Shown here piece after piece: positions 1-64,000 of a stretch of DNA of 64,000 bases. Made by a program: the position numbers and the translations under genes. This stretch comes from Halalkalicoccus sp. CG83. GTDB taxonomy: Archaea; Halobacteriota; Halobacteria; Halobacteriales; Halalkalicoccaceae. The stretch covers positions 62,001 to 126,000 of the forward strand of contig NZ_JAZDDH010000003.1 of assembly GCF_037081715.1 (NCBI RefSeq), written 5' to 3'. The notes beneath the pieces were generated by a model, which did no database searches, was not told the DNA's origin, and saw only the letters and a program-made list of their open reading frames with translations. Numbering within the stretch: position 1 is the first letter of the stretch; each line of letters starts with the position of its first letter.

Positions 1-182
1 CTGCTATCAAGACGGAGGGTTCGTCAGAGTAACAGACGATGTCCCCCTCTCTTCTGGCGGTTATCGTAAGAGTCTCCCCTATCCGCTAACAATCGAATCA
101 GAATGAAATGCCGCCTCACTAAGCATCGATCGTAGTACTGTTATCCGATATCATTATACTATATGATCTCAAAGGATTGTCC

Positions 183-1337
183 ATGCGTTCCTTAGTGGTG
201 GATGCGAACTGGGAGCCCAGTGCGGACTACGAGGTCTCGGAGATCGAGGCCGAATCGAGGAAGGCAATGAACGCCTCCGAGGTTTGGCGGGATCCGGAAC
301 TACGAGTCACGGACAATGACCGTCCCTCGCCGGAGGACGACGAAGTTCTCGTCCGAGTCCGATACGCCGGGATCTGTGGGAGCGACGTCTCCATGATCGA
401 AACCGACGAGGACGGATACGTCCACTACTCGGCGTATCTCCGCCTGCCCAACATTACTGGTCACGAGTTCTCCGGTGAAGTCGTCGAGACGGGCGAGGAC
501 GCGCGGCTGTTCGAGACAGGCGACCTCGTCACCGCGGAGGTCACGGACTACTGTGGCCGTTGTAACATGTGCAGACAGGGGTTCCAGGGCCACTGTGAGA
601 ACTTCGAGCAGGTTGGGTTCACCACGTCAGGCGCATTCGCGAAGTACGTCACCGTCTCCGAGAAGCTGCTCTGGAACGTCTCGTCCCTGCGCAATGCGTA
701 CGGCGACGACGACGAGGTGCTCCGCGCCGCGGCGACCATCGAGCCAACGACGATCAGCTACTACGGGCTGTTCAAGCGAGCGGAAGGCGTCGTCCCGGGG
801 GATTATCACGTCTACCACGGCGCCGGGCCAATCGGTCTGACAGGGATGAACGTCTCACGCGCATCTGGCGCTGGAAAAGTGATCGCGTTCGAGCCCTCGG
901 AGGAACGGCGCGCGGTCGCCCGTGAACTCGGCTTCGAGCACGTCTACGATCCGATATCCCGCGATCCGGTCGAGACCATCGACGCGGTCACCAACGGCGA
1001 AGGAGCGGACGTTCACGTCGAGACGGCGGGTGCGGTGGCCCAGACGTACCCCGTTATCGAGGAGACCCTGGCCGAGGGTGCCAACGTCGTGCACATCAGT
1101 AACGCGAAGACTACACCTGAGATCACTCTCCGAAAGTACCAGGGCAATAGCGCACAGCTCTACGGTTCGGAGGGCCACACGGGCAATCAAGTGTATCCAC
1201 GCGTGATCAGACTAATGGCGTCCGGACGGCTTGACAACCTTCCGATCGTCACATCGACGTTCGACATCTCGAACGCCGACGAAGCCCTTCACCGAGCGGC
1301 CGAGCGGGTCGACGGGAAGGTCCTCATCGAGATCTAA
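183..1337 (+). CDS. Zn-dependent medium-chain dehydrogenase (sugar/cyclitol alcohol dehydrogenase type)
   Basis: NAD(P)-dependent medium-chain dehydrogenase. The N-terminal GroES-like half has the catalytic-zinc Cys in GICGSD and the His/Glu pair in TGHEF; a structural-zinc loop follows with four Cys (YCGRCNMC and the Cys of GHCENF). The Rossmann half begins at GAGPIGL. The unusual N-terminal extension before the GroES domain and the overall look recall scyllo-inosose/threonine-type dehydrogenases, so the substrate is probably a polyol, cyclitol or sugar acid; this is inference. I place the start at ATG 183; an in-frame TTG lies 6 nt upstream. A 5'-truncated, frameshifted paralogue lies at 8250-8814 on the other strand. 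Family confident, substrate not. Confidence 0.85.
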   Translation: MRSLVVDANWEPSADYEVSEIEAESRKAMNASEVWRDPELRVTDNDRPSPEDDEVLVRVRYAGICGSDVSMIETDEDGYVHYSAYLRLPNITGHEFSGEVVETGEDARLFETGDLVTAEVTDYCGRCNMCRQGFQGHCENFEQVGFTTSGAFAKYVTVSEKLLWNVSSLRNAYGDDDEVLRAAATIEPTTISYYGLFKRAEGVVPGDYHVYHGAGPIGLTGMNVSRASGAGKVIAFEPSEERRAVARELGFEHVYDPISRDPVETIDAVTNGEGADVHVETAGAVAQTYPVIEETLAEGANVVHISNAKTTPEITLRKYQGNSAQLYGSEGHTGNQVYPRVIRLMASGRLDNLPIVTSTFDISNADEALHRAAERVDGKVLIEI

Positions 1338-2104
1338 CTGGAATCTCGGGAAGTCGGAGAACCGAGTGAACACCTGATCGGAGGCGTCTAAAGGATTCAG
1401 CGCGAGTTCCACGGGTTACCTGACCCGTGGTCGTTTACGTCGAGAATCGAGACGAATGTTTCAACGATTTTCTCCTAGATCTACTCAGTGTTCGGTAGGA
1501 ACGAAAGATTGCTAGAGAGGGCAGTGACTACAATCGATCGCTCGAGTGTGAGACGACATCTGTCCGAAGGGATGCCAATAGAAACGGAAAAACGGCGAAT
1601 GACACGGACACTGACTGCTCGTAGTTAATCACCCGAACTAGGGACTCCCCGTCTCGAGAGGAGCGACGGTTTCTGTTCGTTTTTGGCGAACGATCTAGAG
1701 AAGCATCGAGAATACTCGCTCTATAAGATCAACACCGTTCGCGAGAAACGAACGGGAATTCTATACGAGTGGCTGCAGTGTGGATCCGAGGATCAGCACG
1801 ATCAAGGCGTTCAGGGCCGGAATTTCAGGAAGTAAACGGTTCGTCAGCTCCATTTAGTCGGAATACGCGCCGTTTCATAACAGCGTTAGTGTTGTTATTC
1901 GCCAGTTCGATCATCCTCCTCAACCAAAGCGAAGAAGAAATGAGAATCGACAGGCTGTTCGTGACAGCCGAACGGCAGAGTCGCGAACTGAGAAGAGAGA
2001 ATCGACAGGAGAGAACCGGATAAATTTCTCAAAAGAAGTATGATCGAACGGGCCATTTTCACCGATAGAGTTAGCATTTTATAGGTAGTCTCGTATCGTG
2101 AACT
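1338..2104. other. Intergenic, no gene recognised
   Basis: About 770 bp between the dehydrogenase and the F420 reductase gene. The only structure I see is the hairpin at 1409-1430. Open frames here (for example 1769-2023) have no recognisable protein character. Confidence 0.5.
1409..1430. repeat. Strong hairpin, 8-bp perfect stem
   Basis: CCACGGGT and ACCCGTGG form a perfect 8-bp stem with a 6-nt loop, about 70 bp after the dehydrogenase stop codon. It could be a transcript-end structure or the tip of a lost IS200/IS605-type element; no transposase remains beside it. Confidence 0.45.
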
Positions 2105-2773
2105 ATGGATATCGCCCTCTTAGGTGGCACTGGTGACATTGGTAAAGGACTCGCGCTACGATGGGCACACGACACTGACCACACGATCACCGTCGGATCA
2201 CGACATATCGAGAAGGCGGAGACGAAAGTGGAGGAATACCAGCGTGAACTCCGAGAGCGTGGCGTCGATCCGGACATCCGTGCATGTGAGAACGAGACCG
2301 CCGCCAGAGACGCACGGATCGTTGTCGTGAGTATTCCTCCTGAGTACGCGACCTCCACCGTCGAATCGATTGCTCCCTCGCTTTCTGACGATCAAATCCT
2401 CGTGAGTCCGGCAGTGAAGATGGAACGGGACGCAGCCGGCTTCCATTACGTCGCCCCGAACGGGAACTCCATCGCGGAGGAAATCGCGACGGTCACTCCC
2501 GACGAAATCCCCGTTGTGGGCGCGTTCCAAAACCTCGCCGCGGGCGCACTCAGTAATCTCGACAACGATCTCAAGGCGGACGTCGTTCTGACCGGGGACG
2601 ATTCGGAAGCGAAGTGCGAGGTCGAATCAGTAGCTGAGGAGATCGACGGACTCCGGGCACTCGACGGCGGTTCGCTGGCGAACTCCGCTCTCGTCGAGAG
2701 TATCACGCCATTGTTGATCAATCTCGCAATGAACAACGACGGACTGCACGACCTCGGGATACGATTTCAGTGA
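2105..2773 (+). CDS. npdG: NADPH-dependent F420 reductase (Fno/NpdG family)
   Basis: Hydride transfer between coenzyme F420 and NADP(H). The 222-aa length is normal for the family. The N-terminus carries the Rossmann signature GGTGDIGKGLA (about residues 8-18) with GSR at the end of the second strand, as expected for NADP binding, then the SIPPEYA and PVVGAFQN segments typical of Fno and a C-terminal helix containing SITPLLINLA. It ends 28 bp before the convergent stop of the aldehyde:ferredoxin oxidoreductase. Haloarchaea make F420, so the role is plausible; the direction of the reaction in the cell cannot be read from sequence. Confidence 0.85.
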   Translation: MDIALLGGTGDIGKGLALRWAHDTDHTITVGSRHIEKAETKVEEYQRELRERGVDPDIRACENETAARDARIVVVSIPPEYATSTVESIAPSLSDDQILVSPAVKMERDAAGFHYVAPNGNSIAEEIATVTPDEIPVVGAFQNLAAGALSNLDNDLKADVVLTGDDSEAKCEVESVAEEIDGLRALDGGSLANSALVESITPLLINLAMNNDGLHDLGIRFQ

Positions 2774-2800
2774 CGATAAGCAGGACATCCGAGCGTACTC

Positions 2801-4672
2801 TCAGACGACGTCCGCCAGATCGAGGCGTTCGATAGTCTCGGTGGTCGGCGTGCCGTCCTCTTGGTCCCAGCCTCGAAACGTGTAGTACTCGTCGAGCATC
2901 GCTCGAAGCTCCTCGGGAGGACAGTACATCCCCTCGGCGGGCCCATCGGGAATGGGTTCGTGGAGGACACGGTGTGGAAGAGTGTCTGTCTCCCGGCTCG
3001 CGACTCCGCGTTCGACGTTGATGATCCGTTCCAGGTTGTAGATCCGCTCGCCGATTTCCTCGACCTCCTCTGTAGTGAGCTCCCATCCGGTCGTGAGGTT
3101 AATCGCGTCCCGGTACCGGTCGTTGATCCGCTTGCCCCAGCCCCCTTCGCTGACGAACCGACACTGTGTAAGCGAATCGCCCAGCGCGGTGTAGTGTTGT
3201 GATCGGGCGGCGAACTCGGGCGTTCCCTCGGTCGTCTCGTCGTGTTCGCCTGTATACTGGAGGGTAGGACGGGTATCGTGATGAGAGCCGCCGCGGGTTG
3301 AGGTGGCGTATCCGATGCTCATTCCTTTGAGTCCGCGGGCGGAGTGGGCGGCAAACTCCACGCCGTTGTGTCCGTAGAGGTACTTCTCTGCCTCCTCGGG
3401 ATCAATAGTTTCGTCGGCTAGCCGAAACGATCCCTCTGCGAGCGCGTCGCCGAAGCCCTCGCGTAAGCCCGTACGTCGGGCGAGTTCGGCGACGCCCGCA
3501 TCGTTTCCGAACTCCAACAGGGAGGGATCGTCAGGAAGCATCTCCTCGGGGAGGAGATCACGGTCGTAACACTCACGAGCGAAAGCGAGCGTTACTCCAA
3601 AGCTGATCGTGTCGAGTCCCATCTCGTCGCAGACGTTGTTCGTCTTGATGGTCTCCTTGACGTCGTAGACCTCCTGCATCGGTGCGACGGCGTAGATGGT
3701 CTCGAACTCGGGAATCTTCGCCTCCTCGATTCCCTCATCGGGCGCCTCGACGTGCTTTCCACAGGCGACTGGACAGCCCGCACAGGTTGTGTCCTCGGTA
3801 ATATGCTCAGCCTTCAGCCTCTCACCGCTGATCGCTTCCGCGTCCGCCGAATTCGATTGCTCTCGCTGTGCGTTCCGGCGGCCCAGCTTCCCCATTTCGT
3901 TGACCGGATTGACGAGTCCGCTGGTACCGTACTCCTGAAGCATCTGCGTCTCGTCCATCAGATCCCCCATCTGTCCGGTGACGAGCTGCTGGAGGGCACC
4001 CTTCTCGACGGGCTCGGGCTGGAAGTTCCCCCCGCGGATCGCGACCGCCTTGACGTTCTTCGAGCCCAAGACGGCTCCGCTGCCGCCGCGGCCGGCGACG
4101 CCTTCGCGTATTCGCGAGTCGTGCAATAGACACGCGAACCGGACACGATTCTCGCCCGCAGGACCGGCGGCGATGACGTGCGTGTCGTAGCCGACACCTT
4201 CCCGTTCGCGGACCGCCTCGCACGTCTCGTACGCGTCGAGTCCGAGGAGGTCCTCGGCGGGCTCAAGACTCGCCCCGTCCTGGTCTATGCGAACGTACAC
4301 CGGCTCGTCCGCGGTCCCGTGGAGTACGATATCGTCGAAGCCGGTCGTCTTCTGGGCCTGCGGGAAGGTCCCACCGAACGTCGAGTCGAAGAACCCGCCG
4401 GTCAGCGGACTGATAAAGCTGACGACACCGCGGCTCGTGCTCTGAAACGGGGTGGCGGTCATCGGCCCGACCGAGAAGACAACTACGTTCTCCGGGTCGA
4501 ATGCCTTCGCATCAGCCGGCACGTGTTCGTGAACGTGTTTGGCGGCGAATCCGTTACCTCCGAGAAACCGCTTTGCATCCTCAAGGTCCACGGGTTCGCA
4601 GTCGACGGACTCGTCGTCTAAGTGGACGTGCAGAACCTCACCGCCGTACACCGGTGGAAGGTCGTCTAACAT
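2801..4672 (-). CDS. aor: Aldehyde:ferredoxin oxidoreductase (tungsten enzyme family)
   Basis: Oxidation of aldehydes to acids with ferredoxin as acceptor, using a tungstopterin and a [4Fe-4S] cluster. The 623-aa protein has the N-terminal pterin-binding region (GGNGFAAKH, SRGVVSF, GRGGSGAVLGSKN) and the cluster ligands CxxCxxxC at about residues 297-304 plus the distal Cys in DSLTQC near 504. All four cluster cysteines are present, so it should be functional. I chose ATG 4672 because family members start just before the first beta strand (YGGEVLHVHL); a GTG six codons upstream is also in frame. It is a single gene, convergent with the F420 reductase gene. The aldehyde substrate is unknown. 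Confidence 0.9.
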   Translation of the reverse strand: MLDDLPPVYGGEVLHVHLDDESVDCEPVDLEDAKRFLGGNGFAAKHVHEHVPADAKAFDPENVVVFSVGPMTATPFQSTSRGVVSFISPLTGGFFDSTFGGTFPQAQKTTGFDDIVLHGTADEPVYVRIDQDGASLEPAEDLLGLDAYETCEAVREREGVGYDTHVIAAGPAGENRVRFACLLHDSRIREGVAGRGGSGAVLGSKNVKAVAIRGGNFQPEPVEKGALQQLVTGQMGDLMDETQMLQEYGTSGLVNPVNEMGKLGRRNAQREQSNSADAEAISGERLKAEHITEDTTCAGCPVACGKHVEAPDEGIEEAKIPEFETIYAVAPMQEVYDVKETIKTNNVCDEMGLDTISFGVTLAFARECYDRDLLPEEMLPDDPSLLEFGNDAGVAELARRTGLREGFGDALAEGSFRLADETIDPEEAEKYLYGHNGVEFAAHSARGLKGMSIGYATSTRGGSHHDTRPTLQYTGEHDETTEGTPEFAARSQHYTALGDSLTQCRFVSEGGWGKRINDRYRDAINLTTGWELTTEEVEEIGERIYNLERIINVERGVASRETDTLPHRVLHEPIPDGPAEGMYCPPEELRAMLDEYYTFRGWDQEDGTPTTETIERLDLADVV

Positions 4673-5013
4673 ACTAGTGAAACACGACACTCTACTGGCC
4701 CGAGGATCATAAATCTAGACCACGCTCGGAAATTTAGAGAATGGACTACAAAGAGGAAGTCAACAAAGAAGAGGTCACTCGGTCAAAGAGGACCAAGTCG
4801 CTCCGCGGAACAGCGGTGTCAGGAGGCGGTGGAAAGCGTCATCCCATGTGGAGAGGTCCTGCCGACTGATCGGTGACGAGTGCCGCGATCGGATCAAAGA
4901 CTTCGCACTGAAAAGGCCCGCAGGAAGCGAGTTCGTGCTAAATCGGTGTGGGAAGGACCGATCTCGGATCAGATCCACTGCCCAGTCCGAGAAACGGACT
5001 CATTCAACCGCGT

Positions 5014-5265
5014 CTACTCAACGGAGACCAGATCAGCATGGTCGAACAGGACGGGGAGTTCCTCGCCGGTGTCCGCGCGTTCGAGACGATAGGAGTACCG
5101 ATCTAATTCAGCTCCGGTTTCAGCATTGGGATCGTCCTCAAGCCGCTCAGTGACCGTACAAACCATACCTTGAAACCGGTCCGTAGATTCACCTTCACTG
5201 ACATACACGCGAACTTCGTCACCCGGCTCATGGGGTTCCGGTGAGGGTTGTGGCACATCTGCCAT
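5014..5265 (-). CDS. Small acidic SH3-like conserved protein
   Basis: 83-aa acidic protein with a clear haloarchaeal look. GDEVRVYV opens a short beta-barrel-like pattern, followed by GMVCTVTERLEDD and RYSYRLER, compatible with an SH3/KOW-like fold that might bind RNA, DNA or a protein partner. I do not recognise a characterised family. It stands alone between the AOR gene and the dehydrogenase at 5676. ATG at 5265 directly precedes an Asp/Pro-rich lead-in; no better start is present. Confidence 0.55.
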   Translation of the reverse strand: MADVPQPSPEPHEPGDEVRVYVSEGESTDRFQGMVCTVTERLEDDPNAETGAELDRYSYRLERADTGEELPVLFDHADLVSVE

Positions 5266-5675
5266 GCCAATGCTTTCGTTCCCATCCGCATTATCGTTTC
5301 TGTTAGTAGTAGGAAACAGCTACGGCATTTTTTCGGCTCTACCTTATTAGACCGTCAAGCGAGGAAACTTCTCATCAATGGATTTCGTTTGCCGCCACTA
5401 GTGAGCGACCTGGGCTTACGCCGCCAGTCCATTATTCGCTCCTGGGATCCTACTGTCCATCCTCGTAAAAAGGACTGAGACAGCCGCTAAGGCTTAAAAA
5501 AGACCAGAAATGATAGTTCGCTTTCTGACCCAGAATAGCTCTAACAGTAACAAATTCCTTGTCTCAGCTTTGTACAGTAGTATCTACAGTAAGGTCGTCT
5601 ATCGTTATAGACAACAGATACGGCTGGTAACAAAGAAGATTATGAATTATATGGGAGCAGGTCAGAGACTAGAAC

Positions 5676-6671
5676 ATGAATAAGAAAGCGATCACCCCAG
5701 ACAAGACTGCCGTTGTCGGTGCTGGAACCATGGGTCATGGAATCGCTGCTACGTTCGCAATGAAGGGATACCGTGTCTCATTATATGATATCGATGAGTC
5801 ACAATTACAAGAAGCAGACCAGCAGATGACGGCAATTGCAGACCGGTTTTACGCCGAGGGACGACTGGACCAAGAGGCTTATCAAACGTTCAATGACCGG
5901 ATATCGTATCACAATGATCTCGCAGCAGCTACCAAATCAGTCGACCTCGTCATTGAGGCTGTGAGTGAAGATATGGACCTCAAAAAAGAGATCTTCTCCG
6001 AGTTAGACCAACTCACAGATGACGCTATTCTTGCATCAAATACGTCTGGGTTCTCGATTACAGAAATCGCTTCGGTCGTCCAAAACCCGAGTAGGGTCAT
6101 AGGAACTCACTGGTTCAATCCACCGCATATCGTACCACTTGTTGAAGTCGTGAAAGGCACCGCAACCGACGACCGCTTAGCATCAGAGCTAGGGGACTTT
6201 TTAGATAGCCTTGGAAAAACAGCCGTGGTCATCGAAAAAGATATTCCTGGTTACATTGGCAACCGAATCCAGATGGCAATGACTTACGAGGCGTTCTCTC
6301 TATTGGCTGAAGGCGTTGCTAGCGCAGAGGATATCGATAAGGTAGTCAAAGCAGGCTTTGGCTTTCGACTACCTGTATTAGGAATTTTCGAGAAGGCTGA
6401 TCAATCAGGTATTGATGTTCATCATGCAGTCGAATCGTACCTCATGAAGGAGCTTGATCGTGGAACAGACCCAGACCCGGCAGCTTCCCAACTGGTTGAG
6501 ATGGGGCATTATGGGGTGAAAACAGGACGCGGAGTGTATGATTGGACCAATATCGACCCCGACGCCCTCAAAGCACAGCGTGATGAAAACCTACTGCGAC
6601 TGTTGGATGTCTATGAGGAGGATCTGGACCAAACGGCGCCAGAGGAATGGTATACGACGAACATCAGATAG
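5676..6671 (+). CDS. 3-hydroxyacyl-CoA dehydrogenase family protein, possibly a free 3-hydroxy acid dehydrogenase
   Basis: NAD-dependent oxidation of a 3-hydroxy acid or its CoA ester to the 3-keto compound. The N-terminal Rossmann motif GAGTMGHGIA lies at about residues 16-25; the central motifs NTSGFSITEIA and HWFNPPHIVPLVEVV, and the PGYIGNRIQ entry to the C-terminal helical domain, are those of the HAD/lambda-crystallin/carnitine-dehydrogenase superfamily. The 331-aa length fits a stand-alone enzyme without a crotonase part. It is convergent with a beta-keto acid cleavage enzyme at 6812, suggesting successive steps: oxidise a 3-hydroxy acid, then cleave the keto product. L-carnitine to dehydrocarnitine is one candidate. 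This part of the window looks slightly more AT-rich than the preceding genes. Confidence 0.85.
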   Translation: MNKKAITPDKTAVVGAGTMGHGIAATFAMKGYRVSLYDIDESQLQEADQQMTAIADRFYAEGRLDQEAYQTFNDRISYHNDLAAATKSVDLVIEAVSEDMDLKKEIFSELDQLTDDAILASNTSGFSITEIASVVQNPSRVIGTHWFNPPHIVPLVEVVKGTATDDRLASELGDFLDSLGKTAVVIEKDIPGYIGNRIQMAMTYEAFSLLAEGVASAEDIDKVVKAGFGFRLPVLGIFEKADQSGIDVHHAVESYLMKELDRGTDPDPAASQLVEMGHYGVKTGRGVYDWTNIDPDALKAQRDENLLRLLDVYEEDLDQTAPEEWYTTNIR

Positions 6672-6811
6672 ACGCTGACTGAGGCATTTCACTCTTCTAC
6701 CGGAGGATGTCAAGAAGGTTCTTCAGATCCCAGTTCCCCCGTTCCTTCTGAGATCAAGAAATTCACACGTTTTTTCGCGTGTTGTGATTAACCGATCTGC
6801 CGATCGGTCGA

Positions 6812-7747
6812 TTAGAAGTCGACGGCTTTCTGACCTTTCAATCCGAGGAATTCCCGTACTTGCTCGGGGGAAGCCGGTTCGCGACCGGCAATCTCCCAGG
6901 CGAGGCGGGTGATCCTTTCGACCTGCTCAGCATTGCTCTCCGCAAGGACTCCACGCTCTAAATAGAGGTTATCTTCCAGTCCAACACGGGCATTCCCACC
7001 CATTGCAGCAGCCTGTGTGCCGAACGGGAACTGCATTCGACCGGCGCCAACCACGCTCCAAGAGGCGTCCTCACCAAACAGGCGCTCGGCTGTGTCAACC
7101 ATGTGTTGGAGATGGTACTGGTCGGCGGCAATCCCACCGTGGATTCCCAGTACGAATTGGAGGTGAATTGGAGTATTAAGCCGACCAGTCTCAACAAAAT
7201 GTTTTGCATTGTAGAGATGGCTGATATCATAACATTCTAGCTCTGGAACTGTATCGTGTTCATCGAACATCGAGAAAGCGGTCCGGAGCGATTTGAAGGT
7301 ATTAGTGAAGATATGATCCCATGTTTCGTTGAGATACGGTTCCTCCCACTCATATTTGAACTCCTCAATTTCCTCACTCATAGGATATAGTCCAAAATTC
7401 ATGCTCCCCATATTGCAGGAAGCCATCTCGGGTTCCAATTCTGGTACAACAGCCATCCGTTCCTCAATAGACATAGTCATGCCGCCGCCGGTCGTTGGTT
7501 GGACGATCGCGTCTGTCTCCGCCTTGATGCCGGCTGCGACTTTCCGAAATAGGTCAAGGTCGCTGGTCGGCTTACCTGTCTCCGGATCCCGGACATGGAT
7601 ATGGATAATACTGGCACCCGCCCCGGCTGCCGCGACACCCTCCGAAATCAATTCCTCTGGAGTAACAGGCAAATAATCCGACATCGAGGGGGTGTGGATT
7701 GCTCCTGTAATCGCGCAACTGACCACTATCTCGTTTAATCGACGCAT
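6812..7747 (-). CDS. Beta-keto acid cleavage enzyme (BKACE, DUF849 family)
   Basis: Zn-dependent condensation and retro-Claisen cleavage of a beta-keto acid with acetyl-CoA, giving acetoacetate or acetoacetyl-CoA plus a CoA ester or amine product. The TIM-barrel protein carries the zinc motif HIHVRD (about residues 46-51), QPTTGGG, the FVLGIHGG strand, and GGNARVGLEDN near the C-terminus holding the conserved Glu. I start at ATG 7747 (MRRLNE), where family members begin; an in-frame GTG lies 15 nt upstream. Known family substrates include 3-keto-5-aminohexanoate and dehydrocarnitine. Substrate choice here is inference from the facing dehydrogenase gene. Confidence 0.88.
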   Translation of the reverse strand: MRRLNEIVVSCAITGAIHTPSMSDYLPVTPEELISEGVAAAGAGASIIHIHVRDPETGKPTSDLDLFRKVAAGIKAETDAIVQPTTGGGMTMSIEERMAVVPELEPEMASCNMGSMNFGLYPMSEEIEEFKYEWEEPYLNETWDHIFTNTFKSLRTAFSMFDEHDTVPELECYDISHLYNAKHFVETGRLNTPIHLQFVLGIHGGIAADQYHLQHMVDTAERLFGEDASWSVVGAGRMQFPFGTQAAAMGGNARVGLEDNLYLERGVLAESNAEQVERITRLAWEIAGREPASPEQVREFLGLKGQKAVDF

Positions 7748-7792
7748 TATGGTCCGATACACGGCACTCTCTCAAAAAGATTCCCTCAGGGT

Positions 7793-8000
7793 TTGTGGTC
7801 CATTTATAAACGCTTCCCACTCGCGGTCTGCATCTCCTACCAGCAGGAAAACCGTGGCAAGCACGGACTGCTCGTCCGGGCGTACACGGCATGCGATCTG
7901 ATCGATCGTACGCCAAAGGAAGTCAAAGCCCTCTACCAGAAACGCTCGATGATCGAGACGGCCTTCCGAACGATGAACCTCGCCGAGGCGCTCGAAGGGC
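7793..8000 (+). pseudogene. C-terminal fragment of a DDE transposase (IS4-like)
   Basis: The reading frame encodes the end of a DDE transposase: FPLAVCISYQQENRGKHG, then VKALYQKRSMIETAFRTM, which contains the Y-R-E signature around the catalytic Glu of IS4-type enzymes. The N-terminal two thirds and everything after AEALEG are missing, and no terminal repeats were found. The fragment is wedged between the BKACE gene start and a thiamine-enzyme tail, so it marks an old rearrangement junction. Confidence 0.7.
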
Positions 8001-8109
8001 CCTCGCCCACGACGGCCCGGCAATAGTCGAGGTCATCGTCGAACAGGACAACCCCGACCCCGGCAGGGTCAGTACCGGCGAGTGGGACCTCGCGAACCTG
8101 GAGAAGTAA
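7976..8109 (+). pseudogene. C-terminal tail of a thiamine-pyrophosphate-dependent enzyme
   Basis: After the transposase fragment the frame shifts by one and reads RALAHDGPAIVEVIVEQDN and on to GEWDLANLEK before a stop. The pattern AL..DGPA.VEV is the end of TPP enzymes of the acetolactate synthase / IolD group. The rest of the enzyme is absent. In view of the cyclitol-type dehydrogenases nearby, an IolD-like ancestor is possible but unproven. Confidence 0.4.
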
Positions 8110-8249
8110 GACTGCTCAGGACCGATAGACGGCGGTGATTCGCCGTCTGTGGTCACTCTTTTCCGCCGCTCTGACCCGTTCTGCTCGTGACGAGAGTACG
8201 CAGGGACGATGAGGTGAAGGGGAAGGAACGCTACGGAATACCAGCGCGT

Positions 8250-8814
8250 TCAGACGTCGATCATGACCTTGCCGTCGACACGCTCGACCGCCCGTTCAAG
8301 GGCCTCGTCGGCCTGCGAAAGCGGATAAGTTGAGGTGACGATTGGTAGGTTGTCTAGCCGGCCGGCACTCATCAGCCGGATGACGCGAGGGTAGACCTCA
8401 TTCATGGTGTGTCCCTCGGAGCCGTACAGCTGGGCAGCCGACCCCTGGTACTTCCGGGTGTCTATCTCCGGCTTGCTCCCGGTATTGCTGATATGGACGA
8501 CGTTTGCTTCCTCGGCGAGAGCCTTCTCGATGATAGGGTAGGTCTCCTGAACGGCGCCCGCGGTCTCGAGGTGGACGTCCGCCCCACGGCCGTCAGTGGC
8601 CTCGTAGATGGCGTCGACGGGGTCAACCTCTCGAGGGTCGTAGACGTGCTCGAACCCGAGGTTCTTCGCGATTTCGCGGCGTTTCTCAACCGGCTCGAAT
8701 CCGATGGCGTCGGCCGCACCCGACCCGCGAGACGTTCATCCCCGCCAAACCGATAGGACCCAGTCCGTGGTAGACGTGGTAGTCACCCGGTTGGATGCCC
8801 TCAGCGCGCCCGCC
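8250..8814 (-). pseudogene. Truncated, frameshifted paralogue of the Zn alcohol dehydrogenase at 183-1337
   Basis: The minus strand repeats the C-terminal half of the gene at 183-1337: AEGIQPGDYHVYHG, then a frameshift near 8710 in the MNVSR region, then GFEPVEKRREIAKNLGFEHV, ADVHLETAGAV, YGSEGHTMNEVYPRVIRL and GKVMIDV followed by TGA. The catalytic GroES domain is missing; homology stops near 8814, where unrelated sequence joins. The residual identity to the intact copy is high, so the duplication or loss is probably recent in evolutionary terms. Confidence 0.85.
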
Positions 8815-8868
8815 ACTGCGGGTTATCGGCACCGCCCCGGACGTCGAGCACGTGGCGGGGGTCTAGCT

Positions 8869-9126
8869 ATGCTCGATTCGAACAATTCGAAGCTCATCTA
8901 CCTCTACCTTGCGACCGTCGAGGAAGCAACCATCAACGATCTTCAGTCGACGCTAGAGATGCAGCAGCTCGCGCTGTTCTCTACACTAGACACCCTCGAA
9001 GGCGAGGGCTTCATCGAGCGCGACGGCGAGACGTTCACTATTACTGCCAGAAGAGTTGTTTATGGCTGGATAGATCAATACAACGTGACTCATAGCCAGT
9101 TTTCACTGAAAAGCGGCGTGAGATGA
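8869..9126 (+). CDS. Small winged-helix protein
   Basis: 85-aa protein whose first 60 residues are a winged helix: KLIYLYLATVEEATINDL, QSTLEMQQLALFSTLDTL, then EGEGFIERDG as wing. The same module is found at 43577 (KLVYLYLQIKNEATINEL), where it heads a three-gene unit. Here the last 25 residues have no counterpart and the partner genes are missing, so this may be a trimmed copy. It begins 55 bp from the ragged end of the dehydrogenase pseudogene. Expected role: DNA-binding regulator. Confidence 0.65.
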   Translation: MLDSNNSKLIYLYLATVEEATINDLQSTLEMQQLALFSTLDTLEGEGFIERDGETFTITARRVVYGWIDQYNVTHSQFSLKSGVR

Positions 9127-9278
9127 TCAGTGCAGAATCATGAGGGGGCCACGAGAGCAGTGATCTGGAAACAACAGAGCTAGATCTACTATTCATACTA
9201 GCTCCGATAATACTCCTGGGTTCATCTTCACCACACCAGAATTCTACGTTACTACCGTCTCTTTCGCTCGATACAGTC

Positions 9279-9611
9279 TTGGAACTGCTAGCCAACCAAC
9301 GTAGGCGATTCACCCTGTACTCACTCCTCGATTCGGACAATGATCTTATCGAGCTTGAGACACTGATTGAGGATGTCGCGACGCTTGAAGCAGCAGTAGC
9401 TGACCACGTGCTTACTCGCGAGCGATACCGGGACGTTGCGGCGGATCTCTACCAGTGGCATCTCCCGGTACTCGCCGATGTTGGCGTCATCGACTATGAT
9501 TCTCGGCATGATCTCATACGCTATTTTGGGCATTCTCTCCTTCACAAACGGGCCACCTGCCTACGAGAGGACGAACTCCCGGAGTATGGGACTACATCGT
9601 CACCATTGTAG
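9279..9611 (+). CDS. Haloarchaeal HTH protein (DUF7344-like)
   Basis: 110-aa predicted DNA-binding protein with the pattern LANQRRRFTLYSLL, a polar stretch, RDVAADLYQWHLPVLADVGVIDYD and IRYFG, which I recall as the DUF7344 winged-helix family common in haloarchaea. The only standard start before the domain is TTG 9279; the open frame runs upstream to 9144 without ATG or GTG, so the N-terminus may be lost or the start is non-canonical. A cysteine and an acidic tail follow the domain. Confidence 0.6.
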   Translation: MELLANQRRRFTLYSLLDSDNDLIELETLIEDVATLEAAVADHVLTRERYRDVAADLYQWHLPVLADVGVIDYDSRHDLIRYFGHSLLHKRATCLREDELPEYGTTSSPL

Positions 9612-10017
9612 CACGCGTGAGATTCCACTCTCCTCTCTTCATGGCAGTTCATCGGTAGAATCGCGGTCTACCTTACGAAGTACTGGCACCGTGAGCTCGA
9701 CCTCGTAGTAATCCCTATTCAGCATCATGAGTGAGTATTTCGAAGAGAAACTGTGATGGAGGTCAAGGTCAGAGCCGTTCTTTTTTTAATTCTCTTGTAA
9801 CCGCACATTACAGCCTCTCTATAGCGACCAGAGCCTCATCCCCCCACGGTAACGGTATTGTATGTAGCAGTATACAGTTTATAGATTTAGATCCGAACCA
9901 TAGCAGCAGTGTAACACCAGTATACAGGCAATTTGATAGTTCAGTCATCCACTTTTGATTAGTCCAGAAGTCACAAGTAGATTTACCACCCCCCACGCCC
10001 TCTCCTAAGCCGACTCC
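9612..10017. other. Intergenic, AT-rich toward the integrase
   Basis: No gene recognised. The last 250 bp are visibly more AT-rich than the flanks and probably hold the integrase promoter. A 28-codon open frame at 9643-9729 on the minus strand (VELTVPVLRKV) may be a scrap of a lost gene. Confidence 0.4.
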
Positions 10018-11217
10018 ATGCCAGATCCCCAGCCCCAGGGTCCAGCCACCTCATCTAGCCCTCCTTCGCTCCAAGAGGGACTCACGCAGTTTCTCACGGC
10101 AAAATCGAAAGGCGATGAGTCAGGCAACTACCGACGCAATGCAAAGCGCGTCATCACCCGCTGGATCGACTGGCTCGAGCAACGAGACATCGACCGGTTC
10201 GAACAGCTCGACGAAACCGTCCTTGCCCATTATGCCGAGTATCTCCGCCGGCGCGTCGCTGCAAACGAAGCAGAGACCACCGATGGCGGTATCGCTCGTT
10301 CAACTGCTTGGACGTACTACAATACGATCTCCGCATTTCTCGGCTGGGCGTCCAAATGGGGCTATATTCAGGAAAACTACGCCCGAGCGGGCCTCGCTCA
10401 GGAATCGATGCCTGAACGGTCTGCATCACAGCAAACCGAACAGCAGTTCTGGACACCGGATCAGCGAGATCAGATCCTCAGATACGTCAACGAGCGCGCT
10501 CACGACGCCATCGAAGAGAAGGGACTCGACGCAGAGATAGAAGCGCGAGACCGAGCACTCGTTGCTGTGCTGGCGTTTACCGGTGTTCGTGGCTCGGAGA
10601 TCTTCCGCTCCGAACACGACAATCGAACCGGCCGTCAAGGCCTCCAATGGCGCGACGTTGATCTTGAAGAGCAGACGATCTCCGTGCTCGGGAAGAATCA
10701 GCAACGCCAATCGGCCTGGTTACTTGAGCAAGCGATTCCCGCCCTCGAACGCTATCGGACGATCAGCGATCCACCATCCGACGAGTGGCCAGTCTTCCCT
10801 ACCAAACACGCACCGTCGCTGTATCAGTGTGCACGAACGTATCTCCGCGAAGTAGAAGACGAAGACGAGGAGACGATCGAAGAGATTCTTGATGAGCACT
10901 CAATAGGAGAGGTGCTGCGGGACTACCAGATCACTCCGCCAGCGATCACGACAACGGGTGCTCGAAGTGTGATGAAACGACTTTGTGAGGCCGCAGACAT
11001 CGACGTTCTCACGCCGCCAGAGGGTCCGGGCTACCTACAGCTTCACGGCGCTCGTCGGGGGATTGGTGATACGTTCTACCGAATGGATCGGGGAACGGCT
11101 CAGGACTTGCTCCGGCACCAGAGTCTCGAAACTACCAAAGACCATTATTCACATATCGATGCGACAGAGGGAGCTAAACGCGCGAGTGAGATGCTTGACC
11201 GATCGAACGACAGCTAA
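10018..11217 (+). CDS. Tyrosine recombinase / integrase
   Basis: 399-aa site-specific recombinase. The N-terminal SAM-like DNA-binding domain covers about residues 20-130 and the catalytic domain about 145-390. Catalytic residues are visible: Arg191 in TGVRGSE, His343 and Arg346 in HGARRG, His367 in LLRHQS, and the nucleophile Tyr377 in KDHYSHI, so the enzyme looks intact. ATG 10018 is the first start after an AT-rich leader. It directly precedes the repeat array and parA, as in plasmid backbones where a recombinase resolves multimers or drives integration. No att core was identified. Confidence 0.88.
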   Translation: MPDPQPQGPATSSSPPSLQEGLTQFLTAKSKGDESGNYRRNAKRVITRWIDWLEQRDIDRFEQLDETVLAHYAEYLRRRVAANEAETTDGGIARSTAWTYYNTISAFLGWASKWGYIQENYARAGLAQESMPERSASQQTEQQFWTPDQRDQILRYVNERAHDAIEEKGLDAEIEARDRALVAVLAFTGVRGSEIFRSEHDNRTGRQGLQWRDVDLEEQTISVLGKNQQRQSAWLLEQAIPALERYRTISDPPSDEWPVFPTKHAPSLYQCARTYLREVEDEDEETIEEILDEHSIGEVLRDYQITPPAITTTGARSVMKRLCEAADIDVLTPPEGPGYLQLHGARRGIGDTFYRMDRGTAQDLLRHQSLETTKDHYSHIDATEGAKRASEMLDRSNDS

Positions 11218-11235
11218 CCTGGCTCATTTTGGCGC

Positions 11236-11445
11236 GCTATAGCTGATCACTATAGGTAGAGAATATAGTTATCTACTATAGTCGAGTAGTAGAGTGAAAT
11301 TCAACAAGCAAAAAAGGTAGGTAGAGAGCATAGCCATATACTATAGATAGATAATGTATTTGTAAATCATAGTTATAGAGTATAGTTATAGAGTGTAGTT
11401 ATGCTTTATGGCGACAACTAACAGGTATAGAATATAGCTATAGCG
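11236..11445. repeat. Iteron-like AT-rich repeats upstream of parA (candidate centromere/operator)
   Basis: Between the integrase stop and parA there are at least four degenerate copies of a ~25-bp unit built on GGTAGAGAATATAGTTAT and ACTATAG, beginning near 11255, 11320, 11366 and 11425. CTATAG and TATAGTTATAG recur in both orientations. Arrays of this kind upstream of a ParA-type ATPase are usually the partition site bound by the partner protein and also the operon's operator. Confidence 0.65.
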
Positions 11446-11487
11446 TCTGACTTAACTTTATAGTCATGGCTTCTGACTGCTCCATCA

Positions 11488-12345
11488 ATGCTGACCTACA
11501 CCCCGGTCTCAGAGGCAGGCGGAGTCGGCAAAACGACAACTGCGGCGACTCTGGCCGTAAGTCACGCGCGAGCAGGGCACGACGTACTGGCGATCGACAT
11601 GGATACCCAAAATGGAAGTCTCACGTACCTTTTCGGCCCTGATTACAACCGAGGAGATCCTCAGAGCGATAACTTAGTTCGACACCTGGTTGGTCGACCG
11701 AAGGGAGACTTTCAGGATCTCACCTATGAAGTTGAGCATGGCGTTGATCTCATCCCGTCTCATAATATGTTGGAAGACATTCACGAGTTCCTCCTGAACG
11801 AAAAGAACCAGGCCGAGAAGCTAGGTGAATCGTACAGCATGTATCATCAGCTCCATCGTGTCCTTCAGGAAGCGAACGTTCGTGAGAACTACGACGTCAT
11901 TATCGTCGATTCGGCCGGCAAAGCCGGCCCGATCCTCTACAACGCGCTAGTTGCCGTTCGTAACGTCGTGATCCCGTTTGAGGCGACAGCAAAAGGCCAA
12001 GAGTCCATTGAAGGCCTCGACGACCTGGTTGACGGACTCGAGGAAAGCATCGACGTCGATGTCGGCGTTCTCGCCGTCGTTCCAATCGGATACAAAGACA
12101 CGCGCGATCAGCGGGAAATTCTCGATGAGCTACGTAAGAGTGGGTTTGCAGTACCAGTCGTCATTGGCGAACGCGGATCGTTAATGGAGGGTTGCTGGAA
12201 GCAGCAGTGTAGTCCCTACACCTACGTTGAGAAACACCGAGATCGGAAACGAGACTACGAGCTCGATACGCTCGAGCAGTTCGACGAACTTGCTCGCCAC
12301 TTAGAACAGGAAGCAGAACTCAAAGCGCCGGAGGTGACCGCATAA
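11488..12345 (+). CDS. parA: ParA/Soj-family partition ATPase
   Basis: ATP-dependent plasmid partition protein. The deviant Walker A motif GGVGKTT lies at residues 11-17, IDMDTQNGSL is the A' motif, and YDVIIVDSAGKAG the Walker B region. The 285-aa length is normal for small ParA proteins without an N-terminal DNA-binding domain, so autoregulation would need the partner protein. The gene starts about 40 bp after the repeat array and its stop overlaps the next start by one base (TAATG), showing a two-gene operon. A short Cys motif (CWKQQC) near residue 235 is unusual. Confidence 0.9.
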   Translation: MLTYTPVSEAGGVGKTTTAATLAVSHARAGHDVLAIDMDTQNGSLTYLFGPDYNRGDPQSDNLVRHLVGRPKGDFQDLTYEVEHGVDLIPSHNMLEDIHEFLLNEKNQAEKLGESYSMYHQLHRVLQEANVRENYDVIIVDSAGKAGPILYNALVAVRNVVIPFEATAKGQESIEGLDDLVDGLEESIDVDVGVLAVVPIGYKDTRDQREILDELRKSGFAVPVVIGERGSLMEGCWKQQCSPYTYVEKHRDRKRDYELDTLEQFDELARHLEQEAELKAPEVTA

Positions 12346-12794
12346 TGGGACTCAAGTCCGGATCACGTGATGCGGGACTCGACGAAACGGAAGACAGAGA
12401 AGACGAACCAGTGGAGCAGAAAACGGCTAAGACGGGCAAACCGGATTCAACCGGCGAAGAGGCCGATCAGGGGACTACTACTACTGAATCAGAAGACTCC
12501 CCTACCGTGAATTCGGACTCACAACCGGAACGAGCGGGACAGCGCCATTCAATAGATTCGATCCCGTACAAGCTGCGTCGAAACAAGGTAAACGAAGGAC
12601 GCGAACAGGTACCCTACTTCCTTCGAGAGGAGATCATCAACGCCGAAGGTGAACTTCAGGATACCCTCGAGGAGATGCTGGGCGAAACAGTCTATAAATC
12701 GGATTACAGGGAAGCTGCAATGGTCGTTGCGCAGCGTAACCCGGAGTTCGTCGCCGAGGTACTTCGAGAATGGGGGTACGACCTCGAAATCTAA
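12345..12794 (+). CDS. ParA partner protein (candidate centromere-binding protein)
   Basis: 149 aa, starting at the A of the parA stop (TAATG). Residues 1-70 are acidic, Ser/Thr/Gln-rich and probably disordered; residues 75-149 are helical, with YKLRRNKVNEGREQVPYFLR and EEMLGETVYKSDYREAAMVVA. There is no ParB/Srx nuclease motif. Position and size fit a small non-ParB centromere-binding partner that would recognise the repeats at 11236-11445. No family name recognised. Confidence 0.65.
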   Translation: MGLKSGSRDAGLDETEDREDEPVEQKTAKTGKPDSTGEEADQGTTTTESEDSPTVNSDSQPERAGQRHSIDSIPYKLRRNKVNEGREQVPYFLREEIINAEGELQDTLEEMLGETVYKSDYREAAMVVAQRNPEFVAEVLREWGYDLEI

Positions 12795-12889
12795 CGAACC
12801 AAGACGCATTCTACTGGCTGTGGAAGATACTGAATCTTCTAAGAAGTTTGGTGCTACCAGGACGGAGACTGGAGGCAACTGTGGCTATA

Positions 12890-13358
12890 TCGAAGACCTC
12901 AACGCGAAGAGGCTAATGGAACTCCCGTCGAACAGCCGGAACCGTGCCGGAGCGACATGGGGAACGTTCCTTCGGATGCTCGAATAGAAGTGCGAACGCG
13001 AGGGAGCGCACTTCGTTACCGTCGATCCCGCTGGTACTGCGAAGGAATGTTCCTCGTGTGGGGTTTCGGCGGACAAACCGCTATGGGTCGCGAGCCCTCG
13101 TGTCCGTCGTGCGGGTTCGAATCGGATCGGGACATGAATACGGCGCTGAATATCCTTTCTCGCGAACTCGATCACGTAGGTGTGGTTCACTCCGATTCAA
13201 CCTCACCAGAACGCGAAGCGTTCTGGTTGGCGAACGAGACGCATCGCGTCTCGTTAACGCCTGTGGAGACTGCGTTCCCTATGGGAATCAATTCGGTTCC
13301 TGCAAAGCGCGTCGTAGAAGCAGGAAGTCGTTCGAAAGGCGCAGAGCGCCTTTCGTGA
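12890..13358 (+). pseudogene. tnpB: Broken TnpB (IS200/IS605, IS1341-type), C-terminal part
   Basis: The C-terminal third of a TnpB RNA-guided nuclease is readable: YIEDLNAKRLMELPSNSRN (carrying the RuvC Glu region), AGATWGTFLRMLE, then an in-frame TAG at 12985-12987, KCEREGAHFVTVDPAGTAKE, the zinc-ribbon pair CSSCG, a frameshift at about 13095, and CPSCGFESDRDMNTALNIL with the last RuvC Asp. It ends AKRVVEAGS. At least one stop and one frameshift disable it and the N-terminal part is gone. Confidence 0.8.
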
Positions 13359-13440
13359 TCACGAGAGACCTTCGGTCTCTCGGACGACCCCGCCCTCAAG
13401 GAGCGAACGGCGTCAGCCGTGAGCGAGTAGGGCAGGGTAG
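13359..13440 (+). mobile_element. Right end of the dead IS1341-type element (relic reRNA/omega-RNA scaffold region)
   Basis: Directly after the tnpB stop come the hairpin AGAGACCTTCGGTCTCT and then GACCCCGCCCTCAAGGAGCG and GTGAGCGAGTAGGGC, the conserved right-end layout of haloarchaeal IS1341 elements. In live elements the guide RNA scaffold derives from this end and the guide is the flanking DNA. Here the flank is the last codons of the CBS-domain gene, whose stop codon is at 13442. Confidence 0.6.
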
Positions 13441-13441
13441 T

Positions 13442-13843
13442 TCACGAGAGCTGCGCAGTGACGTCAGTCGACGAAACCATCCCAATATAGTCGTCGTAAA
13501 TGTCGACGACAGGGAGGTGGTTAATACCGAGACTCGTCATCATTGCGGCGATCTCTTCAAGAAAAAGATCCGGCGAAACGGTTTCAACAGATGTCGTCAT
13601 CACCTCAGAAACGTTGAGTTCTGAAGGATTCTGGCCAGAAGCAATGGCGTCAAGGATATCAGTACTGGTAATGATTGACGGTGGACTGCTCGTGACGACC
13701 AGCGCCTTGATATCGTTTTCACGCATGATTTTCGCGGCTTCCATGACTGTGGCCCCCTTCGATATCGTCTCAAGGGGCGTCGACATTACCTGTTCAACGG
13801 TGACCCCATCCTCCATAGGCATATATACGTCAACAAATCGCAT
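13442..13843 (-). CDS. Two-CBS-domain protein
   Basis: 133-aa protein made only of a CBS (Bateman) pair. The first domain runs from VEQVMSTPLETISKGATVMEAAKIM to IITSTDIL, the second from VSEVMTTSVETVSPDLFLEEIA to GMVSSTDVTAQL. CBS pairs bind adenine nucleotides or other ligands and regulate partners. I start at ATG 13843; starts at Met codons a few residues later are equally possible. The dead IS1341 element abuts its last codon, so the C-terminus may have been set by the insertion. A Bateman module this small probably works as a dimer with an unlinked partner. Confidence 0.8.
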   Translation of the reverse strand: MRFVDVYMPMEDGVTVEQVMSTPLETISKGATVMEAAKIMRENDIKALVVTSSPPSIITSTDILDAIASGQNPSELNVSEVMTTSVETVSPDLFLEEIAAMMTSLGINHLPVVDIYDDYIGMVSSTDVTAQLS

Positions 13844-14033
13844 GATAATGAGTATTACGGACTCCATTGAACAGCACCGATCGGCTCTACCTGCCGAATG
13901 ATAGACGCTTCGGAGGTTCGTCGCAGCTACCGGATGCTAGCTGTTCTAGTTCAGATAGCTATCAAGCAGAGTGTCTCTTACTATGAGTGCACTCGAGAGG
14001 TTACACTGGCAAATACGCCGATAATCGCCATGA

Positions 14034-14078
14034 CCTTGTGCAACGCAAATCCGTATAGAAGATTGGAGTTGCACAAGG
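14034..14078. repeat. Long inverted repeat copy A (CCTTGTGCAAC / GTTGCACAAGG)
   Basis: Perfect 11-bp arms CCTTGTGCAAC at 14034-14044 and GTTGCACAAGG at 14068-14078, with a 23-bp spacer. It is one of four copies in this window; the arms are identical and the spacers unrelated. It lies 100 bp upstream of copy B. Confidence 0.8.
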
Positions 14079-14177
14079 CCATAGATCGGATGAGCTTAAT
14101 TCAGGCGCTAAGCCTCCGACCTCAAGGACCGAGGCACGCAGCGCGATATTTAAGCCCCTCTCGTAGTGTGAATCCCA

Positions 14178-14224
14178 CCTTGTGCAACAGCCTTAATTGA
14201 GCTAGTCACGAGTGTTGCACAAGG
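14178..14224. repeat. Long inverted repeat copy B, directly before the gene at 14228
   Basis: Arms at 14178-14188 and 14214-14224, spacer 25 bp. A TATA-like ATATTTAAG lies near 14146, so the repeat falls about where transcription should start and would form the whole 5' leader. Its right arm ends 3 nt before the ATG and includes the purine-rich AAGG that could serve as ribosome binding site, so either operator binding or an RNA hairpin could control the gene. Confidence 0.8.
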
Positions 14225-14227
14225 AAG

Positions 14228-14578
14228 ATGCCACCGACTGCACCTCCCTCGCTTCCGAACTACCTCGCTGACGGGCTCCCCAAACAAGACGACGAGATTC
14301 TTGAGGATGCACGTACGTATATCGACGAGTTGCTTGCAGCTCGCGAACAGCGTCGCAGCGAGCCAGTTACCGAAGACGAACTACCGGACGAAGCCAAACT
14401 CCTTAAGGCCGAATCAAGTGGCGCCGTCTATCTCGAATACCGAACTTGTGGTGATGAGAGCTGTTCGTGTATGAGCGGTGGCGCAAAACACGGCCCGTAC
14501 AAGTACCGAGCGTACCGCGATGGAGACACGGTTCGACGGGAGTATTTGGGGAAAGCAACCGGTAGCGACACTAACTGA
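14228..14578 (+). CDS. Small Cys-containing conserved protein (DUF6788-like)
   Basis: 116 aa. Residues 20-55 form an acidic/basic helix (LEDARTYIDELLAAREQRR) and the C-terminal half has the motif CGDESCSCMSGGAKHGPYKY followed by YRDGDTVRREYLGK, which I recall as the DUF6788 pattern, a small nucleic-acid-linked domain with a Cys cluster. Its start is preceded immediately by inverted repeat B, and a duplicate of the repeat plus the first codons (ACGCCACCGACTGCGCC) exists at 18460-18520. This makes it the best candidate for a protein that binds the repeats. Function unknown. Confidence 0.6.
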   Translation: MPPTAPPSLPNYLADGLPKQDDEILEDARTYIDELLAAREQRRSEPVTEDELPDEAKLLKAESSGAVYLEYRTCGDESCSCMSGGAKHGPYKYRAYRDGDTVRREYLGKATGSDTN

Positions 14579-14733
14579 TGCAATCACCTTCAGCCATCCG
14601 ATGAATCTATTTATTGATATGATTAGTACCGAGCTCCTATTTATCGAACAGCGGAAAGAGCATTACTGGAATATCAGCTGCTACCAGTACTCTCATGCTC
14701 ATTGAATACTGCTTCACTAACTGAGCATTCCAT

Positions 14734-15153
14734 ATGGATCTCTCAGATGACCTCCTGTGTTTGTTTAGTGGTGAAATCGATTCCCGTGACGGCTCCTACG
14801 CAATCGAGATTCCCGAACGCGAGGTAGAACTCGGCGAACTCGAGCCGGGCGTTTCGTATCGCATCGCTCTTGTTCCGCAAACCCGGATGCAGACCGACTG
14901 GGATACTAACGCCGATGAAGAAGTGACTCGAGTGACTACGGAGTCTACCCCGCCAGTTACGGAGGGTGATCACCGGACCGTCGAGATCGAGACGATCGGC
15001 GACCAGGGTGATGGGATCGCCCGAGTCGAACGAGGATATGTGGTCATCGTTCCCGATACCGACCCGCACGAACGCGTCGAGATCGAAATCACGAGCGTAG
15101 CGGAAACCGTAGCCTTCGCTGAAGTCGTCGAACGCTGCGAGTACCAAGAGTAG
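14734..15153 (+). CDS. TRAM-domain protein
   Basis: 139 aa. The last 60 residues form a TRAM beta-barrel (VEIETIGDQGDGIARVERGYVVIVPD, then VEIEITSVAETVAFAEVV), an RNA-binding fold. The N-terminal 60 residues (IPEREVELGELEPGVSYRIAL) are the usual lead-in of haloarchaeal TRAM proteins. In other archaea, single-TRAM proteins act as RNA chaperones in translation or transcript termination. It is monocistronic, about 155 bp after the Cys-cluster gene. ATG 14734 matches the usual N-terminus MDLSDD. Confidence 0.85.
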   Translation: MDLSDDLLCLFSGEIDSRDGSYAIEIPEREVELGELEPGVSYRIALVPQTRMQTDWDTNADEEVTRVTTESTPPVTEGDHRTVEIETIGDQGDGIARVERGYVVIVPDTDPHERVEIEITSVAETVAFAEVVERCEYQE

Positions 15154-15561
15154 GGACTTCCCCCCTTTGACGCGGCTAAAAGGACGTTACTAAAGGATCG
15201 AGAGTATACGCAAAATCCCGCTTACGGAGTGCTGCTGTAATCACCTAATTGTCTGCCTCGCCAGAGCGAGAACTATTCTATTCGCACAACGATGAACACG
15301 GGACCTACTGAGGCGGAGATCTCACGAGTACGCGATCGAGACCGCCCTCGTCATGACAGCAAGCGATCTCGAACAGGCATATGCCATGCGCTCGAGCGTG
15401 CCGATTCAGGATCGCCTGGAAACGTCCCCTCAAGAATATCGGAGGAGGAAACCTTGTGCAACCGTACCTCGTAAGACGCCGTTGTTGCACAAGGTGCTCT
15501 CCTTGAGATCGTTGTTCGGTTTCAACGGAGTCGTCTCGTTAGGTTTGGTTGAGTACTGGCA
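15154..15561. other. Intergenic carrying inverted repeat C
   Basis: No convincing gene. An open frame from ATG 15353 (MTASDLEQAYAMRSS) reads like a small regulator for about 33 codons and then runs into inverted repeat C, so a short gene may have been cut there. The repeat is listed separately. Confidence 0.35.
15452..15494. repeat. Long inverted repeat copy C
   Basis: Arms CCTTGTGCAAC at 15452-15462 and GTTGCACAAGG at 15484-15494, spacer 21 bp. It lies between the TRAM gene and the 3' end of the PIN toxin gene. Confidence 0.8.
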
Positions 15562-15957
15562 CTAATAGCGTCGAACGTCGAGTCCTTCGACGTGCTCGAA
15601 GTGGCTGTCACGGGTAACGATCGTCCCGCTCGCCTCGCGAACTGTCCCAGCGATCAGGACGTCTCCGAGGTTGATCTTCTGACCGAATTTTTCGAGTTCG
15701 CCGTCGATAAGTGCGGCCTCGCGAGCCGACAGGAGAGTAAGAGGGAGAGGGTCAGCCCAACTGAGTTGCTCGATCAGGTCGGCGACACCAGCCGCGCCAC
15801 GAAGACGAGCACCGCCACGTGAGACCTCGAACAAGGCGACCGACGGGATACGGTACTCTCGATTAGGATTCGCTTCGAGGAGAGCTTTCGCGCCCTCAGA
15901 AGCCGGCCTGTCCTCGTCGAGGTAATCGATAAGAAAGTTCGTATCAGGACAGTACAC
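15562..15957 (-). CDS. vapC: PIN-domain ribonuclease toxin (VapC-like)
   Basis: 131-aa PIN-domain protein, the RNase half of a toxin-antitoxin pair. Acidic residues of the active site are visible: Asp in CPDTNFLIDYL, Glu in ALFEVSRGG, and Asp in GDVLIAG and VTRDSHFE. I choose GTG 15957, giving a start 3 codons before CPDTN and a 14-nt overlap with the upstream antitoxin gene; longer in-frame starts would add residues overlapping the antitoxin. It should act on tRNA or other RNA when free, but the target cannot be read from the sequence. Confidence 0.8.
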   Translation of the reverse strand: MYCPDTNFLIDYLDEDRPASEGAKALLEANPNREYRIPSVALFEVSRGGARLRGAAGVADLIEQLSWADPLPLTLLSAREAALIDGELEKFGQKINLGDVLIAGTVREASGTIVTRDSHFEHVEGLDVRRY

Positions 15958-16297
15958 GCTCGTCCTCACGCAGGTCCTCATCTAGCTGTTCTCGCGTCTC
16001 CTCAACAGCCGCCGAAAGGTCGGTTCCTGTCCAGGAGCCGTAGCCTTTCAGTAGGTCTCGCTCTTTGGAATCGGACGAGGGGATCCACCAGACTCGTGAT
16101 CGGCTACCAACTTTCTTCGAGACGACCATTCCCTGGTCGGCAAGTTCGTGGAGTTTGTTGAGGGCGGTCGTCCGCGAACAGCTGAGTGCCTCGGCGATCT
16201 CAGGAGCGGTTAGTGGCTCATGGGGATCCTCTCGTAAACGGAACTCCTCGAGGACGTCCTCAAGCGTCACCCGTGGTGAGGGACCTGGCTTTGCCAT
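15944..16297 (-). CDS. Winged-helix antitoxin paired with the PIN toxin
   Basis: 117 aa. Residues 10-70 form a winged helix: LEDVLEEFRLREDPHEPLTAPEIAEALSC, RTTALNKLHELADQG, VSKKVGSRSRVWW. The C-terminal 40 residues (GTDLSAAVEETREQLDEDL) are acidic and should wrap the PIN toxin. This replaces the AbrB, MetJ or Phd types usual in VapB. The gene overlaps vapC by 14 nt. TTCACGTGAA boxes just upstream probably mediate autorepression. Confidence 0.75.
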   Translation of the reverse strand: MAKPGPSPRVTLEDVLEEFRLREDPHEPLTAPEIAEALSCSRTTALNKLHELADQGMVVSKKVGSRSRVWWIPSSDSKERDLLKGYGSWTGTDLSAAVEETREQLDEDLREDERVLS

Positions 16298-16307
16298 ATC
16301 GATCTAG

Positions 16308-16343
16308 ATTCACGTGAAGACTATAACCCTTCCCACGTGAATT
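16308..16343. promoter_or_regulatory. Palindromic TTCACGTGAA operator boxes around the antitoxin TATA box
   Basis: TTCACGTGAA (perfect palindrome, 16309-16318) and CCACGTGAAT (16333-16342) flank ACTATAAC (TATA in either sense, about 16319-16326), immediately upstream of the antitoxin ATG at 16297. A third half-match, TTCACGTA, is at 16395-16402. Two boxes about 25 bp apart astride a promoter are what an autorepressing wHTH antitoxin would use. Confidence 0.65.
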
Positions 16344-16577
16344 CAGATGCGATGAAATACGCTCTATACGCCAAATCAATCCGTTATTATTCTATTCACG
16401 TAGGAACAGATAGAGCAAACAGTGTCGCAGGAACTAGCTAGGGCTCGGTAGGACTCAAATCAAAATCAGGTTCTCGACGCTACAGAGTGACGATCGCGTA
16501 GCACTCTACTACCGTGATCACATGGAGAGAGCGTGAAACGAAAGGGAAGATCCTCAGTCACTGGGTGAGTAGTAGAA

Positions 16578-17774
16578 TCAAGCAGATTGGCAAGCCTCAA
16601 CAACGATCTCCGGATCATCGACGAGCTCGTTTACAGTGTGAGCACCCTTTCCTTTGCCTCGTCCCTTTCGCTCTTGTTCAATAAGCGAGAGAAATGCAAG
16701 TTCGGAGAGGAGATCGCGAACTCGGCGCATCTTCAGCGGTTCAGCACCTTCACGTTCACAGACGATTTGGTAGGCAGAATGAATTTGTTTCGAGGGGATC
16801 ATCGGTTCATCCTCGGAGGATTCCTGCATTCGAAGGGCAAGTGCCAGCATTAGGTACTTCGAGTGTGTCGGCTGTTTTGAGATGAGCTCCGAAAGTCGAG
16901 CCTGTTCTTCACGGTCATGCGCCTCATCAACGTACTCGATACTGACGGTATCGTCACCGTGTTCGTCAGCGATCTCACCAGCGTAGCGAAGAATATCGAT
17001 TGCTTTGCGAGCATCACCATGTTCGCGAGCAGCAAGTGCTGCGACCTTTGGGATCACGTCTTCATTAAGGACGTCTTCACGGAATGCGTCCGCACGCGAC
17101 TGGAGGATCGCCTGGAGTTGGGAAGCATCGTAGGGAGGGAACACGAAGTCACGCTCGGAAAGGCTCGATTTTACGCGTTCGTTCAATGTCTCCTTGTAGC
17201 GAATCTTGTTGCTGATGCCGATAATCCCGAGCGTGGAATCATCGACTTTGCCCGCCTCTGCTGCACGCGAAAGCTGCATCAGAACGTTATCATCTTCGAG
17301 TTTATCGATTTCGTCAAGAATGATAATTCCCACATCGAGGCGAGCATCGAGAATTTTCCAGAGCCGCCGGTAGTAATCAGAGGTACTCACTCCGGAGTGT
17401 GGAACGGTCGTCTCCGTCTCCTCGGGATCGTTAAGCGATTCGGCGATGGTCCGAACTGTCTGTGTCTCAGTCGACTCTTGAAAACAATCAACGTACGCGA
17501 TGGCGACTTTCACACCGTTTTCGGCGGCGGCATCAGCGAGATCACGTGTGATATACTTTGAACAGAGGCTCTTCCCGGTTCCCGTCTTCCCATAAATTAG
17601 AACGTTGTTCGGTGTTCCGCCCCGTTGTGCATCCTTGATCGCCTTAGCGAGACTTCGGAGTTCGTCGTCCCGACCAATGATTCGGTCACCTTCAGGAAGG
17701 TGACTAACGCGGAGGAGCTCCTTGTCGGCGAAGATCGGATCAGGATCGCCAAAGAATGATTTCGATCCACTCAT
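16578..17774 (-). CDS. orc1: Orc1/Cdc6 replication initiator
   Basis: 398-aa AAA+ initiator. Walker A YGKTGTGKS at residues 61-69, Walker B IIILDEIDKL at 150-159, sensor 1 around GIIGISNKIRY, and a C-terminal winged helix from about 305 (QPTHSKYLMLALALRMQ to the basic GRGKGKGAHT) that contacts origin boxes. All ATPase motifs are intact. The gene is transcribed away from the box clusters at 17818-18417, the classical layout of an archaeal origin with its cognate initiator. Start ATG 17774 gives the standard N-terminus with ADKELLRVSHLP. Confidence 0.95.
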   Translation of the reverse strand: MSGSKSFFGDPDPIFADKELLRVSHLPEGDRIIGRDDELRSLAKAIKDAQRGGTPNNVLIYGKTGTGKSLCSKYITRDLADAAAENGVKVAIAYVDCFQESTETQTVRTIAESLNDPEETETTVPHSGVSTSDYYRRLWKILDARLDVGIIILDEIDKLEDDNVLMQLSRAAEAGKVDDSTLGIIGISNKIRYKETLNERVKSSLSERDFVFPPYDASQLQAILQSRADAFREDVLNEDVIPKVAALAAREHGDARKAIDILRYAGEIADEHGDDTVSIEYVDEAHDREEQARLSELISKQPTHSKYLMLALALRMQESSEDEPMIPSKQIHSAYQIVCEREGAEPLKMRRVRDLLSELAFLSLIEQERKGRGKGKGAHTVNELVDDPEIVVEACQSA

Positions 17775-17817
17775 AGCGGGTATCTCTCAAGGATGGGTAA
17801 TGAATCTTCGCCTACTA

Positions 17818-18417
17818 CAATGCCGCTGTAAGGGATGTCATGAATTAGGATGAAGAACGAAAACACCACTTTCAGAGGATGTGAGGCGTGGTTATTAGCG
17901 GTTCATCGATTTCGGACCCCTCATTGCCGCTGTAAAGAGGGGACACACCCACCCCGGATTGCCGCTGTAAAGAGTCGAGGTAGAACCCCACTCGAAATCA
18001 AGCTCGAAGAGGAGATGAGAGGGAACAAGTGAGCCGATCTTCCCATAGAACCGATGATCCAGCTAGAGAGTAAACCCTTCCTTCGACTCTTCGGCGGCAA
18101 AAGCAACTGCCGCCTCAGTACGCCAAAAGTGCAGTACGGTAACAAACGACTCCGACCGTCATAAGCCTATGGGTGGATATCAGCTAGATGACTTCTATAG
18201 GAGATTTCCTTAATCGCAACTTTCGGGAAACGTCCGGGAGTTTTACAGCGGCAATCCGGGGTGGGAGCATCCATCTCGGAGTCTCTTCATCTCTTCTGAA
18301 GCAGATCACGTTTACAGCGGCAACACGGGGTCAACCGATGCTTCGAATCAAGTGTCTCATATCGTAAGCGCGGATTCCTCCATCTACGCCGAAATTTACA
18401 GCGGCAATCCGGGGTGG
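17818..18417. other. oriC: Replication origin with inverted clusters of origin recognition boxes
   Basis: Upstream of orc1, three boxes in one orientation (partial 17818-17832; 17916-17936; 17948-17971, CCCCGGATTGCCGCTGTAAA) face three in the other (18241-18265, 18310-18334, 18395-18417, TTTACAGCGGCAATCCGGGG). The G-rich end of each strong box points away from the central 270-bp interval 17972-18240, the likely unwinding region. This arrangement with a cognate orc1 is typical of haloarchaeal origins. Confidence 0.88.
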
Positions 18418-18459
18418 TAGACCGACTTCCGGTTTACTACTTCGATCCCGTTCTCGGAA

Positions 18460-18501
18460 CCTTGTGCAACAACTCGATAGAACGCGAAACGTTGCACAAG
18501 G
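18460..18501. repeat. Long inverted repeat copy D with a duplicated gene start
   Basis: Arms at 18460-18470 and 18491-18501, spacer 20 bp. The bases after the right arm (GCCACCGACTGCGCCTTCCTC, 18506-18526) match the first codons of the gene at 14228, which follows copy B, then diverge. Copy D is therefore a fragment of a duplicated repeat-plus-gene unit lying next to the origin boxes. Confidence 0.75.
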
Positions 18502-18799
18502 TAACGCCACCGACTGCGCCTTCCTCATTATTTTCAGTACGTTGTAATATTGCTGCCTATGGTCAGATTCGATCGAGAGCGAGCAGCGACCGCCCTGAGC
18601 GCGAACCTCGCGGCTTGATTCCTCGTACCTCCGTGAATATCATAGGGACGATCGCGCAGTTCACCGGAACTCCAAGACGGCCTAACCACCCGTCTCACTT
18701 CTCAGTCGTCTCTTCGAGATCACTTGAATGAATAATCTACTTTACGATAGGTTATTGGGGATCCAAAAGTTGATGACACAGCTCTAAGAGTATGGTACT

Positions 18800-18940
18800 A
18801 TGGCTCACTGTGACGACTGTGGCCAACACGTGACCGCAGATTTCCACCGCGTCTTCGCCGACAATGACGGCGTTCTCTACGGTTGTCCAGCCTGTCTGAG
18901 TGCAACAGCAATCAAGGATGGAAAAGCGACTGGCCTCTAA
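18800..18940 (+). CDS. 46-aa zinc-finger protein
   Basis: ATG 18800 opens MAHCDDCGQHV, then DFHRVFADNDGVLYGCPACLS and a short tail ending GKATGL. The CxxC...CxxC spacing makes a small zinc ribbon of a type I recall as DUF7563, common in haloarchaea. It is too short for standard gene finders, but the motif is complete and framed by start and stop. It lies 300 bp from the origin. Role unknown, possibly nucleic-acid binding. Confidence 0.65.
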   Translation: MAHCDDCGQHVTADFHRVFADNDGVLYGCPACLSATAIKDGKATGL

Positions 18941-19706
18941 TCCTGCAGTAGCGGTTTGGGAAGCCAGAACTCGGGATGAGTGGGTCCCAGTCGCCCTCGA
19001 CAGCTCCTGAGTCCTGCTTGGTACGGAACCGCATCCTCGCCTCGTATGGATCTTACAAGAGTTCTGCATCTAAACCCTCGTACGATCTGTTCATTTGAGA
19101 GGACTACTATCACTTCACACCGATATGTCGGATCGAAAAATCTGATCCCCAGATTGTTTGAAGAGCAATTCACACAGACACTTCTCTTGCCCATCTAGCG
19201 AGGAATTTGTAGACTGACCCTCGCACAACGATCGCTCCGGCTTCAGCGGAGTTATCCATAACTCAATCCCCCATCCGAGGTACAGTGTTAGTAGCCACCA
19301 GCATCGGCAAAGCAGCGGCCGCATTTGGTGCCAGTATCCTTATCGAGTACCTGTTCTACAGAAACCAGCTGGAGGTGATTATGACCGACGTGATTCGTGG
19401 CGCCACAGACCGTCCGGCCATCAGAGCTTCCGGGTTGCTGTTTATGGATTATGCCTGTCTCCTCGTTGAGAACCCCATTCATGAGTAGGGGAGTCTCAGA
19501 CCAGTGGCTAAATGTCTCACCTTGATATATTCAGACTATTACGTTCTAAAGCGCAGTAAAGACGAGCACCCTCGTTGAATCGACCTGGTCGTTGGGGATG
19601 AGACAGACGATCCATGAACCGAGAGACGGAGTCTACTCCTGTGAGTGGTTTCTATCGCAGTGCCAATCTCCCTACTGTTTAGATGATAGCTGCTGTAGTA
19701 CAGACG
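18941..19706. other. Intergenic with gene debris
   Basis: No intact gene. The stretch contains the possible permease scrap at 19285-19488; the rest shows nothing recognisable. Confidence 0.4.
19285..19488 (+). pseudogene. Possible fragment of a membrane permease
   Basis: An open frame reads FGASILIEYLFYRNQL, EVIMTDVIRGATDRPAI and ASGLLFMDYACLLVEN, with a rhythm like the last helices of peptide/nickel ABC permeases (DppB type). There is no convincing start and no neighbouring transporter gene. It may be a decayed piece; weak evidence. Confidence 0.22.
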
Positions 19707-19967
19707 ATGCCCGAGATTCAATCGGTTGATACCGAGGACGACTATATTCACGTGCGCTTTCGCGATCCCGATCAGTATGAGACGATTCGGACACCTGATT
19801 GGGCGAAAGAGCCCGCCGAATCCGTTTCAGAGGGCGCAGAGGTGCGGACCGGTGAGAAGGACGGCAGTGATGACTGGGAAGTCCAAAGCGTTCTGATCAA
19901 GAAAAGTGTTGGTGAGGACAAAGCGAAAGAGCAGGCGAAGGAGATCGTTGAGAAGATCCAGTCATAG
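19707..19967 (+). CDS. Small acidic conserved protein
   Basis: 86 aa from ATG 19707 (MPEIQSVDTED). It is highly charged, with a predicted strand-rich centre (YIHVRFRDPDQYETIRTP), WEVQSVLIKK and a C-terminal helix DKAKEQAKEIVEKIQS. Composition and layout match small hypothetical proteins of haloarchaea; no function recognised. It stands alone between the origin region and the second orc gene. Confidence 0.5.
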   Translation: MPEIQSVDTEDDYIHVRFRDPDQYETIRTPDWAKEPAESVSEGAEVRTGEKDGSDDWEVQSVLIKKSVGEDKAKEQAKEIVEKIQS

Positions 19968-20411
19968 CAGAGGATCGGGCCCAGGAACTATCTTACATTG
20001 GCATTACAGTATGAGAGACAATACGATGGAGCTGCTGAAGGATCACAGTTGCGACTCCTGGGTACCGACTCCGTAGCCACCGCCCCCGTAGCCACCGCAG
20101 AAATTGAGGTCGCTTCTCTCGTAATTTGGGGTTGTTCCTCTTCTTCACCAGTAGAAGCGGTTACTGTGGCCTCGGTGAGTTGACGCGCAAGACATCTACT
20201 TGCGATTCTCTAAGCGGTGCGATCGAACTCCTCTATGGACTCTCTGTGAATCCTTTATGAGACGTAGTGTCTGAAATACCGATTCGACCATTTCGCGCCG
20301 ATTACGAGTATCTCGTCGATTGTCGACCGACTTCCTACTAGTACCTGTTCGGAACTTTCGGAAAGACCCCAGTATCGTTTATTACCCTTCATTCGCAATC
20401 CATTCTGCAAT

Positions 20412-21440
20412 GTGATCACGGACGCTCGAGTGTTTCAAGATACGTTCGTCCCTGAAGAGGTCGTTCACCGCAATACGGAACTCACACACCTCTCCGGGGT
20501 CCTTGCGCCTGTTCTGCATGGAGAGCCTGCTGAAACGGCCGCTATTTTCGGACCGACGGGTGTCGGGAAAACCTGCTGTGCTCGCTACGCTGTCGAACAG
20601 CTTCGCGAGAACTCATTCAACGTTCGGACTCAGTACGTCAACTGCTGGCAGGACTACAACCGATATCGGGTGCTCTATCGGCTTCTCGAAGGACTCGATC
20701 GAACGCTCGACATCCATCGGCAATCAACGCCCCGCGATGTTCTCTATGATCGCATTCGCGAGGCGAACGACGATCCCTACGTCGTCGTCCTTGATGAGGT
20801 CGACCAACTCGAAGAAAAAGACGTCCTCTATGATCTCTACACACTATCTCACATATCTCTGATTCTCATTGCAAACGACGAGCAGGAGTTTTACTCGAAC
20901 CTCGGCGATCGCCTCTACAGTCGGCTCACCGGCAGCGAGAGGGTCCAATTCGATCCATACTCTCTCGATGAAATCGTTGCCATTCTCGATGCGAGAGCCA
21001 ATTCGGGGCTTGCAAACGGGGTTGTTTCGCCCGCGCAGATGGAACTGATAGCTGACCGAGCTGCTGGGGACGCTCGCGTTGCAATCGGAATTCTCCGAAC
21101 GGCCGCTCGCAAAGCTCATCGCGACGGCACTGGGTGTCTCACCACTGAAATCATCGAAGCGGCGGTTCCCGATACTCGCTCGGAGCTTCGACAGAAAACG
21201 ATCGAACAGCTCTCGCATGATCAACAGATGCTCTACGAGATCATCGAAGAACATGGGGAGACGACACCGGGGACACTCTACGAAGCGTACGAACAGCGCT
21301 GTGACGATCCAAAGTCTAGACGGAGCGTTCGGAACTACCTGGGGAAGATGGAACACTACCATCTGATCGATGCCGAGGGCGAAAAGCGAGCCCGGGTCTA
21401 CCGACTTTCGGAAAGCGCTTTCGGAGCCCAGAATTCCTAA
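20412..21440 (+). CDS. Divergent Orc1/Cdc6-like AAA+ protein
   Basis: 342-aa Orc1/Cdc6 homologue. Walker A GPTGVGKT at 47-54, Walker B VVVLDEVDQL at about 124-133, sensor region SLILIANDEQEF, sensor 2 area GDARVAIGILRTAARKA, and a C-terminal winged helix LSHDQQMLYEIIEEHGETTPGTLYEAYEQR. It is shorter than the origin-linked Orc1, with a reduced N-terminus. The start is GTG 20412, since the overlapping ATG runs at once into a stop. No origin boxes were found around it. Instead it heads a set with the RecA-like, small and polymerase genes, so it may load or regulate that polymerase rather than fire an origin. Confidence 0.88.
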   Translation: MITDARVFQDTFVPEEVVHRNTELTHLSGVLAPVLHGEPAETAAIFGPTGVGKTCCARYAVEQLRENSFNVRTQYVNCWQDYNRYRVLYRLLEGLDRTLDIHRQSTPRDVLYDRIREANDDPYVVVLDEVDQLEEKDVLYDLYTLSHISLILIANDEQEFYSNLGDRLYSRLTGSERVQFDPYSLDEIVAILDARANSGLANGVVSPAQMELIADRAAGDARVAIGILRTAARKAHRDGTGCLTTEIIEAAVPDTRSELRQKTIEQLSHDQQMLYEIIEEHGETTPGTLYEAYEQRCDDPKSRRSVRNYLGKMEHYHLIDAEGEKRARVYRLSESAFGAQNS

Positions 21441-21548
21441 TCCGAAAATCGACTGACGACAGCGACGTCAGACGAGAAACAGTCTCTTTTCGGCAGTATC
21501 GGTACTGACACGCCTTCACTTATTCCAGTTGTGATACATGATCTTGCC

Positions 21549-22238
21549 ATGGAATCCCATCGACCGAACCGCATTCCGGAATTACCCTCGCTGTCAGGCG
21601 GGGTACATCTGCTCGAAAGCGAGTCCGTTCGCGGTCCATTACAGACGCTCGTACTGGATCACGTCCTCACCAATCGTGGACCAGCCTATTGGATCGACAC
21701 CCACGGCCATGCGACAACCCAACCACTTGCCCGACTCGCACCGGATCCACAGGTACTCGATCGAATTCGCGTTGCTCGTGGGTTCACTACCGTTCAGCAC
21801 TACGCTCTCACTGAAACGCTCGCCACTGTCGTTGATGGCACTGCCTCGCTGATCGTCTGTCCGGCGGTCGACGGCTTGTATCGCGACGATGGATTTCGAG
21901 AGGACGAACGCCAGGCGATGCTCGTCCGGGTTCTCGCAATGGTGTCGGCGTTGGCTCGGGAGTACGATCTTCCAGTGGTGCTCACGCGAACTCAGGGGGA
22001 TGCGTTCTCTGAGCCCGTGGCCAACGCTGCCGGAGACGTCATCGAGTGCGAACAGACACGCATGGGACCACGATTCTGTAGCAGCACGTTTGAAACGCTC
22101 GTTTACCCACTCGGGAACGGGCAAGTTCAGACGACACTTTCCTTCTGGGAGCGGATACTGAAGGCACGACAACCGGTCTATGACACCGCTCAGATCGGCC
22201 CGCAGTCTCCGGAGGTGCCTGCCGATGGGACGTACTAA
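21549..22238 (+). CDS. RecA/RadA-superfamily protein without a P-loop
   Basis: 229 aa. The pattern follows the RecA core: LSGGVHLLESESVRGPLQTLVLDHVL sits where Walker A and the next helix should be, but Gly-Lys-Thr is replaced; AYWIDTHGHAT corresponds to strand 2, RIRVARGFTTVQHYAL to the RadB-like segment, and ASLIVCPAVDGLYRDD to Walker B. It should therefore not hydrolyse ATP in the normal way. The gene overlaps the next by 14 nt. An inactive RecA relative beside an error-prone-type polymerase recalls bacterial ImuA with ImuB/DnaE2; this parallel is inference. ATG 21549 is chosen over an in-frame GTG at 21531. Confidence 0.7.
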   Translation: MESHRPNRIPELPSLSGGVHLLESESVRGPLQTLVLDHVLTNRGPAYWIDTHGHATTQPLARLAPDPQVLDRIRVARGFTTVQHYALTETLATVVDGTASLIVCPAVDGLYRDDGFREDERQAMLVRVLAMVSALAREYDLPVVLTRTQGDAFSEPVANAAGDVIECEQTRMGPRFCSSTFETLVYPLGNGQVQTTLSFWERILKARQPVYDTAQIGPQSPEVPADGTY

Positions 22239-22506
22239 TCCGACCTATCGCGACGTTCTACGAGCACTCGACGATCAGTGGTCGGACTATCGACGAGGGC
22301 TTCGCCGGGAGGATCAACAGCGCTTCGATCAGCTCTTTGCGTATATTCGCGCCCATGCCGATGCTAGTGGCTATCTCAATCATACGGAACCGTTCTACCC
22401 GGCGTTAGTATCGATCGACCTCGAACAGGAGACGCGTCTTGACGAGCTTGAAAGTCGACTTGAGCAGTTAGAAAACGAGACTGACCCATCCAACGATGGG
22501 GAGTGA
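22225..22506 (+). CDS. Small coiled-coil protein of the polymerase operon
   Basis: 93 aa from ATG 22225 (MGRTNPTYRDVLRALDDQW). It is helical and charged, with a distinctive centre FDQLFAYIRAHADASGYLNH and a C-terminal heptad-like segment LDELESRLEQLENE. I recall this as a conserved haloarchaeal family that travels with PolB2-type genes. It overlaps both neighbours (14 nt upstream; the downstream GTG start would overlap by 4 nt), so the three proteins are translated together and probably form a complex. Likely an adaptor. Confidence 0.65.
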   Translation: MGRTNPTYRDVLRALDDQWSDYRRGLRREDQQRFDQLFAYIRAHADASGYLNHTEPFYPALVSIDLEQETRLDELESRLEQLENETDPSNDGE

Positions 22507-22514
22507 CAAGGGCG

Positions 22515-24635
22515 ATGGTCTATAAGATCGACTTCCTCGAGGATGTCTATGAGTGGTCGATCACTCCCGACGGTGCTAGCTACGAGCGAGTGACCGACTA
22601 CACGCCGACGATTTACGTGACGTATGATGGTCGAGCGGACGATGGACCTCCCGATCTTCGAGAACGCCTTGAGGACTATCCGACAGTGGTTTCGATGGGA
22701 ACCGAACGCTGGCGTCGGGGCTTTCGCCACGAGCATGAACCCGTCCTTCGGATCGATGTCAGAGGGCTTGATGCTGTCCGCTCGCTTGCCTCCAGGATTC
22801 GTCGGCTCGGCCAGCCGGGTGAGTACAAACTCTACAACGTGGACCTCTCACGGGAGTTTCGCTACTGCTTAGAACGTGGCTGTGATCCCACACCGACCCG
22901 TGTCCCCTCGGCGCTCTCGATCGATGTTGAACCACCCGCACTCGCGGACCCACCGATCACTGAGATCACGATCGATGAGGAGACCGTGACGGGCTCACCG
23001 GCGGCAGTACTGTACGCGATTCAGCGACGACTTCGGCAGCGTGACCCGGATGTTCTGGTACTCTCCTCGGGTGAGCTCATTCCGAGACTCTCTGAAATGG
23101 CCGACCAGCACAATGTCAACCTCCGGCTCGGACGACGGTCGGGCTGGCAGCGACTTGCTGGGCGTTCGACCTACGAGAGTTATGGCAGTGTTGGGCACTC
23201 CCCGGCTCGATATAACGTTCCGGGCCGGGTGATTATCGATCGCTCGAACACGTTCTTTCACTCCCAGTCAGGGTTGGATGGCTGTCTGGATATGGTCCGT
23301 CGGTCGGGGAAACCACTCCAGGAACTCGGGTGGGCGTCGATCGGAAACGTTCTGACCGCGATTCAGATTCGGGAAGCTCGAGATCGGGAAGTGTTAGTGC
23401 CGTGGAACTCGTGGCGCCACGAGTTTTTCAAGCAACTCTCGACGTTACACGATGCCGACCGAGGCGGGTACACGTTTGCCCCGGAGGTCGGCTTTCACGA
23501 GGACGTCCATGAGCTCGATTTCTCTTCGTTGTACCCGAACATCATCTGCCAGTTCAACGTGAGCCCTGAGACGATCCGGTGTGACTGTCACGCCGATCGA
23601 GCAGACGTGCCCGGCGTGGGGTATTCCGTTTGTGATGACCGTGGGTATCTCCCGGATGTGTTACAGCCGTTGATCGACGCCCGTGATGCGATGAAACAAG
23701 AGATTCGAGAGATCGACGATCCGGAGCGAATAGCGGCGTTGAAATCCCGATCAAACGCAATCAAGTGGATTCTGGTGAGCTGTTTCGGTTATCAGGGATT
23801 CAGTAACGCGAAGTTCGGTCGCATCGAGTGTCACGAAGCGATCAACGCTTATGCTCGCGAGATTCTGCTCGACACCAAAGAGACGTTCGAGGCGAACGGG
23901 TGGCATCTCTTGCATGGAATCGTCGATAGCCTCTGGGTGACTGCGATTGACGACCAGGAACAAACACCGCTCGAAGAGCTTGCGGGGACGATTACGAAGC
24001 AGGTGGGAATCCGTCTCGAATACGAATCGGCCTTCGAATGGCTTGCACTCGTTCCGTTGCGTGATGGCGATGAGGGTGCACTCACGAAGTACTTCGGCAA
24101 AGTAGCTCGTGAGGACACCGAGCACGAGCCGGCGTACAAGTACCGCGGCCTCGAGTGTCGTCAGCGTTCGACCCCAGACTGGATCATGAGTGCCCAACAG
24201 GAATTAATCGAGACGTTGGATCAGTACCGTTCACCAACTGCCGTCTGTACACGTCTCCAACGACAGCTCGCGGAACTTCGCTCCGGGCAGGTCGATCCAC
24301 AGGCGCTTGCAATTGACAACCGTGCTTCGAAGCACGTCGAGGAGTATACGTACGCTACACGAACGGTCGCCGCGCTCAAGCGGGCCCGAGATGGTGGACT
24401 CGATCTGCAACCCGGGCAGAACGTTTCATACGTAGTGATCGACGACTCGAAGCGCTCCCGGGATCGTGTCCAACTCGCTCATGAATCGCCCGAACGGTAC
24501 GACGCCGAATTTTATGCTGACCTGTTGATCCGCGCTGCCGAAAGCGTCTGCTCACCGCTTGGATGGCGACGGGCGGATATCGAGACGTACCTTTCGGAGC
24601 ATCGAGATAGCACATTAGCTGCCTTTCATCCGTAG
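22515..24635 (+). CDS. polB2: Family B DNA polymerase (PolB2-like), exonuclease-dead
   Basis: 706 aa, shorter than the roughly 800-900 aa of replicative archaeal PolB. Motif A DFSSLYPNII at about 335-344 and motif B KSRSNAIKWILVSCFGYQG from about 410 are good. Motif C reads HGIVDS (467-472) instead of YGDTDS: the first Asp is lost and the second, a metal ligand in characterised enzymes, is kept. The exonuclease region (SALSIDVEPPALADPP, DPDVLVLSSGELIPRL) lacks the Exo I Asp-x-Glu and Exo II Asn/Asp residues. It may therefore polymerise without proofreading, or be structural. ATG 22515 matches the expected N-terminus; GTG 22503 would overlap the previous stop by 4 nt. Confidence 0.85.
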   Translation: MVYKIDFLEDVYEWSITPDGASYERVTDYTPTIYVTYDGRADDGPPDLRERLEDYPTVVSMGTERWRRGFRHEHEPVLRIDVRGLDAVRSLASRIRRLGQPGEYKLYNVDLSREFRYCLERGCDPTPTRVPSALSIDVEPPALADPPITEITIDEETVTGSPAAVLYAIQRRLRQRDPDVLVLSSGELIPRLSEMADQHNVNLRLGRRSGWQRLAGRSTYESYGSVGHSPARYNVPGRVIIDRSNTFFHSQSGLDGCLDMVRRSGKPLQELGWASIGNVLTAIQIREARDREVLVPWNSWRHEFFKQLSTLHDADRGGYTFAPEVGFHEDVHELDFSSLYPNIICQFNVSPETIRCDCHADRADVPGVGYSVCDDRGYLPDVLQPLIDARDAMKQEIREIDDPERIAALKSRSNAIKWILVSCFGYQGFSNAKFGRIECHEAINAYAREILLDTKETFEANGWHLLHGIVDSLWVTAIDDQEQTPLEELAGTITKQVGIRLEYESAFEWLALVPLRDGDEGALTKYFGKVAREDTEHEPAYKYRGLECRQRSTPDWIMSAQQELIETLDQYRSPTAVCTRLQRQLAELRSGQVDPQALAIDNRASKHVEEYTYATRTVAALKRARDGGLDLQPGQNVSYVVIDDSKRSRDRVQLAHESPERYDAEFYADLLIRAAESVCSPLGWRRADIETYLSEHRDSTLAAFHP

Positions 24636-25119
24636 CTCGCTACTGTTAGCTGTATTTGTCGACGGTCGTGAGATCGGAGATTAGTATGAATACGACTCAA
24701 TAAGGATCTCTTCGTAAACTTTCATCTTCGAATACCACCTGTGGTGATTTGACCCATTACTAGTTACTCTAGGAGCGGTGCGAGAGGCGAACCCGAGGCG
24801 GCTACTATCATGAGTCGATCAGCGGCGAAACCGGGAACTCATTCACTCTCCGCTTCCATCGAAAGTACGCACCAGGATGTTGATAATCTGAGGTGTACAA
24901 TAGACATCCGGGCAACCGTGACTAGTTCAAATCTTCTGACTCGCCGTGATCATCTCCAGCACTCTTCTCCTTAGTACTCCATTGAACTGACTCTAAAAAT
25001 TCAAGCAGGGGGTATGCGGAGTCGTTATTCTCCGCCGTTCCCGGCGAACAGCACGTCCGAACGAGTGTCCGTTGTATAACGATACCAATTGGTAGTGTGA
25101 TGCTGAGAAACTAGTGTGC
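24636..25119. other. Intergenic, promoter palindrome near the end
   Basis: About 480 bp without a recognisable gene. A perfect palindrome at 25083-25094 lies just upstream of the transporter gene. Confidence 0.5.
25083..25094. promoter_or_regulatory. 12-bp perfect palindrome before the EamA transporter
   Basis: TACCAATTGGTA is self-complementary over all 12 bases and lies 25 nt before ATG 25120. Its position near the expected transcription start suggests an operator for a dimeric repressor; the regulator is not evident nearby. Confidence 0.5.
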
Positions 25120-26007
25120 ATGAGCGGCCACGGCAACTGGCGTCATCTTGATTCCGAACGGGCGGGACTCGTGTTGGTATTTATTTCGGCTATAGGGTTC
25201 GGTACGCTCGGCATTTTCGGTATCTACGCCCAACGTGCAAATCTCTCGATTCCAACTGTGCTCGTCTTCCGGTTCGTGTTCGCGACGATCGTCGTATGGG
25301 CGTTCCTCGCGTGGAGAGGCCGATTAACACTCCTTCAAGGGCGAGCACTGCTGATTGCACTCGGACTCGGAGCGTTCGGCTACGCGACACAGAGCGGACT
25401 CTACTTCGTCGGATTGGAATTTATGACCGCAGGAATGGTCGCCATCGTTCTCTATACGTATCCTGTCTTTGTCGTCATTCTAGCAGTTACCCTGATTGGG
25501 GAACGGGTGAGCCGACCGATGCTGGTAGCACTCTGCTTCGCTCTCGGCGGTATCGCACTCGTTACCGGGGCAAATCCTGCGGGTGCATCGCTTGTGGGCG
25601 TACTCGTTGTTCTCGGCGCTGCGCTTGCGTACGCCGTTTACATCACGTTCTCGCGAGCGATGCTCATGACGATTGATCCGATGGTCCTGACTGCGTACGT
25701 GCTACCGGCTGCTGGCACGTCGTTCATCGTCATCGGCACCGCAAGCGGGGATCTAATGCTTCCCCAGACTCTGTCTGCATGGACGATCCTCCTCTGTATC
25801 GGAGTCTTTGCGACTGCGATTCCAGTCGTCGCGTTCTTTACCGGACTCAAGCAGATCGGCGCCAGCCGAGCTGGGATCATAAGCACTGCTGAACCCCCTG
25901 TCACAGTTGCGCTCGGTGCAGTACTATTCGCCGAACCAGTCACGGCGGCAACGGTTATCGGTGGTGTTCTCATCCTAATTGGTGTCATTGTACTCGAACG
26001 AAAATGA
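25120..26007 (+). CDS. EamA/DMT-superfamily transporter
   Basis: 295-aa membrane protein with about ten predicted helices in two EamA repeats (first starting GLVLVFISAIGFGTLGIFG, second ALAYAVYITFSRAML), each ending in the typical GERVS or FAEPVT motif. Such drug/metabolite transporters export amino acids, nucleosides or other metabolites; the substrate cannot be assigned. ATG 25120 is preferred to GTG 25114, as it sits at the end of a short leader after the palindrome. Monocistronic. Confidence 0.85.
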   Translation: MSGHGNWRHLDSERAGLVLVFISAIGFGTLGIFGIYAQRANLSIPTVLVFRFVFATIVVWAFLAWRGRLTLLQGRALLIALGLGAFGYATQSGLYFVGLEFMTAGMVAIVLYTYPVFVVILAVTLIGERVSRPMLVALCFALGGIALVTGANPAGASLVGVLVVLGAALAYAVYITFSRAMLMTIDPMVLTAYVLPAAGTSFIVIGTASGDLMLPQTLSAWTILLCIGVFATAIPVVAFFTGLKQIGASRAGIISTAEPPVTVALGAVLFAEPVTAATVIGGVLILIGVIVLERK

Positions 26008-26054
26008 TAAAATCGTGTCAAGAACCACATTGATAATCGTAGTGTGTTAGAGTA

Positions 26055-26105
26055 GGAGACGAGTTCGCGAATAAGACCGTTCAGCTAGCGGTCCTAGGCG
26101 CGGAC
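26055..26105 (+). pseudogene. Relic of the AbrB-like small gene at 28704
   Basis: The bases encode GDEFANKTVQLAVLGAD, nearly matching GSEFANREVQLAVLEAE of the 44-aa protein at 28704-28838. There is no start, so only the C-terminal half remains. Confidence 0.6.
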
Positions 26106-26173
26106 GCCGTTGTAGACGATCCCTACACGGATGACCCTGCAATCACCGCACGGATACACTCCAGCGCTTTCAT

Positions 26174-26515
26174 TCAAAAGCGGCGCTTTGGGAAATCGAC
26201 GGCGACTCCTCCTCCATGTACCTCATAGGTGATGTCGCTGGGCTTTGTGACCTTGACCTGCATTCGTGCACGTGTTACCCCTGCTTTACCGACTGTCAGT
26301 TTTTTGTATCCTTCTCCATCCAGTGGCTGCTCTTGGCGTGAATTGCCCAACCATCCAACGCCGTACCGAACCCTGATCCGTGCGCCCGCGGGATTGCGAA
26401 AGAACGCCGTTCCCTGTGCGTTCCAGAACTGCTCGAGGGTCACCCAGCTACCGGGTTCGACATGGCATCTCCGAAGCACGGAGTGTGTCGATGATGGTTG
26501 TACTTGAGCGGTCAT
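26174..26515 (-). CDS. Small beta-rich protein following the SGNH hydrolase
   Basis: 113 aa, its ATG overlapping the upstream stop by 4 nt (ATGA), so it is co-translated with the hydrolase at 26512-28257. The middle alternates hydrophobic and polar residues (AGARIRVRYGVGWLG, YKKLTVGKAGVTRARMQVKV, SDITYEVHGG), suggesting a beta-sandwich or lectin-like module, perhaps a stabilising or surface-binding partner. No family recognised and no signal peptide. Confidence 0.55.
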   Translation of the reverse strand: MTAQVQPSSTHSVLRRCHVEPGSWVTLEQFWNAQGTAFFRNPAGARIRVRYGVGWLGNSRQEQPLDGEGYKKLTVGKAGVTRARMQVKVTKPSDITYEVHGGGVAVDFPKRRF

Positions 26516-28257
26516 CGACGCTGTCTCCGTTGGTCGGGAACGGAGCCGGACCGACGCCCGGAGTTCGAGCTACCCCGACTACCCCGTCCCTGTCTACGGT
26601 CGCCCCGTGTTGGCTGATTCCGGTTACTCGCGTCCGCGTCGCTGTCGCGTTGCCGAGACGTCTTGCCGGTTCGCTTACGGTCTCGTCCCCGATGATCACG
26701 AACGCTCCGGTCCCGGTCCCGTCTATTGCCGATCTCACGTTGAAGAGTGGCTGCAATCCGATCAGCGTACACCCGCTGTCCTTTCTGATTAGGATGCATG
26801 GTGCCTTGGATATCGCGCTGGTTCCCGTACGATTCCGACACTGTAACGAAGTACCGCTCGTTGCTGCAGTAGCCGTGACCTTCGAACTCCTCCGCGATAC
26901 CATCGACGTATGTCCAGCCGTGTTTCTCCGCAGCCTCCTTGACTGCCTCGTTGAGCTTCCTGCCCAGTCGCTTGATCTGTTGGGCGTCGCTTTCCGAGAT
27001 CCGCGGGAGCACGACGCTCGGGATCCCCGTAATTCGTTCGGACAGGTCTAAATTGAACGCACCACACCCATCACCAACGGTGCCGTCGTCACGATCGAAG
27101 TGTGCAGTCGGGTACTCCGTGATGAACACCTGCTCGGGATTGAGCTCCTTGATACGCTCGGCGAGCTGGTCGAACTTCGCACGCTCCTTCCCTCTGTCGT
27201 GGTTAAGGCCCTTGATCTTCGCTTCGGTTTCCCTGACCGTTTTGGACTGGCTTTTGTCGATTCGGTAGAGGAGCTCTTTGAGACCATCGGCGAAGCCAAC
27301 GTCGTTACCGCCGATAGACAGTAGTAATGCATCGATTGGCCGATCACCGATCGCTCGCTTCATCTCGTCGAGCTGTCCACCATCCTGCCACTCGTGTTGT
27401 GCTCCGAGCAGTCCGGCTTTGATTTCGGCGCCTGAGCTGGCATACGACAGGAAGGTAACGAGGTTGCCTTCAGAGGCGTTTTCGAACTCTTTCGCTGCGA
27501 GCGCCGGCCCTGCTTTGAACGATCGGTGGGCCTTTGGCTCTACCCAGATCGGGTCAGATTGTCCTCCGTCTGGAAGCGGGTGGCTGTTCTTATCAGGAAC
27601 GCCCTGACCCGAGGCGTACGAATCGCCGATCGAGATGATCAGACGGTCTTTGCGGAGCTGAAACGACTTGGTTGCCCGCTCCTCACCTTCCTTCAGCTCA
27701 AGCCGCAGATTTGCGCGATATCGTCCGAGTTTGGGTGCGAACACTGTTGCCCCGCAGGCATCAGGGCCGAGGTTCGCGCGACGCCGCGTTCGACTGACGA
27801 TCTCGCCGGCTTCGTTCTCAAGGGTCCAGTGCCAGGCGACGATATCATCAGGAACCTTCGTTCGGCCACCGATGTTCACGGTGGGGGCGCGCTGTCTCGG
27901 TCGTACTGGATCGTCGCCGGGCCGTCGACGTCGGTGCCGCTCTCGTTCGATCTCGTCGATGAGATCTTCAGCCGTTTCCGAATCTACGATCGACTCTAGC
28001 CCACCACAAGCACTCACCCCGATCGAATAGCCGTTGGGTGGGTTGACATACGATTCGCGGTAGGCCTGGGCACTTCGATCGTAGTTGTTGATGTCCGGGA
28101 TCCTGCTCTGGATGCGGACATTGACGGTTGATCGCTTTGATTCGGCGTGATCGTCGTTCCACCGTTCCTTACGTGATCGCCCACGAGTTGCCCGTACACG
28201 CTCGTGGGATCGCGATGTATTTACATCTCGATTTTGGTCGCGGTGGCGCTCGCTCAT
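26512..28257 (-). CDS. SGNH/GDSL-family hydrolase with Arg-rich tails
   Basis: 581 aa. The esterase core spans about residues 205-505: block I ISIGDSYASGQG with the nucleophile Ser, block III LSIGGNDVGF with the oxyanion Asn, block V GTMHPNQKGQRVYA with the catalytic Asp/His region. Residues 1-60 and 510-581 are extremely rich in Arg, Ser and Asp (RDRDRSVRDHRGRDRKR) and look disordered; this is odd because haloarchaeal proteins are usually acidic. No signal peptide is visible. The substrate may be a lipid, polysaccharide ester or peptide-bound acyl group. The tails could bind nucleic acid or an acidic surface. Confidence 0.8.
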   Translation of the reverse strand: MSERHRDQNRDVNTSRSHERVRATRGRSRKERWNDDHAESKRSTVNVRIQSRIPDINNYDRSAQAYRESYVNPPNGYSIGVSACGGLESIVDSETAEDLIDEIERERHRRRRPGDDPVRPRQRAPTVNIGGRTKVPDDIVAWHWTLENEAGEIVSRTRRRANLGPDACGATVFAPKLGRYRANLRLELKEGEERATKSFQLRKDRLIISIGDSYASGQGVPDKNSHPLPDGGQSDPIWVEPKAHRSFKAGPALAAKEFENASEGNLVTFLSYASSGAEIKAGLLGAQHEWQDGGQLDEMKRAIGDRPIDALLLSIGGNDVGFADGLKELLYRIDKSQSKTVRETEAKIKGLNHDRGKERAKFDQLAERIKELNPEQVFITEYPTAHFDRDDGTVGDGCGAFNLDLSERITGIPSVVLPRISESDAQQIKRLGRKLNEAVKEAAEKHGWTYVDGIAEEFEGHGYCSNERYFVTVSESYGNQRDIQGTMHPNQKGQRVYADRIAATLQREIGNRRDRDRSVRDHRGRDRKRTGKTSRQRDSDADASNRNQPTRGDRRQGRGSRGSSNSGRRSGSVPDQRRQRR

Positions 28258-28431
28258 GGTTGTGTCTCCGCTTGTCCCATTTCGATGATAACTGCATCCC
28301 TGGTTGTCATGTGCTATCTCCTCTACTGGATAACTTCACGATCAACACTGATCTAGGTAACTAGTGACATTCGTGCAGCCGGTGACCCGATTGCACTCAA
28401 TGGATGGACACCATGTACTGAACAATGTCAT

Positions 28432-28707
28432 ATGACTGTTGAGTTGGCGTCGGCGTTCGACCAAGCCGTGATCGCTCATCTCGAAACCACGAATCTGGAC
28501 GCAGCGACGTGGGCACGGAATGCGCTCGGTGACAGTCAGTCGATGAGCCCGACCGAGGTCGCTCGCGAAGAAGACGTCGTAGCTGATCCGGACGATGCAG
28601 CGGCTATCGAGACCGGTGGGGCTGCGTATGAAGCATGGGTGGCTGACATCGGCTATGATCCTGAGACAACCGATACAGCTGGCGGAGAACTCGAGAAGAG
28701 ACAATGA
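28432..28707 (+). CDS. Small acidic protein of an AbrB-like two-gene cassette
   Basis: 91 aa. Acidic, helical in its first half (ELASAFDQAVIAHLETTNLDAATWARNALG), with a conserved C-terminal motif AYEAWVADIGYDPETT. Its stop overlaps the next start (ATGA). The C-terminal motif recurs as a relic at 32530-32640. Size and coupling to an AbrB-type protein suggest half of a toxin-antitoxin or plasmid-addiction pair, but no toxin fold is recognised. Confidence 0.6.
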   Translation: MTVELASAFDQAVIAHLETTNLDAATWARNALGDSQSMSPTEVAREEDVVADPDDAAAIETGGAAYEAWVADIGYDPETTDTAGGELEKRQ

Positions 28708-28838
28708 AGGTTTACGTCGAATCGAAGGACCAGATCATCGAAAAGCGGACGGATAGTCGTGGACGGGTGACGCTTGGCAGCGAGTTTGCGAACAGAGAGG
28801 TTCAGCTGGCGGTGCTCGAAGCCGAGGGTGAGGATTAG
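28704..28838 (+). CDS. 44-aa AbrB/SpoVT-like protein
   Basis: MKVYVESKDQIIEKRTDSRG then RVTLGSEFANREVQLAVLEAEGED. The TDSRGRVTLG turn is the AbrB swapped-hairpin signature of small VapB-type antitoxins. It overlaps the preceding gene by 4 nt. Its C-terminal half occurs as a relic at 26055-26105. Expected to bind DNA as a dimer and regulate the cassette. Short, but start, stop and overlap are convincing. Confidence 0.65.
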   Translation: MKVYVESKDQIIEKRTDSRGRVTLGSEFANREVQLAVLEAEGED

Positions 28839-28984
28839 AACAGTTCGGTGTTGACTACGTCCCTTGGAAGTTCCACTGATGGGTTTGATGGTTTGTAGGA
28901 CATCGGTTGTTACCCCGTGTTAACGAATAAGAGCCGCCAATCGATATTTTGTTAGTGAAGTTAGCAGCGTCAACCCGCTCTCGC

Positions 28985-29034
28985 TGTAACATTACACGCA
29001 ACTTCTTTATATATTAGTTTCCTACTATGTTACA
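28985..29034. promoter_or_regulatory. Promoter with flanking inverted repeat before the wHTH gene
   Basis: TGTAAC (28985-28990) and GTTACA (29029-29034) flank a TATA element (CTTTATATATTAG, about 29004-29016) just before ATG 29037. The transcript would be leaderless or nearly so. The dyad is a plausible autoregulatory site. Confidence 0.5.
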
Positions 29035-29036
29035 CC

Positions 29037-29963
29037 ATGCTCCGGTGTATCGAGCTTGAGGTTCTTGCCACCGTCGAACGCGGTGACACAATCTCCGAAC
29101 TCGCGACGAAGCTCGACTACAGCGAGAGCTACCTTTCTCGGGCCGTCGGAGATCTAGTCGAGAAGGGGCTTGTCTACACGGAACGCGACGGCCGCCGAAA
29201 ACGGGTCATTCCCTCTGATAGCCGGGCCGTCGAAGTCTACCAAGATCTCGTTCGTCAGTACTCCCATATCGATTTCCCCGATCTGTTGACCCGCAAGGCT
29301 CTGGAGGTGCTGTACTATCTCGACCAGCCACGAACCGTCACTGAAATCGCCAACCGAAGCGACAACTACCGCAACACCGTCAACCGAGTTCTCAAGCGGT
29401 TCCGTGACCGTGGTCTCGTCGGCACGGACGACGGCCGTTACGACTTCAACGGGGAATTCAACCGACTATACGAGTTCGCACGCGAACTAGCCCACCATCT
29501 CCACCGACAACGCCTCGAAGCGGTCGCGCCGACCGGAACGATTCTCTGGGAGGATCACGACGAATTTCTCGCCCAGACCGAGACGGAGATCGACGCCGAG
29601 AACTTCCACGAAACCGGACTCGCTCGACTCGCGGCGTTCGATCTCCAGTTTCTGCTAACCCGCCACCACTACTACCTCTATTCCGAGGATCTGGAGAGAG
29701 TCTCGCCGGCGGAACTCTGTTGTCACACGTTGCTGATTAACGACGACACCCGCCACCGTTCGTACTGTCTACTGTTGCTCAGTCACGCGGATATCGACGA
29801 GAGCGCCCTCCAAGAGCGAGCAGCACAATACGGGCTTGAAGACGAGATCGACGTCCTGCTTCGGTACCTCAAGACGGACGGAGAGGTCGACGATGACCGT
29901 CTCCCTGAGTGGGACGAGTTCCAGGAGCTGGCGGCTGACTACGAGGTGCAACTATCACAGTGA
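29037..29963 (+). CDS. Winged-helix regulator paired with a nucleotidyltransferase
   Basis: 308 aa. Two winged helices: residues 1-60 (LEVLATVERGDTISELATKLDYSESYLSRAV) and about 80-130 (LLTRKALEVLYYLDQPRTVTEIANRSDNYRNTVNRVLKRF). An alpha/beta region follows with LQFLLTRHHYYLYSEDLERVSPAELCCHTLLI, resembling the C-terminal domain of AbiEi/MNT-associated regulators. It overlaps the nucleotidyltransferase gene by 4 nt (GTGA), the usual organisation of antitoxin before toxin in nucleotidyltransferase systems. Probable autorepressor and antitoxin. Confidence 0.75.
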   Translation: MLRCIELEVLATVERGDTISELATKLDYSESYLSRAVGDLVEKGLVYTERDGRRKRVIPSDSRAVEVYQDLVRQYSHIDFPDLLTRKALEVLYYLDQPRTVTEIANRSDNYRNTVNRVLKRFRDRGLVGTDDGRYDFNGEFNRLYEFARELAHHLHRQRLEAVAPTGTILWEDHDEFLAQTETEIDAENFHETGLARLAAFDLQFLLTRHHYYLYSEDLERVSPAELCCHTLLINDDTRHRSYCLLLLSHADIDESALQERAAQYGLEDEIDVLLRYLKTDGEVDDDRLPEWDEFQELAADYEVQLSQ

Positions 29964-30763
29964 GACCAACATTCGGACATGAGTACATCGCGAACGAGTT
30001 CCAGCGAATCGCGGATGGGCTGTCTGACCCGCTCACGGTCTGCCTAATTGGCGGTGGCGTGATGTCGCTGCGCGACCTCAAAGGCGCGACGAAGGACATC
30101 GACCTCGTCGTCGCGGACGGCGACGCGTACGGCCAGCTATGGGCCGTCCTGATGGACCTTGGGTATACGGAGGTACAATCCCTGGACGCTGATTATCGGG
30201 CGCTAGGCGCGACCAGCTGCGTCGAGAACGACGATGGGTGTCGCCTCGATATCTTCCACCAGCAGGTCGCGAACAAGCTCATTCTGACCAACGGAATGCG
30301 CGAGCGCAGCAAGCCGTTCCTCGACACGGACCGATTGACGGTGCGGCTGGTCAGCAACGAGGATATCTTTCTGTTCAAGCTGATCGCGGGTCGGAACGAC
30401 GATATCGAGGACATGAATGTGCTCGTACAGGCTGGCCTTGACTACGATGTCGTCCGAGATGCACTCGAAGCACAGATCGACTGGCTCGGCGACGATCAGT
30501 TTGTTACCTTCGCGAACGAGGCCTTGGTGGACCTAGAGGAGCGGTACGGGGTGACCACGCTGGTCGAGGACCGTGTCCAAGCGCTGACGAACAGGTACTA
30601 TCGGGGACTCGAAGTGCTTCAGATACTCAATGAACCGACGACTGCTGACGAACTCGCGACCGATTTGGATCTGGATGTCGCTGACGTTCGCGAACGGATC
30701 GCGTATCTTAAAGAATTCGACCGAGTACACCAGGATGGCCAAACAGTCCGTCCGGCGGAGTAG
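29960..30763 (+). CDS. Nucleotidyltransferase-fold protein with C-terminal HTH (toxin candidate)
   Basis: 267 aa, GTG start overlapping the previous stop. The N-terminal domain has the Pol-beta-type nucleotidyltransferase signature: CLIGGGVMSLRDLKGATKDIDLVV with the Gly-rich loop and DxD, then YRALGATSC and DIFHQQV. The C-terminal 60 residues are a winged helix (EPTTADELATDLDLDVADVRERI). Nucleotidyltransferases of this kind act as toxins (AbiEii/MenT-like) that modify tRNA or NTP pools, or as antitoxins (MNT). With the preceding wHTH gene it forms a likely toxin-antitoxin or phage-defence pair; which protein is toxic is inference. Confidence 0.75.
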   Translation: MRPTFGHEYIANEFQRIADGLSDPLTVCLIGGGVMSLRDLKGATKDIDLVVADGDAYGQLWAVLMDLGYTEVQSLDADYRALGATSCVENDDGCRLDIFHQQVANKLILTNGMRERSKPFLDTDRLTVRLVSNEDIFLFKLIAGRNDDIEDMNVLVQAGLDYDVVRDALEAQIDWLGDDQFVTFANEALVDLEERYGVTTLVEDRVQALTNRYYRGLEVLQILNEPTTADELATDLDLDVADVRERIAYLKEFDRVHQDGQTVRPAE

Positions 30764-30945
30764 TCCGACCTCCCCTCCTCCTCTGCAGGACGTCGACCAT
30801 CCGGTCGAGGAACACGTCCCGTTTGATTTCGTGATCCACCACGTTCATCGAGTATATCAAGTCACCTACACGCATGACAGGATCGTAGAGATCGACTTCC
30901 GGCCGGTCGTGCTTGCGGCCTTCGAGAATTCCGTCGGGCTAAGCG

Positions 30946-32445
30946 TTAATTTGCATCCAGTGAAGGTGCTATCTCAGGTGGTTGCCTGGTATCTGTCACC
31001 TGTTCGTAGGCATACGCCATTTCGATGAGTTGATGTTCATGATACGGTTTCCCGAGAAGCTCAACTCCTACCGGGAGGCCCGTGTCGGTCATCCCTCCGG
31101 GAATTGAGATCGCGGGGCACTGCGTTTGTGCCCCAATTGGGGTATTTGTTGGGAAGTTCGCTGTTGTATATCGCTCACGGAGATCCGACATCGTTGGTGG
31201 CACTACCTGTACATCCGGAAATACGATCGCATCAAGATCGTTAGCGGCGAACGTCTCCAAGACGTCACGCCGAAACGACTCTTGGCCGAGTGAACTACGC
31301 CAAAAATCGAGTTCTTCTTCCGGATCAGCTGTCATCTCAGCGATCGCCTTGAGGAGACCTAGATCCTCATGATATGCTCCCGCTTCGTAGAGTTCTCCCA
31401 CAGAATCATATGGAATCGCCTCGCGTTCTGCGAGAAATTCATTGAGATACAGTGTCGCATAGTAGGTATATACTGTTGTCTCCTCGATCTGCTCTGTAAT
31501 ATTAGGAATCGCTACCGGATCGACTAGTTCGGCGCCTGCCTCAGCCATCCTGTTGAGTGCCGTGTCGACGACATCGTTTACCGGTGCTGCTCGAGGGTTA
31601 TCGTCCGATTCAAACGCCTCACGCAATACGCCGATACGGACGCCATTGAGTCCCTCCTCGTTGAGACAGTCCGTATACGAATCGATATCCGTTTGTGCTA
31701 CGGCACCAGTCCAGGAATCCTCTGGATCGTATCCGACGAGAACATCTAAAAGATACGTCATATCAGTGACTGTTCGTGCCATCGGTCCGGCAGTATCCTG
31801 CCGTGGCACGATCGGTGAGAGCCCCGTTCGGCTGATGAGCCCGGTCGTCACACGAATACCGAACAGGTTGCAGTTCGCTGATGGAACACGAATCGAGCCA
31901 CCAGTGTCTTCACCGACACCGATCGTCCCGAGGTTGGCAGCGACACCAGCCCCGGTCCCAGCACTGGATCCACCTGGATCCCGATCAAGATCGTATGGGT
32001 TCTTCGTTTGTCCGTTGGCCGAAGAGTAACCGAAATACGCGGCAGCCCAATCCGGAAGATTGGTCTTCGCTAGGACGATTGCTCCAGCGTCTTTGAGTTT
32101 CGCGACGATGGTCGCATCAGCACTCGGAACATAGTCAACACAAGCCTCGGAGCCAAACGTCGTCGTTATTCCGGCGGTCTCCACTTGGTCTTTAACGAGA
32201 ACTGGAATGCCATGAAGCGAGCCAACGAATCCATCCGTCTCTAGTCTTTCGTCTAGTTCTGCCGCACGCTCGACTGTATCTTCGTTAATTGTGACGACGC
32301 TATTCAATTCGGGACCCTGACGATCATATGCATCAATTCGTGCGAGATAGCGCTCAACGAGTTCTTTGCTCGTAATGTCACCATCTCTCATTGCGTTGTG
32401 TATCTCGTCAACGGTTGCTTCTAATAGGTGAAATTGGGTAGCCAT
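30946..32445 (-). CDS. Amidase (amidase-signature family)
   Basis: 499-aa amidase hydrolysing a C-N amide bond. The Ser-cisSer-Lys triad is visible: Lys in IPVLVKDQVETAG, Ser in DPGGSSAGTG and the nucleophile Ser in GEDTGGSIRVPSA. The length is standard. Start ATG 32445 (MATQFHLLEATVDEIH) is where family members begin; a GTG 45 nt upstream is in frame. Could act on aryl or alkyl amides; it is not GatA, as there are no gatB/C neighbours. Downstream (30770-30940, minus strand) the sequence still reads like protein but I cannot name it. Confidence 0.9.
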   Translation of the reverse strand: MATQFHLLEATVDEIHNAMRDGDITSKELVERYLARIDAYDRQGPELNSVVTINEDTVERAAELDERLETDGFVGSLHGIPVLVKDQVETAGITTTFGSEACVDYVPSADATIVAKLKDAGAIVLAKTNLPDWAAAYFGYSSANGQTKNPYDLDRDPGGSSAGTGAGVAANLGTIGVGEDTGGSIRVPSANCNLFGIRVTTGLISRTGLSPIVPRQDTAGPMARTVTDMTYLLDVLVGYDPEDSWTGAVAQTDIDSYTDCLNEEGLNGVRIGVLREAFESDDNPRAAPVNDVVDTALNRMAEAGAELVDPVAIPNITEQIEETTVYTYYATLYLNEFLAEREAIPYDSVGELYEAGAYHEDLGLLKAIAEMTADPEEELDFWRSSLGQESFRRDVLETFAANDLDAIVFPDVQVVPPTMSDLRERYTTANFPTNTPIGAQTQCPAISIPGGMTDTGLPVGVELLGKPYHEHQLIEMAYAYEQVTDTRQPPEIAPSLDAN

Positions 32446-32529
32446 CGTGCTATCCGAATCGTCTATTTGTGTATTGTTATAACTTCCCACGCTGAGGAGA
32501 ACATCTCAACGGCAGCTGTCACAACAGTT

Positions 32530-32640
32530 GAGAAGGCGATCGAAGCGTGGGTGGCGGACATCGGCTATGATCCCGCAACAAGAGGGACTGCGTCCACGCC
32601 GGATGGCTACGTCGAGGAGTTCCGGATAGGCCGGTCTCTG
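32530..32640 (+). pseudogene. Relic of the small cassette protein at 28432
   Basis: The frame reads KAIEAWVADIGYDPATRGTA, matching AYEAWVADIGYDPETTDTA in the intact protein at 28432-28707, then continues into unrelated sequence. The N-terminal half and the AbrB-like partner are absent. Confidence 0.55.
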
Positions 32641-33073
32641 TTCCTTCAGGTGGCTGGATCGAACGTGTCTTTTGCGAAGCAAAATGACGAACTAACCAGT
32701 TTTCAAACCGTTTCAGTCACGCTAGGGCTGATACCGTCGAAAACTGGCTGCAACCGTTCGCATAGACTCAGCTTATCTGAAGACTGTCGAGCCAACAATT
32801 AAGTGTGGTTTCTTCTATATCGCGTACTGTGTTAACTGTTACCACACTTTCTCGGCAGGAGGGAAGAACGTTACCAAACCGCCACCTCTGTTCAAAAGGC
32901 GGAGCTTGATACCATGGGCTGAGTGAAAATGTCTGCAAGATACGCGTCTGTCTTCAGCACGCTACTTCTAATAACGGATAGGTAGGTCCGTAGAGCTGTA
33001 CAAGATACAGAGGGTATATTCACCACAACGCTTTGGTTCTTCTAGACGGGTTGTGCTGAACCAGTCGCGTGTC
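32641..33073. other. Intergenic, nothing recognised
   Basis: No gene or repeat that I can support between the cassette relic and the hydrolase stop codon. Confidence 0.4.
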
Positions 33074-34108
33074 TCAGTTTGTCACCGGGGGTTCCGTATC
33101 CGTAACCCGCGCGACGAACTCCGCGAGTTCGGTGTTGAACTTCTCTGGCTCCTCCCAGAACGGGCTGTGGCCACTCTCAGCGAACGTCACGAGGTCCGAA
33201 TCCGGAATCTGTTCGTGCATCCATTCGCCCAGCGGCCCGGGGAAGACCGCGCTGTGCTCCCCGTAGAGGAGCAGTGTTGGAACATCAATCCTCGGAAGGT
33301 GGTCCCGGAAGTCCTTCGGAACCAGGTCGTTCAGCATGGCCGTTGCAACCGAGGTTGGTGTCAGTGTCGTCCGGGCGTACATCTCAGCAAGCCGCTCCTC
33401 CGAGCGGGGCTCAGCGAAGAAGGCCTGAATGATTGGCTTGGCCGTCTCGGACCGGTTCGATTCGAGACCTCCCACTAGTTCAGCGAGACCTTCCTCGGAG
33501 AACTCGCCCAAGAGAGCGAACTCCCAACCGTCCTCCGAGTAGAACTTCGGTGTCTGATCGACGAGGCCGATTGCCCGGACGCGCCTGTTACCACACCTCT
33601 CTAGATAGGTCAATATGATCGGAACACCCATCGACCAGCCGACGAGCGTCACGTCCTCGATATCGAGCGACCCCATGAGGAAATCGAGATCATCCGCGTA
33701 CCCCGAGAGTGTATGGCCGTCGTCTGTTTTCCCGGAGAGTCCATGGCCCCGGAGGTCGTAGGTGACGACGTGGTGATTCTCGGCGAGCGCATCAACGTTC
33801 TTCTGCCACCAGTACTCCGAGTCACACGTCCAGCCGTGGATGAGCACGATCGTCTCGCCCTCGCCGCGTTCGGTATAATATAACGGTACGCCATCCGGTG
33901 TTTCGATATACGTGCCACCAGTCACGTCTCCGTACTCGCCGTCGATATCGCCGTTATCTACGTGTTCAGTGGCAGCCGCAGTACCGGTTAGCGCGCCACC
34001 ACTCATGGTAAGTATGCCGGCCGCCTTCATGAGGCTACGCCGGTTTACACCATAGAGACTCTCTCTCCGATTCTCAGGTTGCGTTCCTAATGGGTCGTCT
34101 TCTGTCAT
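33074..34108 (-). CDS. Tat-exported alpha/beta hydrolase
   Basis: 344 aa from ATG 34108. A twin-arginine signal is clear: NRRSLMKAAGILTMSGGALTG, cleaved near TAAA, so the enzyme is exported folded. The mature part is an alpha/beta hydrolase: oxyanion region LIHGWTCDSEYW, nucleophile elbow GWSMG, Asp in LLLYGEHSAVF region and His in ESGHSPFWEEP. Similar to haloperoxidase/epoxide-hydrolase/esterase-type enzymes; substrate unknown. An upstream in-frame GTG (34168) would add 20 residues before the signal and is less likely. Confidence 0.88.
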   Translation of the reverse strand: MTEDDPLGTQPENRRESLYGVNRRSLMKAAGILTMSGGALTGTAAATEHVDNGDIDGEYGDVTGGTYIETPDGVPLYYTERGEGETIVLIHGWTCDSEYWWQKNVDALAENHHVVTYDLRGHGLSGKTDDGHTLSGYADDLDFLMGSLDIEDVTLVGWSMGVPIILTYLERCGNRRVRAIGLVDQTPKFYSEDGWEFALLGEFSEEGLAELVGGLESNRSETAKPIIQAFFAEPRSEERLAEMYARTTLTPTSVATAMLNDLVPKDFRDHLPRIDVPTLLLYGEHSAVFPGPLGEWMHEQIPDSDLVTFAESGHSPFWEEPEKFNTELAEFVARVTDTEPPVTN

Positions 34109-34561
34109 TGTCTTCTGAACTTTCGCATGTGCCTTGTCCCATATTGGGAGGAGCTGTAATTCGGTCACTTCGATCGGTCTTCACTGCGATGTGGAAGAAA
34201 ACACACTCAGTGAGTCTTAGTCGCTGCTTCTCCCCCACCACCTGAGTATTATCAACGCACTCATAGATATAGGTATGGTATGGTGTATCATACTACGTAG
34301 ATGTCGTTCTTTTTTTGTATCGACCGACTACCAGTCCTCTCTGACTAAATGTCGGTACTGCCGAATAGAGGGCGCGTATTCCCCACGAACATCACATGGC
34401 ATCCGACAGTTGTAAACACCAAACCCGGCGTCAGCCCGGCTCATTGACTCAGTTGGATAGTTGCTTTGCGTAATTCTCGCACCGTCCGCGTGTTCTTACA
34501 GCGATCCGCCCCTAAAGCGGGGTGGATCTCTGCTCCGTCACAGCGCGTTGCGAGCGGTTTC

Positions 34562-34866
34562 TCAGCAGTCCGGCGGTTCGACGGGGGTCAACGGGGGCTC
34601 ACCGTCGGACACGTCGAGGATGATGAGGTAGGTCATCGCTGGCTCGGGCTCACTTGCGTTCCCCACGGGATCGGCGTGCCTCCCGGTAGCGACGAACGCC
34701 CCGCCTGCCGCATCGGTGCGAGTGACTACTCGTCTTGCTCATCGAAGGTGACGTCGGCTTCGCCTTCGACGGCGATGACGAGGGCAGCCCCTGCTCAATG
34801 TGCCAAGCCGAAGAGAATACAGTAGCTGAATCTCCGAACTCATTCACCGAGATGCCTATTCTCAAA
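34562..34866 (-). pseudogene. Decayed gene, family not recognised
   Basis: The minus strand reads as protein in successive frames: EFGDSATVFSSAWHIE, AGAALVIAVEGEADVTFDEQDE, then TRTDAAGGAFVATGRHADPVG and AMTYLIILDVSDGEPPLTP before TGA at 34562. The frame breaks at 34790 and 34725. Composition is haloarchaeal but I recognise no domain. Confidence 0.35.
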
Positions 34867-35040
34867 GCGGAAATTCAGTATAGACGTTGGCAGTCTCTCA
34901 CCAGAGGTCTATAACTGGATATCTGTGCTCCTTCTCGCAACTTTGAGAGCACTGAACGTCTTAAGTCCACCAATTCGTAGGACTACTGATAATCCTATGA
35001 CGAAATCGAAGGGAATTTTCCACGTTGTGACACGGACGAA
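34867..35040. other. Short intergenic, nothing recognised
   Basis: The stretch carries no recognisable gene; it separates the decayed gene from the stop of the membrane protein. Confidence 0.4.
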
Positions 35041-35661
35041 TTACTGAGGGGTCGCTTTGCCGGTCGAGACCTCACCCCGGTGTGTTCGCAGGTAGTTACC
35101 GAAGACGAGCCAGGCGAGACCGTAAAGCAGCATCGGGCCACCCCACGGGTCGGCAAACTCGCCCATCACGTAGCCGGTGAAGGCGATCGTGAACGGAAGG
35201 CCGACGGGCAGCGCAGCGACCAAGAGCCACGCGCCGAGCCGAGGAACCGTCGCCTCGTCGCTACGCAGGGTCGCGACGCCGAAGACGAACGCTCCAATCA
35301 TCGCGACGAGCAGTCCGAGCAGGAACGCGAAGAACGCAATCTCGGGTCCATAGATGGCCACGGGCAGTCCGACGGCCGCGACGATCCAGCCGGCAGCCAT
35401 TATCCCGAAACCGGCCTTCGCCAGGGTGCCAAACCAGCGATGTTCGCTCAGATAGAGGGCCGGGAGACCGAGTGCGAGGAGGGCTATCGCAATCACGCCG
35501 AGTGGGTCAACGACCGCGAACTGCGCCTCGTTTAGTACGCTATGTAGCGCGATCCCGATGAGTGCCACCAGTCCGCCGCCGATCAGCGCGCCGATCGTGC
35601 CGATTCGCATCCACCGGTCGTCATTAATTCCTACCGTCTGTGTTTGTCTGTACTGAACCAT
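35041..35661 (-). CDS. Six-helix membrane protein, paralogue of 36132
   Basis: 206 aa with about six hydrophobic helices (GTIGALIGGGLVALIGIALH, GVIAIALLALGLPALYL, AGFGIMAAGWIVAAVGLP, FFAFLLGLLVAMIGAFVFG, LGAWLLVAALPVGLPFTIAF, PMLLYGLAWLVFGNYLRTH). The last helix ends with YLRTH, matched by YLRTQ in the protein at 36132, so the two are related. No function recognised; possible stress or small-molecule membrane protein. ATG 35661. Confidence 0.65.
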   Translation of the reverse strand: MVQYRQTQTVGINDDRWMRIGTIGALIGGGLVALIGIALHSVLNEAQFAVVDPLGVIAIALLALGLPALYLSEHRWFGTLAKAGFGIMAAGWIVAAVGLPVAIYGPEIAFFAFLLGLLVAMIGAFVFGVATLRSDEATVPRLGAWLLVAALPVGLPFTIAFTGYVMGEFADPWGGPMLLYGLAWLVFGNYLRTHRGEVSTGKATPQ

Positions 35662-36131
35662 CTGTAATCACTCAACCCTCGTCGAGGTCAATGAAAATCG
35701 ACCCTGTTAGGATCAGTATATATTGTTCTTTCGTGGTATTAAAGATTCCTTTTCCTGAGATCGCATTTCTGGTCCCCTCCTCGCAGAAGGGTTCTACATC
35801 CCTCTGTACGATCGGGATGCAAGGCTAGTGATCCTGAAACGAGGCACCGTATCGAAATCCTCGATGGCTGATAGAAATCGTGTGCTGAATACAGGGCGCG
35901 AATCTCCCACGAGACTCGGTATCACGTGTGAAGGTGATGATCGGTTAGTGTCGGAAAAGCGATTACTGCCGGGCTATTTAGTACTATGCGGTGTACGATT
36001 CCATCTGAAACAGGCACTCGGCGTACCTAATATTGCTTGGATTTACCTGGCATATCAAGTGTTGTATTAATGCCGTTATAAAGCGTGTAGACTAGTGATT
36101 CTCGATTAATCTATCGACAGTCAGAGTAACA
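35662..36131. other. Divergent intergenic between two related membrane proteins
   Basis: About 470 bp containing the promoters of both genes. No further gene is supported. Confidence 0.4.
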
Positions 36132-36824
36132 ATGTCAACGTATACTACACAGTACGATGGTGCGGCTGCCGGTTGGTGGACGCCACGGCGAGTACGCACT
36201 GGGGGTCTCGCCGCACTTGCCGGCGGAATCCTCCTGTTCGCGTTCTTTACGATCGTAACGGCACTGGAACTGCTAGGTCTCCTCGCACTCTACGGGACCG
36301 ATCCGGTAGATAACGTCGGTCCACTGTGGTACTACGCCATCGAAGGTTCGCTGGTGATCGTGTGGTCCCTCGTCTTCATCGGCTTCGCGGCGATGCACGT
36401 TCGCCTCTCCGGAACGGGGGGACGTCTCCTGCGCGCGGGCACCCTTCTCGCGGTAATCGGGTCGGGGATGGCCGCGGTCGGATTCGCCTTCGCGACCGCC
36501 GCACCAGTCGTTGGTGCGATCGAAATCGTCACGCCCGCGAACATCGCTATTGGACTCGGCCTTATGGTCGGCATCAACCTCGGCACATTCCTCATGGGCA
36601 TCGGGCTCCTGCGAGCGTCAATCGTGTCGAAGCCTTTCGCGGCACTACTGATCGCGGTCCTCCCAGCCACATTGGTCGCGGGACCGATCGGCTCCGCACT
36701 GGTGCTCGGACCGGTCGTCAGCCTGATCGGCGTCCTTCCCCTCTGTGCCGCGATCGTGCTCGTCGGCCACTACCTCAGAACGCAGACGCCGGAAGTTATA
36801 CCGCCGACCGCAGCAACTGCGTGA
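36132..36824 (+). CDS. Membrane protein, paralogue of 35041
   Basis: 230 aa. After a short cytosolic start (MSTYTTQYDGAAAGWWTPRR) there are about six helices (GGLAALAGGILLFAFFTIV, EGSLVIVWSLVFIGFAAMH, GTLLAVIGSGMAAVGFAFAT, IGLGLMVGINLGTFLMGIG, FAALLIAVLPATLVAGPIG, VLGPVVSLIGVLPLCAAIVL) ending GHYLRTQ. It shares helix order and ending with the divergent neighbour. An unrelated stretch at 20016 also reads RQYDGAAEG, perhaps a trace of another copy. Function unknown. Confidence 0.65.
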   Translation: MSTYTTQYDGAAAGWWTPRRVRTGGLAALAGGILLFAFFTIVTALELLGLLALYGTDPVDNVGPLWYYAIEGSLVIVWSLVFIGFAAMHVRLSGTGGRLLRAGTLLAVIGSGMAAVGFAFATAAPVVGAIEIVTPANIAIGLGLMVGINLGTFLMGIGLLRASIVSKPFAALLIAVLPATLVAGPIGSALVLGPVVSLIGVLPLCAAIVLVGHYLRTQTPEVIPPTAATA

Positions 36825-37117
36825 ACTAGTTTTACAACCGCCATACGCATGATTTCAGCCGGTGAAACCACGTTAATGACATCGCTTAAAGATCCAGAGC
36901 CTTCAGTCGGCTGACGGGGTAGTCTGCGTATCCAGGCACTTACCGTTCGGATACCGATATAGAGGCTGCATTCAGCACAACAGCTGTAGTTTCTCCAACG
37001 CAGACCGGATGAATTGATTGTTAGAATGAGCATGTGGATCTCCCGTCAGAATTCTGACTTTGGTAGTGTTTAACAATGACTATCTCGTATAGAGGAGATA
37101 GGCCACGAGGTAACACC

Positions 37118-38182
37118 ATGTCCATCAACGAAGACCGGCTCAAAGAGTTGATCGAAACTGCTACTACAGATATCGGTGCGATCGCGTACGCACCGTTAGC
37201 CATCATCGGTGATCGGCTCGGACTCTACGATGCGCTCGCCGAACACGGACCGCTCACGCCACGCGAACTCGCCGACCGGACTGACACCGCTGAGCGGTAT
37301 GTGCGCGAGTGGCTCGCCGCGAGTGCAGCCAGCGATTACGTGAGCTACGACCCTGAGACGAAGCGCTACAGCCTCTCTCCAGAGCAGGCGCTCCTGCTGG
37401 CCGATACGGTCGGTCCGGCATCCCCCCTTGCGGGCCTGTTCCAGATCGCCGTCGCCGCCGGGGGGTCGCTGCCTGACATCGAGACAGCCTTCCGTACCGG
37501 TGAAGGCGTCGGGTGGCACGAACACGATGAGGGGGTCTTTGAAGGCATGTCTCGCATCTCCGAATTGGACTTCAAGGAAAACCTCGTCTCCGACTGGATC
37601 CCCGCCCTCGAGGGAGTAGACGAGAAACTTCGGGAGGGGGCACGAGTCGCTGACCTCGGGTGTGGCTACGGCGAATCGACGATCACCATGGCACAGGCCT
37701 ACCCACATTCGACGTTCGTCGGCGTCGATTACCACGAGGGGTCGATCGAAGCGGCACGCGAGCGTGCAGCTGCCGCCGGGGTGGCTGACCAAGTCAGCTT
37801 CGAGGTCGCGACTGCCAAGAAGTACACCGGTGCTGAGTACGATCTCGTCACCACATTCGACTGCCTGCATGACATGGGCGATCCAGTCGGTGTTGCAAAA
37901 CACGTCAGAGAAACGCTCGCTGCCGATGGCACGTGGATGATCGTAGAGCCACTGAGCGGTGATCAGGTTGATGAGAATCTGAATCCGCGTGGGCGGATGT
38001 TTTATTCGATGTCCACGATGCTGTGTACGCCAAACGCGCTTGATCAGGAGGGCTCCCACGCGTTGGGCGCACAGGCCGGAGAAGCCCGACTGCGTGAGGT
38101 GGTCACTGAGGGCGGATTCACGCAGTTTCGCCGCGCGACCGAGACACCACCGTTCAACATGGTGCTCGAAGCAAAACCGTAG
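37118..38182 (+). CDS. SAM-dependent methyltransferase with N-terminal winged helix
   Basis: 354 aa. Residues 20-95 are a winged helix (YDALAEHGPLTPRELADRTD, AERYVREWLAASAASDYVSYD), as in O-methyltransferases and Rv2258c-type proteins, and residues 160-354 a class I methyltransferase: motif I VADLGCGYGEST, motif II GVDYHEGSIEAAR, YDLVTTFDCLHDMGDP and IVEPL. The acceptor is unknown; small-molecule O-methylation is likely, a regulatory role possible. ATG 37118 is preferred to the ATG 42 nt upstream, because the helix preceding the wHTH starts there. Confidence 0.82.
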   Translation: MSINEDRLKELIETATTDIGAIAYAPLAIIGDRLGLYDALAEHGPLTPRELADRTDTAERYVREWLAASAASDYVSYDPETKRYSLSPEQALLLADTVGPASPLAGLFQIAVAAGGSLPDIETAFRTGEGVGWHEHDEGVFEGMSRISELDFKENLVSDWIPALEGVDEKLREGARVADLGCGYGESTITMAQAYPHSTFVGVDYHEGSIEAARERAAAAGVADQVSFEVATAKKYTGAEYDLVTTFDCLHDMGDPVGVAKHVRETLAADGTWMIVEPLSGDQVDENLNPRGRMFYSMSTMLCTPNALDQEGSHALGAQAGEARLREVVTEGGFTQFRRATETPPFNMVLEAKP

Positions 38183-38199
38183 CGGGATCTTTACAACCT

Positions 38200-39699
38200 C
38201 TAGTAGAACAGTGCCGGCAGTGCGAGCGCGACGCCGTTAGTCCACCCAAAGCCAAACTGCAGGGGGTACTCACCACCGCCGCCCACCCCGGAGCCGCCCG
38301 TCACATCGTACTTCTCGAGCATCCGCCCAGTCCGATCGAACACCGTCCGGTTGAGGTCGAGCCATCGGCCGGCGATCAGCTCCGCGAGTCGCTCGTGGCC
38401 GTACTGATAGAGACCCACGGCCGCCATCCAATGAAGCGGCGCCCACCCATTCGGAGAGTCCCACTGCTCGCCTGACCTCGTGAGCGTTGTCACCAGTCCG
38501 CCAGGGTGCAAAAATCGGTCTTCGAGATGGCCCGCGACTGCGGCCGCCTGGTGCTCCGTGGCGATCCCACAGAACAGTGGCACGACTGCCGCGAGTGACC
38601 ACGTTTCGGTCCGCCGTCCCTCGGACCAGCAATGATCGAAGTAAAAGCCTGCTTCCTCGTCCCAGCAGAGTTCCTCGACCGCGCGTTGCCGTCTCTCGGC
38701 GGCCTGAGCGTACCGCTCTGCGCGTTCCCGGTTTCCGAATGCCAGCTCCCACCTCGAGAGCTTGCACTCCATCGCGTAACACAACGCGTTCAGGTCGACC
38801 GGAAGTAGTTCCGTCGTTCGAATCGTCGCCAGGTCGTTCTGGTCATCGAGCCACCGGCTGCTGAAGTCCCAGCCGGACTCGCAGGCCGCCCGGACGTCCC
38901 GGTAGATCTGTCGGTTCTCCCTTTCCGTTGCCTCCGCGAGGCTGACGTCCTCCCGGTAGGACTCCTCGCGCGGGGCGGCGCGGTCGTCCCAGTGTCGGTT
39001 GAGTACGCCGTGATTAGTCCGGACGACGCGACGGGAGGCTGGGTCGGCGTCGGTCACCCCCGCTGAGCCATCCATCCAGAACTCGTACTCGCGTCGCAGT
39101 TTCGGGAGGTACGACTGGATCGCTTCGGTCCCGCGTTCACTCTCGAGGACATCGAGGAGGTGGCAGAACATCGGCGGGTGTGATCGGCTCACATAATAGA
39201 GGCGGTTTCCGTTCGGGACACAGCCATACTGGTCGATGAGCGCCGCGAAGTTCTCAGCGAGCTCGGCGATGAGGTTGATCCGTCCCGTGACGGCTAATCC
39301 GATGGCGGCAAAGTACGTATCCCAGTAGTAGGACTCTCGGAACCGCCCACCGGCGATTATATACCGATGTGGGACGGAAAGCAGCGTGCTCCACTCGCGT
39401 TCCTCGCTCGGGTTGCGGATGAGATGCTCCCAGAGCTCGTCGATGTACCATTCCATCGAGATCCGCGAAGGGTCGGCGGCAGTGACGGGATCTTCTGGCA
39501 GCGTAAACGATTCGGAGACGAATTCCTCGATATCGAAGTCGGGCCTCTCGCGCTCGCGCTCGAAGCGCTCTCCGATCTCCTCCGGTTCACGGTCGGGAAC
39601 GGCGTCGACGAACGTCTTCGAGTCCCTGAACGTCCCTGATAGCTGGACCGTCTCGAAGAGCTCGCCGGCGAGTTGGGGGTAGGAGGTGAGCGAGCGCAT
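38200..39699 (-). CDS. treF: GH37 trehalase
   Basis: Hydrolyses alpha,alpha-trehalose to glucose. The 499-aa protein has both GH37 signatures: GGRFRESYYWDTYF near residue 115 and QWDSPNGWAPLHW near 435, plus RPDFDIEEFV as N-terminal lead-in. No signal peptide, so it is cytoplasmic and probably recycles the compatible solute trehalose. The (alpha/alpha)6 barrel appears complete. Convergent with the methyltransferase gene, 17 bp between stops. No trehalose synthesis gene is near. Confidence 0.93.
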   Translation of the reverse strand: MRSLTSYPQLAGELFETVQLSGTFRDSKTFVDAVPDREPEEIGERFERERERPDFDIEEFVSESFTLPEDPVTAADPSRISMEWYIDELWEHLIRNPSEEREWSTLLSVPHRYIIAGGRFRESYYWDTYFAAIGLAVTGRINLIAELAENFAALIDQYGCVPNGNRLYYVSRSHPPMFCHLLDVLESERGTEAIQSYLPKLRREYEFWMDGSAGVTDADPASRRVVRTNHGVLNRHWDDRAAPREESYREDVSLAEATERENRQIYRDVRAACESGWDFSSRWLDDQNDLATIRTTELLPVDLNALCYAMECKLSRWELAFGNRERAERYAQAAERRQRAVEELCWDEEAGFYFDHCWSEGRRTETWSLAAVVPLFCGIATEHQAAAVAGHLEDRFLHPGGLVTTLTRSGEQWDSPNGWAPLHWMAAVGLYQYGHERLAELIAGRWLDLNRTVFDRTGRMLEKYDVTGGSGVGGGGEYPLQFGFGWTNGVALALPALFY

Positions 39700-39995
39700 A
39701 GTGGTGGTGTACTACGAGCCCCGGCTTGGTTCTGTCGAGCCCTCTTGGGACGATATCCATTCATCCGATGACATGAGAGTTGCATATGAGGTCTCCGAAG
39801 CGGCATGATCGAACACTTCTCTAATCTGACTACGATTTCTGTAAGGTACTATTGGAGCGTAGCCATCCGAAGTAAAGTGTCGTTAGCGACGCAGACTATT
39901 GTTCAGGCGGCTGTTCGACCGTTTTAACGATGATATCCACTCCGATCTATACTAAATTAGAGTATTTCTGTGTAAGCAAGTTCCTTGGGCAAATG
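39700..39995. other. Short intergenic, nothing recognised
   Basis: About 300 bp including the trehalase promoter; no gene supported. Confidence 0.4.
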
Positions 39996-40646
39996 TTAAT
40001 CGAGCTGTGGGAGGTCGCCACGTTGTTCTCGTCGTGCGAGATCACGGATGAACAACCGGAGTTGCTGGACGAGATCCTCGCGGTCGTCATACGAGTAGAT
40101 GCGAGCGTCCCACCGGTCTTGCACTGCAGCAATCATCGCACTCCGGACACCGGATTCGTGGATGAACAGGACTCGTTCTTGATGTGCGGTCGTCGGCGTT
40201 GGCTCATCGCGTTGACGAAAGATCGCCTCGAGAACGGATCCCGTTTCGATGCCGACACCGAGGTTATCACCAATCCTCGGGACGATATAGACGACAGCGT
40301 TGCTTGCGAGCGCGAATTCGATGCTCTGTGTTGCAGCGTCCATCTCCTCCAGCGGGACGTCGATATCGATGGCCAGAAACGCGTTGACGCCCGGATCAGT
40401 TCGGAGTCGATCGCGGGCGTACAACAGGAGATCGAGTACTGCCTCTTGCTGGTCGAGATCGATATCCGATCCGACAAGTGTACCGAAATCCACCGACTCG
40501 GGGATCGAACTCAGGGTCTCGTGGTCGTCGTTCTCCGCCGCGTCCAGCAGTGCATCGACGTCGAACGTCTTGTAGGGTCCCATCAGATAGACGAGAAAGC
40601 GTGAGTGGGCGAGCTCGCCGAGTTCGCCGATCAGGCGGTCGCGCAT
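39996..40646 (-). CDS. Conserved haloarchaeal protein (DUF7509-like)
   Basis: 216 aa. The opening FLVYLMGPYKTFD, then AFLAIDIDVPLEEMDAATQSIEF, NAVVYIVPRIGDNLGVGIETGSVLE and RVLFIHESGVRSAMI read like a Rossmann-type nucleoside deoxyribosyltransferase relative; I recall the family as DUF7509. It may bind or modify a nucleotide. Divergent from the ArsR-type gene at 40742; a TATA element (TTTATATATAAAT, 40663-40675) sits about 20 nt before the start, implying a leaderless transcript. Confidence 0.65.
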   Translation of the reverse strand: MRDRLIGELGELAHSRFLVYLMGPYKTFDVDALLDAAENDDHETLSSIPESVDFGTLVGSDIDLDQQEAVLDLLLYARDRLRTDPGVNAFLAIDIDVPLEEMDAATQSIEFALASNAVVYIVPRIGDNLGVGIETGSVLEAIFRQRDEPTPTTAHQERVLFIHESGVRSAMIAAVQDRWDARIYSYDDREDLVQQLRLFIRDLARREQRGDLPQLD

Positions 40647-40692
40647 TACACCAGCATTTCGCGTTTATATATAAATAAGCTGGTTTTCTATG

Positions 40693-40741
40693 AGTACTGA
40701 GTCAGCAAGCACTTATGCGTCTACTTGTCTAAGTACTGAGT
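40693..40741. promoter_or_regulatory. Direct repeat AGTACTGAGT in the divergent promoter region
   Basis: AGTACTGAGT occurs at 40693-40702 and again at 40732-40741, the second ending right at ATG 40742. The 39-bp spacing puts the copies about four helical turns apart, between the divergent regulator and the DUF7509-like gene. Likely binding sites of the ArsR-type regulator. Confidence 0.55.
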
Positions 40742-41134
40742 ATGTCCGAAACCGATCGTTCGTCCCCCGACGCGGACGATCTGGCAGGACTCCTGCCAGA
40801 GCACAGTCTCCTCTCTCTTGAGCAGTATCTGGACATGCAGCGAGCGATCGGTAACGAGACCCGCTTTCGGATTCTCCATTTCCTCACCGAAAAGGGAGCC
40901 CAGAGTGCGAAAGAACTCGAGCAAGGACTCGACCTCCCGTCGAACACGCTCCACTACCATCTTGATGCACTCGTTAGTGTGGGACTCGTCGAGAATCGAA
41001 AACAGAAGACACCCGACAGCGACGGTCTCTACTCGTACTATCGGGCCACCTCACTCGGGGAAGGGATACTCGAACACGGCGTCAGAGAACTGATACGCGA
41101 GGAGTGGGATCTCCTTGACGCGTATAGCGACTAG
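40742..41134 (+). CDS. ArsR-type winged-helix regulator
   Basis: 130 aa. Winged helix from LDMQRAIGNETRFRILHFLTEKGAQSAKELEQ through LPSNTLHYHLDALVSVGLVENRKQ to YSYYRATSLG, typical of haloarchaeal ArsR/HTH_20 regulators. No metal-binding Cys pair. It faces the DUF7509-like gene across two copies of AGTACTGAGT, so it probably regulates both. Start ATG 40742 abuts the second repeat, so binding there would block initiation. Confidence 0.8.
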   Translation: MSETDRSSPDADDLAGLLPEHSLLSLEQYLDMQRAIGNETRFRILHFLTEKGAQSAKELEQGLDLPSNTLHYHLDALVSVGLVENRKQKTPDSDGLYSYYRATSLGEGILEHGVRELIREEWDLLDAYSD

Positions 41135-41458
41135 CAGGAGTGTGCGTTTCCGTTCCTGAGGAACGTTCCGGCGATCGCACCGGGGACTGTCACCGGAGAA
41201 TCTGCGTCTACCGGACCTGGGGCTCGACCATACGGTCTTCGCCGAGGTACGTCCGATGATGGCGCGGTCGGTGAACTGGGACTCGTTGCTCCCTTCATAC
41301 GAGAGAACGGCGTTTGCTGGCGGTTCATTGCCGTCGATAGCGGCAGCGCGTATCTCCCGCATTCCGAGATTTATTCACTAACGTTCTCTCTGAATATATA
41401 AAGCTATTGTGGTAAGTGGTAACAAATTAATCCGTGGGGGACATACAGAGACAGAGAG
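41135..41458. other. Intergenic with the promoter of the 41459 gene
   Basis: A TATA element (AATATATAAAG, 41393-41403) lies 55 nt before ATG 41459. No gene in the stretch. Confidence 0.45.
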
Positions 41459-42070
41459 ATGGACGAGAGTATCTCAGGATTCAAGGTCCGCGGCACATGG
41501 GCCGATATCGTCGAACACGGCGAGTCTATCACGCGCGCGCTCCGGGATGCAGGGACTCACACAGCATTGAGCAAACCGAATTCGAGCTACCCCGACGCGT
41601 TTGCGGAGTGGGACGAGTGGCGTCCCAAGCCCCATGAACACATTGAAGACGACATCAGCGAGAAAACCGCTGAGCAGGCCAGCGTGGATGAGGGAAAAGG
41701 CGAGAAGGTCGGTGAATCGCCGACCGAAGACATTCAGACTGCCGGGGAGAAGCTTACCGAATCCTCGGAGGAACTGGAAGAAGACGATGACGAGAGTTCA
41801 GCCGATAAAGCGGGTGAATCCATGGAACACGTCGCCCGGGCAGCCGACACGGCAGGGCGAAAGGCCCTCAGGAAAGTCGAAGAGACCGTCTATGACCAGG
41901 TGATGACCCAAATCTCACCGTATTATTTCGACAATGAATTGATGAGTGCCAACCTCGAACGAGTCACGACCGGCGATGAGGAGGAATTCATCTTTGAGAT
42001 CAATGTGAATGATGACGATCTGAAAAGTATGATTTCTGAGCGCCTCACCGACGAGGACGCGATCGACTAA
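41459..42070 (+). CDS. Haloarchaeal conserved protein (DUF5828-like)
   Basis: 203 aa. The N-terminus ESISGFKVRGTWADIVEHGE, the motif EWDEWRPKPHEHIEDDISEKTAEQAS and the C-terminal domain (VYDQVMTQISPYYFDNELMSANLERV) match what I recall as DUF5828, a family known only from halophilic archaea. A long acidic Glu/Ser linker (about 75-125) separates the two conserved parts. Function unknown. Monocistronic with its own TATA box. Confidence 0.75.
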   Translation: MDESISGFKVRGTWADIVEHGESITRALRDAGTHTALSKPNSSYPDAFAEWDEWRPKPHEHIEDDISEKTAEQASVDEGKGEKVGESPTEDIQTAGEKLTESSEELEEDDDESSADKAGESMEHVARAADTAGRKALRKVEETVYDQVMTQISPYYFDNELMSANLERVTTGDEEEFIFEINVNDDDLKSMISERLTDEDAID

Positions 42071-42250
42071 TAGCACGTTGCTACTGGAAGTCACCCAACT
42101 GGGTTGCAACAGGGATTGAGCTCGATCGTGATCGGCAGAGGTCGAAAATACACACCGGCGTTCGCGATCATTGTGCAATATGGCGGATCGTATTCTGTAA
42201 TCGTACAACCCCAAGGGGGGTAGTACTGATATTCGTGCTCGACATACTGA

Positions 42251-42586
42251 TCAGGGCAGATCATTCGTATCCATGATCCGGACCACCGGATTGTCACACC
42301 GACAATCACCGCTGACAGGTTCAATATTTCCGCCTGAGTGAATCCAGACGGCAAAGGAATCGCCCCAGATCTCACAGACTGTCAGCGCTTTCACTTCCTC
42401 ATCGTCTCCCTCACCCCTCATAACCTGTCGAAGAACTCGTTGTTCAAAGAGACTATCAGTGAAAGGCATAAGTAATGAGGTGGGGTGTGATATTAGAGGC
42501 ACCCACCTGGGGATGGTACGCCCAGCGTCTGGTGACCGAACCAGGTAATAGGAGCTCATCCCTGTCTCCCCTTCTGCTGAACGCAA
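42251..42586 (-). pseudogene. Probable broken gene with Cys/Pro/Tyr-rich C-terminus
   Basis: One frame reads FEQRVLRQVMRGEG and ALTVCEIWGDSFAVW; another continues to 42091 with HEYQYYPPWGCTITEYDPPYC and AGVYFRPLPI. Together they look like one frameshifted gene with a degenerate zinc-ribbon end (YYPPWGC...PPYC). I do not recognise the family; the whole decayed stretch is about 42091-42586. Confidence 0.35.
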
Positions 42587-42687
42587 CTCCCGCTATTCAC
42601 TGAGTTCGCCTGCATCGAGGGAGAAGCTATAGGTTAGAATACCTAATCGTTTATCACGAGGTGCTACTTAGTAGCAGAGATCCGTAC

Positions 42688-43359
42688 ATGAGCATTATCA
42701 CTGAATTCACCGTTCCAGCCGATGAGTTTGCGCTCTATCAGACCCTCCGTGAGGTCCCTGAGATGGTCGTCGAAGTCGAGCGTGTCGTCGCTCACGACGA
42801 AGGGTACTTAGTCCCGTATTTCTGGACGTCGGGGAAGAACTACGCTGAATTCGAACAGCGAGCTGAAGACGACCCGTCGCTCAAGGAGATCACCAAGCTC
42901 GACGAGGTCGAGGGGGCAAACCTCTATCGAGCGGAGTGGATGCACGACGTCGAGTCCGTCGCTTACATGATGACGAAAACGGGCGCGACGCTCCTCAATG
43001 CAACAGGCTACGAAGGACAGTGGACGATGGAGCTTCGCTTCGATACTCGCGAGGGACTCAGCACCTTCCACACCTGGTTGCAAGAGAACGATGTGAACGC
43101 CGACTTACAGCGTCTGTATGAGCCCGGCCAGCCACGGGTAGACGGCCAGCCTGGTCTTACCGACATCCAGCACGAGACGTTAGTGACAGCCCTGAAGAAG
43201 GGGTACTACAACACGCCGCGAGATACCACAATGACTGAGTTAGCTGCGTACTTTGGGATCTCGCAGCCAGCACTCTCGAAGCGATTGCGCGGCGGCCACA
43301 GCACGCTGATCAAGAACTCGTTGATGGTAGAACCACCAGATACCGAGCCAGATCACTAA
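42688..43359 (+). CDS. HTH_10 (bacterio-opsin-activator type) regulator 1
   Basis: 223 aa. The N-terminal ~150 residues form the sensor region of haloarchaeal Bat-like proteins (SIITEFTVPADEFALYQTL, YFWTSG, LYRAEW), and residues 160-215 the HTH_10 domain: GLTDIQHETLVTALKKGYYNTPRDTT then AAYFGISQPALSKRLRGG. It is likely a transcription activator or repressor sensing an unknown signal. First of five related copies (three intact, two broken) between 42.7 and 49.8 kb. ATG 42688 directly precedes the conserved SIITEF start. Confidence 0.85.
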   Translation: MSIITEFTVPADEFALYQTLREVPEMVVEVERVVAHDEGYLVPYFWTSGKNYAEFEQRAEDDPSLKEITKLDEVEGANLYRAEWMHDVESVAYMMTKTGATLLNATGYEGQWTMELRFDTREGLSTFHTWLQENDVNADLQRLYEPGQPRVDGQPGLTDIQHETLVTALKKGYYNTPRDTTMTELAAYFGISQPALSKRLRGGHSTLIKNSLMVEPPDTEPDH

Positions 43360-43576
43360 TATCGACTGTGCTCGGTATGAGGGCTCTGTGAACAGATCGA
43401 CCGATAATCGTGCACTCGTCTGACGAAGTAGCACATCCTCTCTTTTCCAATACCCGTTCGTCAGTGACCATTCTCGAGTCTACGTGGGCAAACTTTTGCT
43501 GCCTACTTCAGCCCGGGCTTAAAGACGTTTGAGTGCTACCGTGGCTGCTGAAGGAACTGGCGAGCGACGGGTCACT

Positions 43577-43822
43577 ATGCGCAGCATTCAACAGTACGAC
43601 CATCAGCTTCCAGAGACGCTCAATACATCCGGTGCCAAACTCGTCTACCTCTACCTGCAGATCAAGAACGAAGCGACGATCAATGAACTCCACACAGCAC
43701 TCGGGATGAAGAAGATCACGCTCTACTCACTGCTCCAGACGCTCACAGCAACTGAGCTCGTTGACCAAGAGGGCGCCATGTACGTCTGCCAGGAACCAAC
43801 ACCAGCTGGAGGGACTGCATGA
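43577..43822 (+). CDS. Small winged-helix protein, first of a three-gene unit
   Basis: 81 aa from ATG 43577: SGAKLVYLYLQIKNEATINEL, HTALGMKKITLYSLLQTL, ELVDQEGAMYVC. The same fold and motif as the gene at 8869. It overlaps the next gene by 4 nt (ATGA). Probably the DNA-binding member of the unit. A longer start at 43529 would add 16 residues of low character. Confidence 0.7.
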   Translation: MRSIQQYDHQLPETLNTSGAKLVYLYLQIKNEATINELHTALGMKKITLYSLLQTLTATELVDQEGAMYVCQEPTPAGGTA

Positions 43823-44310
43823 GTGCAGACACAGTCCGTGCAGTCTTACGACTGCGAACACTGGGCCCAACTGGACTCAACCCACCGCAGACCGAAGTGC
43901 TCGATCACCTGCAGACGCTCACCGAGGAGGGTCCGATCGACGAACTCGACGTTGATGTCTGGGGAGGAACGATGGGAATCACCCAAACCGAGGAGCACGA
44001 TCCCGTAGATATCCGTGAAACGGTAGCCGAATACAAGCAGTGGGCGGATGTGCATGGGTATACGTTACGGCCTGCCTTCGAGTGGCGCTCCGCTGCACCC
44101 GAGGGTGAGAGGAAGGGACGGATCGTTACGCCACTCATCACGCTTGCTGTGTACATCGGGGAGGATCTCCAGGCAGTCTATCCCCACGTCGATGATGAGG
44201 TCAACACGATTTACGACGGTGTTGAGGCACTCGAATCGATGGCTAAAACAGGAGGCACTGAGCAGCCGGGAGACGGGTCAAGCGACAAGCGTGCAGTTCT
44301 TGTCCAGTAA
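43819..44310 (+). CDS. Conserved protein of the winged-helix unit
   Basis: 163 aa. ADTVRAVLRLRTLGPTGLNPPQTEVLDHL, then ELDVDVWGGTMGI, a helical centre with YKQWADVHGYTLRPAFEWRS, and LITLAVYIGEDLQAVYPHVDD. The layout (helical start, barrel-like middle) recurs in haloarchaeal proteins annotated only as HTH-domain or hypothetical. It overlaps the small wHTH gene and is followed 2 nt later by a zinc-finger gene, so the three are made together. Function unknown. Confidence 0.65.
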   Translation: MSADTVRAVLRLRTLGPTGLNPPQTEVLDHLQTLTEEGPIDELDVDVWGGTMGITQTEEHDPVDIRETVAEYKQWADVHGYTLRPAFEWRSAAPEGERKGRIVTPLITLAVYIGEDLQAVYPHVDDEVNTIYDGVEALESMAKTGGTEQPGDGSSDKRAVLVQ

Positions 44311-44311
44311 C

Positions 44312-44521
44312 ATGTGTTCTCTCCCAGCAGATCATGGGAACGGGGGCTACTACTGCGCTGACTGCGGATGGTGGACGGATAGCGCTGAAGAGTCCGACAG
44401 AAGCGGCTGTATGAAACGAGCGATCCGGCATCACGTCGAAACGACGCATACGATCGTTCGCCAGTCAGTCGACCAGCCAGTAGGCTCTGCACGATCCTGG
44501 TTTGCTAACGGCCGGTTGTAA
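44312..44521 (+). CDS. 69-aa zinc-finger protein
   Basis: MCSLPADHGNGGYYCADCGWW, then CMKRAIRHHVETTHTIVRQ: CxxC followed by HH...H gives a C2H2-like finger. The ATG lies 2 nt after the previous stop. The same architecture occurs at 45960-46142. Third gene of the unit; probable nucleic-acid or protein-binding partner. Confidence 0.65.
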   Translation: MCSLPADHGNGGYYCADCGWWTDSAEESDRSGCMKRAIRHHVETTHTIVRQSVDQPVGSARSWFANGRL

Positions 44522-44723
44522 TCGATGGCGTCTCAAATAAGCTCCTGGTACTCACCGTCGTTAAGAGATATGCTCAGTAGACGGATGTTGTAGGCGTCAC
44601 ATCTCACGGAGAAAGACTCGAAACCGTCCGTGAAATCCGGAATGAGATTGAAACTCAAGTTAAATCCTTGTTCGACGAGCTGACTACTATACAGTAGACC
44701 GCTAACTGAGACTACTCTCCACC

Positions 44724-44741
44724 CTCAGACGAGCGCCTGAG
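44724..44741. promoter_or_regulatory. Shared motif TCAGACGAGCGCCTGAG, copy 1
   Basis: CTCAGACGAGCGCCTGAG lies 54 bp before the HTH_10 gene at 44795. Close copies occur at 50897-50913 and 51544-51560. The outer CTCAG/CTGAG bases form a dyad, as expected for a regulator-binding site. Confidence 0.5.
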
Positions 44742-44794
44742 CTAGATCATGCGTATGAGAAGCGCTTTTGGAATCAGGACAGAGATACAGTTCC

Positions 44795-45457
44795 ATGGCC
44801 ACAATTATCGAATTCAGTCTCCCGACCGAGGAATTCGCGCTCGAGGAGACGCTCGATACCCTTCCTGAAGCACATATAGAGATTGAGCGAGTCGTCGCCG
44901 ACAATCCAGACCAGATCACCCCCTACGTGTGGGTACGTACCGACGACTTCGACGCGTTCGAGGCCGCCCTCGAGGACGACCCCACTGTCGAGGAGGTCGT
45001 CACGTTCTCGGACACTGGGGAGGAGCGTTCGTATCAGATGACTTGGACGGGGTCGATCGACTTCATCGTCCAAGTTCTGACGGAGTACTCCGGAACGATC
45101 ACTCACGCGGACGGCTCCGCCGACGGATGGGATCTCCGCGTGGTGTTTCCCGATCGTGAGTCGCTCTCCCGGGCGAACGAGGCCGCCCAGCAGGCCGGCT
45201 TTCAGTTCGACATCAAAACGATCTACGGGACGGAGGACCCCCGCGGCGTGCAACACGGACTCACTGAGACGCAGCGCAATACGCTTGTCGCAGCCTTCGA
45301 AGCGGGGTATTTCACCGTCCCGCGGGAGGTGTCGTTATCTAATCTGGCCGAGCAACGGAACACTTCACATCAGGCGCTCTCGGAACAGCTCAGACGGGCC
45401 ACGGGTAATCTCGTCGAGTCGACGCTCATTACTTACAGCGATGGGAGCGATGAGTAA
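44795..45457 (+). CDS. HTH_10 (bacterio-opsin-activator type) regulator 2
   Basis: 220 aa. N-terminal sensor region ATIIEFSLPTEEFALEETL, YVWVRT, SYQMTW; HTH_10 domain HGLTETQRNTLVAAFEAGYFTVPREVS, then NTSHQALSEQLRRA. Intact and in full frame. Its upstream region carries the TCAGACGAG motif. ATG 44795 matches the start of regulator 1; in-frame codons upstream to 44768 are not needed for the fold. Confidence 0.85.
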   Translation: MATIIEFSLPTEEFALEETLDTLPEAHIEIERVVADNPDQITPYVWVRTDDFDAFEAALEDDPTVEEVVTFSDTGEERSYQMTWTGSIDFIVQVLTEYSGTITHADGSADGWDLRVVFPDRESLSRANEAAQQAGFQFDIKTIYGTEDPRGVQHGLTETQRNTLVAAFEAGYFTVPREVSLSNLAEQRNTSHQALSEQLRRATGNLVESTLITYSDGSDE

Positions 45458-45568
45458 TCATCTGGTCGATGTGCAGAATGGCCGGTTGATGGTTTTTAGG
45501 ACTTCTATTCGACGGGGGAAAGTAGCTCGTCCCGCCTGTCGCATTGCTCGTTATATGTCTTCGTCGCT

Positions 45569-45880
45569 TCAGGGAGCGTCAGTGTCGGTGTCATCATCAT
45601 CGGGCAGCACGAAGATACGCGTAAACACGTTGGTCATGCCACGTCGAAGCCGTTCGGTCACTGCCTAGTCGGAGATGCCGTACTGCCTGGCTAACTCGGC
45701 GGTCTCTATCTCCTGGGGGATGTTGAAATAACCTTGCTTGAGTACCTGGAGAAGCCTCTCATATTGAATATCAGTTCGTCCATAGCGAGCGAATGACTCA
45801 GTATCACTGGATCTGTAAATCCGATTAATTGTGATTGGAATATCGGCTTCTTTGCAGTTCGCGTGGAATGCTGTATCCTC
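45569..45880 (-). pseudogene. Broken HTH_10 regulator with an in-frame TAG
   Basis: Only the C-terminal part remains: FHANCKEADIPITINRIYRS, DIQYERLLQVLKQGYFNIPQE, ARQYGISD, then TAG where the relative at 49093 has Gln (CAG), then AVTERLRRGMTNVFTRIFV and an acidic tail. The nonsense codon is in the recognition helix. The N-terminal sensor is lost, its upstream frame unrelated. Confidence 0.75.
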
Positions 45881-45959
45881 CCCAACGCTTCCCAATCTGT
45901 GGTTGGGATTTCTCTTGACGTGCGAGCCGCGAGATGTCGGGGTCGCGAGCAAGCCGATT

Positions 45960-46142
45960 CTACCTCACGGTGTCTCGGACCCGGTAGTCGTTGCCACCGG
46001 AATGGTGTTCTTCGTCCTGCCGATCTGATCCAATCGGATGGCCTGTCGCGAGGAAATGGTTAATAGCTGCATGCCCCTGCTCTTCGTTCATTTCCTCATT
46101 TGCTCTTGTGGACCAGTCACATACTTGACAATGGTTGTGCAT
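45960..46142 (-). CDS. 60-aa zinc-finger protein
   Basis: ATG 46142: MHNHCQVCDWSTRANEEMNE, then AAINHFLATGHPIG. CxxC plus H...H spaced 5 gives a compact zinc finger found in many tiny haloarchaeal proteins. The tail (DEEHHSGGNDYRVRDTVR) is polar. Adjacent to the broken HTH_10 gene on the same strand, so once possibly its partner. Confidence 0.6.
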   Translation of the reverse strand: MHNHCQVCDWSTRANEEMNEEQGHAAINHFLATGHPIGSDRQDEEHHSGGNDYRVRDTVR

Positions 46143-46421
46143 TGATTGTTTTCCCCCATCCGCCGCCACTTCAAAAGAAGGTTAACACTGCTAGCGCAAA
46201 CCGTTTAACAGCCAGTATGCGACAGGATTTGATCCACAAGGTTTGAAACAAGCGTCTGCATTGCAAACCATGTACTTGACTAAAGGGATAGCGTACTTGC
46301 GGAGTACACCTTCTGTATTTCTGGTGTAATCATACACCTTCTGTCGTCGCTCAGCACCTGCACCTCTTCTACGCGACCAACCGTACAGAACGGTTATTTA
46401 TTTCAACTCTCTATCTTTAGT

Positions 46422-46664
46422 ATGGGTATTATTGACGTGGTAAAGAACCTCAGGAATCCTCGACCTCAACGGAGACCGAAGGGTGGCGCATATAAATGCC
46501 AAAACTGCAGAAACTTCTTCAAAGCAGAGCAGAAGATCTGTCCACTCTGTGGATCAACGTCTACACGAGCAGATAGATGTAGTGACTGCAAGGTCCTATT
46601 AGCAGACCAGCGTACACAGCCATGTCCCCGCTGTGACTCACCAGATACTATATTAGTTGAATAA
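46422..46664 (+). CDS. Small double zinc-ribbon protein
   Basis: 80 aa with four CxxC knuckles: CQNC and CPLC form the first ribbon, CSDC and CPRC the second. The short N-terminus GIIDVVKNLRNP may be an amphipathic helix. The start is leaderless behind a TATA-like GGTTATTTATTT at 46392. Double-ribbon proteins are often adaptors or RNA-polymerase-like accessory factors; function not assigned. Confidence 0.7.
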   Translation: MGIIDVVKNLRNPRPQRRPKGGAYKCQNCRNFFKAEQKICPLCGSTSTRADRCSDCKVLLADQRTQPCPRCDSPDTILVE

Positions 46665-46924
46665 AGTGGTGATTAGATATGATACCATGTAGAAGGCCGA
46701 TGTGCTCAACGCTGAAACGTCGTTTCCACCCGTCAGCGCGACGGAACAAGCTCAACCGCGAATAGCAGGAGTACCAATACGATTGCAAGGATGAGTAGAT
46801 CTCGTGGAACTACCGTTCGTGGATTTCCAACTGCGGCCTTACATCTGCTGTCTGCTCAGTCCTCACTGCAAGAACGCCATCATGGTATACCAGGTGATAG
46901 AACTATTAACACAGGAATTAATTT

Positions 46925-47320
46925 ATAGACATTACGGAACAACTCTCGAATCAGCGTCTTGATTCAGGGCGGACTCCAAGAGAGTATTCGGACGTTCAGC
47001 ATACTGAGAGCCAGACTCGTACCACTGGGACTGACGACGAGACACCGCAGTCTGATTTACAGCACTCATATCAGAAGCGGCTGTTCGAAACGCTGCAACA
47101 CGCTCTTCAAGATGGCTACAATGGTGTCGATGTCGTTCATCTTGAGGTGCAATCTCTGAGCGGATTCGCATTGGATGTTTGGCAGGCAACGAAATGGGAG
47201 ACGGAGCCCCGATCCACACCTGAAGACAGCTGTCAACGGTACGATTTTCGGTACTACGATCATGCGTCGCTTTGTGCCAGCCTCTCAGACGGAGAATGGC
47301 CTGGTAGTGCCGGGAGATGA
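46925..47320 (+). pseudogene. Long open frame with protein character but no start
   Basis: The frame from 46925 to the stop at 47320 is open for over 130 codons, with DLQHSYQKRLFETLQHALQD, GVDVVHLEVQSLSGFALDVW and WETEPRSTPED, yet has no ATG, GTG or TTG in its first 70 codons and follows a TAA. It is probably the remains of a gene whose start was lost. Family unknown. Confidence 0.3.
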
Positions 47321-47443
47321 AATTCCGCCCTCAAGAGTAGGGTCGGATACACCAGACGGCCCTGACAGACAGTCCTGCTTCACAGGGAATGGAGACGCGA
47401 TTACTTCTGCGTAGGCGATCTGCTCTGCAGCGATGTCCGAGTT

Positions 47444-47641
47444 TAGTCACTCTCCGGAGGGGGTCTCTTTGCTAGTTCCAGAATGACGATATCCCAGTCC
47501 GGACTCTTTGTAGATGTTTGACACTCCCATCCGCCTTCAACATTGATTCCTTGCTTATATGCTCGGTAGGTAAGCTTGGCTAGCGCCGCGTTGAATTCCT
47601 CAGCCGTCGTTATCGTTGTATCAACTGTCCTTGTTTGAGGC
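47444..47641 (-). pseudogene. C-terminal remnant of a small conserved protein
   Basis: Reads TITTAEEFNAALAKLTYRAY, then GINVEGGWECQTSTKSPDWD and VILELAKRPPPESD before TAA at 47444. A TAG just upstream and the lack of any start codon indicate a truncated copy. The AEEF...GG W...PDWDI.I pattern recurs in small haloarchaeal hypothetical proteins. Confidence 0.4.
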
Positions 47642-47763
47642 TACCGTACGTTGAGTAAAATAAGCGGAGTACGCGAGTCCCACAGTGCTTCGTTTCTCGT
47701 CTGTCTATTCTACCAACTGATACGCTAGTATCATCTCTTCGTACGGAGGACATATACCACTAT

Positions 47764-47824
47764 GGTAGACATATTGTCGTTATCCTGGTAGACCATGCTT
47801 TTTACGTTAGACTTGGTAGACCAG
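47764..47824. promoter_or_regulatory. Triple GGTAGACC direct repeat upstream of regulator 3
   Basis: GGTAGAC at 47764, CTGGTAGACCAT at 47785-47796 and CTTGGTAGACCAG at 47812-47824, spaced 23-28 bp, end about 50 bp before ATG 47873. A fourth copy, CTTGGTAGACCAT, is at 48754-48766, after the gene. These look like binding sites of the HTH_10 protein or of a regulator controlling it. Confidence 0.55.
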
Positions 47825-47872
47825 GTTCGAGTCTTTTGTATATACACACCAATTTTTATAGAGATCGACTAA

Positions 47873-48556
47873 ATGAGTGTTATTGCAGAATTACAGATCG
47901 CTGGCAGCGAGTTTGCGTTAGGCCGAACCTTAGAGGCAGTCTCGGGAACCGCAATCGAACTCGAAAATATGGTTCCGATGGGCGAATCGCCCGTTCCGTT
48001 TTTCTGGGTCCATAACTCTGATTGTGAGGAGATCGAAGCCAATCTCTCGAATCAAGAGACCGTTCAGAAGATCACCGAGATCGATAACCTGAATGGACGG
48101 ACGCTGTATGCCTTAGAGTGGACGATCGACCAGGACGAACTGTTTCGAGGAATTCAGGAGCAGCATGCGCAAGTTCTCGGGGCGACAGGAACGATCGTTG
48201 ACTGGGAGTTTGAACTCAGATTTCCCTCGCATGAGGCACTCTCGGATTTTCAGCGCTACTGTAAGCAAGAACAGATTGAGATCTCCGTTCGTCGTATCTA
48301 CAACCCGACCAAACCAGGGACTGGTCCCTGGTTCGGGTTAACCCCTATGCAACGCGAAACGCTCCTGCTGGCGACTGAGATGGGCTACTATAATATTCCT
48401 CGAGAGTGTTCAACGATCGATCTCGCAGAGCGGTTAGAGATCTCTGATCAGGCAGTGACGGAACGTTTGCGCCGGGCGATTGTCACGTTAGTCTCAAACA
48501 CGCTTCACGAGGAGCAGACGACACCGATACAGGACGTCAATGAAAGTCAAACATGA
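47873..48556 (+). CDS. HTH_10 (bacterio-opsin-activator type) regulator 3
   Basis: 227 aa, intact. N-terminus SVIAELQIAGSEFALGRTL, central FFWVHN and LYALEWT, HTH_10 domain GLTPMQRETLLLATEMGYYNIPREC, then DQAVTERLRRAIV. It shares SVIAE.. and the recognition helix with the broken copy at 49093-49757, so those two are the closest pair. A TATA-like TTTTTATAGAG at 47855 implies a leaderless transcript. Confidence 0.87.
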   Translation: MSVIAELQIAGSEFALGRTLEAVSGTAIELENMVPMGESPVPFFWVHNSDCEEIEANLSNQETVQKITEIDNLNGRTLYALEWTIDQDELFRGIQEQHAQVLGATGTIVDWEFELRFPSHEALSDFQRYCKQEQIEISVRRIYNPTKPGTGPWFGLTPMQRETLLLATEMGYYNIPRECSTIDLAERLEISDQAVTERLRRAIVTLVSNTLHEEQTTPIQDVNESQT

Positions 48557-49092
48557 GGACGGCCCAAACGCTGATCCATACCGGAGCGTAGGTCGATGTG
48601 GTGAGCCGCATGCGACTGTGCCCAGCGATAAAGCCAGTAGTCTCCACGTGAGAATCGAGGAAACGAGCGAGGTGAGAGTCCCTGTGAGTACTACTCACTA
48701 GGACCTCTTGATCGCCGACAGAGAGAGTGAGAGCATCGACTGGTGTCATTGAACTTGGTAGACCATGTGGTCCTATTATAATGCTACGGATTGACACCTA
48801 CCTGCGGAGCCAGTGGGCCACAAAAGAGAGGTGGATGAACTCTCTGTGCCGCCCGGTCACAGCACGGGTTCCGCTGGCGTCGCCAGCGCCTCTGACAGTC
48901 CCCGGTGCCTCTGAAACCACTTGGCACTGGTTCCAGGGTGCCCTTCCTCAGGCAGGATACACTTCAAGAGCCCTGGCAATTGGCCTTTTCTATGGTTCAA
49001 CGGAAAGTACACATCTCCATCATCGATACGCGTGAAAATCACGGCCAAGAGAACACTCCCAGGCCAGCCAGACCACTGGAGTGACAGTTAGT
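48557..49092. other. Intergenic, one extra GGTAGACC box
   Basis: No gene that I can support. It holds the fourth GGTAGACC copy at 48754-48766, followed by an AT-rich TATTATAATG, which could be a promoter for something now lost. Confidence 0.4.
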
Positions 49093-49757
49093 TCAGAGAG
49101 CGTCGTCGTCATCGTCGTCAGCAAAAACAAAGATATGCGTAAACACGTTGGTCATGCCACGTCGAAGCCGTTCAGTAACTGCCTGATCGGAGATGCCGTA
49201 CTGGGCGGCTAACTCGGCGGTATCTACCTCTCGAGGAATGTTGAAATAGCCTTGCTTGAGTGCCTGGAAAAGCGTGTCATATTGCACGTTGGTCAGTCCA
49301 TAGCGAGTGGATGACTCGGTATCACTGGGCCTGTAGATCCGATTGATGGTGAGTGGAATTCCTGCTTCCTTGCAGTTAGCATGGAATTCTGAGAGGGCGT
49401 TATGCGTTGGAAATCGAGTTCAAACTGCCAGGACTCGCCAACGCCAACCGCATCAAGGAGCGCAGCTCGTTGGGTCCGGATTTCTTTAAAGACACTATCT
49501 GGTTCTTCGGCCCATTCGACTCTGTAGAGAGCTCGATCTTCGAACGTGTCAAGCTGTTCGATTGACTTGCTCAATCGGTGGTCATGCAGTTTCTGTTCGG
49601 CAGGCTTAGGATCAGCAGCATGTATCCAAATCAGCGGGATGGTTCGGTCTCCGGCGGGAATGACGCGCTCGAGTTGTATCCGTACGTCTGGCAGCTCTTT
49701 GAGGAGTTCACTTAGGACAAAGTCGCCTGCAAGCTCGACTTCAGCAATGACACTCAT
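49093..49757 (-). pseudogene. Frameshifted HTH_10 regulator
   Basis: From ATG 49757, MSVIAEVELAGDFVLSELLKE to WQFELDFQ is a normal sensor region; near 49400 the frame shifts and then reads EFHANCKEAGIPLTINRIYR, TNVQYDTLFQALKQGYFNIPRE, ISDQAVTERLRRGMTNVFTH and an Asp-rich tail. Both halves match the intact family, so a single indel divides the gene. It may be a real inactivation or a sequencing error. Confidence 0.8.
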
Positions 49758-49894
49758 GGGGAGGGAGAAGCGCGTCAGTACATTGAATCGAATGGTGGCT
49801 GAGATCACTGCGTTCGGCATGAATGTCCATGGTCGAACAGACTGTGAGTACGAATGAGGACCGTCCCGGAGACGCTTCTTTGAGCGTGATCAGC

Positions 49895-50743
49895 TTAGAG
49901 AGAGGTATCCGTTGATCGGCTATAGAGTACGGCATTCACTACGGCACCGATCAAGAGTATCATACTCCCAATATAGAACCAGGTAAGTAAGAGCAATACA
50001 CCACCAAGTACACCATATAGCTCGTATCGGCCTGCATTCGCCGCATAGAGCCCGAACCCAGTATTCAAGAGTACCCAACCGACTGCTGTAATGATCGCTC
50101 CAGGGAGCGCTTCGGCTACCGAATGATCGATATCCGGGAGTAAGTAGTAAACCGGCAAGAACACCAAGATCAGAACGACTAGTATGCCTACTATACTCGT
50201 TACACCGAGTAAGGGTACATCTGGAAGTACTGCAAATAAGATACTGATTCCAACTAATCCGCTTCCAGCGACTAACAGTGCAACGAATAACATTACAGCG
50301 GTTGTAATCTGAGCGAGAACTGGGAGGTATGTCTCTGTCTCATAGACGACGGAAAATGCGATGTCAAGGCCTCTGAGGAGTCGAAACACGCTCCAGATGA
50401 AAAGGAAGATCGCTCCGGCAATGACACCCAATCGCCCCTCTGTGCTCGTAACGGCGTCACGAATGAGTTCTTGACTGGTTGGTGTCAGAAATTCTTGGGT
50501 GATGGTAATGATCTGGATTGCGAGGTCATCGCCACCGATAGCAGAGATAACGATAAACGTAACAATGAAGAAAGGAATGAGCGTAGCGAACGCGTAGTAT
50601 GCGATACTTGCGGCGAGAAATGGTAATTCTATGACTGTTGCAAGGCGGATCACCTCTTCAAGCACCGCCTTGACGTGGGCAATCCGAGCGTAGAGTTGAT
50701 CGAGATGGCGTGAACTCACTGGACTGTAGTCCTCCGTTTGCAT
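49895..50743 (-). CDS. YihY/BrkB-family membrane protein
   Basis: 282 aa with about six helices. The family pattern is clear: LPFLAASIAYYAFATLIPFFIVTFIVI, GVIAGAIFLFIWSVFRLLRGLDIAF, and the C-terminal NTGFGLYAANAGRYELYGVLGG. YihY/BrkB proteins are inner-membrane proteins of uncertain role (stress, transport). A copy of the TCAGACGAG motif lies 154 bp upstream of its start (50897). Confidence 0.88.
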   Translation of the reverse strand: MQTEDYSPVSSRHLDQLYARIAHVKAVLEEVIRLATVIELPFLAASIAYYAFATLIPFFIVTFIVISAIGGDDLAIQIITITQEFLTPTSQELIRDAVTSTEGRLGVIAGAIFLFIWSVFRLLRGLDIAFSVVYETETYLPVLAQITTAVMLFVALLVAGSGLVGISILFAVLPDVPLLGVTSIVGILVVLILVFLPVYYLLPDIDHSVAEALPGAIITAVGWVLLNTGFGLYAANAGRYELYGVLGGVLLLLTWFYIGSMILLIGAVVNAVLYSRSTDTSL

Positions 50744-50896
50744 AGGTTCCTTCTAGTCATGAAAGCTCCGTTCAGTGATCCGAGTAGAGCAGACTCCCAT
50801 ATCATATCAATATATAATTCAAATCCCTAGCAAGTGAGATATTCTAAGATGCATGCTAAATATAGATGCTAATCGATCACTGATTGTCGTGTTACT

Positions 50897-50913
50897 TCAG
50901 ACGAGCGCGTGAG
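50897..50913. promoter_or_regulatory. Shared motif TCAGACGAGCGCGTGAG, copy 2
   Basis: Located in the divergent region between the BrkB-type gene (start 50743, minus strand) and the gene at 51118. Same core as copies at 44725 and 51544. Confidence 0.5.
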
Positions 50914-51117
50914 TCTATCTTCAACGTCACGAATTACTGATCCTTGAGATCGGCGGGTTGAAGACAGCGGACGGATACTGCATGGCGACGCGCTTTATTT
51001 CACGTCGCCAACCTGATTTACCCCCAGAGAACCTGCGTACTGATCGATCCACTGGTCAGAAGCGTGTCCGGATGCTAGATGCGAACAACTAACATCGTAT
51101 CTCTCGTCTGATCGGCT

Positions 51118-51399
51118 ATGACGGAGGATACAGCCCCAGTGCAAGTCTGGTTGGTTGAACGGATGTTTGCTGAAGACAAGTCGAACCTCATCGTACTCGT
51201 GTATGCGACAACTGACGGTGAACGGTACACGATGAAGGAGCACGCCATTACGGGCATCTCCAAAACGCATCTTACAACCGCTGCGGTTGAGGTTGACCCA
51301 GACGATCTTGACCCAGTTGGCGAGGAAACGTTGCAAAATCAGTACGCGACTGAGGCGACGCGGATGGCGAACGTACACGATCCAGACGATCCGATTTAG
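51118..51399 (+). CDS. Small conserved protein, function unknown
   Basis: 93 aa. Beta-rich first half (VQVWLVERMFAEDKSNLIVLVYATTDGERYTMKEHA) and acidic second half (VEVDPDDLDPVGEE, TRMANVHDPDDPI). Codon pattern and acidity support a real gene. No family name recognised. The region upstream holds motif copy 2. Confidence 0.55.
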   Translation: MTEDTAPVQVWLVERMFAEDKSNLIVLVYATTDGERYTMKEHAITGISKTHLTTAAVEVDPDDLDPVGEETLQNQYATEATRMANVHDPDDPI

Positions 51400-51543
51400 G
51401 CGCCTCGTCACTACTGAAGATGTTCTGTATGGAACCTGTACTGAGCATCCAGGTCTCTAGGTTGATTACTCCTCGGCTCGTGCCATAGTCGCGCCCTCTA
51501 TTCAGCATACCAGTTCTGTCAACCGCCGAGGCGGGCTACTCAT

Positions 51544-51560
51544 TCAGACGAGTACCTGAG
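51544..51560. promoter_or_regulatory. Shared motif TCAGACGAGTACCTGAG, copy 3
   Basis: Located 99 bp before the ferritin-like gene (ATG 51659), followed by the AT-rich TTTGGTAATTTTTAATATC that probably holds its promoter. Confidence 0.5.
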
Positions 51561-51658
51561 TTTGGTAATTTTTAATATCGGATATCATGGTGCACCAAGT
51601 GTGAGTTTCTTTGTGGAAGCCGTACTTGATATAGATGCGTCGCTGGTAAACCCGAACT

Positions 51659-52390
51659 ATGACAGACAACGACACTACATCGAACCTCGATGGACTGACC
51701 GAACGACTAAACGGCCAACTGACCAGCCGCCGCAGCTTCCTCGCCGCCTCCGCAGTAGTGGGGGCAGGTGCATTCGGCGCAATGCCAGCGAGTGCCGATG
51801 AGCACGGCGACGGTGAAATGAGTGGAGAGATGCCACCAACTGAATTCGTCACTGAAGGCGAGTTCGAGGACGACGTCGACATCCTCAACTACGCACGTCT
51901 CCTCGAGTTCCTCGAAGCCGACTTCTACCGCCAGGCGCTCGAGAACATGAGCGAGCGAGACCTCGTCTGCTCGGAGCCCATCCGATCGTTCGGCGATCCG
52001 ATCCAGGATCGGGTTTACGGCGATCTCCAGACGATTCTGGAACACGAGGAGACCCACTACGAGGTCCTCGGGGCGACGATCGAGGAGCTCGGTGGGGAAC
52101 CGATCGACGAACCGGAGTTCGAGTTCGGCGCAGCCGTCGAAGAACCGACGGAGTTCCTCGCCACCGCAGCGCTGCTCGAGGACACCGGCGTCGGCGCGTA
52201 CGCCGGCGCGGCCCCCTCGATTCAGAACGCAGAGCTCGTCCCGCCGGCACTCAGCATCCACAGCGTCGAGGCTCGGCACGCGTCGTTCCTGCGCGTTCTC
52301 AGTGGGGAGATCGGCTTCCCGGCGGCGTTCGATCAGCCGCTCTCACGAGCGGAAGTCGAAGAGGCTGCCACTCAGTTCATCGTCCAGTAA
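51659..52390 (+). CDS. Tat-exported ferritin-like protein
   Basis: 243 aa. Twin-arginine signal TSRRSFLAASAVVGAGAFGA, cleavage near PASA. The mature part is a ferritin-like four-helix bundle: LNYARLLEFLEADFYRQAL, ILEHEETHYEVLGATIEEL, EFLATAALLEDTGVGAYAG and IHSVEARHASFLRVL give the Glu and EExxH/ExxH pairs for a di-metal site. Probably a periplasmic or surface iron-binding or redox-stress protein. The motif upstream is shared with the HTH_10 gene at 44795, hinting at co-regulation. Confidence 0.85.
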   Translation: MTDNDTTSNLDGLTERLNGQLTSRRSFLAASAVVGAGAFGAMPASADEHGDGEMSGEMPPTEFVTEGEFEDDVDILNYARLLEFLEADFYRQALENMSERDLVCSEPIRSFGDPIQDRVYGDLQTILEHEETHYEVLGATIEELGGEPIDEPEFEFGAAVEEPTEFLATAALLEDTGVGAYAGAAPSIQNAELVPPALSIHSVEARHASFLRVLSGEIGFPAAFDQPLSRAEVEEAATQFIVQ

Positions 52391-52715
52391 TCCTCGAAGT
52401 CCTTTTCGCCCTCGGAGCGGTTTTTGCGTGTAATCACTTCCCTGGAGACACAGACGTGGTGAAGTGAATTCCTATCGTGCACTAGTCCTTCGTAGATGGG
52501 ATGATCTGGGTAGTGCTCGGCTATCAGTTTTGGACACTCGTAATCAATCGTATTCTCAGATAACGGTGGATATTAGCACGCGACTCGTTTAGGTAACCTC
52601 CTCTGAATGAGACGATCATCACCGTACTTGCGGACACAGGATTCTGTGTCGGCAAGCCCGTCGCTCTAGGTTGATAGAATATTATTTACGGCACTACCCA
52701 GAACGTTCGCCTGGT

Positions 52716-52789
52716 GCCGGAGTAGCTCAGCCTGGCAGAGCAACTCCTTTGTAAGGAGTTAGTCAGGAGTTCAAATCTCTTCTCCGGCT
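52716..52789 (+). tRNA. tRNA-Thr (anticodon UGU)
   Basis: Cloverleaf by eye: acceptor GCCGGAG with CTCCGGC (52716-52722 / 52782-52788), D arm GCTC...GAGC, anticodon stem ACTCC/GGAGT around TTTGTAA (anticodon TGT), T stem AGGAG/CTCTT with one G-T pair and loop TTCAAAT, discriminator T. CCA is not encoded. No intron. An isolated tRNA gene in such a region is also a classic integration target. Confidence 0.88.
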
Positions 52790-53207
52790 TCGCAATCCAA
52801 AGCTTGTCGAGATCATAGCTGTACGCAAACGAAGGCCCGGAGTTGCAGTCGATCGGTGGTCAATTCAGTCGGAATATACTCATCCTCGGGTTCAACACGG
52901 CTGTTCCGTCCATATCGCGGTTTAAAAGAAGTACTTCTCAGACGATCCATTCGAGCGGACTAATTACACGATCCCTCTCACTGAAGTACGGTTCGTACAG
53001 CCACTCAGTGTATTGACCTCGCTGTCTGTATTGGGCCTTCAGTTCTCTCTGTATTACCTTCTCGGGCTGTTCTTGTAGTAGAGAGCTCACAAGGATTCGT
53101 CTGCACGTTCTACAGTTCGGCGAACGGCGGCACGTCGATGCGGATGCTTCAACCCAATAGGGTTCGTCTGAAAGTGTCTACCGGCTTTGAACCCAGTTCA
53201 GCTGTCG
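52790..53207. other. Intergenic after the tRNA, nothing recognised
   Basis: I found no gene, and no repeat of the tRNA 3' end that would mark an attachment site within this stretch. Confidence 0.45.
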
Positions 53208-53393
53208 TCAGCGCTGGTTTCGGTCTCTGTTGTCGACGTTTGAGTCCTTATTAACTTTTTCTTGAATTTTATAAATACGATCCTTGGCCTGCTTTTTGTC
53301 CATGCTGGTTCGCTTGCTGACTTGTTCTGCTACCTTGTCTTCGTGACCCTCTATGAGGCCAATGAGCCGACGGAGTTTGGCTTTCATGCTCAT
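53208..53393 (-). CDS. Small basic/acidic helical protein
   Basis: 61 aa from ATG 53393: KAKLRRLIGLIEGHEDKVAE, then QVSKRTSMDKKQAKDRIYKI, QEKVNKD and a polar tail. Two helices with mixed charge; resembles small conserved haloarchaeal proteins without assigned function. Alternative starts exist at 53402 and 53387. Confidence 0.45.
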   Translation of the reverse strand: MSMKAKLRRLIGLIEGHEDKVAEQVSKRTSMDKKQAKDRIYKIQEKVNKDSNVDNRDRNQR

Positions 53394-53577
53394 TTCATCC
53401 ATATCTTCGGCTCGCGTGTCCGAAAAGGTGGTGTCTAGGTCGTGGACTCACCACCCACCACTCTCGCTTGAAGGATCTCTCTGATCAGCGCGGCCAACAG
53501 GCCGACTATGCGGCCTCTCTGAACGAGTGCGCTGATATCGATTCGAACCGACTGTGGATTTCTCCCACTGAACCCGA

Positions 53578-54513
53578 TCAGCTCGGTTTCGAACCGATGA
53601 TTTGATTACCGATTTGATCTCGGAGGTCGAATCGCTCTATAAACCAATCGAAATCGTACTTCAGTGAGGTAGCTAATGCATCTCGACGCTCCCACACATC
53701 ACTTCCAGCTACCATCTTCATGGCCTCTTCAACTTCGTTTGGAAATAACTGCGTGTAATGTCGGACCATTTGCAGGCATGCTAACTCATTGAGGTAGAGA
53801 AAGCCAAATCGAATATTATTATGAATCATAAACGGACGAGTCTCAGAAATAAATGTCTCTCGTTCATACCGGTTTTTAAATCGGTGAGCGATCCGTAATG
53901 AGGGATTGGCGACGATTTCAGCGCCTGTAAGCCATGCCCGGACGCTAAATTCCGGCTCTGCGCCTCCGTAATATTTCATCCCTTCATCATATTTTCCAAT
54001 GTGTTCAAATAATGATCGTGGAATTACTGTACCTGCACAAGAGGAGATTTGTACTGGGTCACCTGTCGCTAGATTGCGGCGGTTCCAATGTGTACCCATA
54101 AAAGGAACGACGAGGTTGCAACCGTGTGCTGCGAATTCTGATTTCTGATCCGTTATCGTTGCTGCTACAATTCGTGAATCTTTCGTCGTCTCATACAGGG
54201 CTTGATCCCACCCGTCAGAAGGTTGTACATGGGAATCCGTCATAAATAACAACTCGCTCGTAGCGGCGCTTGCACCTCGATTACGAGCACGCGGTACCCC
54301 TAATCGATTTTCCGATCGGATAACGTTCAGAGACACGGAGTTTTCGTCAATGTCGATATCCTCACAGCACCCATCTGCAGAGGCATCGTCAACGATTACG
54401 AATTCGATCGGGTGGTCAGTTTGCCGGTTAGCTATAAATTCGGATATGGTTTTCTGTACTCTTCCAGATTCATTTCTTACTGGAATAATAATACTGACTG
54501 AGGGGGTGGGCAT
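53578..54513 (-). CDS. GT-A glycosyltransferase resembling polypeptide GalNAc-transferases
   Basis: 311 aa. GT2-type core SIIIPVRNESGRVQKTI and FVIVDDASADG, metal-binding DSH at 93-95 (FMTDSHVQPSDGW), where polypeptide GalNAc-transferases have DxH, then the acceptor/donor loop SCAGTVIPRSLFEHIGKYDEG, YYGGAEPEFSVRAWLTGAEI and His210 in RIAHRFK. The GG.E.E.S.R.W..G sequence is the hallmark of the GT27 ppGalNAc-T group and of some peptide-glycosylating GT2 enzymes. It starts 4 nt after the stop of the small leader-like gene at 54518, its probable substrate. No membrane segment or lectin domain. The sugar donor is unknown. Confidence 0.8.
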   Translation of the reverse strand: MPTPSVSIIIPVRNESGRVQKTISEFIANRQTDHPIEFVIVDDASADGCCEDIDIDENSVSLNVIRSENRLGVPRARNRGASAATSELLFMTDSHVQPSDGWDQALYETTKDSRIVAATITDQKSEFAAHGCNLVVPFMGTHWNRRNLATGDPVQISSCAGTVIPRSLFEHIGKYDEGMKYYGGAEPEFSVRAWLTGAEIVANPSLRIAHRFKNRYERETFISETRPFMIHNNIRFGFLYLNELACLQMVRHYTQLFPNEVEEAMKMVAGSDVWERRDALATSLKYDFDWFIERFDLRDQIGNQIIGSKPS

Positions 54514-54517
54514 CTAA

Positions 54518-54865
54518 CTATGACTTCAGAAATCGTTGGACTCTCTCTGCATAATCCGGATCCTGTAGAATCCTCTGTGTGACTTCAAGAAGGCGCTCTT
54601 TTGGGAGATCCTCTAACCGGACTGGCGAATCAACATCTCCAGTAATAGTACTTCCTGTAGTAAACGTATAACTGGTCGTACTTCCTGCTACAAGTGGATT
54701 GTGCGGCCTCCCTACAAGTAGTAGGTCTGAACGCTGTAGGGCCTGAATTTCCCGTTCTTTCAATCCGAGTTTCTCTCCTAATGCCTCTGGATCTTTACGA
54801 AGTAACCGGAGATCTTCGGGATTCTTGCTGATTTTGTTAATAACCGCTTGTGTATCCTGACTCAT
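54518..54865 (-). CDS. Candidate peptide substrate with leader-like N-terminus and Thr/Ser-rich segment
   Basis: 115 aa. Residues 1-50 (INKISKNPEDLRLLRKDPEA, LGLKEREIQALQRSDLLLV) follow the LigA/Nif11-like leader pattern seen in precursors of ribosomally made modified peptides. Residues 61-75, GSTTSYTFTTGSTIT, contain ten Ser or Thr in fifteen residues and would be the modified region. Residues 81-115 form a charged helical follower. The gene precedes the glycosyltransferase in the same operon with 4 nt between them. Family not confirmed; it could be a structural rather than secreted peptide. Confidence 0.6.
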   Translation of the reverse strand: MSQDTQAVINKISKNPEDLRLLRKDPEALGEKLGLKEREIQALQRSDLLLVGRPHNPLVAGSTTSYTFTTGSTITGDVDSPVRLEDLPKERLLEVTQRILQDPDYAERVQRFLKS

Positions 54866-55253
54866 GTTGCTTGTCCAACCATCTATACCTGACGGCCAGT
54901 GTTATGTGTTACCACCTATAAAGACATAAATCTATTGTCAGGAGTGAGTATATTGTTACTCATAGTGTTTATCATACATGATCTACGAACTACAAAATTT
55001 GCCATTCTCCACTGCATGCTGCTCTCGTCAAGAGCGGTGGCTCTGGATCAACACAGGAGATCGTCATCTAAGCCCCTTCGTTTGCGATCCATGCCTGCGT
55101 TCAGTGGTGATGCATACGAGGCTCGAACGGTAGTGATGGCAAATACGGTAGAGACCAGCCGTTGTTAGGATGGTTGCGAGTTCGCCATCGGTTGGGTTAA
55201 GAAAGTGCCAGTCACTCCACGAGAGGTCGAGACCGTCGGTTGTAGATCTGGTT
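54866..55253. other. Intergenic, promoter of the peptide/glycosyltransferase unit
   Basis: An AT-rich segment (54900-54990) precedes the peptide gene on the minus strand. I see no gene in the rest. Confidence 0.4.
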
Positions 55254-55450
55254 TCATGAGTGGTCGTTATACCAGGCGAGTGTCTCGCTAAGATAGAGAC
55301 CTTCCGTCGGGATTTCGATCGAGACTGGGTTATTCTCGAACAACGGGAGTAAGGGTTCGTAGTAGGCTTTCCCAGCGTGAATCACGAGGGTTGTATTGAT
55401 ATTCGAATGAGAGCTTCGCTTACGAAATCGCTCCGATTGAACCCCTTTTC
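55254..55450 (-). pseudogene. C-terminal remnant of a DUF6884-like protein
   Basis: The frame reads INTTLVIHAGKAYYEPLLPL, then VSIEIPTEGLYLSETLAWYN and DHS before TGA at 55254. This ending is what I recall for DUF6884 proteins. No start and no N-terminal half are present. Confidence 0.5.
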
Positions 55451-55571
55451 TCTCTTTCCAGACCCCAGAAACGTCTCCTACAGCGAACTCAGAGTTAGCA
55501 ATCCTTCTTAAACATATCTAAGAATACATAATATATATTTATCTTGTATTAGTGCTAACAAGTAAATAACT

Positions 55572-56717
55572 ATGTCAAATTCTGCCCCTCTCTCGAATCG
55601 TGACCTAATCCAGCGCGATGCTCCGGAGGGCGCTGCACGCGAGAACCGCGCTCCAGTGTCGCTCGCGGAAGTCACCTTGTCCCCCGGCGACGAGATCTCG
55701 CTGGTGCGCGACGACCGCCTCGACGATGTCTTCCATGTCAAGTCCACGGTCGGACCCAGCGGCATGCCGCGCCGCCGACGACGCGACATCGAGGGGATCC
55801 AACTCGACGCCAACCGCGTTCGCAACCATCGTAAGGTGCGCGAAATCGAGGGTATGCTTCCCGAAGGTAGCCCCGTCACCTTCAGGCCGAAGGAAGCCGA
55901 GCGGACCCGGGTTCAGGACCATCTCGATGCATACAGCGACGAGGGCGAGCCTCTCAAAGACCCCGAAACCGGCGAACAACTTGACAGGGGCGGCACCATC
56001 TTCGGTACCGACGATCGCTACCTCTTCAACGACCGCGCTTTCCCGTGGCGCACGACGGGGCTCATTCGTACCGCTGGCGGGCGCTGCTCGGGTACCACGA
56101 TTGGTCCACGCCTCGTCCTCACAGCCAGCCATTGCGTCAACTGGAACGATGACGGTGGTGCCGGATGGATCACCTTCACGCCGGGCGCCTTCGACGGCGA
56201 TGCACCCTGGGGAGAAATCGCTGCCACCCAGGTCATCTACTGGATTCAGGCGCCTGGTACGCTAAGCGACCAGCAGACCGCGTTCGATTACGTCGTTCTC
56301 GTCATGGAGGAGGATATCGGTGAGCTCATCGGCTATCCTGGTTACCGCACCTACGACGACGAGTGGAATGACGGCAGCTACTGGCAGTACACTGGCTATC
56401 CAGGCGAACTCGCCGGCGGAATGCGGCCCGCCTTCCAGGGCGACTGTGTCATCTCTTCAGCCCAGGGGCAGAATATGGGCGGCAATGATGCACTAGTACT
56501 CGGCCACTTCAACGAGTTCACGCCGGGCCAGTCTGGCGGTGCTGTCTGGGGTTGGTGGGATGGCGAACCCTGGCCGCGCATTATCGGCGTCGGCAGTACG
56601 ATCGGCAGCACCGCCGTGCAGAGTCCTACCGGTAGTACCACCGGTGACAACGAGTTTGGCGGCGGCCCCGCGCTCAGCACGCTGATCTCCTGGGCACGCG
56701 ACAACTTCCCCGCATGA
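55572..56717 (+). CDS. Trypsin-fold serine protease without signal peptide
   Basis: 381 aa. The catalytic domain begins near residue 150: LVLTASHCVNW (His187), TAFDYVVLVM (Asp239) and TPGQSGGAVWGW (Ser321), in the order of V8/glutamyl-endopeptidase-like enzymes. Residues 1-140 are a charged pro-region-like segment including a run of Arg (MPRRRRRDIEG) that could be a processing site. There is no Sec or Tat signal, unusual for this family. Codon use (GGC, CGC, GCC) is heavier in GC than neighbouring genes, suggesting transfer. Start ATG 55572 follows an AT-rich promoter. Confidence 0.85.
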   Translation: MSNSAPLSNRDLIQRDAPEGAARENRAPVSLAEVTLSPGDEISLVRDDRLDDVFHVKSTVGPSGMPRRRRRDIEGIQLDANRVRNHRKVREIEGMLPEGSPVTFRPKEAERTRVQDHLDAYSDEGEPLKDPETGEQLDRGGTIFGTDDRYLFNDRAFPWRTTGLIRTAGGRCSGTTIGPRLVLTASHCVNWNDDGGAGWITFTPGAFDGDAPWGEIAATQVIYWIQAPGTLSDQQTAFDYVVLVMEEDIGELIGYPGYRTYDDEWNDGSYWQYTGYPGELAGGMRPAFQGDCVISSAQGQNMGGNDALVLGHFNEFTPGQSGGAVWGWWDGEPWPRIIGVGSTIGSTAVQSPTGSTTGDNEFGGGPALSTLISWARDNFPA

Positions 56718-56747
56718 TTCCGTTAAACGAAGTGATCCCGAACCGCT

Positions 56748-57234
56748 CACACAGCAGGTCTTCCTTGAGCCGCTCTTTGACGCGCTGAACTACCCGACGT
56801 TTTCGCCTCAGTGCCGATCGATAGCAAAAACAACGCAATCAACCCAAGAAATCCGATCCCAAAGAACAGTATGTTGATGATGGCGTACAGGTAGATCAGT
56901 TTCTTGATGATCGATCCGGGTCCGATACGCTCTCACCCTAAAACGTGCGTCGGTCGTGGCGTGGCCGCGACCTTCGGGATGTCCAGATAGTCTGCGGTGT
57001 GACGTTTCAACCAGCCGATGGCGCCTTGTTCGGCATCGGTTCGGTCTCGAGCCGATCAATTGTTCGTGTCGTACCGGTTCTGGACGGTTTGTTTGAGTGT
57101 GGAAATGTGGTCGTGGTCGACTGGCTGGCCGCTGGTTTTTCACGGACCAGGTTGAGTCCGGTGTCGGGGTTGGCCTGCCAGCCGTCGTTCATGTCGTAGA
57201 TACGGTCGTCTGCGTTGTGCGTATTACGTGACAT
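56748..57234 (-). pseudogene. Decayed single-pass membrane protein gene
   Basis: From ATG 57234: DDRIYDMNDGWQANPDTGLN, TTTTFPHSNKPSRTGTT, then a frameshift near 57035; QGAIGWLKRHTADYLDIPKV follows, an in-frame TGA (about 56934-56936), and then IGPGSIIKKLIYLYAIINIL and GFLGLIALFLLSIG, a transmembrane helix, ending at 56748. Two defects at least. Family unknown. Confidence 0.5.
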
Positions 57235-57470
57235 AATCATTACAACTGATATAAGTTGGTTTATAAAACCCGTGGGTCAGAGCGCAACACCATTATGATC
57301 CAAGATAACATATCTCAATGAGCATTCCATCCTCCGAGACATGTAGAGTAGATCTAGGCTGCTGAACGAGAGAAGCAGGATGGAACGCCAGTCCCCCCAG
57401 TCGGCAACTACAAGCCACCTCCTGCAAGCCACCGATCGCGTCGATACCGATCACAGAACAGGACAGAACA

Positions 57471-57785
57471 ATGCTATTCCTGACGCACTGGAAGCTCAAC
57501 GAGGGGCTTTCCCCTCAGCAAACCAACGAGATAGCAACGCAACTGATGGAAGACGGGATGTTTCCACCCGAGGATGTCGAAGTCATCCGCTGGGATGGCA
57601 CGCCTGATGGATGGGGCATCGTGGTCTGGGAGGCCGATAGCGTCCAAGCTATCAACAAAGGCCTCAATATGTGGCGGGCAGCCGCCGACGAGACCGCGTT
57701 CTTCGAACGGACAAAGACGGCACCGGCAGCCCCGGTCGAAGAAACAGTTCCAGAGCAAGCAGCGATGCTTGAACAGTTCGACTGA
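57471..57785 (+). CDS. DUF3303-like small protein
   Basis: 104 aa: MLFLTHWKLNEGLSPQQTNE, MEDGMFPPEDVEVIRWDGTP, WGIVVWEADSVQAINKGLNMWR. This is the ferredoxin-like alpha/beta pattern of DUF3303 proteins, common in haloarchaea and sometimes dimeric. Function unknown. ATG 57471 matches the usual MLF start. Confidence 0.72.
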   Translation: MLFLTHWKLNEGLSPQQTNEIATQLMEDGMFPPEDVEVIRWDGTPDGWGIVVWEADSVQAINKGLNMWRAAADETAFFERTKTAPAAPVEETVPEQAAMLEQFD

Positions 57786-58110
57786 CATCGAGAAGAAAAA
57801 AGGAAGGGTCGCGGCCAGTGGTGGCGTTCTGGCCGCGTTACCACATCACCCTCCAGCGGTTAGGCGGAGAACAGTTCATGCAGTAACAAGGCCGGCAACA
57901 ACATCAGCACGAAACCTTTCGCCCAGCTCGGCAAGCTCATGACCGGAGTGCCGGACAGGTTGCCGACCAGGCCACCGAGTTCGAGGATCACGACGCCGAA
58001 CCCGCTGACGGCACCGAAATCCCCCAATCGCTGTCGAGGACCGCGACATCGAGAAACTGTCGTTCGTCGCCGGCATGCCGAACTACGAGAGTGACGTCTC
58101 CGGTCTCTGA
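57786..58110 (+). pseudogene. Gene remains with a frameshift
   Basis: Readable pieces are DQATEFEDHDAEPADGTEIPQ (about 57958-58024) and, one frame over, IAVEDRDIEKLSFVAGMPNY ending ESDVSGL at 58110. They look like the two halves of one haloarchaeal protein, family unknown. Confidence 0.35.
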
Positions 58111-58241
58111 GCGATTAATCTCCAGCAGAAGTGGAAATAATGACCTTACTGACTGCTTCAGCTACTGTATTTCGTAAAGATCAGTGGGTGCTAACACTTA
58201 TCACACCGTGGGCTGAACTGATGAAGGTGTTCGATAGTGCC

Positions 58242-60026
58242 ATGAGCCTAACACAACTTACTCGACGCGGTTTCGGTGCGCTTGCAGTTGCCACCACACT
58301 GCTTACAGGATCTACAAGAGGGAGGGAGACCTCCAACGAGGAGGCCGAAACCGACCACGAGTCTAACGTCGCCACGAGCGCCATCGGTGGACGGAGAGGC
58401 CCGCCGGGCAAGAGCATGGGCCTCTACGTCGGCAACGATCTGACCGACGACGGGTCGACCCTATTGGCCGGGTTCGGGCACGAGCCGTCCAGTCACTGGA
58501 TCGAGATCGTTCCACGACAGCAGCATCCGGAGGGCGCTACCACCCAGGTAGGCGTCACTGAAGATGCCGATATCCCCGGTGAACTGATCGAGATTCCACA
58601 AGCTGAGGAGACTAACAAGTACATCGCCTCGATGTACTCGGAGTTCGCTGGCTTCCCGCCGCCGCTGACCAACGGTGGACTGAACGAGCACGGCCTGGCC
58701 GCGCGAGACATCTGGGCGCCCTCACGTGAGGAACTCGTCGAGATGGCCGAGGAGGCCGCACCGCAGGAGGGTCCTCAGTATTCCGACCTCGCCAAGGCGG
58801 CGATGGAGCGCGCCTCAACCGCCCGAGAGGCCGTTGAAGTCGTCGGTGGGTTAATGGACGAACACGGCTACTCGACCTATGGCGGCAACTCACACCTCTT
58901 CGCAGACGAGGACGAGGGCTGGGTATTCATCAATTTTGCCCATCCTAACGGCGATCTGTGGGCCGCTGAGCGCCTCAGCTCCGACGAGATACGGGTGTCG
59001 TACTTCGGCTATATCCTTGACTTCCCAGTCGATCATGAGGACGATCCGGACTTCATGGCTTCTGATGAGTTGGTGAGCTTCGCTGAGGAGCAGGGTTGGT
59101 GGGACGGCGAGGGCGACACGCTCAACTTGCTTGAGGTGTTCGGTGTCGGCGAGTTTCCTGCCGAGGAGCCAGTTGAGGACTACTTTTACCCCGAGTTCTA
59201 TCAGGGTGCCCGTCACCCACGGGAGCGAGAAGAGGAACTCAAGGAGCTCGTTCCAGTGAGCCTTGAGGACATGCTCTCGATGGTTCGGGACCCTCGCTGG
59301 TCGACCGACTTTCAAGGCTACGGTCAGGTCGCTCACCTGCGTCCCGACACGCGCGAGGAACTACAGACGTTGTGGACCGCGGTAACGACCGCAGTCGCCA
59401 CACCCTTCGTGCCGATTCCGATCGCCGCCGAGGAGGTGCCACCGGAGTTCCGCCAGCATCGCTACCTGACGGCGAATGCCGCGGCGAACTTTCTGGACCA
59501 GGACTGGCAGCATCAGGAAGCCACGCGCTATGCGACCCGGGAGTTCAAGCGGCTGCTGTACTTCACCTGCGAGCGGCCAAACGAGTTCTATACCGACGTG
59601 GTGGGCACGATTGAGGGCTTCGAACAGGAGCTGCTCGCCGAGTGCGACGCGATTGAACAGGAGGCTCACGACCTCTTCAATGCTGGCGACGAGCAGGCCG
59701 CCTCTGACTTGATCACCGACAACGTCGAGCAGCAGTTGTTGGAGAGTCTGCAGCTCGGCATGGCCTTGTCCGGCGAAGTCGAGAGGGAAACCCGCAAGCA
59801 CTTCGGGATACGCGAGCCCGAGGGTCGCGACGAGCCGGGTGAGACCGCTCCGCCTACCAGCCAAGACATGGCTGAGGGCGCATGGGGTGATATGGTGCAC
59901 TGCTACGACGAGGATTTGCATGCCGACTATCCACGGGAACATGGCGCGTACACGGACGATCCATCGTCCAACCGCAGTCGACGGACTGCTCCCTCGAACC
60001 CTAGCCTGGCATTCGGAGATGAATAA
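58242..60026 (+). CDS. C69-family-like peptidase, Tat-exported, lacking the usual Cys nucleophile
   Basis: 594 aa from ATG 58242. Tat signal LTRRGFGALAVATTLLTGST. The body follows C69 dipeptidases: GLYVGNDLTDDGSTLLAG, GLNEHGLAARDIWAP, TAREAVEVVGGLMDEHGYS, WVFINFAHPNGDLWAAERL. In this family the nucleophile is a Cys exposed by autocleavage just before the (L/I)YVGKD strand; here that place reads GKSMGLYVGND, with Ser or Met and no Cys. It may use Ser, have another role, or be inactive. The C-terminal 100 residues are acidic with a Ser/Arg tail. A longer start at 58131 would bury the Tat motif. Confidence 0.72.
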   Translation: MSLTQLTRRGFGALAVATTLLTGSTRGRETSNEEAETDHESNVATSAIGGRRGPPGKSMGLYVGNDLTDDGSTLLAGFGHEPSSHWIEIVPRQQHPEGATTQVGVTEDADIPGELIEIPQAEETNKYIASMYSEFAGFPPPLTNGGLNEHGLAARDIWAPSREELVEMAEEAAPQEGPQYSDLAKAAMERASTAREAVEVVGGLMDEHGYSTYGGNSHLFADEDEGWVFINFAHPNGDLWAAERLSSDEIRVSYFGYILDFPVDHEDDPDFMASDELVSFAEEQGWWDGEGDTLNLLEVFGVGEFPAEEPVEDYFYPEFYQGARHPREREEELKELVPVSLEDMLSMVRDPRWSTDFQGYGQVAHLRPDTREELQTLWTAVTTAVATPFVPIPIAAEEVPPEFRQHRYLTANAAANFLDQDWQHQEATRYATREFKRLLYFTCERPNEFYTDVVGTIEGFEQELLAECDAIEQEAHDLFNAGDEQAASDLITDNVEQQLLESLQLGMALSGEVERETRKHFGIREPEGRDEPGETAPPTSQDMAEGAWGDMVHCYDEDLHADYPREHGAYTDDPSSNRSRRTAPSNPSLAFGDE

Positions 60027-60376
60027 ACCACACAGCTTTGCACGTTTATAAGTAGCTGCCAGGGAGCGACTGGAGCGGCAAATGAGAAGAATCTCGGTCC
60101 TATACCGGTCTGCAGTTTCCCATCGATGATTCTCTCGGTTTTTATCAATATACCAGCACGCCCGCGGCGGTCAAAGCGCACGGACAGCACGCGCTTCTTT
60201 TATGCTGACGGCCGGGTAGCTGCCAAGATCGGTAATGAGCCCCGGTCCACGCGTTGCGAGTGCAGATTATCCGGACGTTGTTAGAAACCGCCTGCTGAAT
60301 ATAGGGATATACTCAACAGAGGCTCGGGCAAAGACGACGACTCTGAGGTAGACTCAGGGGTTTATACGTCCTCTTT
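60027..60376. other. Intergenic, nothing recognised
   Basis: About 350 bp between the peptidase and the FilR1 operator; no gene supported. Confidence 0.4.
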
Positions 60377-60389
60377 GCTAACCGTTAGC
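60377..60389. promoter_or_regulatory. Perfect palindrome GCTAACCGTTAGC before the FilR1-type regulator
   Basis: GCTAAC-C-GTTAGC lies between a TATA-like TTTATACG (60360-60367) and ATG 60409, so a bound dimer would block initiation. Likely autoregulatory operator. Confidence 0.6.
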
Positions 60390-60408
60390 ACGAACAATAC
60401 TCTCAGAA

Positions 60409-61224
60409 ATGAGCCTCCCATTCGAGGACATACAGTCGCCTCTCGAAGAAATCGAGTTCCTCGCTCGATCGACAAACCGCATTAGAGTGCTCGATACACT
60501 CCGAGAGGAGCCGATGGAGCGACACGATATCGAAGACGAAACCGGCGTTTCGAGAGCGACTCTCGCCCGTATCCTTGATGATTTCGGAGAACGAGGGTGG
60601 GTGACACGAGATGGCAGGCAATACGAGACGACGCCCGTCGGCGACTACGTCGCACGAGAGTTCACAGGCCTCTTGAAGCGCTTCGAGCCTATTCCGGATC
60701 TCAACGAGGTAGCGCAGTGGTTCCCCACGGAGGGGTTCGATTTCGACCTTGGAGATCTGGCCGGGGCGGAGATCGTCCGCCCAGCCAAGAGCGATGCACT
60801 CGCGCCGACGACACATATCACCCGCCGACTCCGGACTGCGAACCGGGTTCGAGTACTCTCGTATTCGCACCTCTCTGACGTCATGGAAGTGTGCTGGCGA
60901 GGAACCGTCGAGGGAGCCCTCGAACTCGAAAGCGTTGTTGATCGGGGAGTGCTCGAAAGGATCGAAACCGATCCCCGAATGATCGATCACGCACAGGAGA
61001 TGGTCGAGTCCGGGCAGGCCGAGTTCTTCTGGCACGAGGGAACGATCCCGGTCACCGTGTTCCTTATCGACGACGTAGTACTGGTGTGTCTATCCGGTGA
61101 CGAAGGGGCCCCACACGCGGTGATAGAGACCACGGACGAGACGGTCCGCTCCTGGGCAGAATCGATCATCGATACCTATCGTCGCGAGGGAAAACCGCTC
61201 GATCCGGAACTGTTCACGGAGTGA
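60409..61224 (+). CDS. FilR1-type winged-helix regulator
   Basis: 271 aa. Winged helix at 15-75 (LEEIEFLARSTNRIRVLDTLRE, IEDETGVSRATLARILDDF, WVTRDGRQYETTP) and a C-terminal ligand-binding domain of the methanogen FilR1 type (RVRVLSYSHLSDVMEVCWRG, FFWHEGTIPVTVFLIDDVVLV). Such proteins are widespread haloarchaeal repressors. It is probably autoregulated through the palindrome at 60377. The methyltransferase gene 74 bp downstream may be in the same transcript. Confidence 0.88.
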   Translation: MSLPFEDIQSPLEEIEFLARSTNRIRVLDTLREEPMERHDIEDETGVSRATLARILDDFGERGWVTRDGRQYETTPVGDYVAREFTGLLKRFEPIPDLNEVAQWFPTEGFDFDLGDLAGAEIVRPAKSDALAPTTHITRRLRTANRVRVLSYSHLSDVMEVCWRGTVEGALELESVVDRGVLERIETDPRMIDHAQEMVESGQAEFFWHEGTIPVTVFLIDDVVLVCLSGDEGAPHAVIETTDETVRSWAESIIDTYRREGKPLDPELFTE

Positions 61225-61297
61225 GAGTCACTTACGGTGTGAGAGATTCTCTAAGCGAATCTATACCACGCAGGGGACCCTCTCTCTGCGTAGACGC

Positions 61298-62104
61298 ATG
61301 ACTCCCAAGACACTCCCTCCGGGTGAACGGGCAAAACGTGTGTGGTCCCTCGGATCCTATGCCGATATCGCGCCGAATTTTCTGGGCATAGCGGCTCATC
61401 TCATCGAGACTACCGGGATCAGTGCGACCGACACCGTCCTCGATATCGGCTGTGGGACGGGAAACGCCGCCATAACTGCCGCGCGTCGAGGCGCGTACGT
61501 CACAGGGTTGGATATCGTCCCTTCGATGCTCGACGAGGCGCGCGAGAACGCGACGATCGCTGACATCGAGACGATCGACTGGTGGGAGGGTTCCGCGACG
61601 AATCTTCCATTCGAAGATGACGCGTTCGACGTCACCCTCTCGTGTCTCGGCCACGTGTTCGCAGAACCGCCCGATGACGCTGGGCGAGAACTGCTTCGTG
61701 TGACCCGGCCGGGTGGACGAATCGCGTTCACCTCGTGGACGTCTGATGGCCCCGTGTCCGCCATGGGAGCAGTGCTGAGCAGCTATCTCCCGCCGAATCC
61801 CGATCCGCCGGAGCCACCGTTTCTGTGGGGCGACCCGGACGTCGTGCGTGAGCGAGTGAATGGCGGAGTCGAGAACCTCGCGTTCGAGACCGGGACGGCG
61901 CTGACTCCCGTGTTGTCACCGGCGCACTACTGGGAAAAGGCGATCACGGAATCCGGGATGTTCATCGTGGCGCTCGACACCATTGACAAGGCCGATCACC
62001 CGGCGCTCCGTGAGGAGATGATCGAGGCGATCGAGCCCTTCTTCGACGCCAGTCAGAACGCGGTCCCCATGAAGTACCGGCTTACGACGGCCACGGTCAC
62101 CTGA
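61298..62104 (+). CDS. Class I SAM-dependent methyltransferase
   Basis: 268 aa with methyltransferase motif I VLDIGCGTGNAAITAARRGA, motif II GLDIVPSMLDEAR, motif III region LPFEDDAFDVTLSCLGHVFA and RPGGRIAFTSW. Resembles UbiE/Methyltransf_11 enzymes. Substrate unknown; an O- or C-methylation of a small molecule is likely. ATG 61298 is the only good start. It follows the FilR1-type regulator. Confidence 0.85.
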   Translation: MTPKTLPPGERAKRVWSLGSYADIAPNFLGIAAHLIETTGISATDTVLDIGCGTGNAAITAARRGAYVTGLDIVPSMLDEARENATIADIETIDWWEGSATNLPFEDDAFDVTLSCLGHVFAEPPDDAGRELLRVTRPGGRIAFTSWTSDGPVSAMGAVLSSYLPPNPDPPEPPFLWGDPDVVRERVNGGVENLAFETGTALTPVLSPAHYWEKAITESGMFIVALDTIDKADHPALREEMIEAIEPFFDASQNAVPMKYRLTTATVT

Positions 62105-62564
62105 CCGAATCGACCAATACCGCTGCTGACGGAGGGTACAAGAGGATCCTGTTATCTCATCGGTTCTTCCGTCCTCGACGGGAGTATCAGCAAGTGAGTA
62201 GTAAAAAACGCAAGCACTGGGCGGAGTTGTGGAATCAGGGGAATCGACGAATTTGCTGCGATGGTGCCGTAGCCATCAAGAAGATAGATACCACTTAGTA
62301 AAGCGACGATTACACGAAGCGTGACGGATTTTTGAGCAAAGGTCTGCTTGCTCGTAGGTATCAGCGTCCTGGGGAACCAGTCTGAACACCGCTTTGCTTG
62401 CGACGACGATGAGTTTGTACTGTATTCGCGACATAACAACCGTCAGCCGATTCGAATTCAGGATGAACTCATCTCTACTATTCATGTACGATAAACATCA
62501 AAAAATCTTAAGATCCTTGTTCTAGCTCTTGCTATATGTGTCTATAGCTGATAAAACGCCGGGA
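62105..62564. other. Intergenic, possible membrane-gene debris
   Basis: No intact gene. On the minus strand a stretch reads SVTLRVIVALLSGIYLLDGY and QLRPVLAFFTTHLLIL in one frame, perhaps the rest of a membrane protein, but it is not convincing. Confidence 0.3.
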
Positions 62565-63938
62565 ATGAAGTCCGGATCTACAGTAAGGAACCTCATTGTA
62601 CTCTTCCTCTATATGGTTTTACTACCATTTATCGTTATTTTGCTCCCACTCATCATGGGCATTCTCGTTGCTCGCAATTACGGTGGCTGGGCAGATTCCC
62701 TGTCGCGCCTTCCAGGGATCTCTACAGCGGGTGGCTGGAAATCAGGACTATTGGCAGCAGGGTATGTATTCGGGATTCTTCTGCTAGTTGGGACCGTTAC
62801 GGATGGAAGTGATGCAAATAGCACTGATTCGGCCCTCGAGGACGATGCCTCCAATACGAGTGCTAATTCCGCTCCTTCTGATAGTAGCGAAGAAAACGAG
62901 ACTGCTACTTCAGAGTCGGACGACCCTTCATCTGAAGACAACGGGAGTGAATCTGGAACAGAGACTGATGATCCACCAGCATCGAGCAGCTCCGGTGGGA
63001 CTGATGAACGCAAGACTGAGGAAGCTGAGTCAAACGAAGAGAGCACAGCTGACTCGACTGCTAGTGACGCAGAAACTGAAGCTGGGTCTTCTGGAGAAGA
63101 TGCCAGCGGTACGCAAGGGACAGATGAAGAATCGACATCGGAACCAACCTCTGATGCTACTGGGGCTGACGAATCAGAGACGGGAGAGGACTCTGACACC
63201 CAATCCACGGCATCAGTCCCGTCAGAGGTTTCCGGTGGTGAAGTCCAAGAGGCCACTGTCACGCGCGTTGTCGACGGTGATACGATGGAGGTTCGATTCG
63301 CTAACGGCGAGGAAGAGACCGTCCGTCTTATCGGCGTGGACACGCCTGAAACGACTCTTGGGGACGTCAATCCCAACGAGTATGAGGGTATTCCGGATAC
63401 CCCAGCAGCACGTGATCACCTCTACAACTGGGGGCAGCAAGCGAGTCAGCACGCAACCGAGGAACTCGAAGGCAAAGAGGTTCGAGTAGTCATCGATTCA
63501 GAGGGTGACCGTCGTGGAAGCTACGGTCATCTGCTTGCGTATCTCTATGTTGGCGACGAGAATTTCAATCGCACGTTGCTTGAGGGTGGGTACGCTCGCG
63601 TGTATGATTCCTCCTTCAGTCTGCGTGAGGAGTTCGATCGTACTGAAGCAGAAGCACGTTCGAACGACGTTGGTTTGTGGGACTTCGAGGACGACTCATC
63701 ATCGTCCGAAACTGATGTGAGTGATAGTAAGGACGACTCGTCATCGTCTGATACCGACGAGAGCGATAGTGACAGTAGCGAGGACATTGATCTCCCTCCG
63801 GTCCCTGCTGATGGCGATTATGACTGTAGCCATTTTGACACCCAGGAGCAAGCCCAGTACGTCCTGGAAGACACAGCTGGCGACCCTCATAGACTTGACG
63901 CGGATGACGACGGTGTCGCTTGCGAAACACTGTCGTAG
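62565..63938 (+). CDS. Membrane-anchored thermonuclease with excalibur domain
   Basis: 457 aa. Two N-terminal helices (LIVLFLYMVLLPFIVILLPL, GWKSGLLAAGYVFGILLLVG), a ~150-residue Ser/Thr/Glu/Asp linker, then a staphylococcal-nuclease domain (about 235-375): RVVDGDTMEV, VRLIGVDTPET, GSYGHLLAYLYVG, FNRTLLEGGYARVY. After a second Ser/Asp linker comes an excalibur domain, YDCSHFDTQEQAQYVLED, with RLDADDDGVACE binding Ca2+. It should face the outside and degrade DNA, for nutrient use or against foreign DNA. ATG 62565 is preferred; TTG 62529 would add 12 residues. Confidence 0.88.
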   Translation: MKSGSTVRNLIVLFLYMVLLPFIVILLPLIMGILVARNYGGWADSLSRLPGISTAGGWKSGLLAAGYVFGILLLVGTVTDGSDANSTDSALEDDASNTSANSAPSDSSEENETATSESDDPSSEDNGSESGTETDDPPASSSSGGTDERKTEEAESNEESTADSTASDAETEAGSSGEDASGTQGTDEESTSEPTSDATGADESETGEDSDTQSTASVPSEVSGGEVQEATVTRVVDGDTMEVRFANGEEETVRLIGVDTPETTLGDVNPNEYEGIPDTPAARDHLYNWGQQASQHATEELEGKEVRVVIDSEGDRRGSYGHLLAYLYVGDENFNRTLLEGGYARVYDSSFSLREEFDRTEAEARSNDVGLWDFEDDSSSSETDVSDSKDDSSSSDTDESDSDSSEDIDLPPVPADGDYDCSHFDTQEQAQYVLEDTAGDPHRLDADDDGVACETLS

Positions 63939-64000
63939 CGTGAATCTAGAGTGGATTTACAGCGGTGAAGAGAAGCGTATCGAATAAGAGCGCCCGATCG

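Follow-up and report, generated by a model that had tools for sequence, protein, structure and literature searches.

The window, a 64,000-nucleotide stretch of Halalkalicoccus sp. CG83, carries four consecutive genes on the + strand at 20412-24635, namely orc, iRadA, PPB2 and PolB2. ORF coordinates and profile matches bore out the first-pass annotation, which had described four same-strand genes there (Table 1). Its statement that three of them overlap stands in part: iRadA and PPB2 share 14 nt, PPB2 and PolB2 share 4 nt only with the GTG 22503 start of PolB2, and orc and iRadA do not overlap. In the RefSeq PolB2 orthologue of Halalkalicoccus jeotgali, the start lies 12 nt downstream of the equivalent of this GTG. 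For iRadA, ATG 21549 (229 aa) is most likely the start, rather than GTG 21531, because two congeners have a stop three codons after that GTG and the RefSeq orthologue is 229 aa long.

Table 1. Features of the cassette and of the neighbouring origin candidate (window coordinates).
Feature	Position	Strand	Remarks
Initiator-type Orc1/Cdc6 of 398 aa, distinct from the cassette orc, next to ORB cluster	16578..17774	-	TIGR02928 417 bits
Cluster of ORB-like inverted repeats, candidate replicon origin, outside the cassette	17818..18420	.	repeat families D1-D3, I1-I6
Box 1, CGGAACTTTCGGAAAGACCC, upstream of orc	20350..20369	+	begins 62 nt before GTG; PWM 20.9 bits
TATA-like element TTTATTA, orc promoter	20378..20384	+	position conserved in relatives
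orc, Orc/Cdc6-family AAA+, arORC2-like, 342 aa, proposed autoregulator	20412..21440	+	TIGR02928 and Cdc6_lid; GTG start
Palindrome CTTTCGGAAAG, second copy, within orc 3' end	21405..21415	+	TTTCGGAAA at equivalent place in L033, L034
Box 2, CGGCAGTATCGGTACTGACA, upstream of iRadA, degenerate copy	21491..21510	+	begins 58 nt before ATG 21549; PWM 15.7 bits, second-best match in window
TATA-like element ACTTATT, iRadA promoter	21518..21524	+	downstream of Box 2
iRadA, 229 aa, homologous to RadA/Rad51 but lacking ATPase residues	21549..22238	+	Pfam Rad51; start corrected from 21531
PPB2, arCOG07300-like, 93 aa, MGRT N-terminus	22225..22506	+	phrog_30126 3e-23; helical model
PolB2	22503..24635	+	NF004418 1173 bits; possible true start ATG 22515

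The cassette proteins and the neighbouring origin candidate

The iRadA product had been read as a RecA-superfamily protein that lost its P-loop, and the comparisons support this. It matched Pfam Rad51 with 27.6 bits (cut-off 22), its profile matched PDB RadA at E 4e-11, and its AlphaFold model (pLDDT 83) matched RAD51/RadA chains in Foldseek at E about 1e-11. The P-loop region is degenerate across its relatives, and the protein has the RadA/Rad51 fold with neither the N-terminal domain nor the ATPase residues. The 93-aa helical protein was likewise confirmed, with helices in its model. PPB2 proteins of about 90 aa carry an MGRT N-terminal arm, GRT following the start residue directly in 74 of 78 sequences. 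When likeness to sigma-factor N-terminal domains was sought among 46 PDB chains, the best Z was 3.7, with no clear match. Some members of the PolB2 mutasome have a PCNA-binding motif in iRadA or PolB2. A strict regular expression for it hit 0/81 PolB2 and 0/77 iRadA sequences; the PolB2 tail SLxAF/Y is conserved.

The description of PolB2 as an exonuclease-dead family B polymerase holds: in 80 sequences the Exo I Asp is present in only 17, with Glu in 4, and the Tyr/Asp of Exo III is replaced by conserved T/Q. In motif C the first Asp is substituted and the second retained, as is the Asp of motif A; the motif A Asp, the motif B Lys and motif C HGIVDS are invariant in 80/80. The ImuA-type cassettes with which the locus had been compared have a Y-family ImuB or C-family DnaE2 partner; the polymerase here belongs to family B. 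According to the available text of PMC4104785 and PMC11791011, iRadA-PPB2-PolB2 is the PolB2 mutasome already in print and its linkage to Orc is likewise published, so that the mutasome analogy of the annotation was right and not new. Early papers called PolB2 inactivated (cited in PMC4104785); Sulfolobus Dpo2 is an active polymerase by the summary in PMC11791011. Judging from that Dpo2 work and from the conserved catalytic residues, PolB2 may have a translesion role, and by analogy it may be an error-prone extender.

We surveyed 80 PolB2 loci, which lean to intact cassettes because they were the best-scoring and then a hand-picked spread among the PolB2 matches listed. iRadA was present in 76 and PPB2 in 77 of the fetched loci, and contiguity was not universal. 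The annotation had named members that occur independently as evidence against a set, and these were found in part: orc is in some cases unlinked or present in polB2-negative genomes, and 3/80 loci had PolB2 without iRadA and PPB2 inside the fetched 3.8 kb. PolB2 is patchy: 264 of 391 genomes have it, as do 3/6 within the genus, and it lies on many plasmids (103 records). A scan of genome contigs with PolB2 as query returned no matches.

The orc product scored 194 bits against TIGR02928, over the cut-off, with intact Walker A and B. Its 86 orthologues all keep the Walker A Lys and the Walker B Asp-Glu, and the two basic residues of the RxR in the wing are kept in 73/86 and 84/86; the Orc/Cdc6 AAA+ module and winged helix agree with those of a Sulfolobus Orc1-2-type regulator. 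An orthologue with at least 44% identity occurs in 46 of 53 polB2-positive genomes versus 5 of 20 polB2-negative ones (Fisher p 1e-6). Orc looks like a regulator rather than a subunit of the mutasome. The annotation had described it as lacking origin boxes. There is indeed no inverted ORB array with G-string at the 20412 orc; one conserved promoter box is present all the same. The array sits 2 kb from the cassette, adjoining the orc at 16578-17774. The proposed plasmid-replication complex is weakened because the ORB cluster of this replicon adjoins another orc, the 20412 orc having one promoter box only; of the overall reading as a translesion or plasmid-replication complex, the mutasome part stands.

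A tandem box upstream of orc and iRadA

When 112 upstream regions of 81 loci were searched de novo, a single motif dominated, CGGAA-N4-CGGAA(A)CGAC, and the best unseeded solutions were identical. The element had at first been taken for the simple palindrome TTTCGGAAA; this was rejected, since the EM motif is a 9-bp direct repeat and the palindrome just one variant of that repeat. The box stands upstream of both orc and iRadA, just 5' of the TATA box and about 58 nt before the leaderless start codon. It reached at least 13 bits in 91/112 regions, and in 89 of these 91 an in-frame start lies 55-66 nt downstream, usually 58; for iRadA regions with the box this holds in 60/61. The position upstream of TATA is no more than suggestive of an activator. 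In the window, Box 1 is the top of four PWM matches above 13 bits on both strands, and the only copy of GAANTWYCGGAAA in the 3.64 Mb genome is that at Box 1. Cross-validation with training on the far half recovered 47/63 in the near half (shuffles 0.6%, polymerase coding sequence 0%); the reverse recovered 18/49 (shuffles 0.4%, polymerase coding sequence 1.25%). We found no description of the box in the open-licence PMC literature.

Since orc and iRadA are both preceded by the box, the cassette probably consists of two co-regulated transcription units. The orc and iRadA boxes drift together. In 42 genomes 13.9 of 20 positions were identical between them versus 12.7 after permutation, and 0 of 20,000 permutations were as high, a p-value that ignores shared ancestry. 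This set includes 13 unlinked pairs chosen by hand and no genomes lacking a visible iRadA box (e.g. G260, G012, G142). The degeneracy of the window's iRadA box counts against the two-unit reading.

Across genomes, the box is tied to orc rather than to polB2. It also occurs at orc genes distant from polB2, and at orc in polB2-negative genomes (L324, L325 and a broken copy, L331). Whole-genome matches showed it at -57 to -64 in 13 of 29 orc-family loci, one of which (L153) belonged to the training set. Fourteen of the 29 promoters, mostly of more distant paralogues, had no match above 8 bits at the expected place, and two more had only 8.1 bits; several box-poor promoters contain, by eye, a variant such as TTTCCGGAAACGACCC. 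One genome (G260) has an orc orthologue with the box and iRadA without it, and another (G053) an orc promoter without it. On plasmids pJ7-1, pHS1 and pNG600, iRadA has the box with the same geometry, and on pNG600 polB2 lies apart, with a box of its own at 58 nt. There is a weak tendency for split polB2 genes to carry their own box: 2/11 split versus 0/70 adjacent genes at 13 bits, and 4/11 versus 2/70 with a looser regular expression (p 0.003). SRAP, a published PolB2 neighbour, had the box in 0 of 10 distinct promoters.

Boxes also precede mobile-element genes. A large regulon across the window's own genome was rejected, with 21 exact CGGAAN4CGGAA sites versus 16 for the reversed-pattern control; the two best of the other genomic sites lie near gene 3' ends and, antisense, within a speB-like gene. 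That viruses carry the strict box was also rejected, as 0 contigs in IMG/VR have it. Of 13 contigs hit by a looser pattern, one has an ORF beginning at the expected spacing and all 13 lack cassette genes, so that these hits look like chance.

Orc as a candidate reader of the box

On balance, we lean towards a self-regulated translesion cassette of two units in which Orc is a damage-linked autoregulator, in the manner of Sulfolobus Orc1-2 and LexA, with a box of its own. Unit A would be the leaderless orc gene and unit B iRadA-PPB2-PolB2, both promoters having the same tandem box that ends just 5' of the TATA box. Orc, no longer an initiator, would use its winged helix to bind the tandem half-sites of its own and the mutasome promoters, in the form of an ATP-dependent oligomer. 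Upon DNA damage, the presumed signal, it would act as an activator and recruit basal factors at both promoters. The cell would then make the iRadA-PPB2-PolB2 complex, whose exonuclease-less polymerase could extend past lesions mutagenically.

It is unlikely, though worth serious attention, that another transcription factor reads the box and Orc is merely co-regulated, perhaps loading or remodelling the mutasome. The assignment of Orc as reader is a prediction from sequence, LexA adjoins PolB2 in some bacteria according to PMC4104785, and the boxes at mobile-element genes would fit such a factor. What speaks for Orc instead is the box at orc in genomes without polB2, the conserved basic residues of its winged helix, and the absence of the iRadA box in G142 and G135, where the best Orc has 32% identity.

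Orc as a replication initiator, with the box as a small ORB-like origin element and the cassette as a piece of a mobile replicon whose replication PolB2 serves, is quite improbable. It could draw on the Orc1/Cdc6 membership of the protein, the many plasmids with PolB2, the recurrence of the core CGGAAAC in a haloarchaeal ORB-like element printed in PMC3528665, and the transposases that flank orc13-polB2 of Hfx. volcanii in the account of PMC2841640. On the other hand, each promoter has a single box at a fixed distance to TATA and start codon, also at iRadA without a nearby orc; the ORB cluster of the replicon belongs to the other orc; and 0/20 initiator-type orc promoters reach 12 bits for the box.

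We consider it very improbable that the box is an ordinary BRE-like core-promoter element, uninformative on co-regulation: it ends near BRE/TATA and contains GAAA, and haloarchaeal BREs are GAAA-like, but matches of at least 13 bits occur at 0/56 starts of other ORFs in the window and at 5/589 in the other loci (two being split polB2 genes), and exact CGGAAN4CGGAAACGAC occurs 61 times in 391 genomes versus once for the reversed control, many of the 61 being GC-rich chance sites. A decaying cassette, with a dead polymerase hitchhiking on plasmids, is scarcely credible; the patchy distribution and the early term "inactivated" would suit it, whereas the invariant catalytic residues, the conserved promoter geometry and the activity of Dpo2 oppose it.

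Comparison with known systems

The locus shares with the PolB2 mutasome (Makarova 2014, Timinskas 2025) the three proteins in the order iRadA-PPB2-PolB2, the orc1/cdc6 neighbour, the loss of the first Asp of DxD, the dead exonuclease and the MGRT arm. That system is further characterised by DNA damage induction and a heteropentamer. In the published text available, the orc1/cdc6-polB2 link is read as a replication-related role (Makarova 2014) or an Orc1-2-like damage-response regulator (Timinskas 2025); the Orc neighbour is mentioned and no shared promoter element was found there, whereas here orc and the iRadA operon look like two units under control of the box. What is new is regulatory, a DNA box common to the orc and mutasome promoters, which suggests that an origin-type protein became the on-switch of the cassette. 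As a 20-bp box at a fixed distance to TATA and start codon, it makes the question of how haloarchaea switch on translesion synthesis directly testable in genetically tractable strains (Halobacterium salinarum R1, Natrinema sp. J7, Haloarcula).

According to PMC9738581, the Orc1-2 protein of Sulfolobus does not act as an initiator and binds its own promoter as well as those of the damage response. Our Orc similarly has an intact AAA+ domain and winged helix, is apparently not an initiator, and has a box at its own and the PolB2-unit promoters. By contrast, it is of a euryarchaeal arORC2-like family within an accessory cassette, and its box consists of tandem CGGAA repeats. The Sulfolobus element, the DDRE, is ANTTTC; this was found in only 12/91 boxes, and therefore the two DNA elements differ and identity with the DDRE was rejected. 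The only haloarchaeal UV motif that we found in print, TTTCACTTTCA at radA1 of Halobacterium (PMC2556686), was rejected as well, being a different sequence. Haloarchaeal ORBs resemble the box in some families by a GGAAAC-type core next to an orc/cdc6 gene; the cassette differs in its single promoter box with direct repeats, without an inverted array or G-string. In LexA-linked bacterial PolB2 and in ImuA-ImuB-DnaE2, a regulator gene or a degenerate RecA relative likewise stands beside a damage polymerase, but the regulator is unrelated to Orc, and the ImuB and DnaE2 polymerase families are unrelated to PolB2.

More tentatively, and as a possibility that we hold below an even chance, haloarchaea may have an SOS-like system. 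Its master switch would be an ex-initiator arORC2 that recognises the tandem CGGAA box, set at constant spacing from leaderless promoters, and controls itself and the mutasome; mobile genes, among them those for integrases and PadR regulators, would have hijacked this switch by placing the box in front of their promoters, as prophages use LexA. If Orc reads the box, Crenarchaeota and haloarchaea will each have converted a replication initiator to damage regulation, by way of different DNA elements, and Orc proteins would be the archaeal counterpart of LexA, by convergent or deeply shared use.

The PolB2 cassette and a probable replicon origin

The window is part of a haloarchaeal assembly contig 257,742 bp long. 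Inspection of its open reading frames found all four cassette genes at the place and on the strand that the first-pass annotation had claimed. Domain searches assigned orc to Orc/Cdc6, iRadA to Rad51-like proteins and polB2 to family B polymerases, and returned no match for the 93-aa protein (PPB2). The start of iRadA is very likely ATG 21549, because a stop follows the earlier GTG in two congeners and the RefSeq orthologue has 229 aa. Its predicted structure has the Rad51/RadA core fold.

Two papers describe iRadA, PPB2 and PolB2 as an operon, modelled as a pentamer, with orc1/cdc6 neighbours (Makarova et al. 2014, PMC4104785; Timinskas et al. 2025, PMC11791011). Among 80 haloarchaeal loci fetched, iRadA was present in 76 and PPB2 in 77, and the GRT arm of PPB2 was kept in 74 of 78. 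All 80 PolB2 proteins retained the catalytic residues of polymerase motifs A, B and C and carried HGIVDS in place of DTD, and the exonuclease residues were lost. PolB2 matches at E 1e-20 occurred in 264/391 genomes of the class and 3/6 of the genus. The annotation was right to propose an archaeal mutasome, though it was already published: the cassette is the known PolB2 mutasome, and the window holds one more member. Its plasmid-replication reading was weakened, because six ORB-like repeat copies in two orientations, with G-strings, adjoin a second orc and are likely the replication origin of the replicon, whereas the mutasome-linked orc has neither an ORB-like repeat cluster nor G-strings.

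The PolB2 C-terminus ends in a conserved SLxAF/Y tail, like a shortened PCNA-binding motif (L or I in 76/80, F or Y in 76/80). Virus protein families (PHROGs) match the window PPB2 (phrog_30126) and Orc (phrog_7998). Among twelve phage records, a PPB2-like protein (28%) occurred in Leptospira phages and Orc relatives (29-39%) in haloviruses; the orc of LSV-48N had no box of the kind described below.

Features of the cassette and the putative origin (window positions)
Feature	Position	TATA	Start	Remark
ORB-like inverted repeat cluster (TTTACAGCGGCAATCCGGGGTGG)	17818-18420			upstream of second, initiator-type orc 16578-17774
orc promoter box	20350-20369	20378	20412	
Second palindrome copy (CTTTCGGAAAG)	21405-21415			within orc 3' end
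iRadA promoter box	21491-21510	21518	21549	
PolB2 SLxAF/Y tail	~24600-24632			

A promoter box shared by orc and iRadA

On reading the window, we saw a short palindrome of the orc promoter again near iRadA, and in other loci it lay almost exclusively upstream of these two genes. A further copy within the orc 3' end is retained in two congeners and not elsewhere. EM motif finding on 112 upstream regions (77 of iRadA and 35 of orc, the latter included only where the start was captured) reached CGGAA-N4-CGGAA(A)CGAC whether seeded or unseeded. At 13 bits the box was found in 91/112 regions (61 iRadA and 30 orc), but these regions had trained the matrix; the honest figures for its frequency are the cross-validated recoveries, 47/63 and 18/49 versus 0-1.25% in controls. 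On both strands of the window taken together, the two highest-scoring matches fall in the orc and iRadA promoters; all 56 other ORF starts of the window lack a box.

An in-frame start lay 55-66 nt after the box start in 89 of the 91 box regions, most commonly at exactly 58, with a TATA-like stretch at ~25-30 nt. Both window promoters fit the leaderless type, the box ending just upstream of BRE/TATA. With this geometry at both promoters, orc and iRadA-PPB2-PolB2 probably form two jointly controlled transcription units rather than a single four-gene operon; read-through may occur.

Distribution of the box

Overall, the box tracked orc. Orthologues of orc occurred in 46/53 polB2-positive versus 5/20 polB2-negative genomes, and where polB2 had no nearby orc, the genome usually had an orthologue elsewhere. 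Among 29 such orc-family loci, 13 had the box at -57 to -64 (one from the training set), two scored 8.1 bits at -58, and 14 scored below 8 bits at the expected place. Most of these 14 were paralogues of lower identity, and in several a variant, TTTCCGGAAACGACCC, could be seen. Four paralogues (L172, L328, L329, L163) by eye showed promoter direct repeats spaced ~10 bp, not 9 bp, which suggests a family of related boxes. Twenty initiator-type orc promoters gave no 12-bit match. In polB2-negative genomes the box was kept at three orc genes, of which one is broken. The orc and iRadA boxes were more alike within genomes than between them, which would be expected of two sites read by a single changing protein, though the p-value is too small because shared ancestry makes the genomes non-independent samples.

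In pJ7-1 (Natrinema J7-2), pHS1 (Halobacterium salinarum R1) and pNG600 (Haloarcula marismortui), a box stands 58 nt before the iRadA start. In pNG600 a gene intervenes between PPB2 and polB2, and the latter carries a box of its own at 58 nt; across the 80 loci and the window, 2/11 split polB2 genes had a 13-bit box versus 0/70 adjacent ones. One iRadA-PPB2 pair (L273) has its own box and no PolB2 match within the fetched stretch. Three named plasmids carry a gene for SRAP (SOS response-associated peptidase) upstream of iRadA and on the other strand, and two of the three also have DUF262 genes close by; none of ten SRAP genes had a box.

Exact CGGAAN4CGGAAACGAC occurred 61 times in 391 genomes, and the reversed control once. 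A TATA and a start at ~58 tend to accompany sites with an AT-rich middle but not GC-rich ones. Among 20 exact sites fetched, iRadA came next in four (L261, L262, L268, L273); others lie ahead of genes for a PadR regulator and for proteins of 184 and 584 aa, and ahead of tyrosine-integrase cassettes. At five loci (L263, L265, L266, L272, L280), box, TATA-like stretch and a start codon at 58-65 nt precede non-mutasome genes, namely those for the 584-aa protein (no Pfam family over cut-off), the 184-aa protein and a 106-aa protein (no Pfam match) and the PadR regulator. Box, TATA and a common leader were found in five of 30 integrase loci (L294, L296, L298, L320, L321), two of which had prompted the integrase search. 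This conserved leader, CCGACGGACAGCAG, lies ~66 nt after the box start there and in L264, L267 and L270, tyrosine-integrase cassettes that likewise have box and TATA, and is perhaps a leader RNA. In a stretch upstream of an integrase (L312), a 20.9-bit box has an ATG 58 nt downstream.

Orc as candidate reader

The shared box points to Orc as a predicted autoregulator. Such a box is new to us, and we found none in open-licence papers. The Walker A Lys and Walker B Asp-Glu are present in all 86 aligned orc orthologues, and their winged helix has invariant basic residues and, in most, a wing RxR. According to PMC9738581, the wing pair R381/R383 of Sulfolobus Orc1-2 confers specific binding, ATP favours binding, and Orc1-2 also binds the promoter of its own gene. 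The Sulfolobus hexamer (ANTTTC) is not conserved in the cassette box, occurring in 12/91. The box core CGGAAAC is also found in a haloarchaeal ORB-like element printed in PMC3528665.

Follow-up and report, generated by a model that had tools for sequence, protein, structure and literature searches.

Does the small protein encoded immediately upstream of a glycosyltransferase in Halalkalicoccus sp. CG83 serve as the acceptor of that enzyme? A first-pass annotation of the 64,000-nucleotide stretch of DNA analyzed here (the window) had proposed as much, describing a candidate archaeal glycosylated-peptide system in which a GalNAc-transferase-like enzyme has its own peptide gene, in the layout of bacterial glycocins. 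We asked which of these statements hold for the gene pair, for the enzyme, and for the small protein. The features of the locus are as follows.

53578..54513, minus strand: GalNAc-transferase-like GT-A glycosyltransferase (GT), 311 amino acids (open reading frame [ORF], Pfam GT2, PDB sequence matches, AlphaFold2 [AF2])
54518..54865, minus strand: gene of the small protein, 115 amino acids, candidate glycosylation substrate (ORF)
54917..54922, minus strand: TTTATA, possible archaeal TATA element, ~50 nt before the start of the peptide gene (our reading of the sequence)

Layout and origin of the gene pair

Both genes lie on the minus strand with the peptide gene upstream, and only 4 nt (ttag) separate its stop codon from the ATG of the GT gene, so that the coordinates and the spacing of the 115-amino-acid ORF agreed with the first-pass annotation. 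The GC3 was 0.37 for the peptide gene and 0.42 for the GT gene, compared to 0.66 to 0.76 for most of the neighboring host genes, and both proteins of the pair carry a near-neutral net charge, while those of the neighbors are acidic. A few neighbors are also low in GC3, for example, a BrkB-like gene (0.50). On the basis of the low GC3 and of the nonacidic proteins, we conclude that the pair is foreign to its Halalkalicoccus host. The description of the system as archaeal holds, as the DNA flanks and matches to plasmids place the host in Halalkalicoccus, but the cassette is foreign to this host.

Searches of the other available Halalkalicoccus genomes, of 390 haloarchaeal-class genomes, and of a phylum sample did not find the pair. 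In Halalkalicoccus sp. FCH27, sequence related to the left flank, with a resident gene of 64 amino acids (see below), runs on to about position 53488 and then diverges. Given the foreign composition, the absence elsewhere, and this break, the two genes look like a single, horizontally acquired cassette. The tight linkage and the common foreign composition, together with the RiPP-leader-like N-terminal domain predicted for the small protein (see below), also lend support to the earlier suggestion that the GT has a peptide gene of its own.

No exporter gene, ABC transporter/protease, or thiol oxidase was identified in the neighborhood of the pair, and no other sugar genes were identified near it. 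A basic ORF of 64 amino acids located downstream (53208..53402, minus strand) was considered as a part of the cassette but was rejected as a resident Halalkalicoccus plasmid gene; it is 85 to 92% identical in other Halalkalicoccus plasmids, and its counterpart in strain FCH27 is without a listed gene. Likewise, we do not claim a role in leader removal for a nearby trypsin-like protease gene, since it has the composition of the host and the opposite orientation. Other Halalkalicoccus genomes carry copies of short stretches from the flanks of the cassette (53450..53559, 52714..52795, and 55254..55396) at several sites each, and one further copy of 53460..53559 lies in the replicon of the pair itself, suggesting mobile-element relics around the insertion. 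Further away, positions 10018..24635 encode an integrase, a family B DNA polymerase, a ParA-like ATPase, and two proteins of the Orc1/Cdc6 type, which gives the plasmid-like replicon the look of a megaplasmid or of a carrier of a virus-like replication module.

The glycosyltransferase and its relatives

The residues of the GT that bear on its assignment are as follows.

54229..54237, minus strand: DxH metal motif, D93-S94-H95 (DSH), aligned to DAH of GalNAc-T1
53944..53973, minus strand: G-loop/xED region, residues 181 to 190, YYGGAEPEFS (alignments to GalNAc-transferases)
53884..53886, minus strand: H210, at the place of the C-His that is the third metal ligand in GT27; its counterpart in GalNAc-T1 is the His of GHVF

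The GT matched the Pfam family GT2 (1e-18), and its best matches in a sequence search of the PDB were eukaryotic polypeptide GalNAc-transferases (GalNAc-Ts), at 7e-18 for the GT alone and at 7.5e-23 for a two-sequence GT profile, for which the best non-GalNAc-T reached 1e-8. Searches with the AF2 model of the GT (pLDDT 92, built from a 30-row alignment) gave the same picture. The best 50 matches listed by Foldseek were all GalNAc-Ts, and in VIA-align the GalNAc-Ts reached Z scores of 26 to 30 over 278 to 298 residues, corresponding to the whole catalytic domain, while other proteins scored 24 and below, including the galactofuranosyltransferase GlfT2 (Z 20.6 to 23.9) and polysaccharide synthases. 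Sequence and predicted structure thus strongly support the assignment of the GT as a GalNAc-transferase-like enzyme, in agreement with the first-pass annotation; cell-wall glycan synthases, which had been named there as a possible better match, scored below the GalNAc-Ts. SunS was absent among the matches listed by Foldseek and VIA-align, although the two enzymes may still be related.

The motifs singled out earlier were also found, since DSH is present and GGAEPEFSVRAW fits GG.E.E.S.R.W. Families GT27 and GT60 are characterized by DxH in place of DxD, and in GT27 a C-terminal histidine (C-His) binds the metal (PMC7185993). The corresponding residue of the GT, H210, is invariant in the alignment of the GT family, and as judged from these alignments, the DxH motif and the C-His form a GT27-type active site. 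The Glu-Asn pair of the GalNAc-Ts (GGEN), which contacts GalNAc, is replaced in the GT by Ala-Glu (GGAE), and the position of the xED Asp is occupied by Glu. The donor sugar and the stereochemistry may thus differ from those of the GalNAc-Ts, given the first substitution, and so may the mechanism (retention), given the second.

In addition, the GT ends after the catalytic domain (311 amino acids) and has no C-terminal ricin-type lectin domain. The GT27 GalNAc-Ts are thus its best relatives by sequence and structure, with the DxH motif, the C-His, and the whole catalytic domain in common, but the GT differs from them by the missing lectin domain, which is usual though not universal in GT27, by Ala-Glu instead of Glu-Asn, and by an identity of only ~22%. 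No orthologues of the GT were found at E ≤ 1e-12 in Halobacteria (~390 genomes) or in the wider phylum.

Scanning genomes for the pattern of the GT sequence alone yielded no relatives; a profile scan led to a locus in a Bacteroidota metagenome-assembled genome (MAG), L039. Its GT is the closest one found (38 to 39% identity) and the sister of the window GT in the tree (support 100/99), but it carries DAN and not DxH. In this locus the GT is preceded by lysozyme-like proteins with repeated Thr-containing C-terminal tails (SQSIVAIVA..NVTTAAITAITAIA), and no homologue of the small protein lies beside it. The three consecutive proteins located directly before the GT (3..2051), two of them phage-lysozyme-like and one weakly similar to the endolysin of a gene transfer agent, have this hydrophobic tail of ~35 amino acids in common, and it occurs nowhere else in the genome of that MAG.

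More distant relatives were found next to proteins rich in Ser and Thr. In Brevibacillus panacihumi (L046, 5986..9342), a 1312-amino-acid, surface-like protein ending in (TEPS)n repeats stops ~230 bp before the GT gene; the latter is split by an apparent two-gene insertion (ATPase and transposase-like), and its C-terminal part resumes within 8890..9342. On a phage contig (L121, 745..7536), only 9 bp lie between the end of a 1119-amino-acid protein with (SPS)n repeats and a GalNAc-T-like GT; next come a second GT, to which a methyltransferase-like domain is fused, and more methyltransferase- or sulfotransferase-like genes.

Another GT2 clade, encoded on IMG/VR phage contigs (L038 and L125 to L171) and characterized by a C-terminal WF..KF motif, is far from the window GT in the tree; the neighbor here is a Ser-rich (SPSASxS)n protein of 220 to 540 amino acids. 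In 37 of the 40 loci of this type (34 of 37 after some near-duplicates were dropped), the same strand encodes a protein in which Ser and Thr make up half or more of a 40-residue stretch, in most cases a few genes upstream of the GT. Among the 773 ORFs of other GT2 loci, 4 showed this density. These numbers have to be read with the mutual relatedness of the phage loci, which are not independent, and with a comparison set of other GT2 loci rather than matched viral ones, since scans for viral control loci returned none. Judged by gene content, these GTs and their Ser-rich neighbors look like a virion glycoprotein system, the virion glycosylation of mycobacteriophages being a comparable case of a GT with a Ser/Thr-rich protein. 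Both these phage GTs and that of L121, GalNAc-T-like or GT2-type, thus resemble the window pair in their proximity to a Ser/Thr-rich protein but differ from it in that the proteins are large and repetitive and the GT clade is distant.

In the isolated Tunturiibacter phage Tunturi_4 (L175 1567..2565), a related GT lies between the genes for the terminase large subunit and the portal protein, a placement suggesting capsid glycosylation. Relatives in Rossellomorea and Cytobacillus showed no obvious Ser/Thr-rich neighbor beside the GT. Overall, the neighboring genes support Ser/Thr-rich proteins as acceptors for a broad group of these GTs, and they bear on the window pair by analogy only, not as proof.

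The small protein

Three segments of the small protein were delimited.

54719..54865, minus strand: predicted helical domain similar to the borosin-binding (RiPP leader) domain of SonA/OphA, residues 1 to 49 (AF2 and VIA-align)
54641..54685, minus strand: Ser/Thr-rich candidate core, residues 61 to 75, GSTTSYTFTTGSTIT; predicted beta-hairpin 63-67/73-77 (low confidence)
54524..54601, minus strand: C-terminal helices predicted behind the Ser/Thr block, residues 89 to 114 (AF2, low confidence)

As the first-pass annotation had pointed out, 10 of the 15 residues at positions 61 to 75 are Ser or Thr. When the small protein was shuffled 20,000 times, no 15-residue window ever reached this density. 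The protein is also the only one of the 86 ORFs called in the window of DNA to show it, and among 773 ORFs from 80 other GT2 loci, only three did. The block is internal and is followed by a C-terminal part of ~38 residues, predicted to be helical by AF2. This differs from a standard RiPP precursor, in which a leader is followed by a C-terminal core, whereas here the Ser/Thr block sits in the middle of the chain with a helical tail behind it. The 115 residues include no Cys.

The small protein was modeled with AF2 from its single sequence, giving a mean pLDDT of 51, with values of about 49 to 70 for the N-terminal 40 residues and ~50 to 70 over the helices of residues 1 to 49. When this model was compared to known structures by VIA-align (652 chains re-aligned), the six best rows were all leader/clasp domains of borosin precursors (OphA and SonA), with Z scores of 4.0 to 5.0 over ~49 residues and 18 to 24% identity, followed by an unrelated row at Z 2.8; all these scores are below 8 and were obtained with a low-confidence model. 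In borosins, this type of domain (BBD) serves as the leader by which the precursor is held to its enzyme, and related domains cap the active sites of dioxygenases (PMC8429565). The fold match is thus supportive, but no proof, of a leader-like domain in the first ~50 residues, and the leader-like N-terminus proposed earlier gains modest support from it, in line with the low confidence of the model.

Sequence searches with the small protein gave little. None of the curated families, including the RiPP leader models NHLP, Nif11, and LigA, reached its cutoff; the Os1348 leader of the NHLP clan remained below the threshold (E 0.07 to 0.09; 13 bits for a cutoff of 40). Two further matches, to the STI1/HOP DP domain (E 0.0015, sub-threshold) and to Ddi2 HDD (0.12), were judged to be echoes of short helices and were discarded, and a PDB sequence search with the N-terminus returned nothing significant. 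No homologues were found in 391 haloarchaeal-class genomes, in its own genome (beyond itself), in 198 genomes from the class to which the Bacteroidota MAG belongs, or in the plasmids, phages, and viral contigs searched. Weak matches at 0.003 to 0.1 in the haloarchaeal-class genomes looked like chance hits in unrelated frames.

A possible acceptor and the rival readings

We lean, by a little, towards a reading in which the horizontally acquired two-gene cassette yields a glycosylated peptide or small protein and in which the small protein is the acceptor of the GT. Its N-terminal helical domain, of the borosin leader type, would bind the GT and the Ser/Thr segment at positions 61 to 75 would be presented to a stand-alone, lectin-less GalNAc-transferase-like enzyme, which would add one or more sugars to Ser/Thr hydroxyls in the cytoplasm. 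The metal would be held by D93, H95, and H210, and the donor would be a nucleotide-sugar. Ser and Thr residues of a polypeptide are proposed as the acceptor because the closest relatives of the GT, the GalNAc-Ts, use them, and cytoplasmic O-glycosylation of the block is suggested by analogy with glycocins and GalNAc-Ts. Of this reading, the pairing of the genes, the Ser/Thr block, the kinship of the GT, and the foreign composition are established, and the leader-like domain has some support; the identity of the acceptor and of the sugar we infer, and the product might be cut and exported and might act in antagonism, signaling, or surface decoration. Against it speak the L039 locus, whose GT lacks DxH and has no such peptide at its side, the relatives in Rossellomorea and Cytobacillus, the distance of the phage clade from the window GT, the low confidence of the leader match, the replaced Glu-Asn pair, and the missing exporter. 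A more specific version, which we regard as possible but on balance doubtful, is that of an archaeal glyco-RiPP class, in which a borosin-type leader would guide the lectin-less GT to an internal Ser/Thr core to give a mucin-like glycopeptide.

The pair does not coincide with any of the systems to which we compared it. In glycocins (sublancin/SunS and glycocin F), a dedicated peptide gene adjoins a glycosyltransferase gene, as in the window, and glycosylation is presumed to be cytoplasmic. However, glycocins have paired Cys residues, nested disulfides, and a helical hairpin, whereas the small protein is devoid of Cys and hence of a disulfide-framed hairpin. Moreover, they have a linked ABC transporter/protease and thiol oxidase, none of which was identified by the window pair, and the GT of the latter resembles GalNAc-Ts. 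Because Cys residues and a linked exporter are missing, the pair is not a glycocin by definition, and what is left of the glycocin layout put forward earlier is a functional analogy, namely, a peptide with a GT. In borosins (SonA and OphA), the N-terminal helical leader domain of ~50 residues is the best fold match of the low-confidence model of the small protein, but the partner in the window is a GT, with no adjacent or fused alpha-N-methyltransferase, and the candidate Ser/Thr core lies inside the chain, ahead of a tail predicted to be helical. Since no N-methyltransferase is adjacent, the pair is not a borosin. The haloarchaeal lanthipeptides (archalans) are also modified peptides of haloarchaea, but they are made by LanM. 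The classes listed in a survey of 11,644 archaeal genomes are lanthipeptides, YcaO, rSAM, and lasso; glycosylation is not mentioned in its main text (PMC12144867). In the open-licence literature on archaeal glycocins, on borosins with a glycosyltransferase, and on prokaryotic GT27, we found no pair of this kind.

The O-glycosylation of peptides in the manner of mucins, by enzymes like the GalNAc-Ts, is considered to be a trait of eukaryotes. If true, the glyco-RiPP reading would describe the first such system in archaea, with bacteria as the probable source by horizontal transfer. A prokaryotic enzyme this compact that comes with a peptide substrate of its own would be a simple model for the origin and the acceptor choice of GalNAc-Ts, a small tool for engineering glycopeptides in the cytosol, and the maker of a new kind of archaeal peptide product. 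The relatives located near Ser/Thr-rich proteins, in phages as well as in bacteria, would point to a broader branch of prokaryotic protein O-glycosylation that has been little described.

Rather than modifying the small protein, the GT could act on other proteins of a virion, the S-layer, or the archaellum, with the small protein as a partner that covers the active site or as an adaptor that brings in the acceptor. Homologues of the BBD indeed cap the active sites of dioxygenases (PMC8429565) and of borosin methyltransferases, and the placement of the Tunturi_4 GT, like that of the other relatives near phage Ser/Thr-rich genes, is consistent with such a role; we nevertheless consider it unlikely, as it leaves the Ser/Thr block unexplained and no surface or virion gene is linked to the pair in the examined part of the window. 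That the GT is a GT2-like polysaccharide enzyme making a glycan or a glycolipid, with a small ORF unrelated to its substrate, appears less probable again. The Pfam family GT2 consists mostly of glycan enzymes, generic GT2s are ~25% identical to the GT, and the related GlfT2 scores as high as Z 23.9, but GalNAc-Ts stand above all glycan synthases by both sequence and structure, and the neighborhood offered no further sugar gene.

Alternatively, the pair could be a moron of a halovirus or plasmid and the small protein a glycosylated structural or superinfection factor instead of a secreted natural product. The plasmid-like replicon, with its ParA, integrase, Cdc6, and PolB genes, the AT-rich foreign DNA, and the phage relatives of the GT would fit such an origin, but no viral structural gene was identified beside the pair and the phages and viral contigs searched gave no homologue of the small protein; we rate it as quite improbable. 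Finally, neither protein is adapted to an acidic, halophilic proteome, and the pair is missing from the other Halalkalicoccus genomes searched, as would be expected of recently imported genes that are decaying or unexpressed and have no function. To this we attach very little weight, since both ORFs are intact, their spacing is operon-like, and the metal-binding residues of the GT have been kept.
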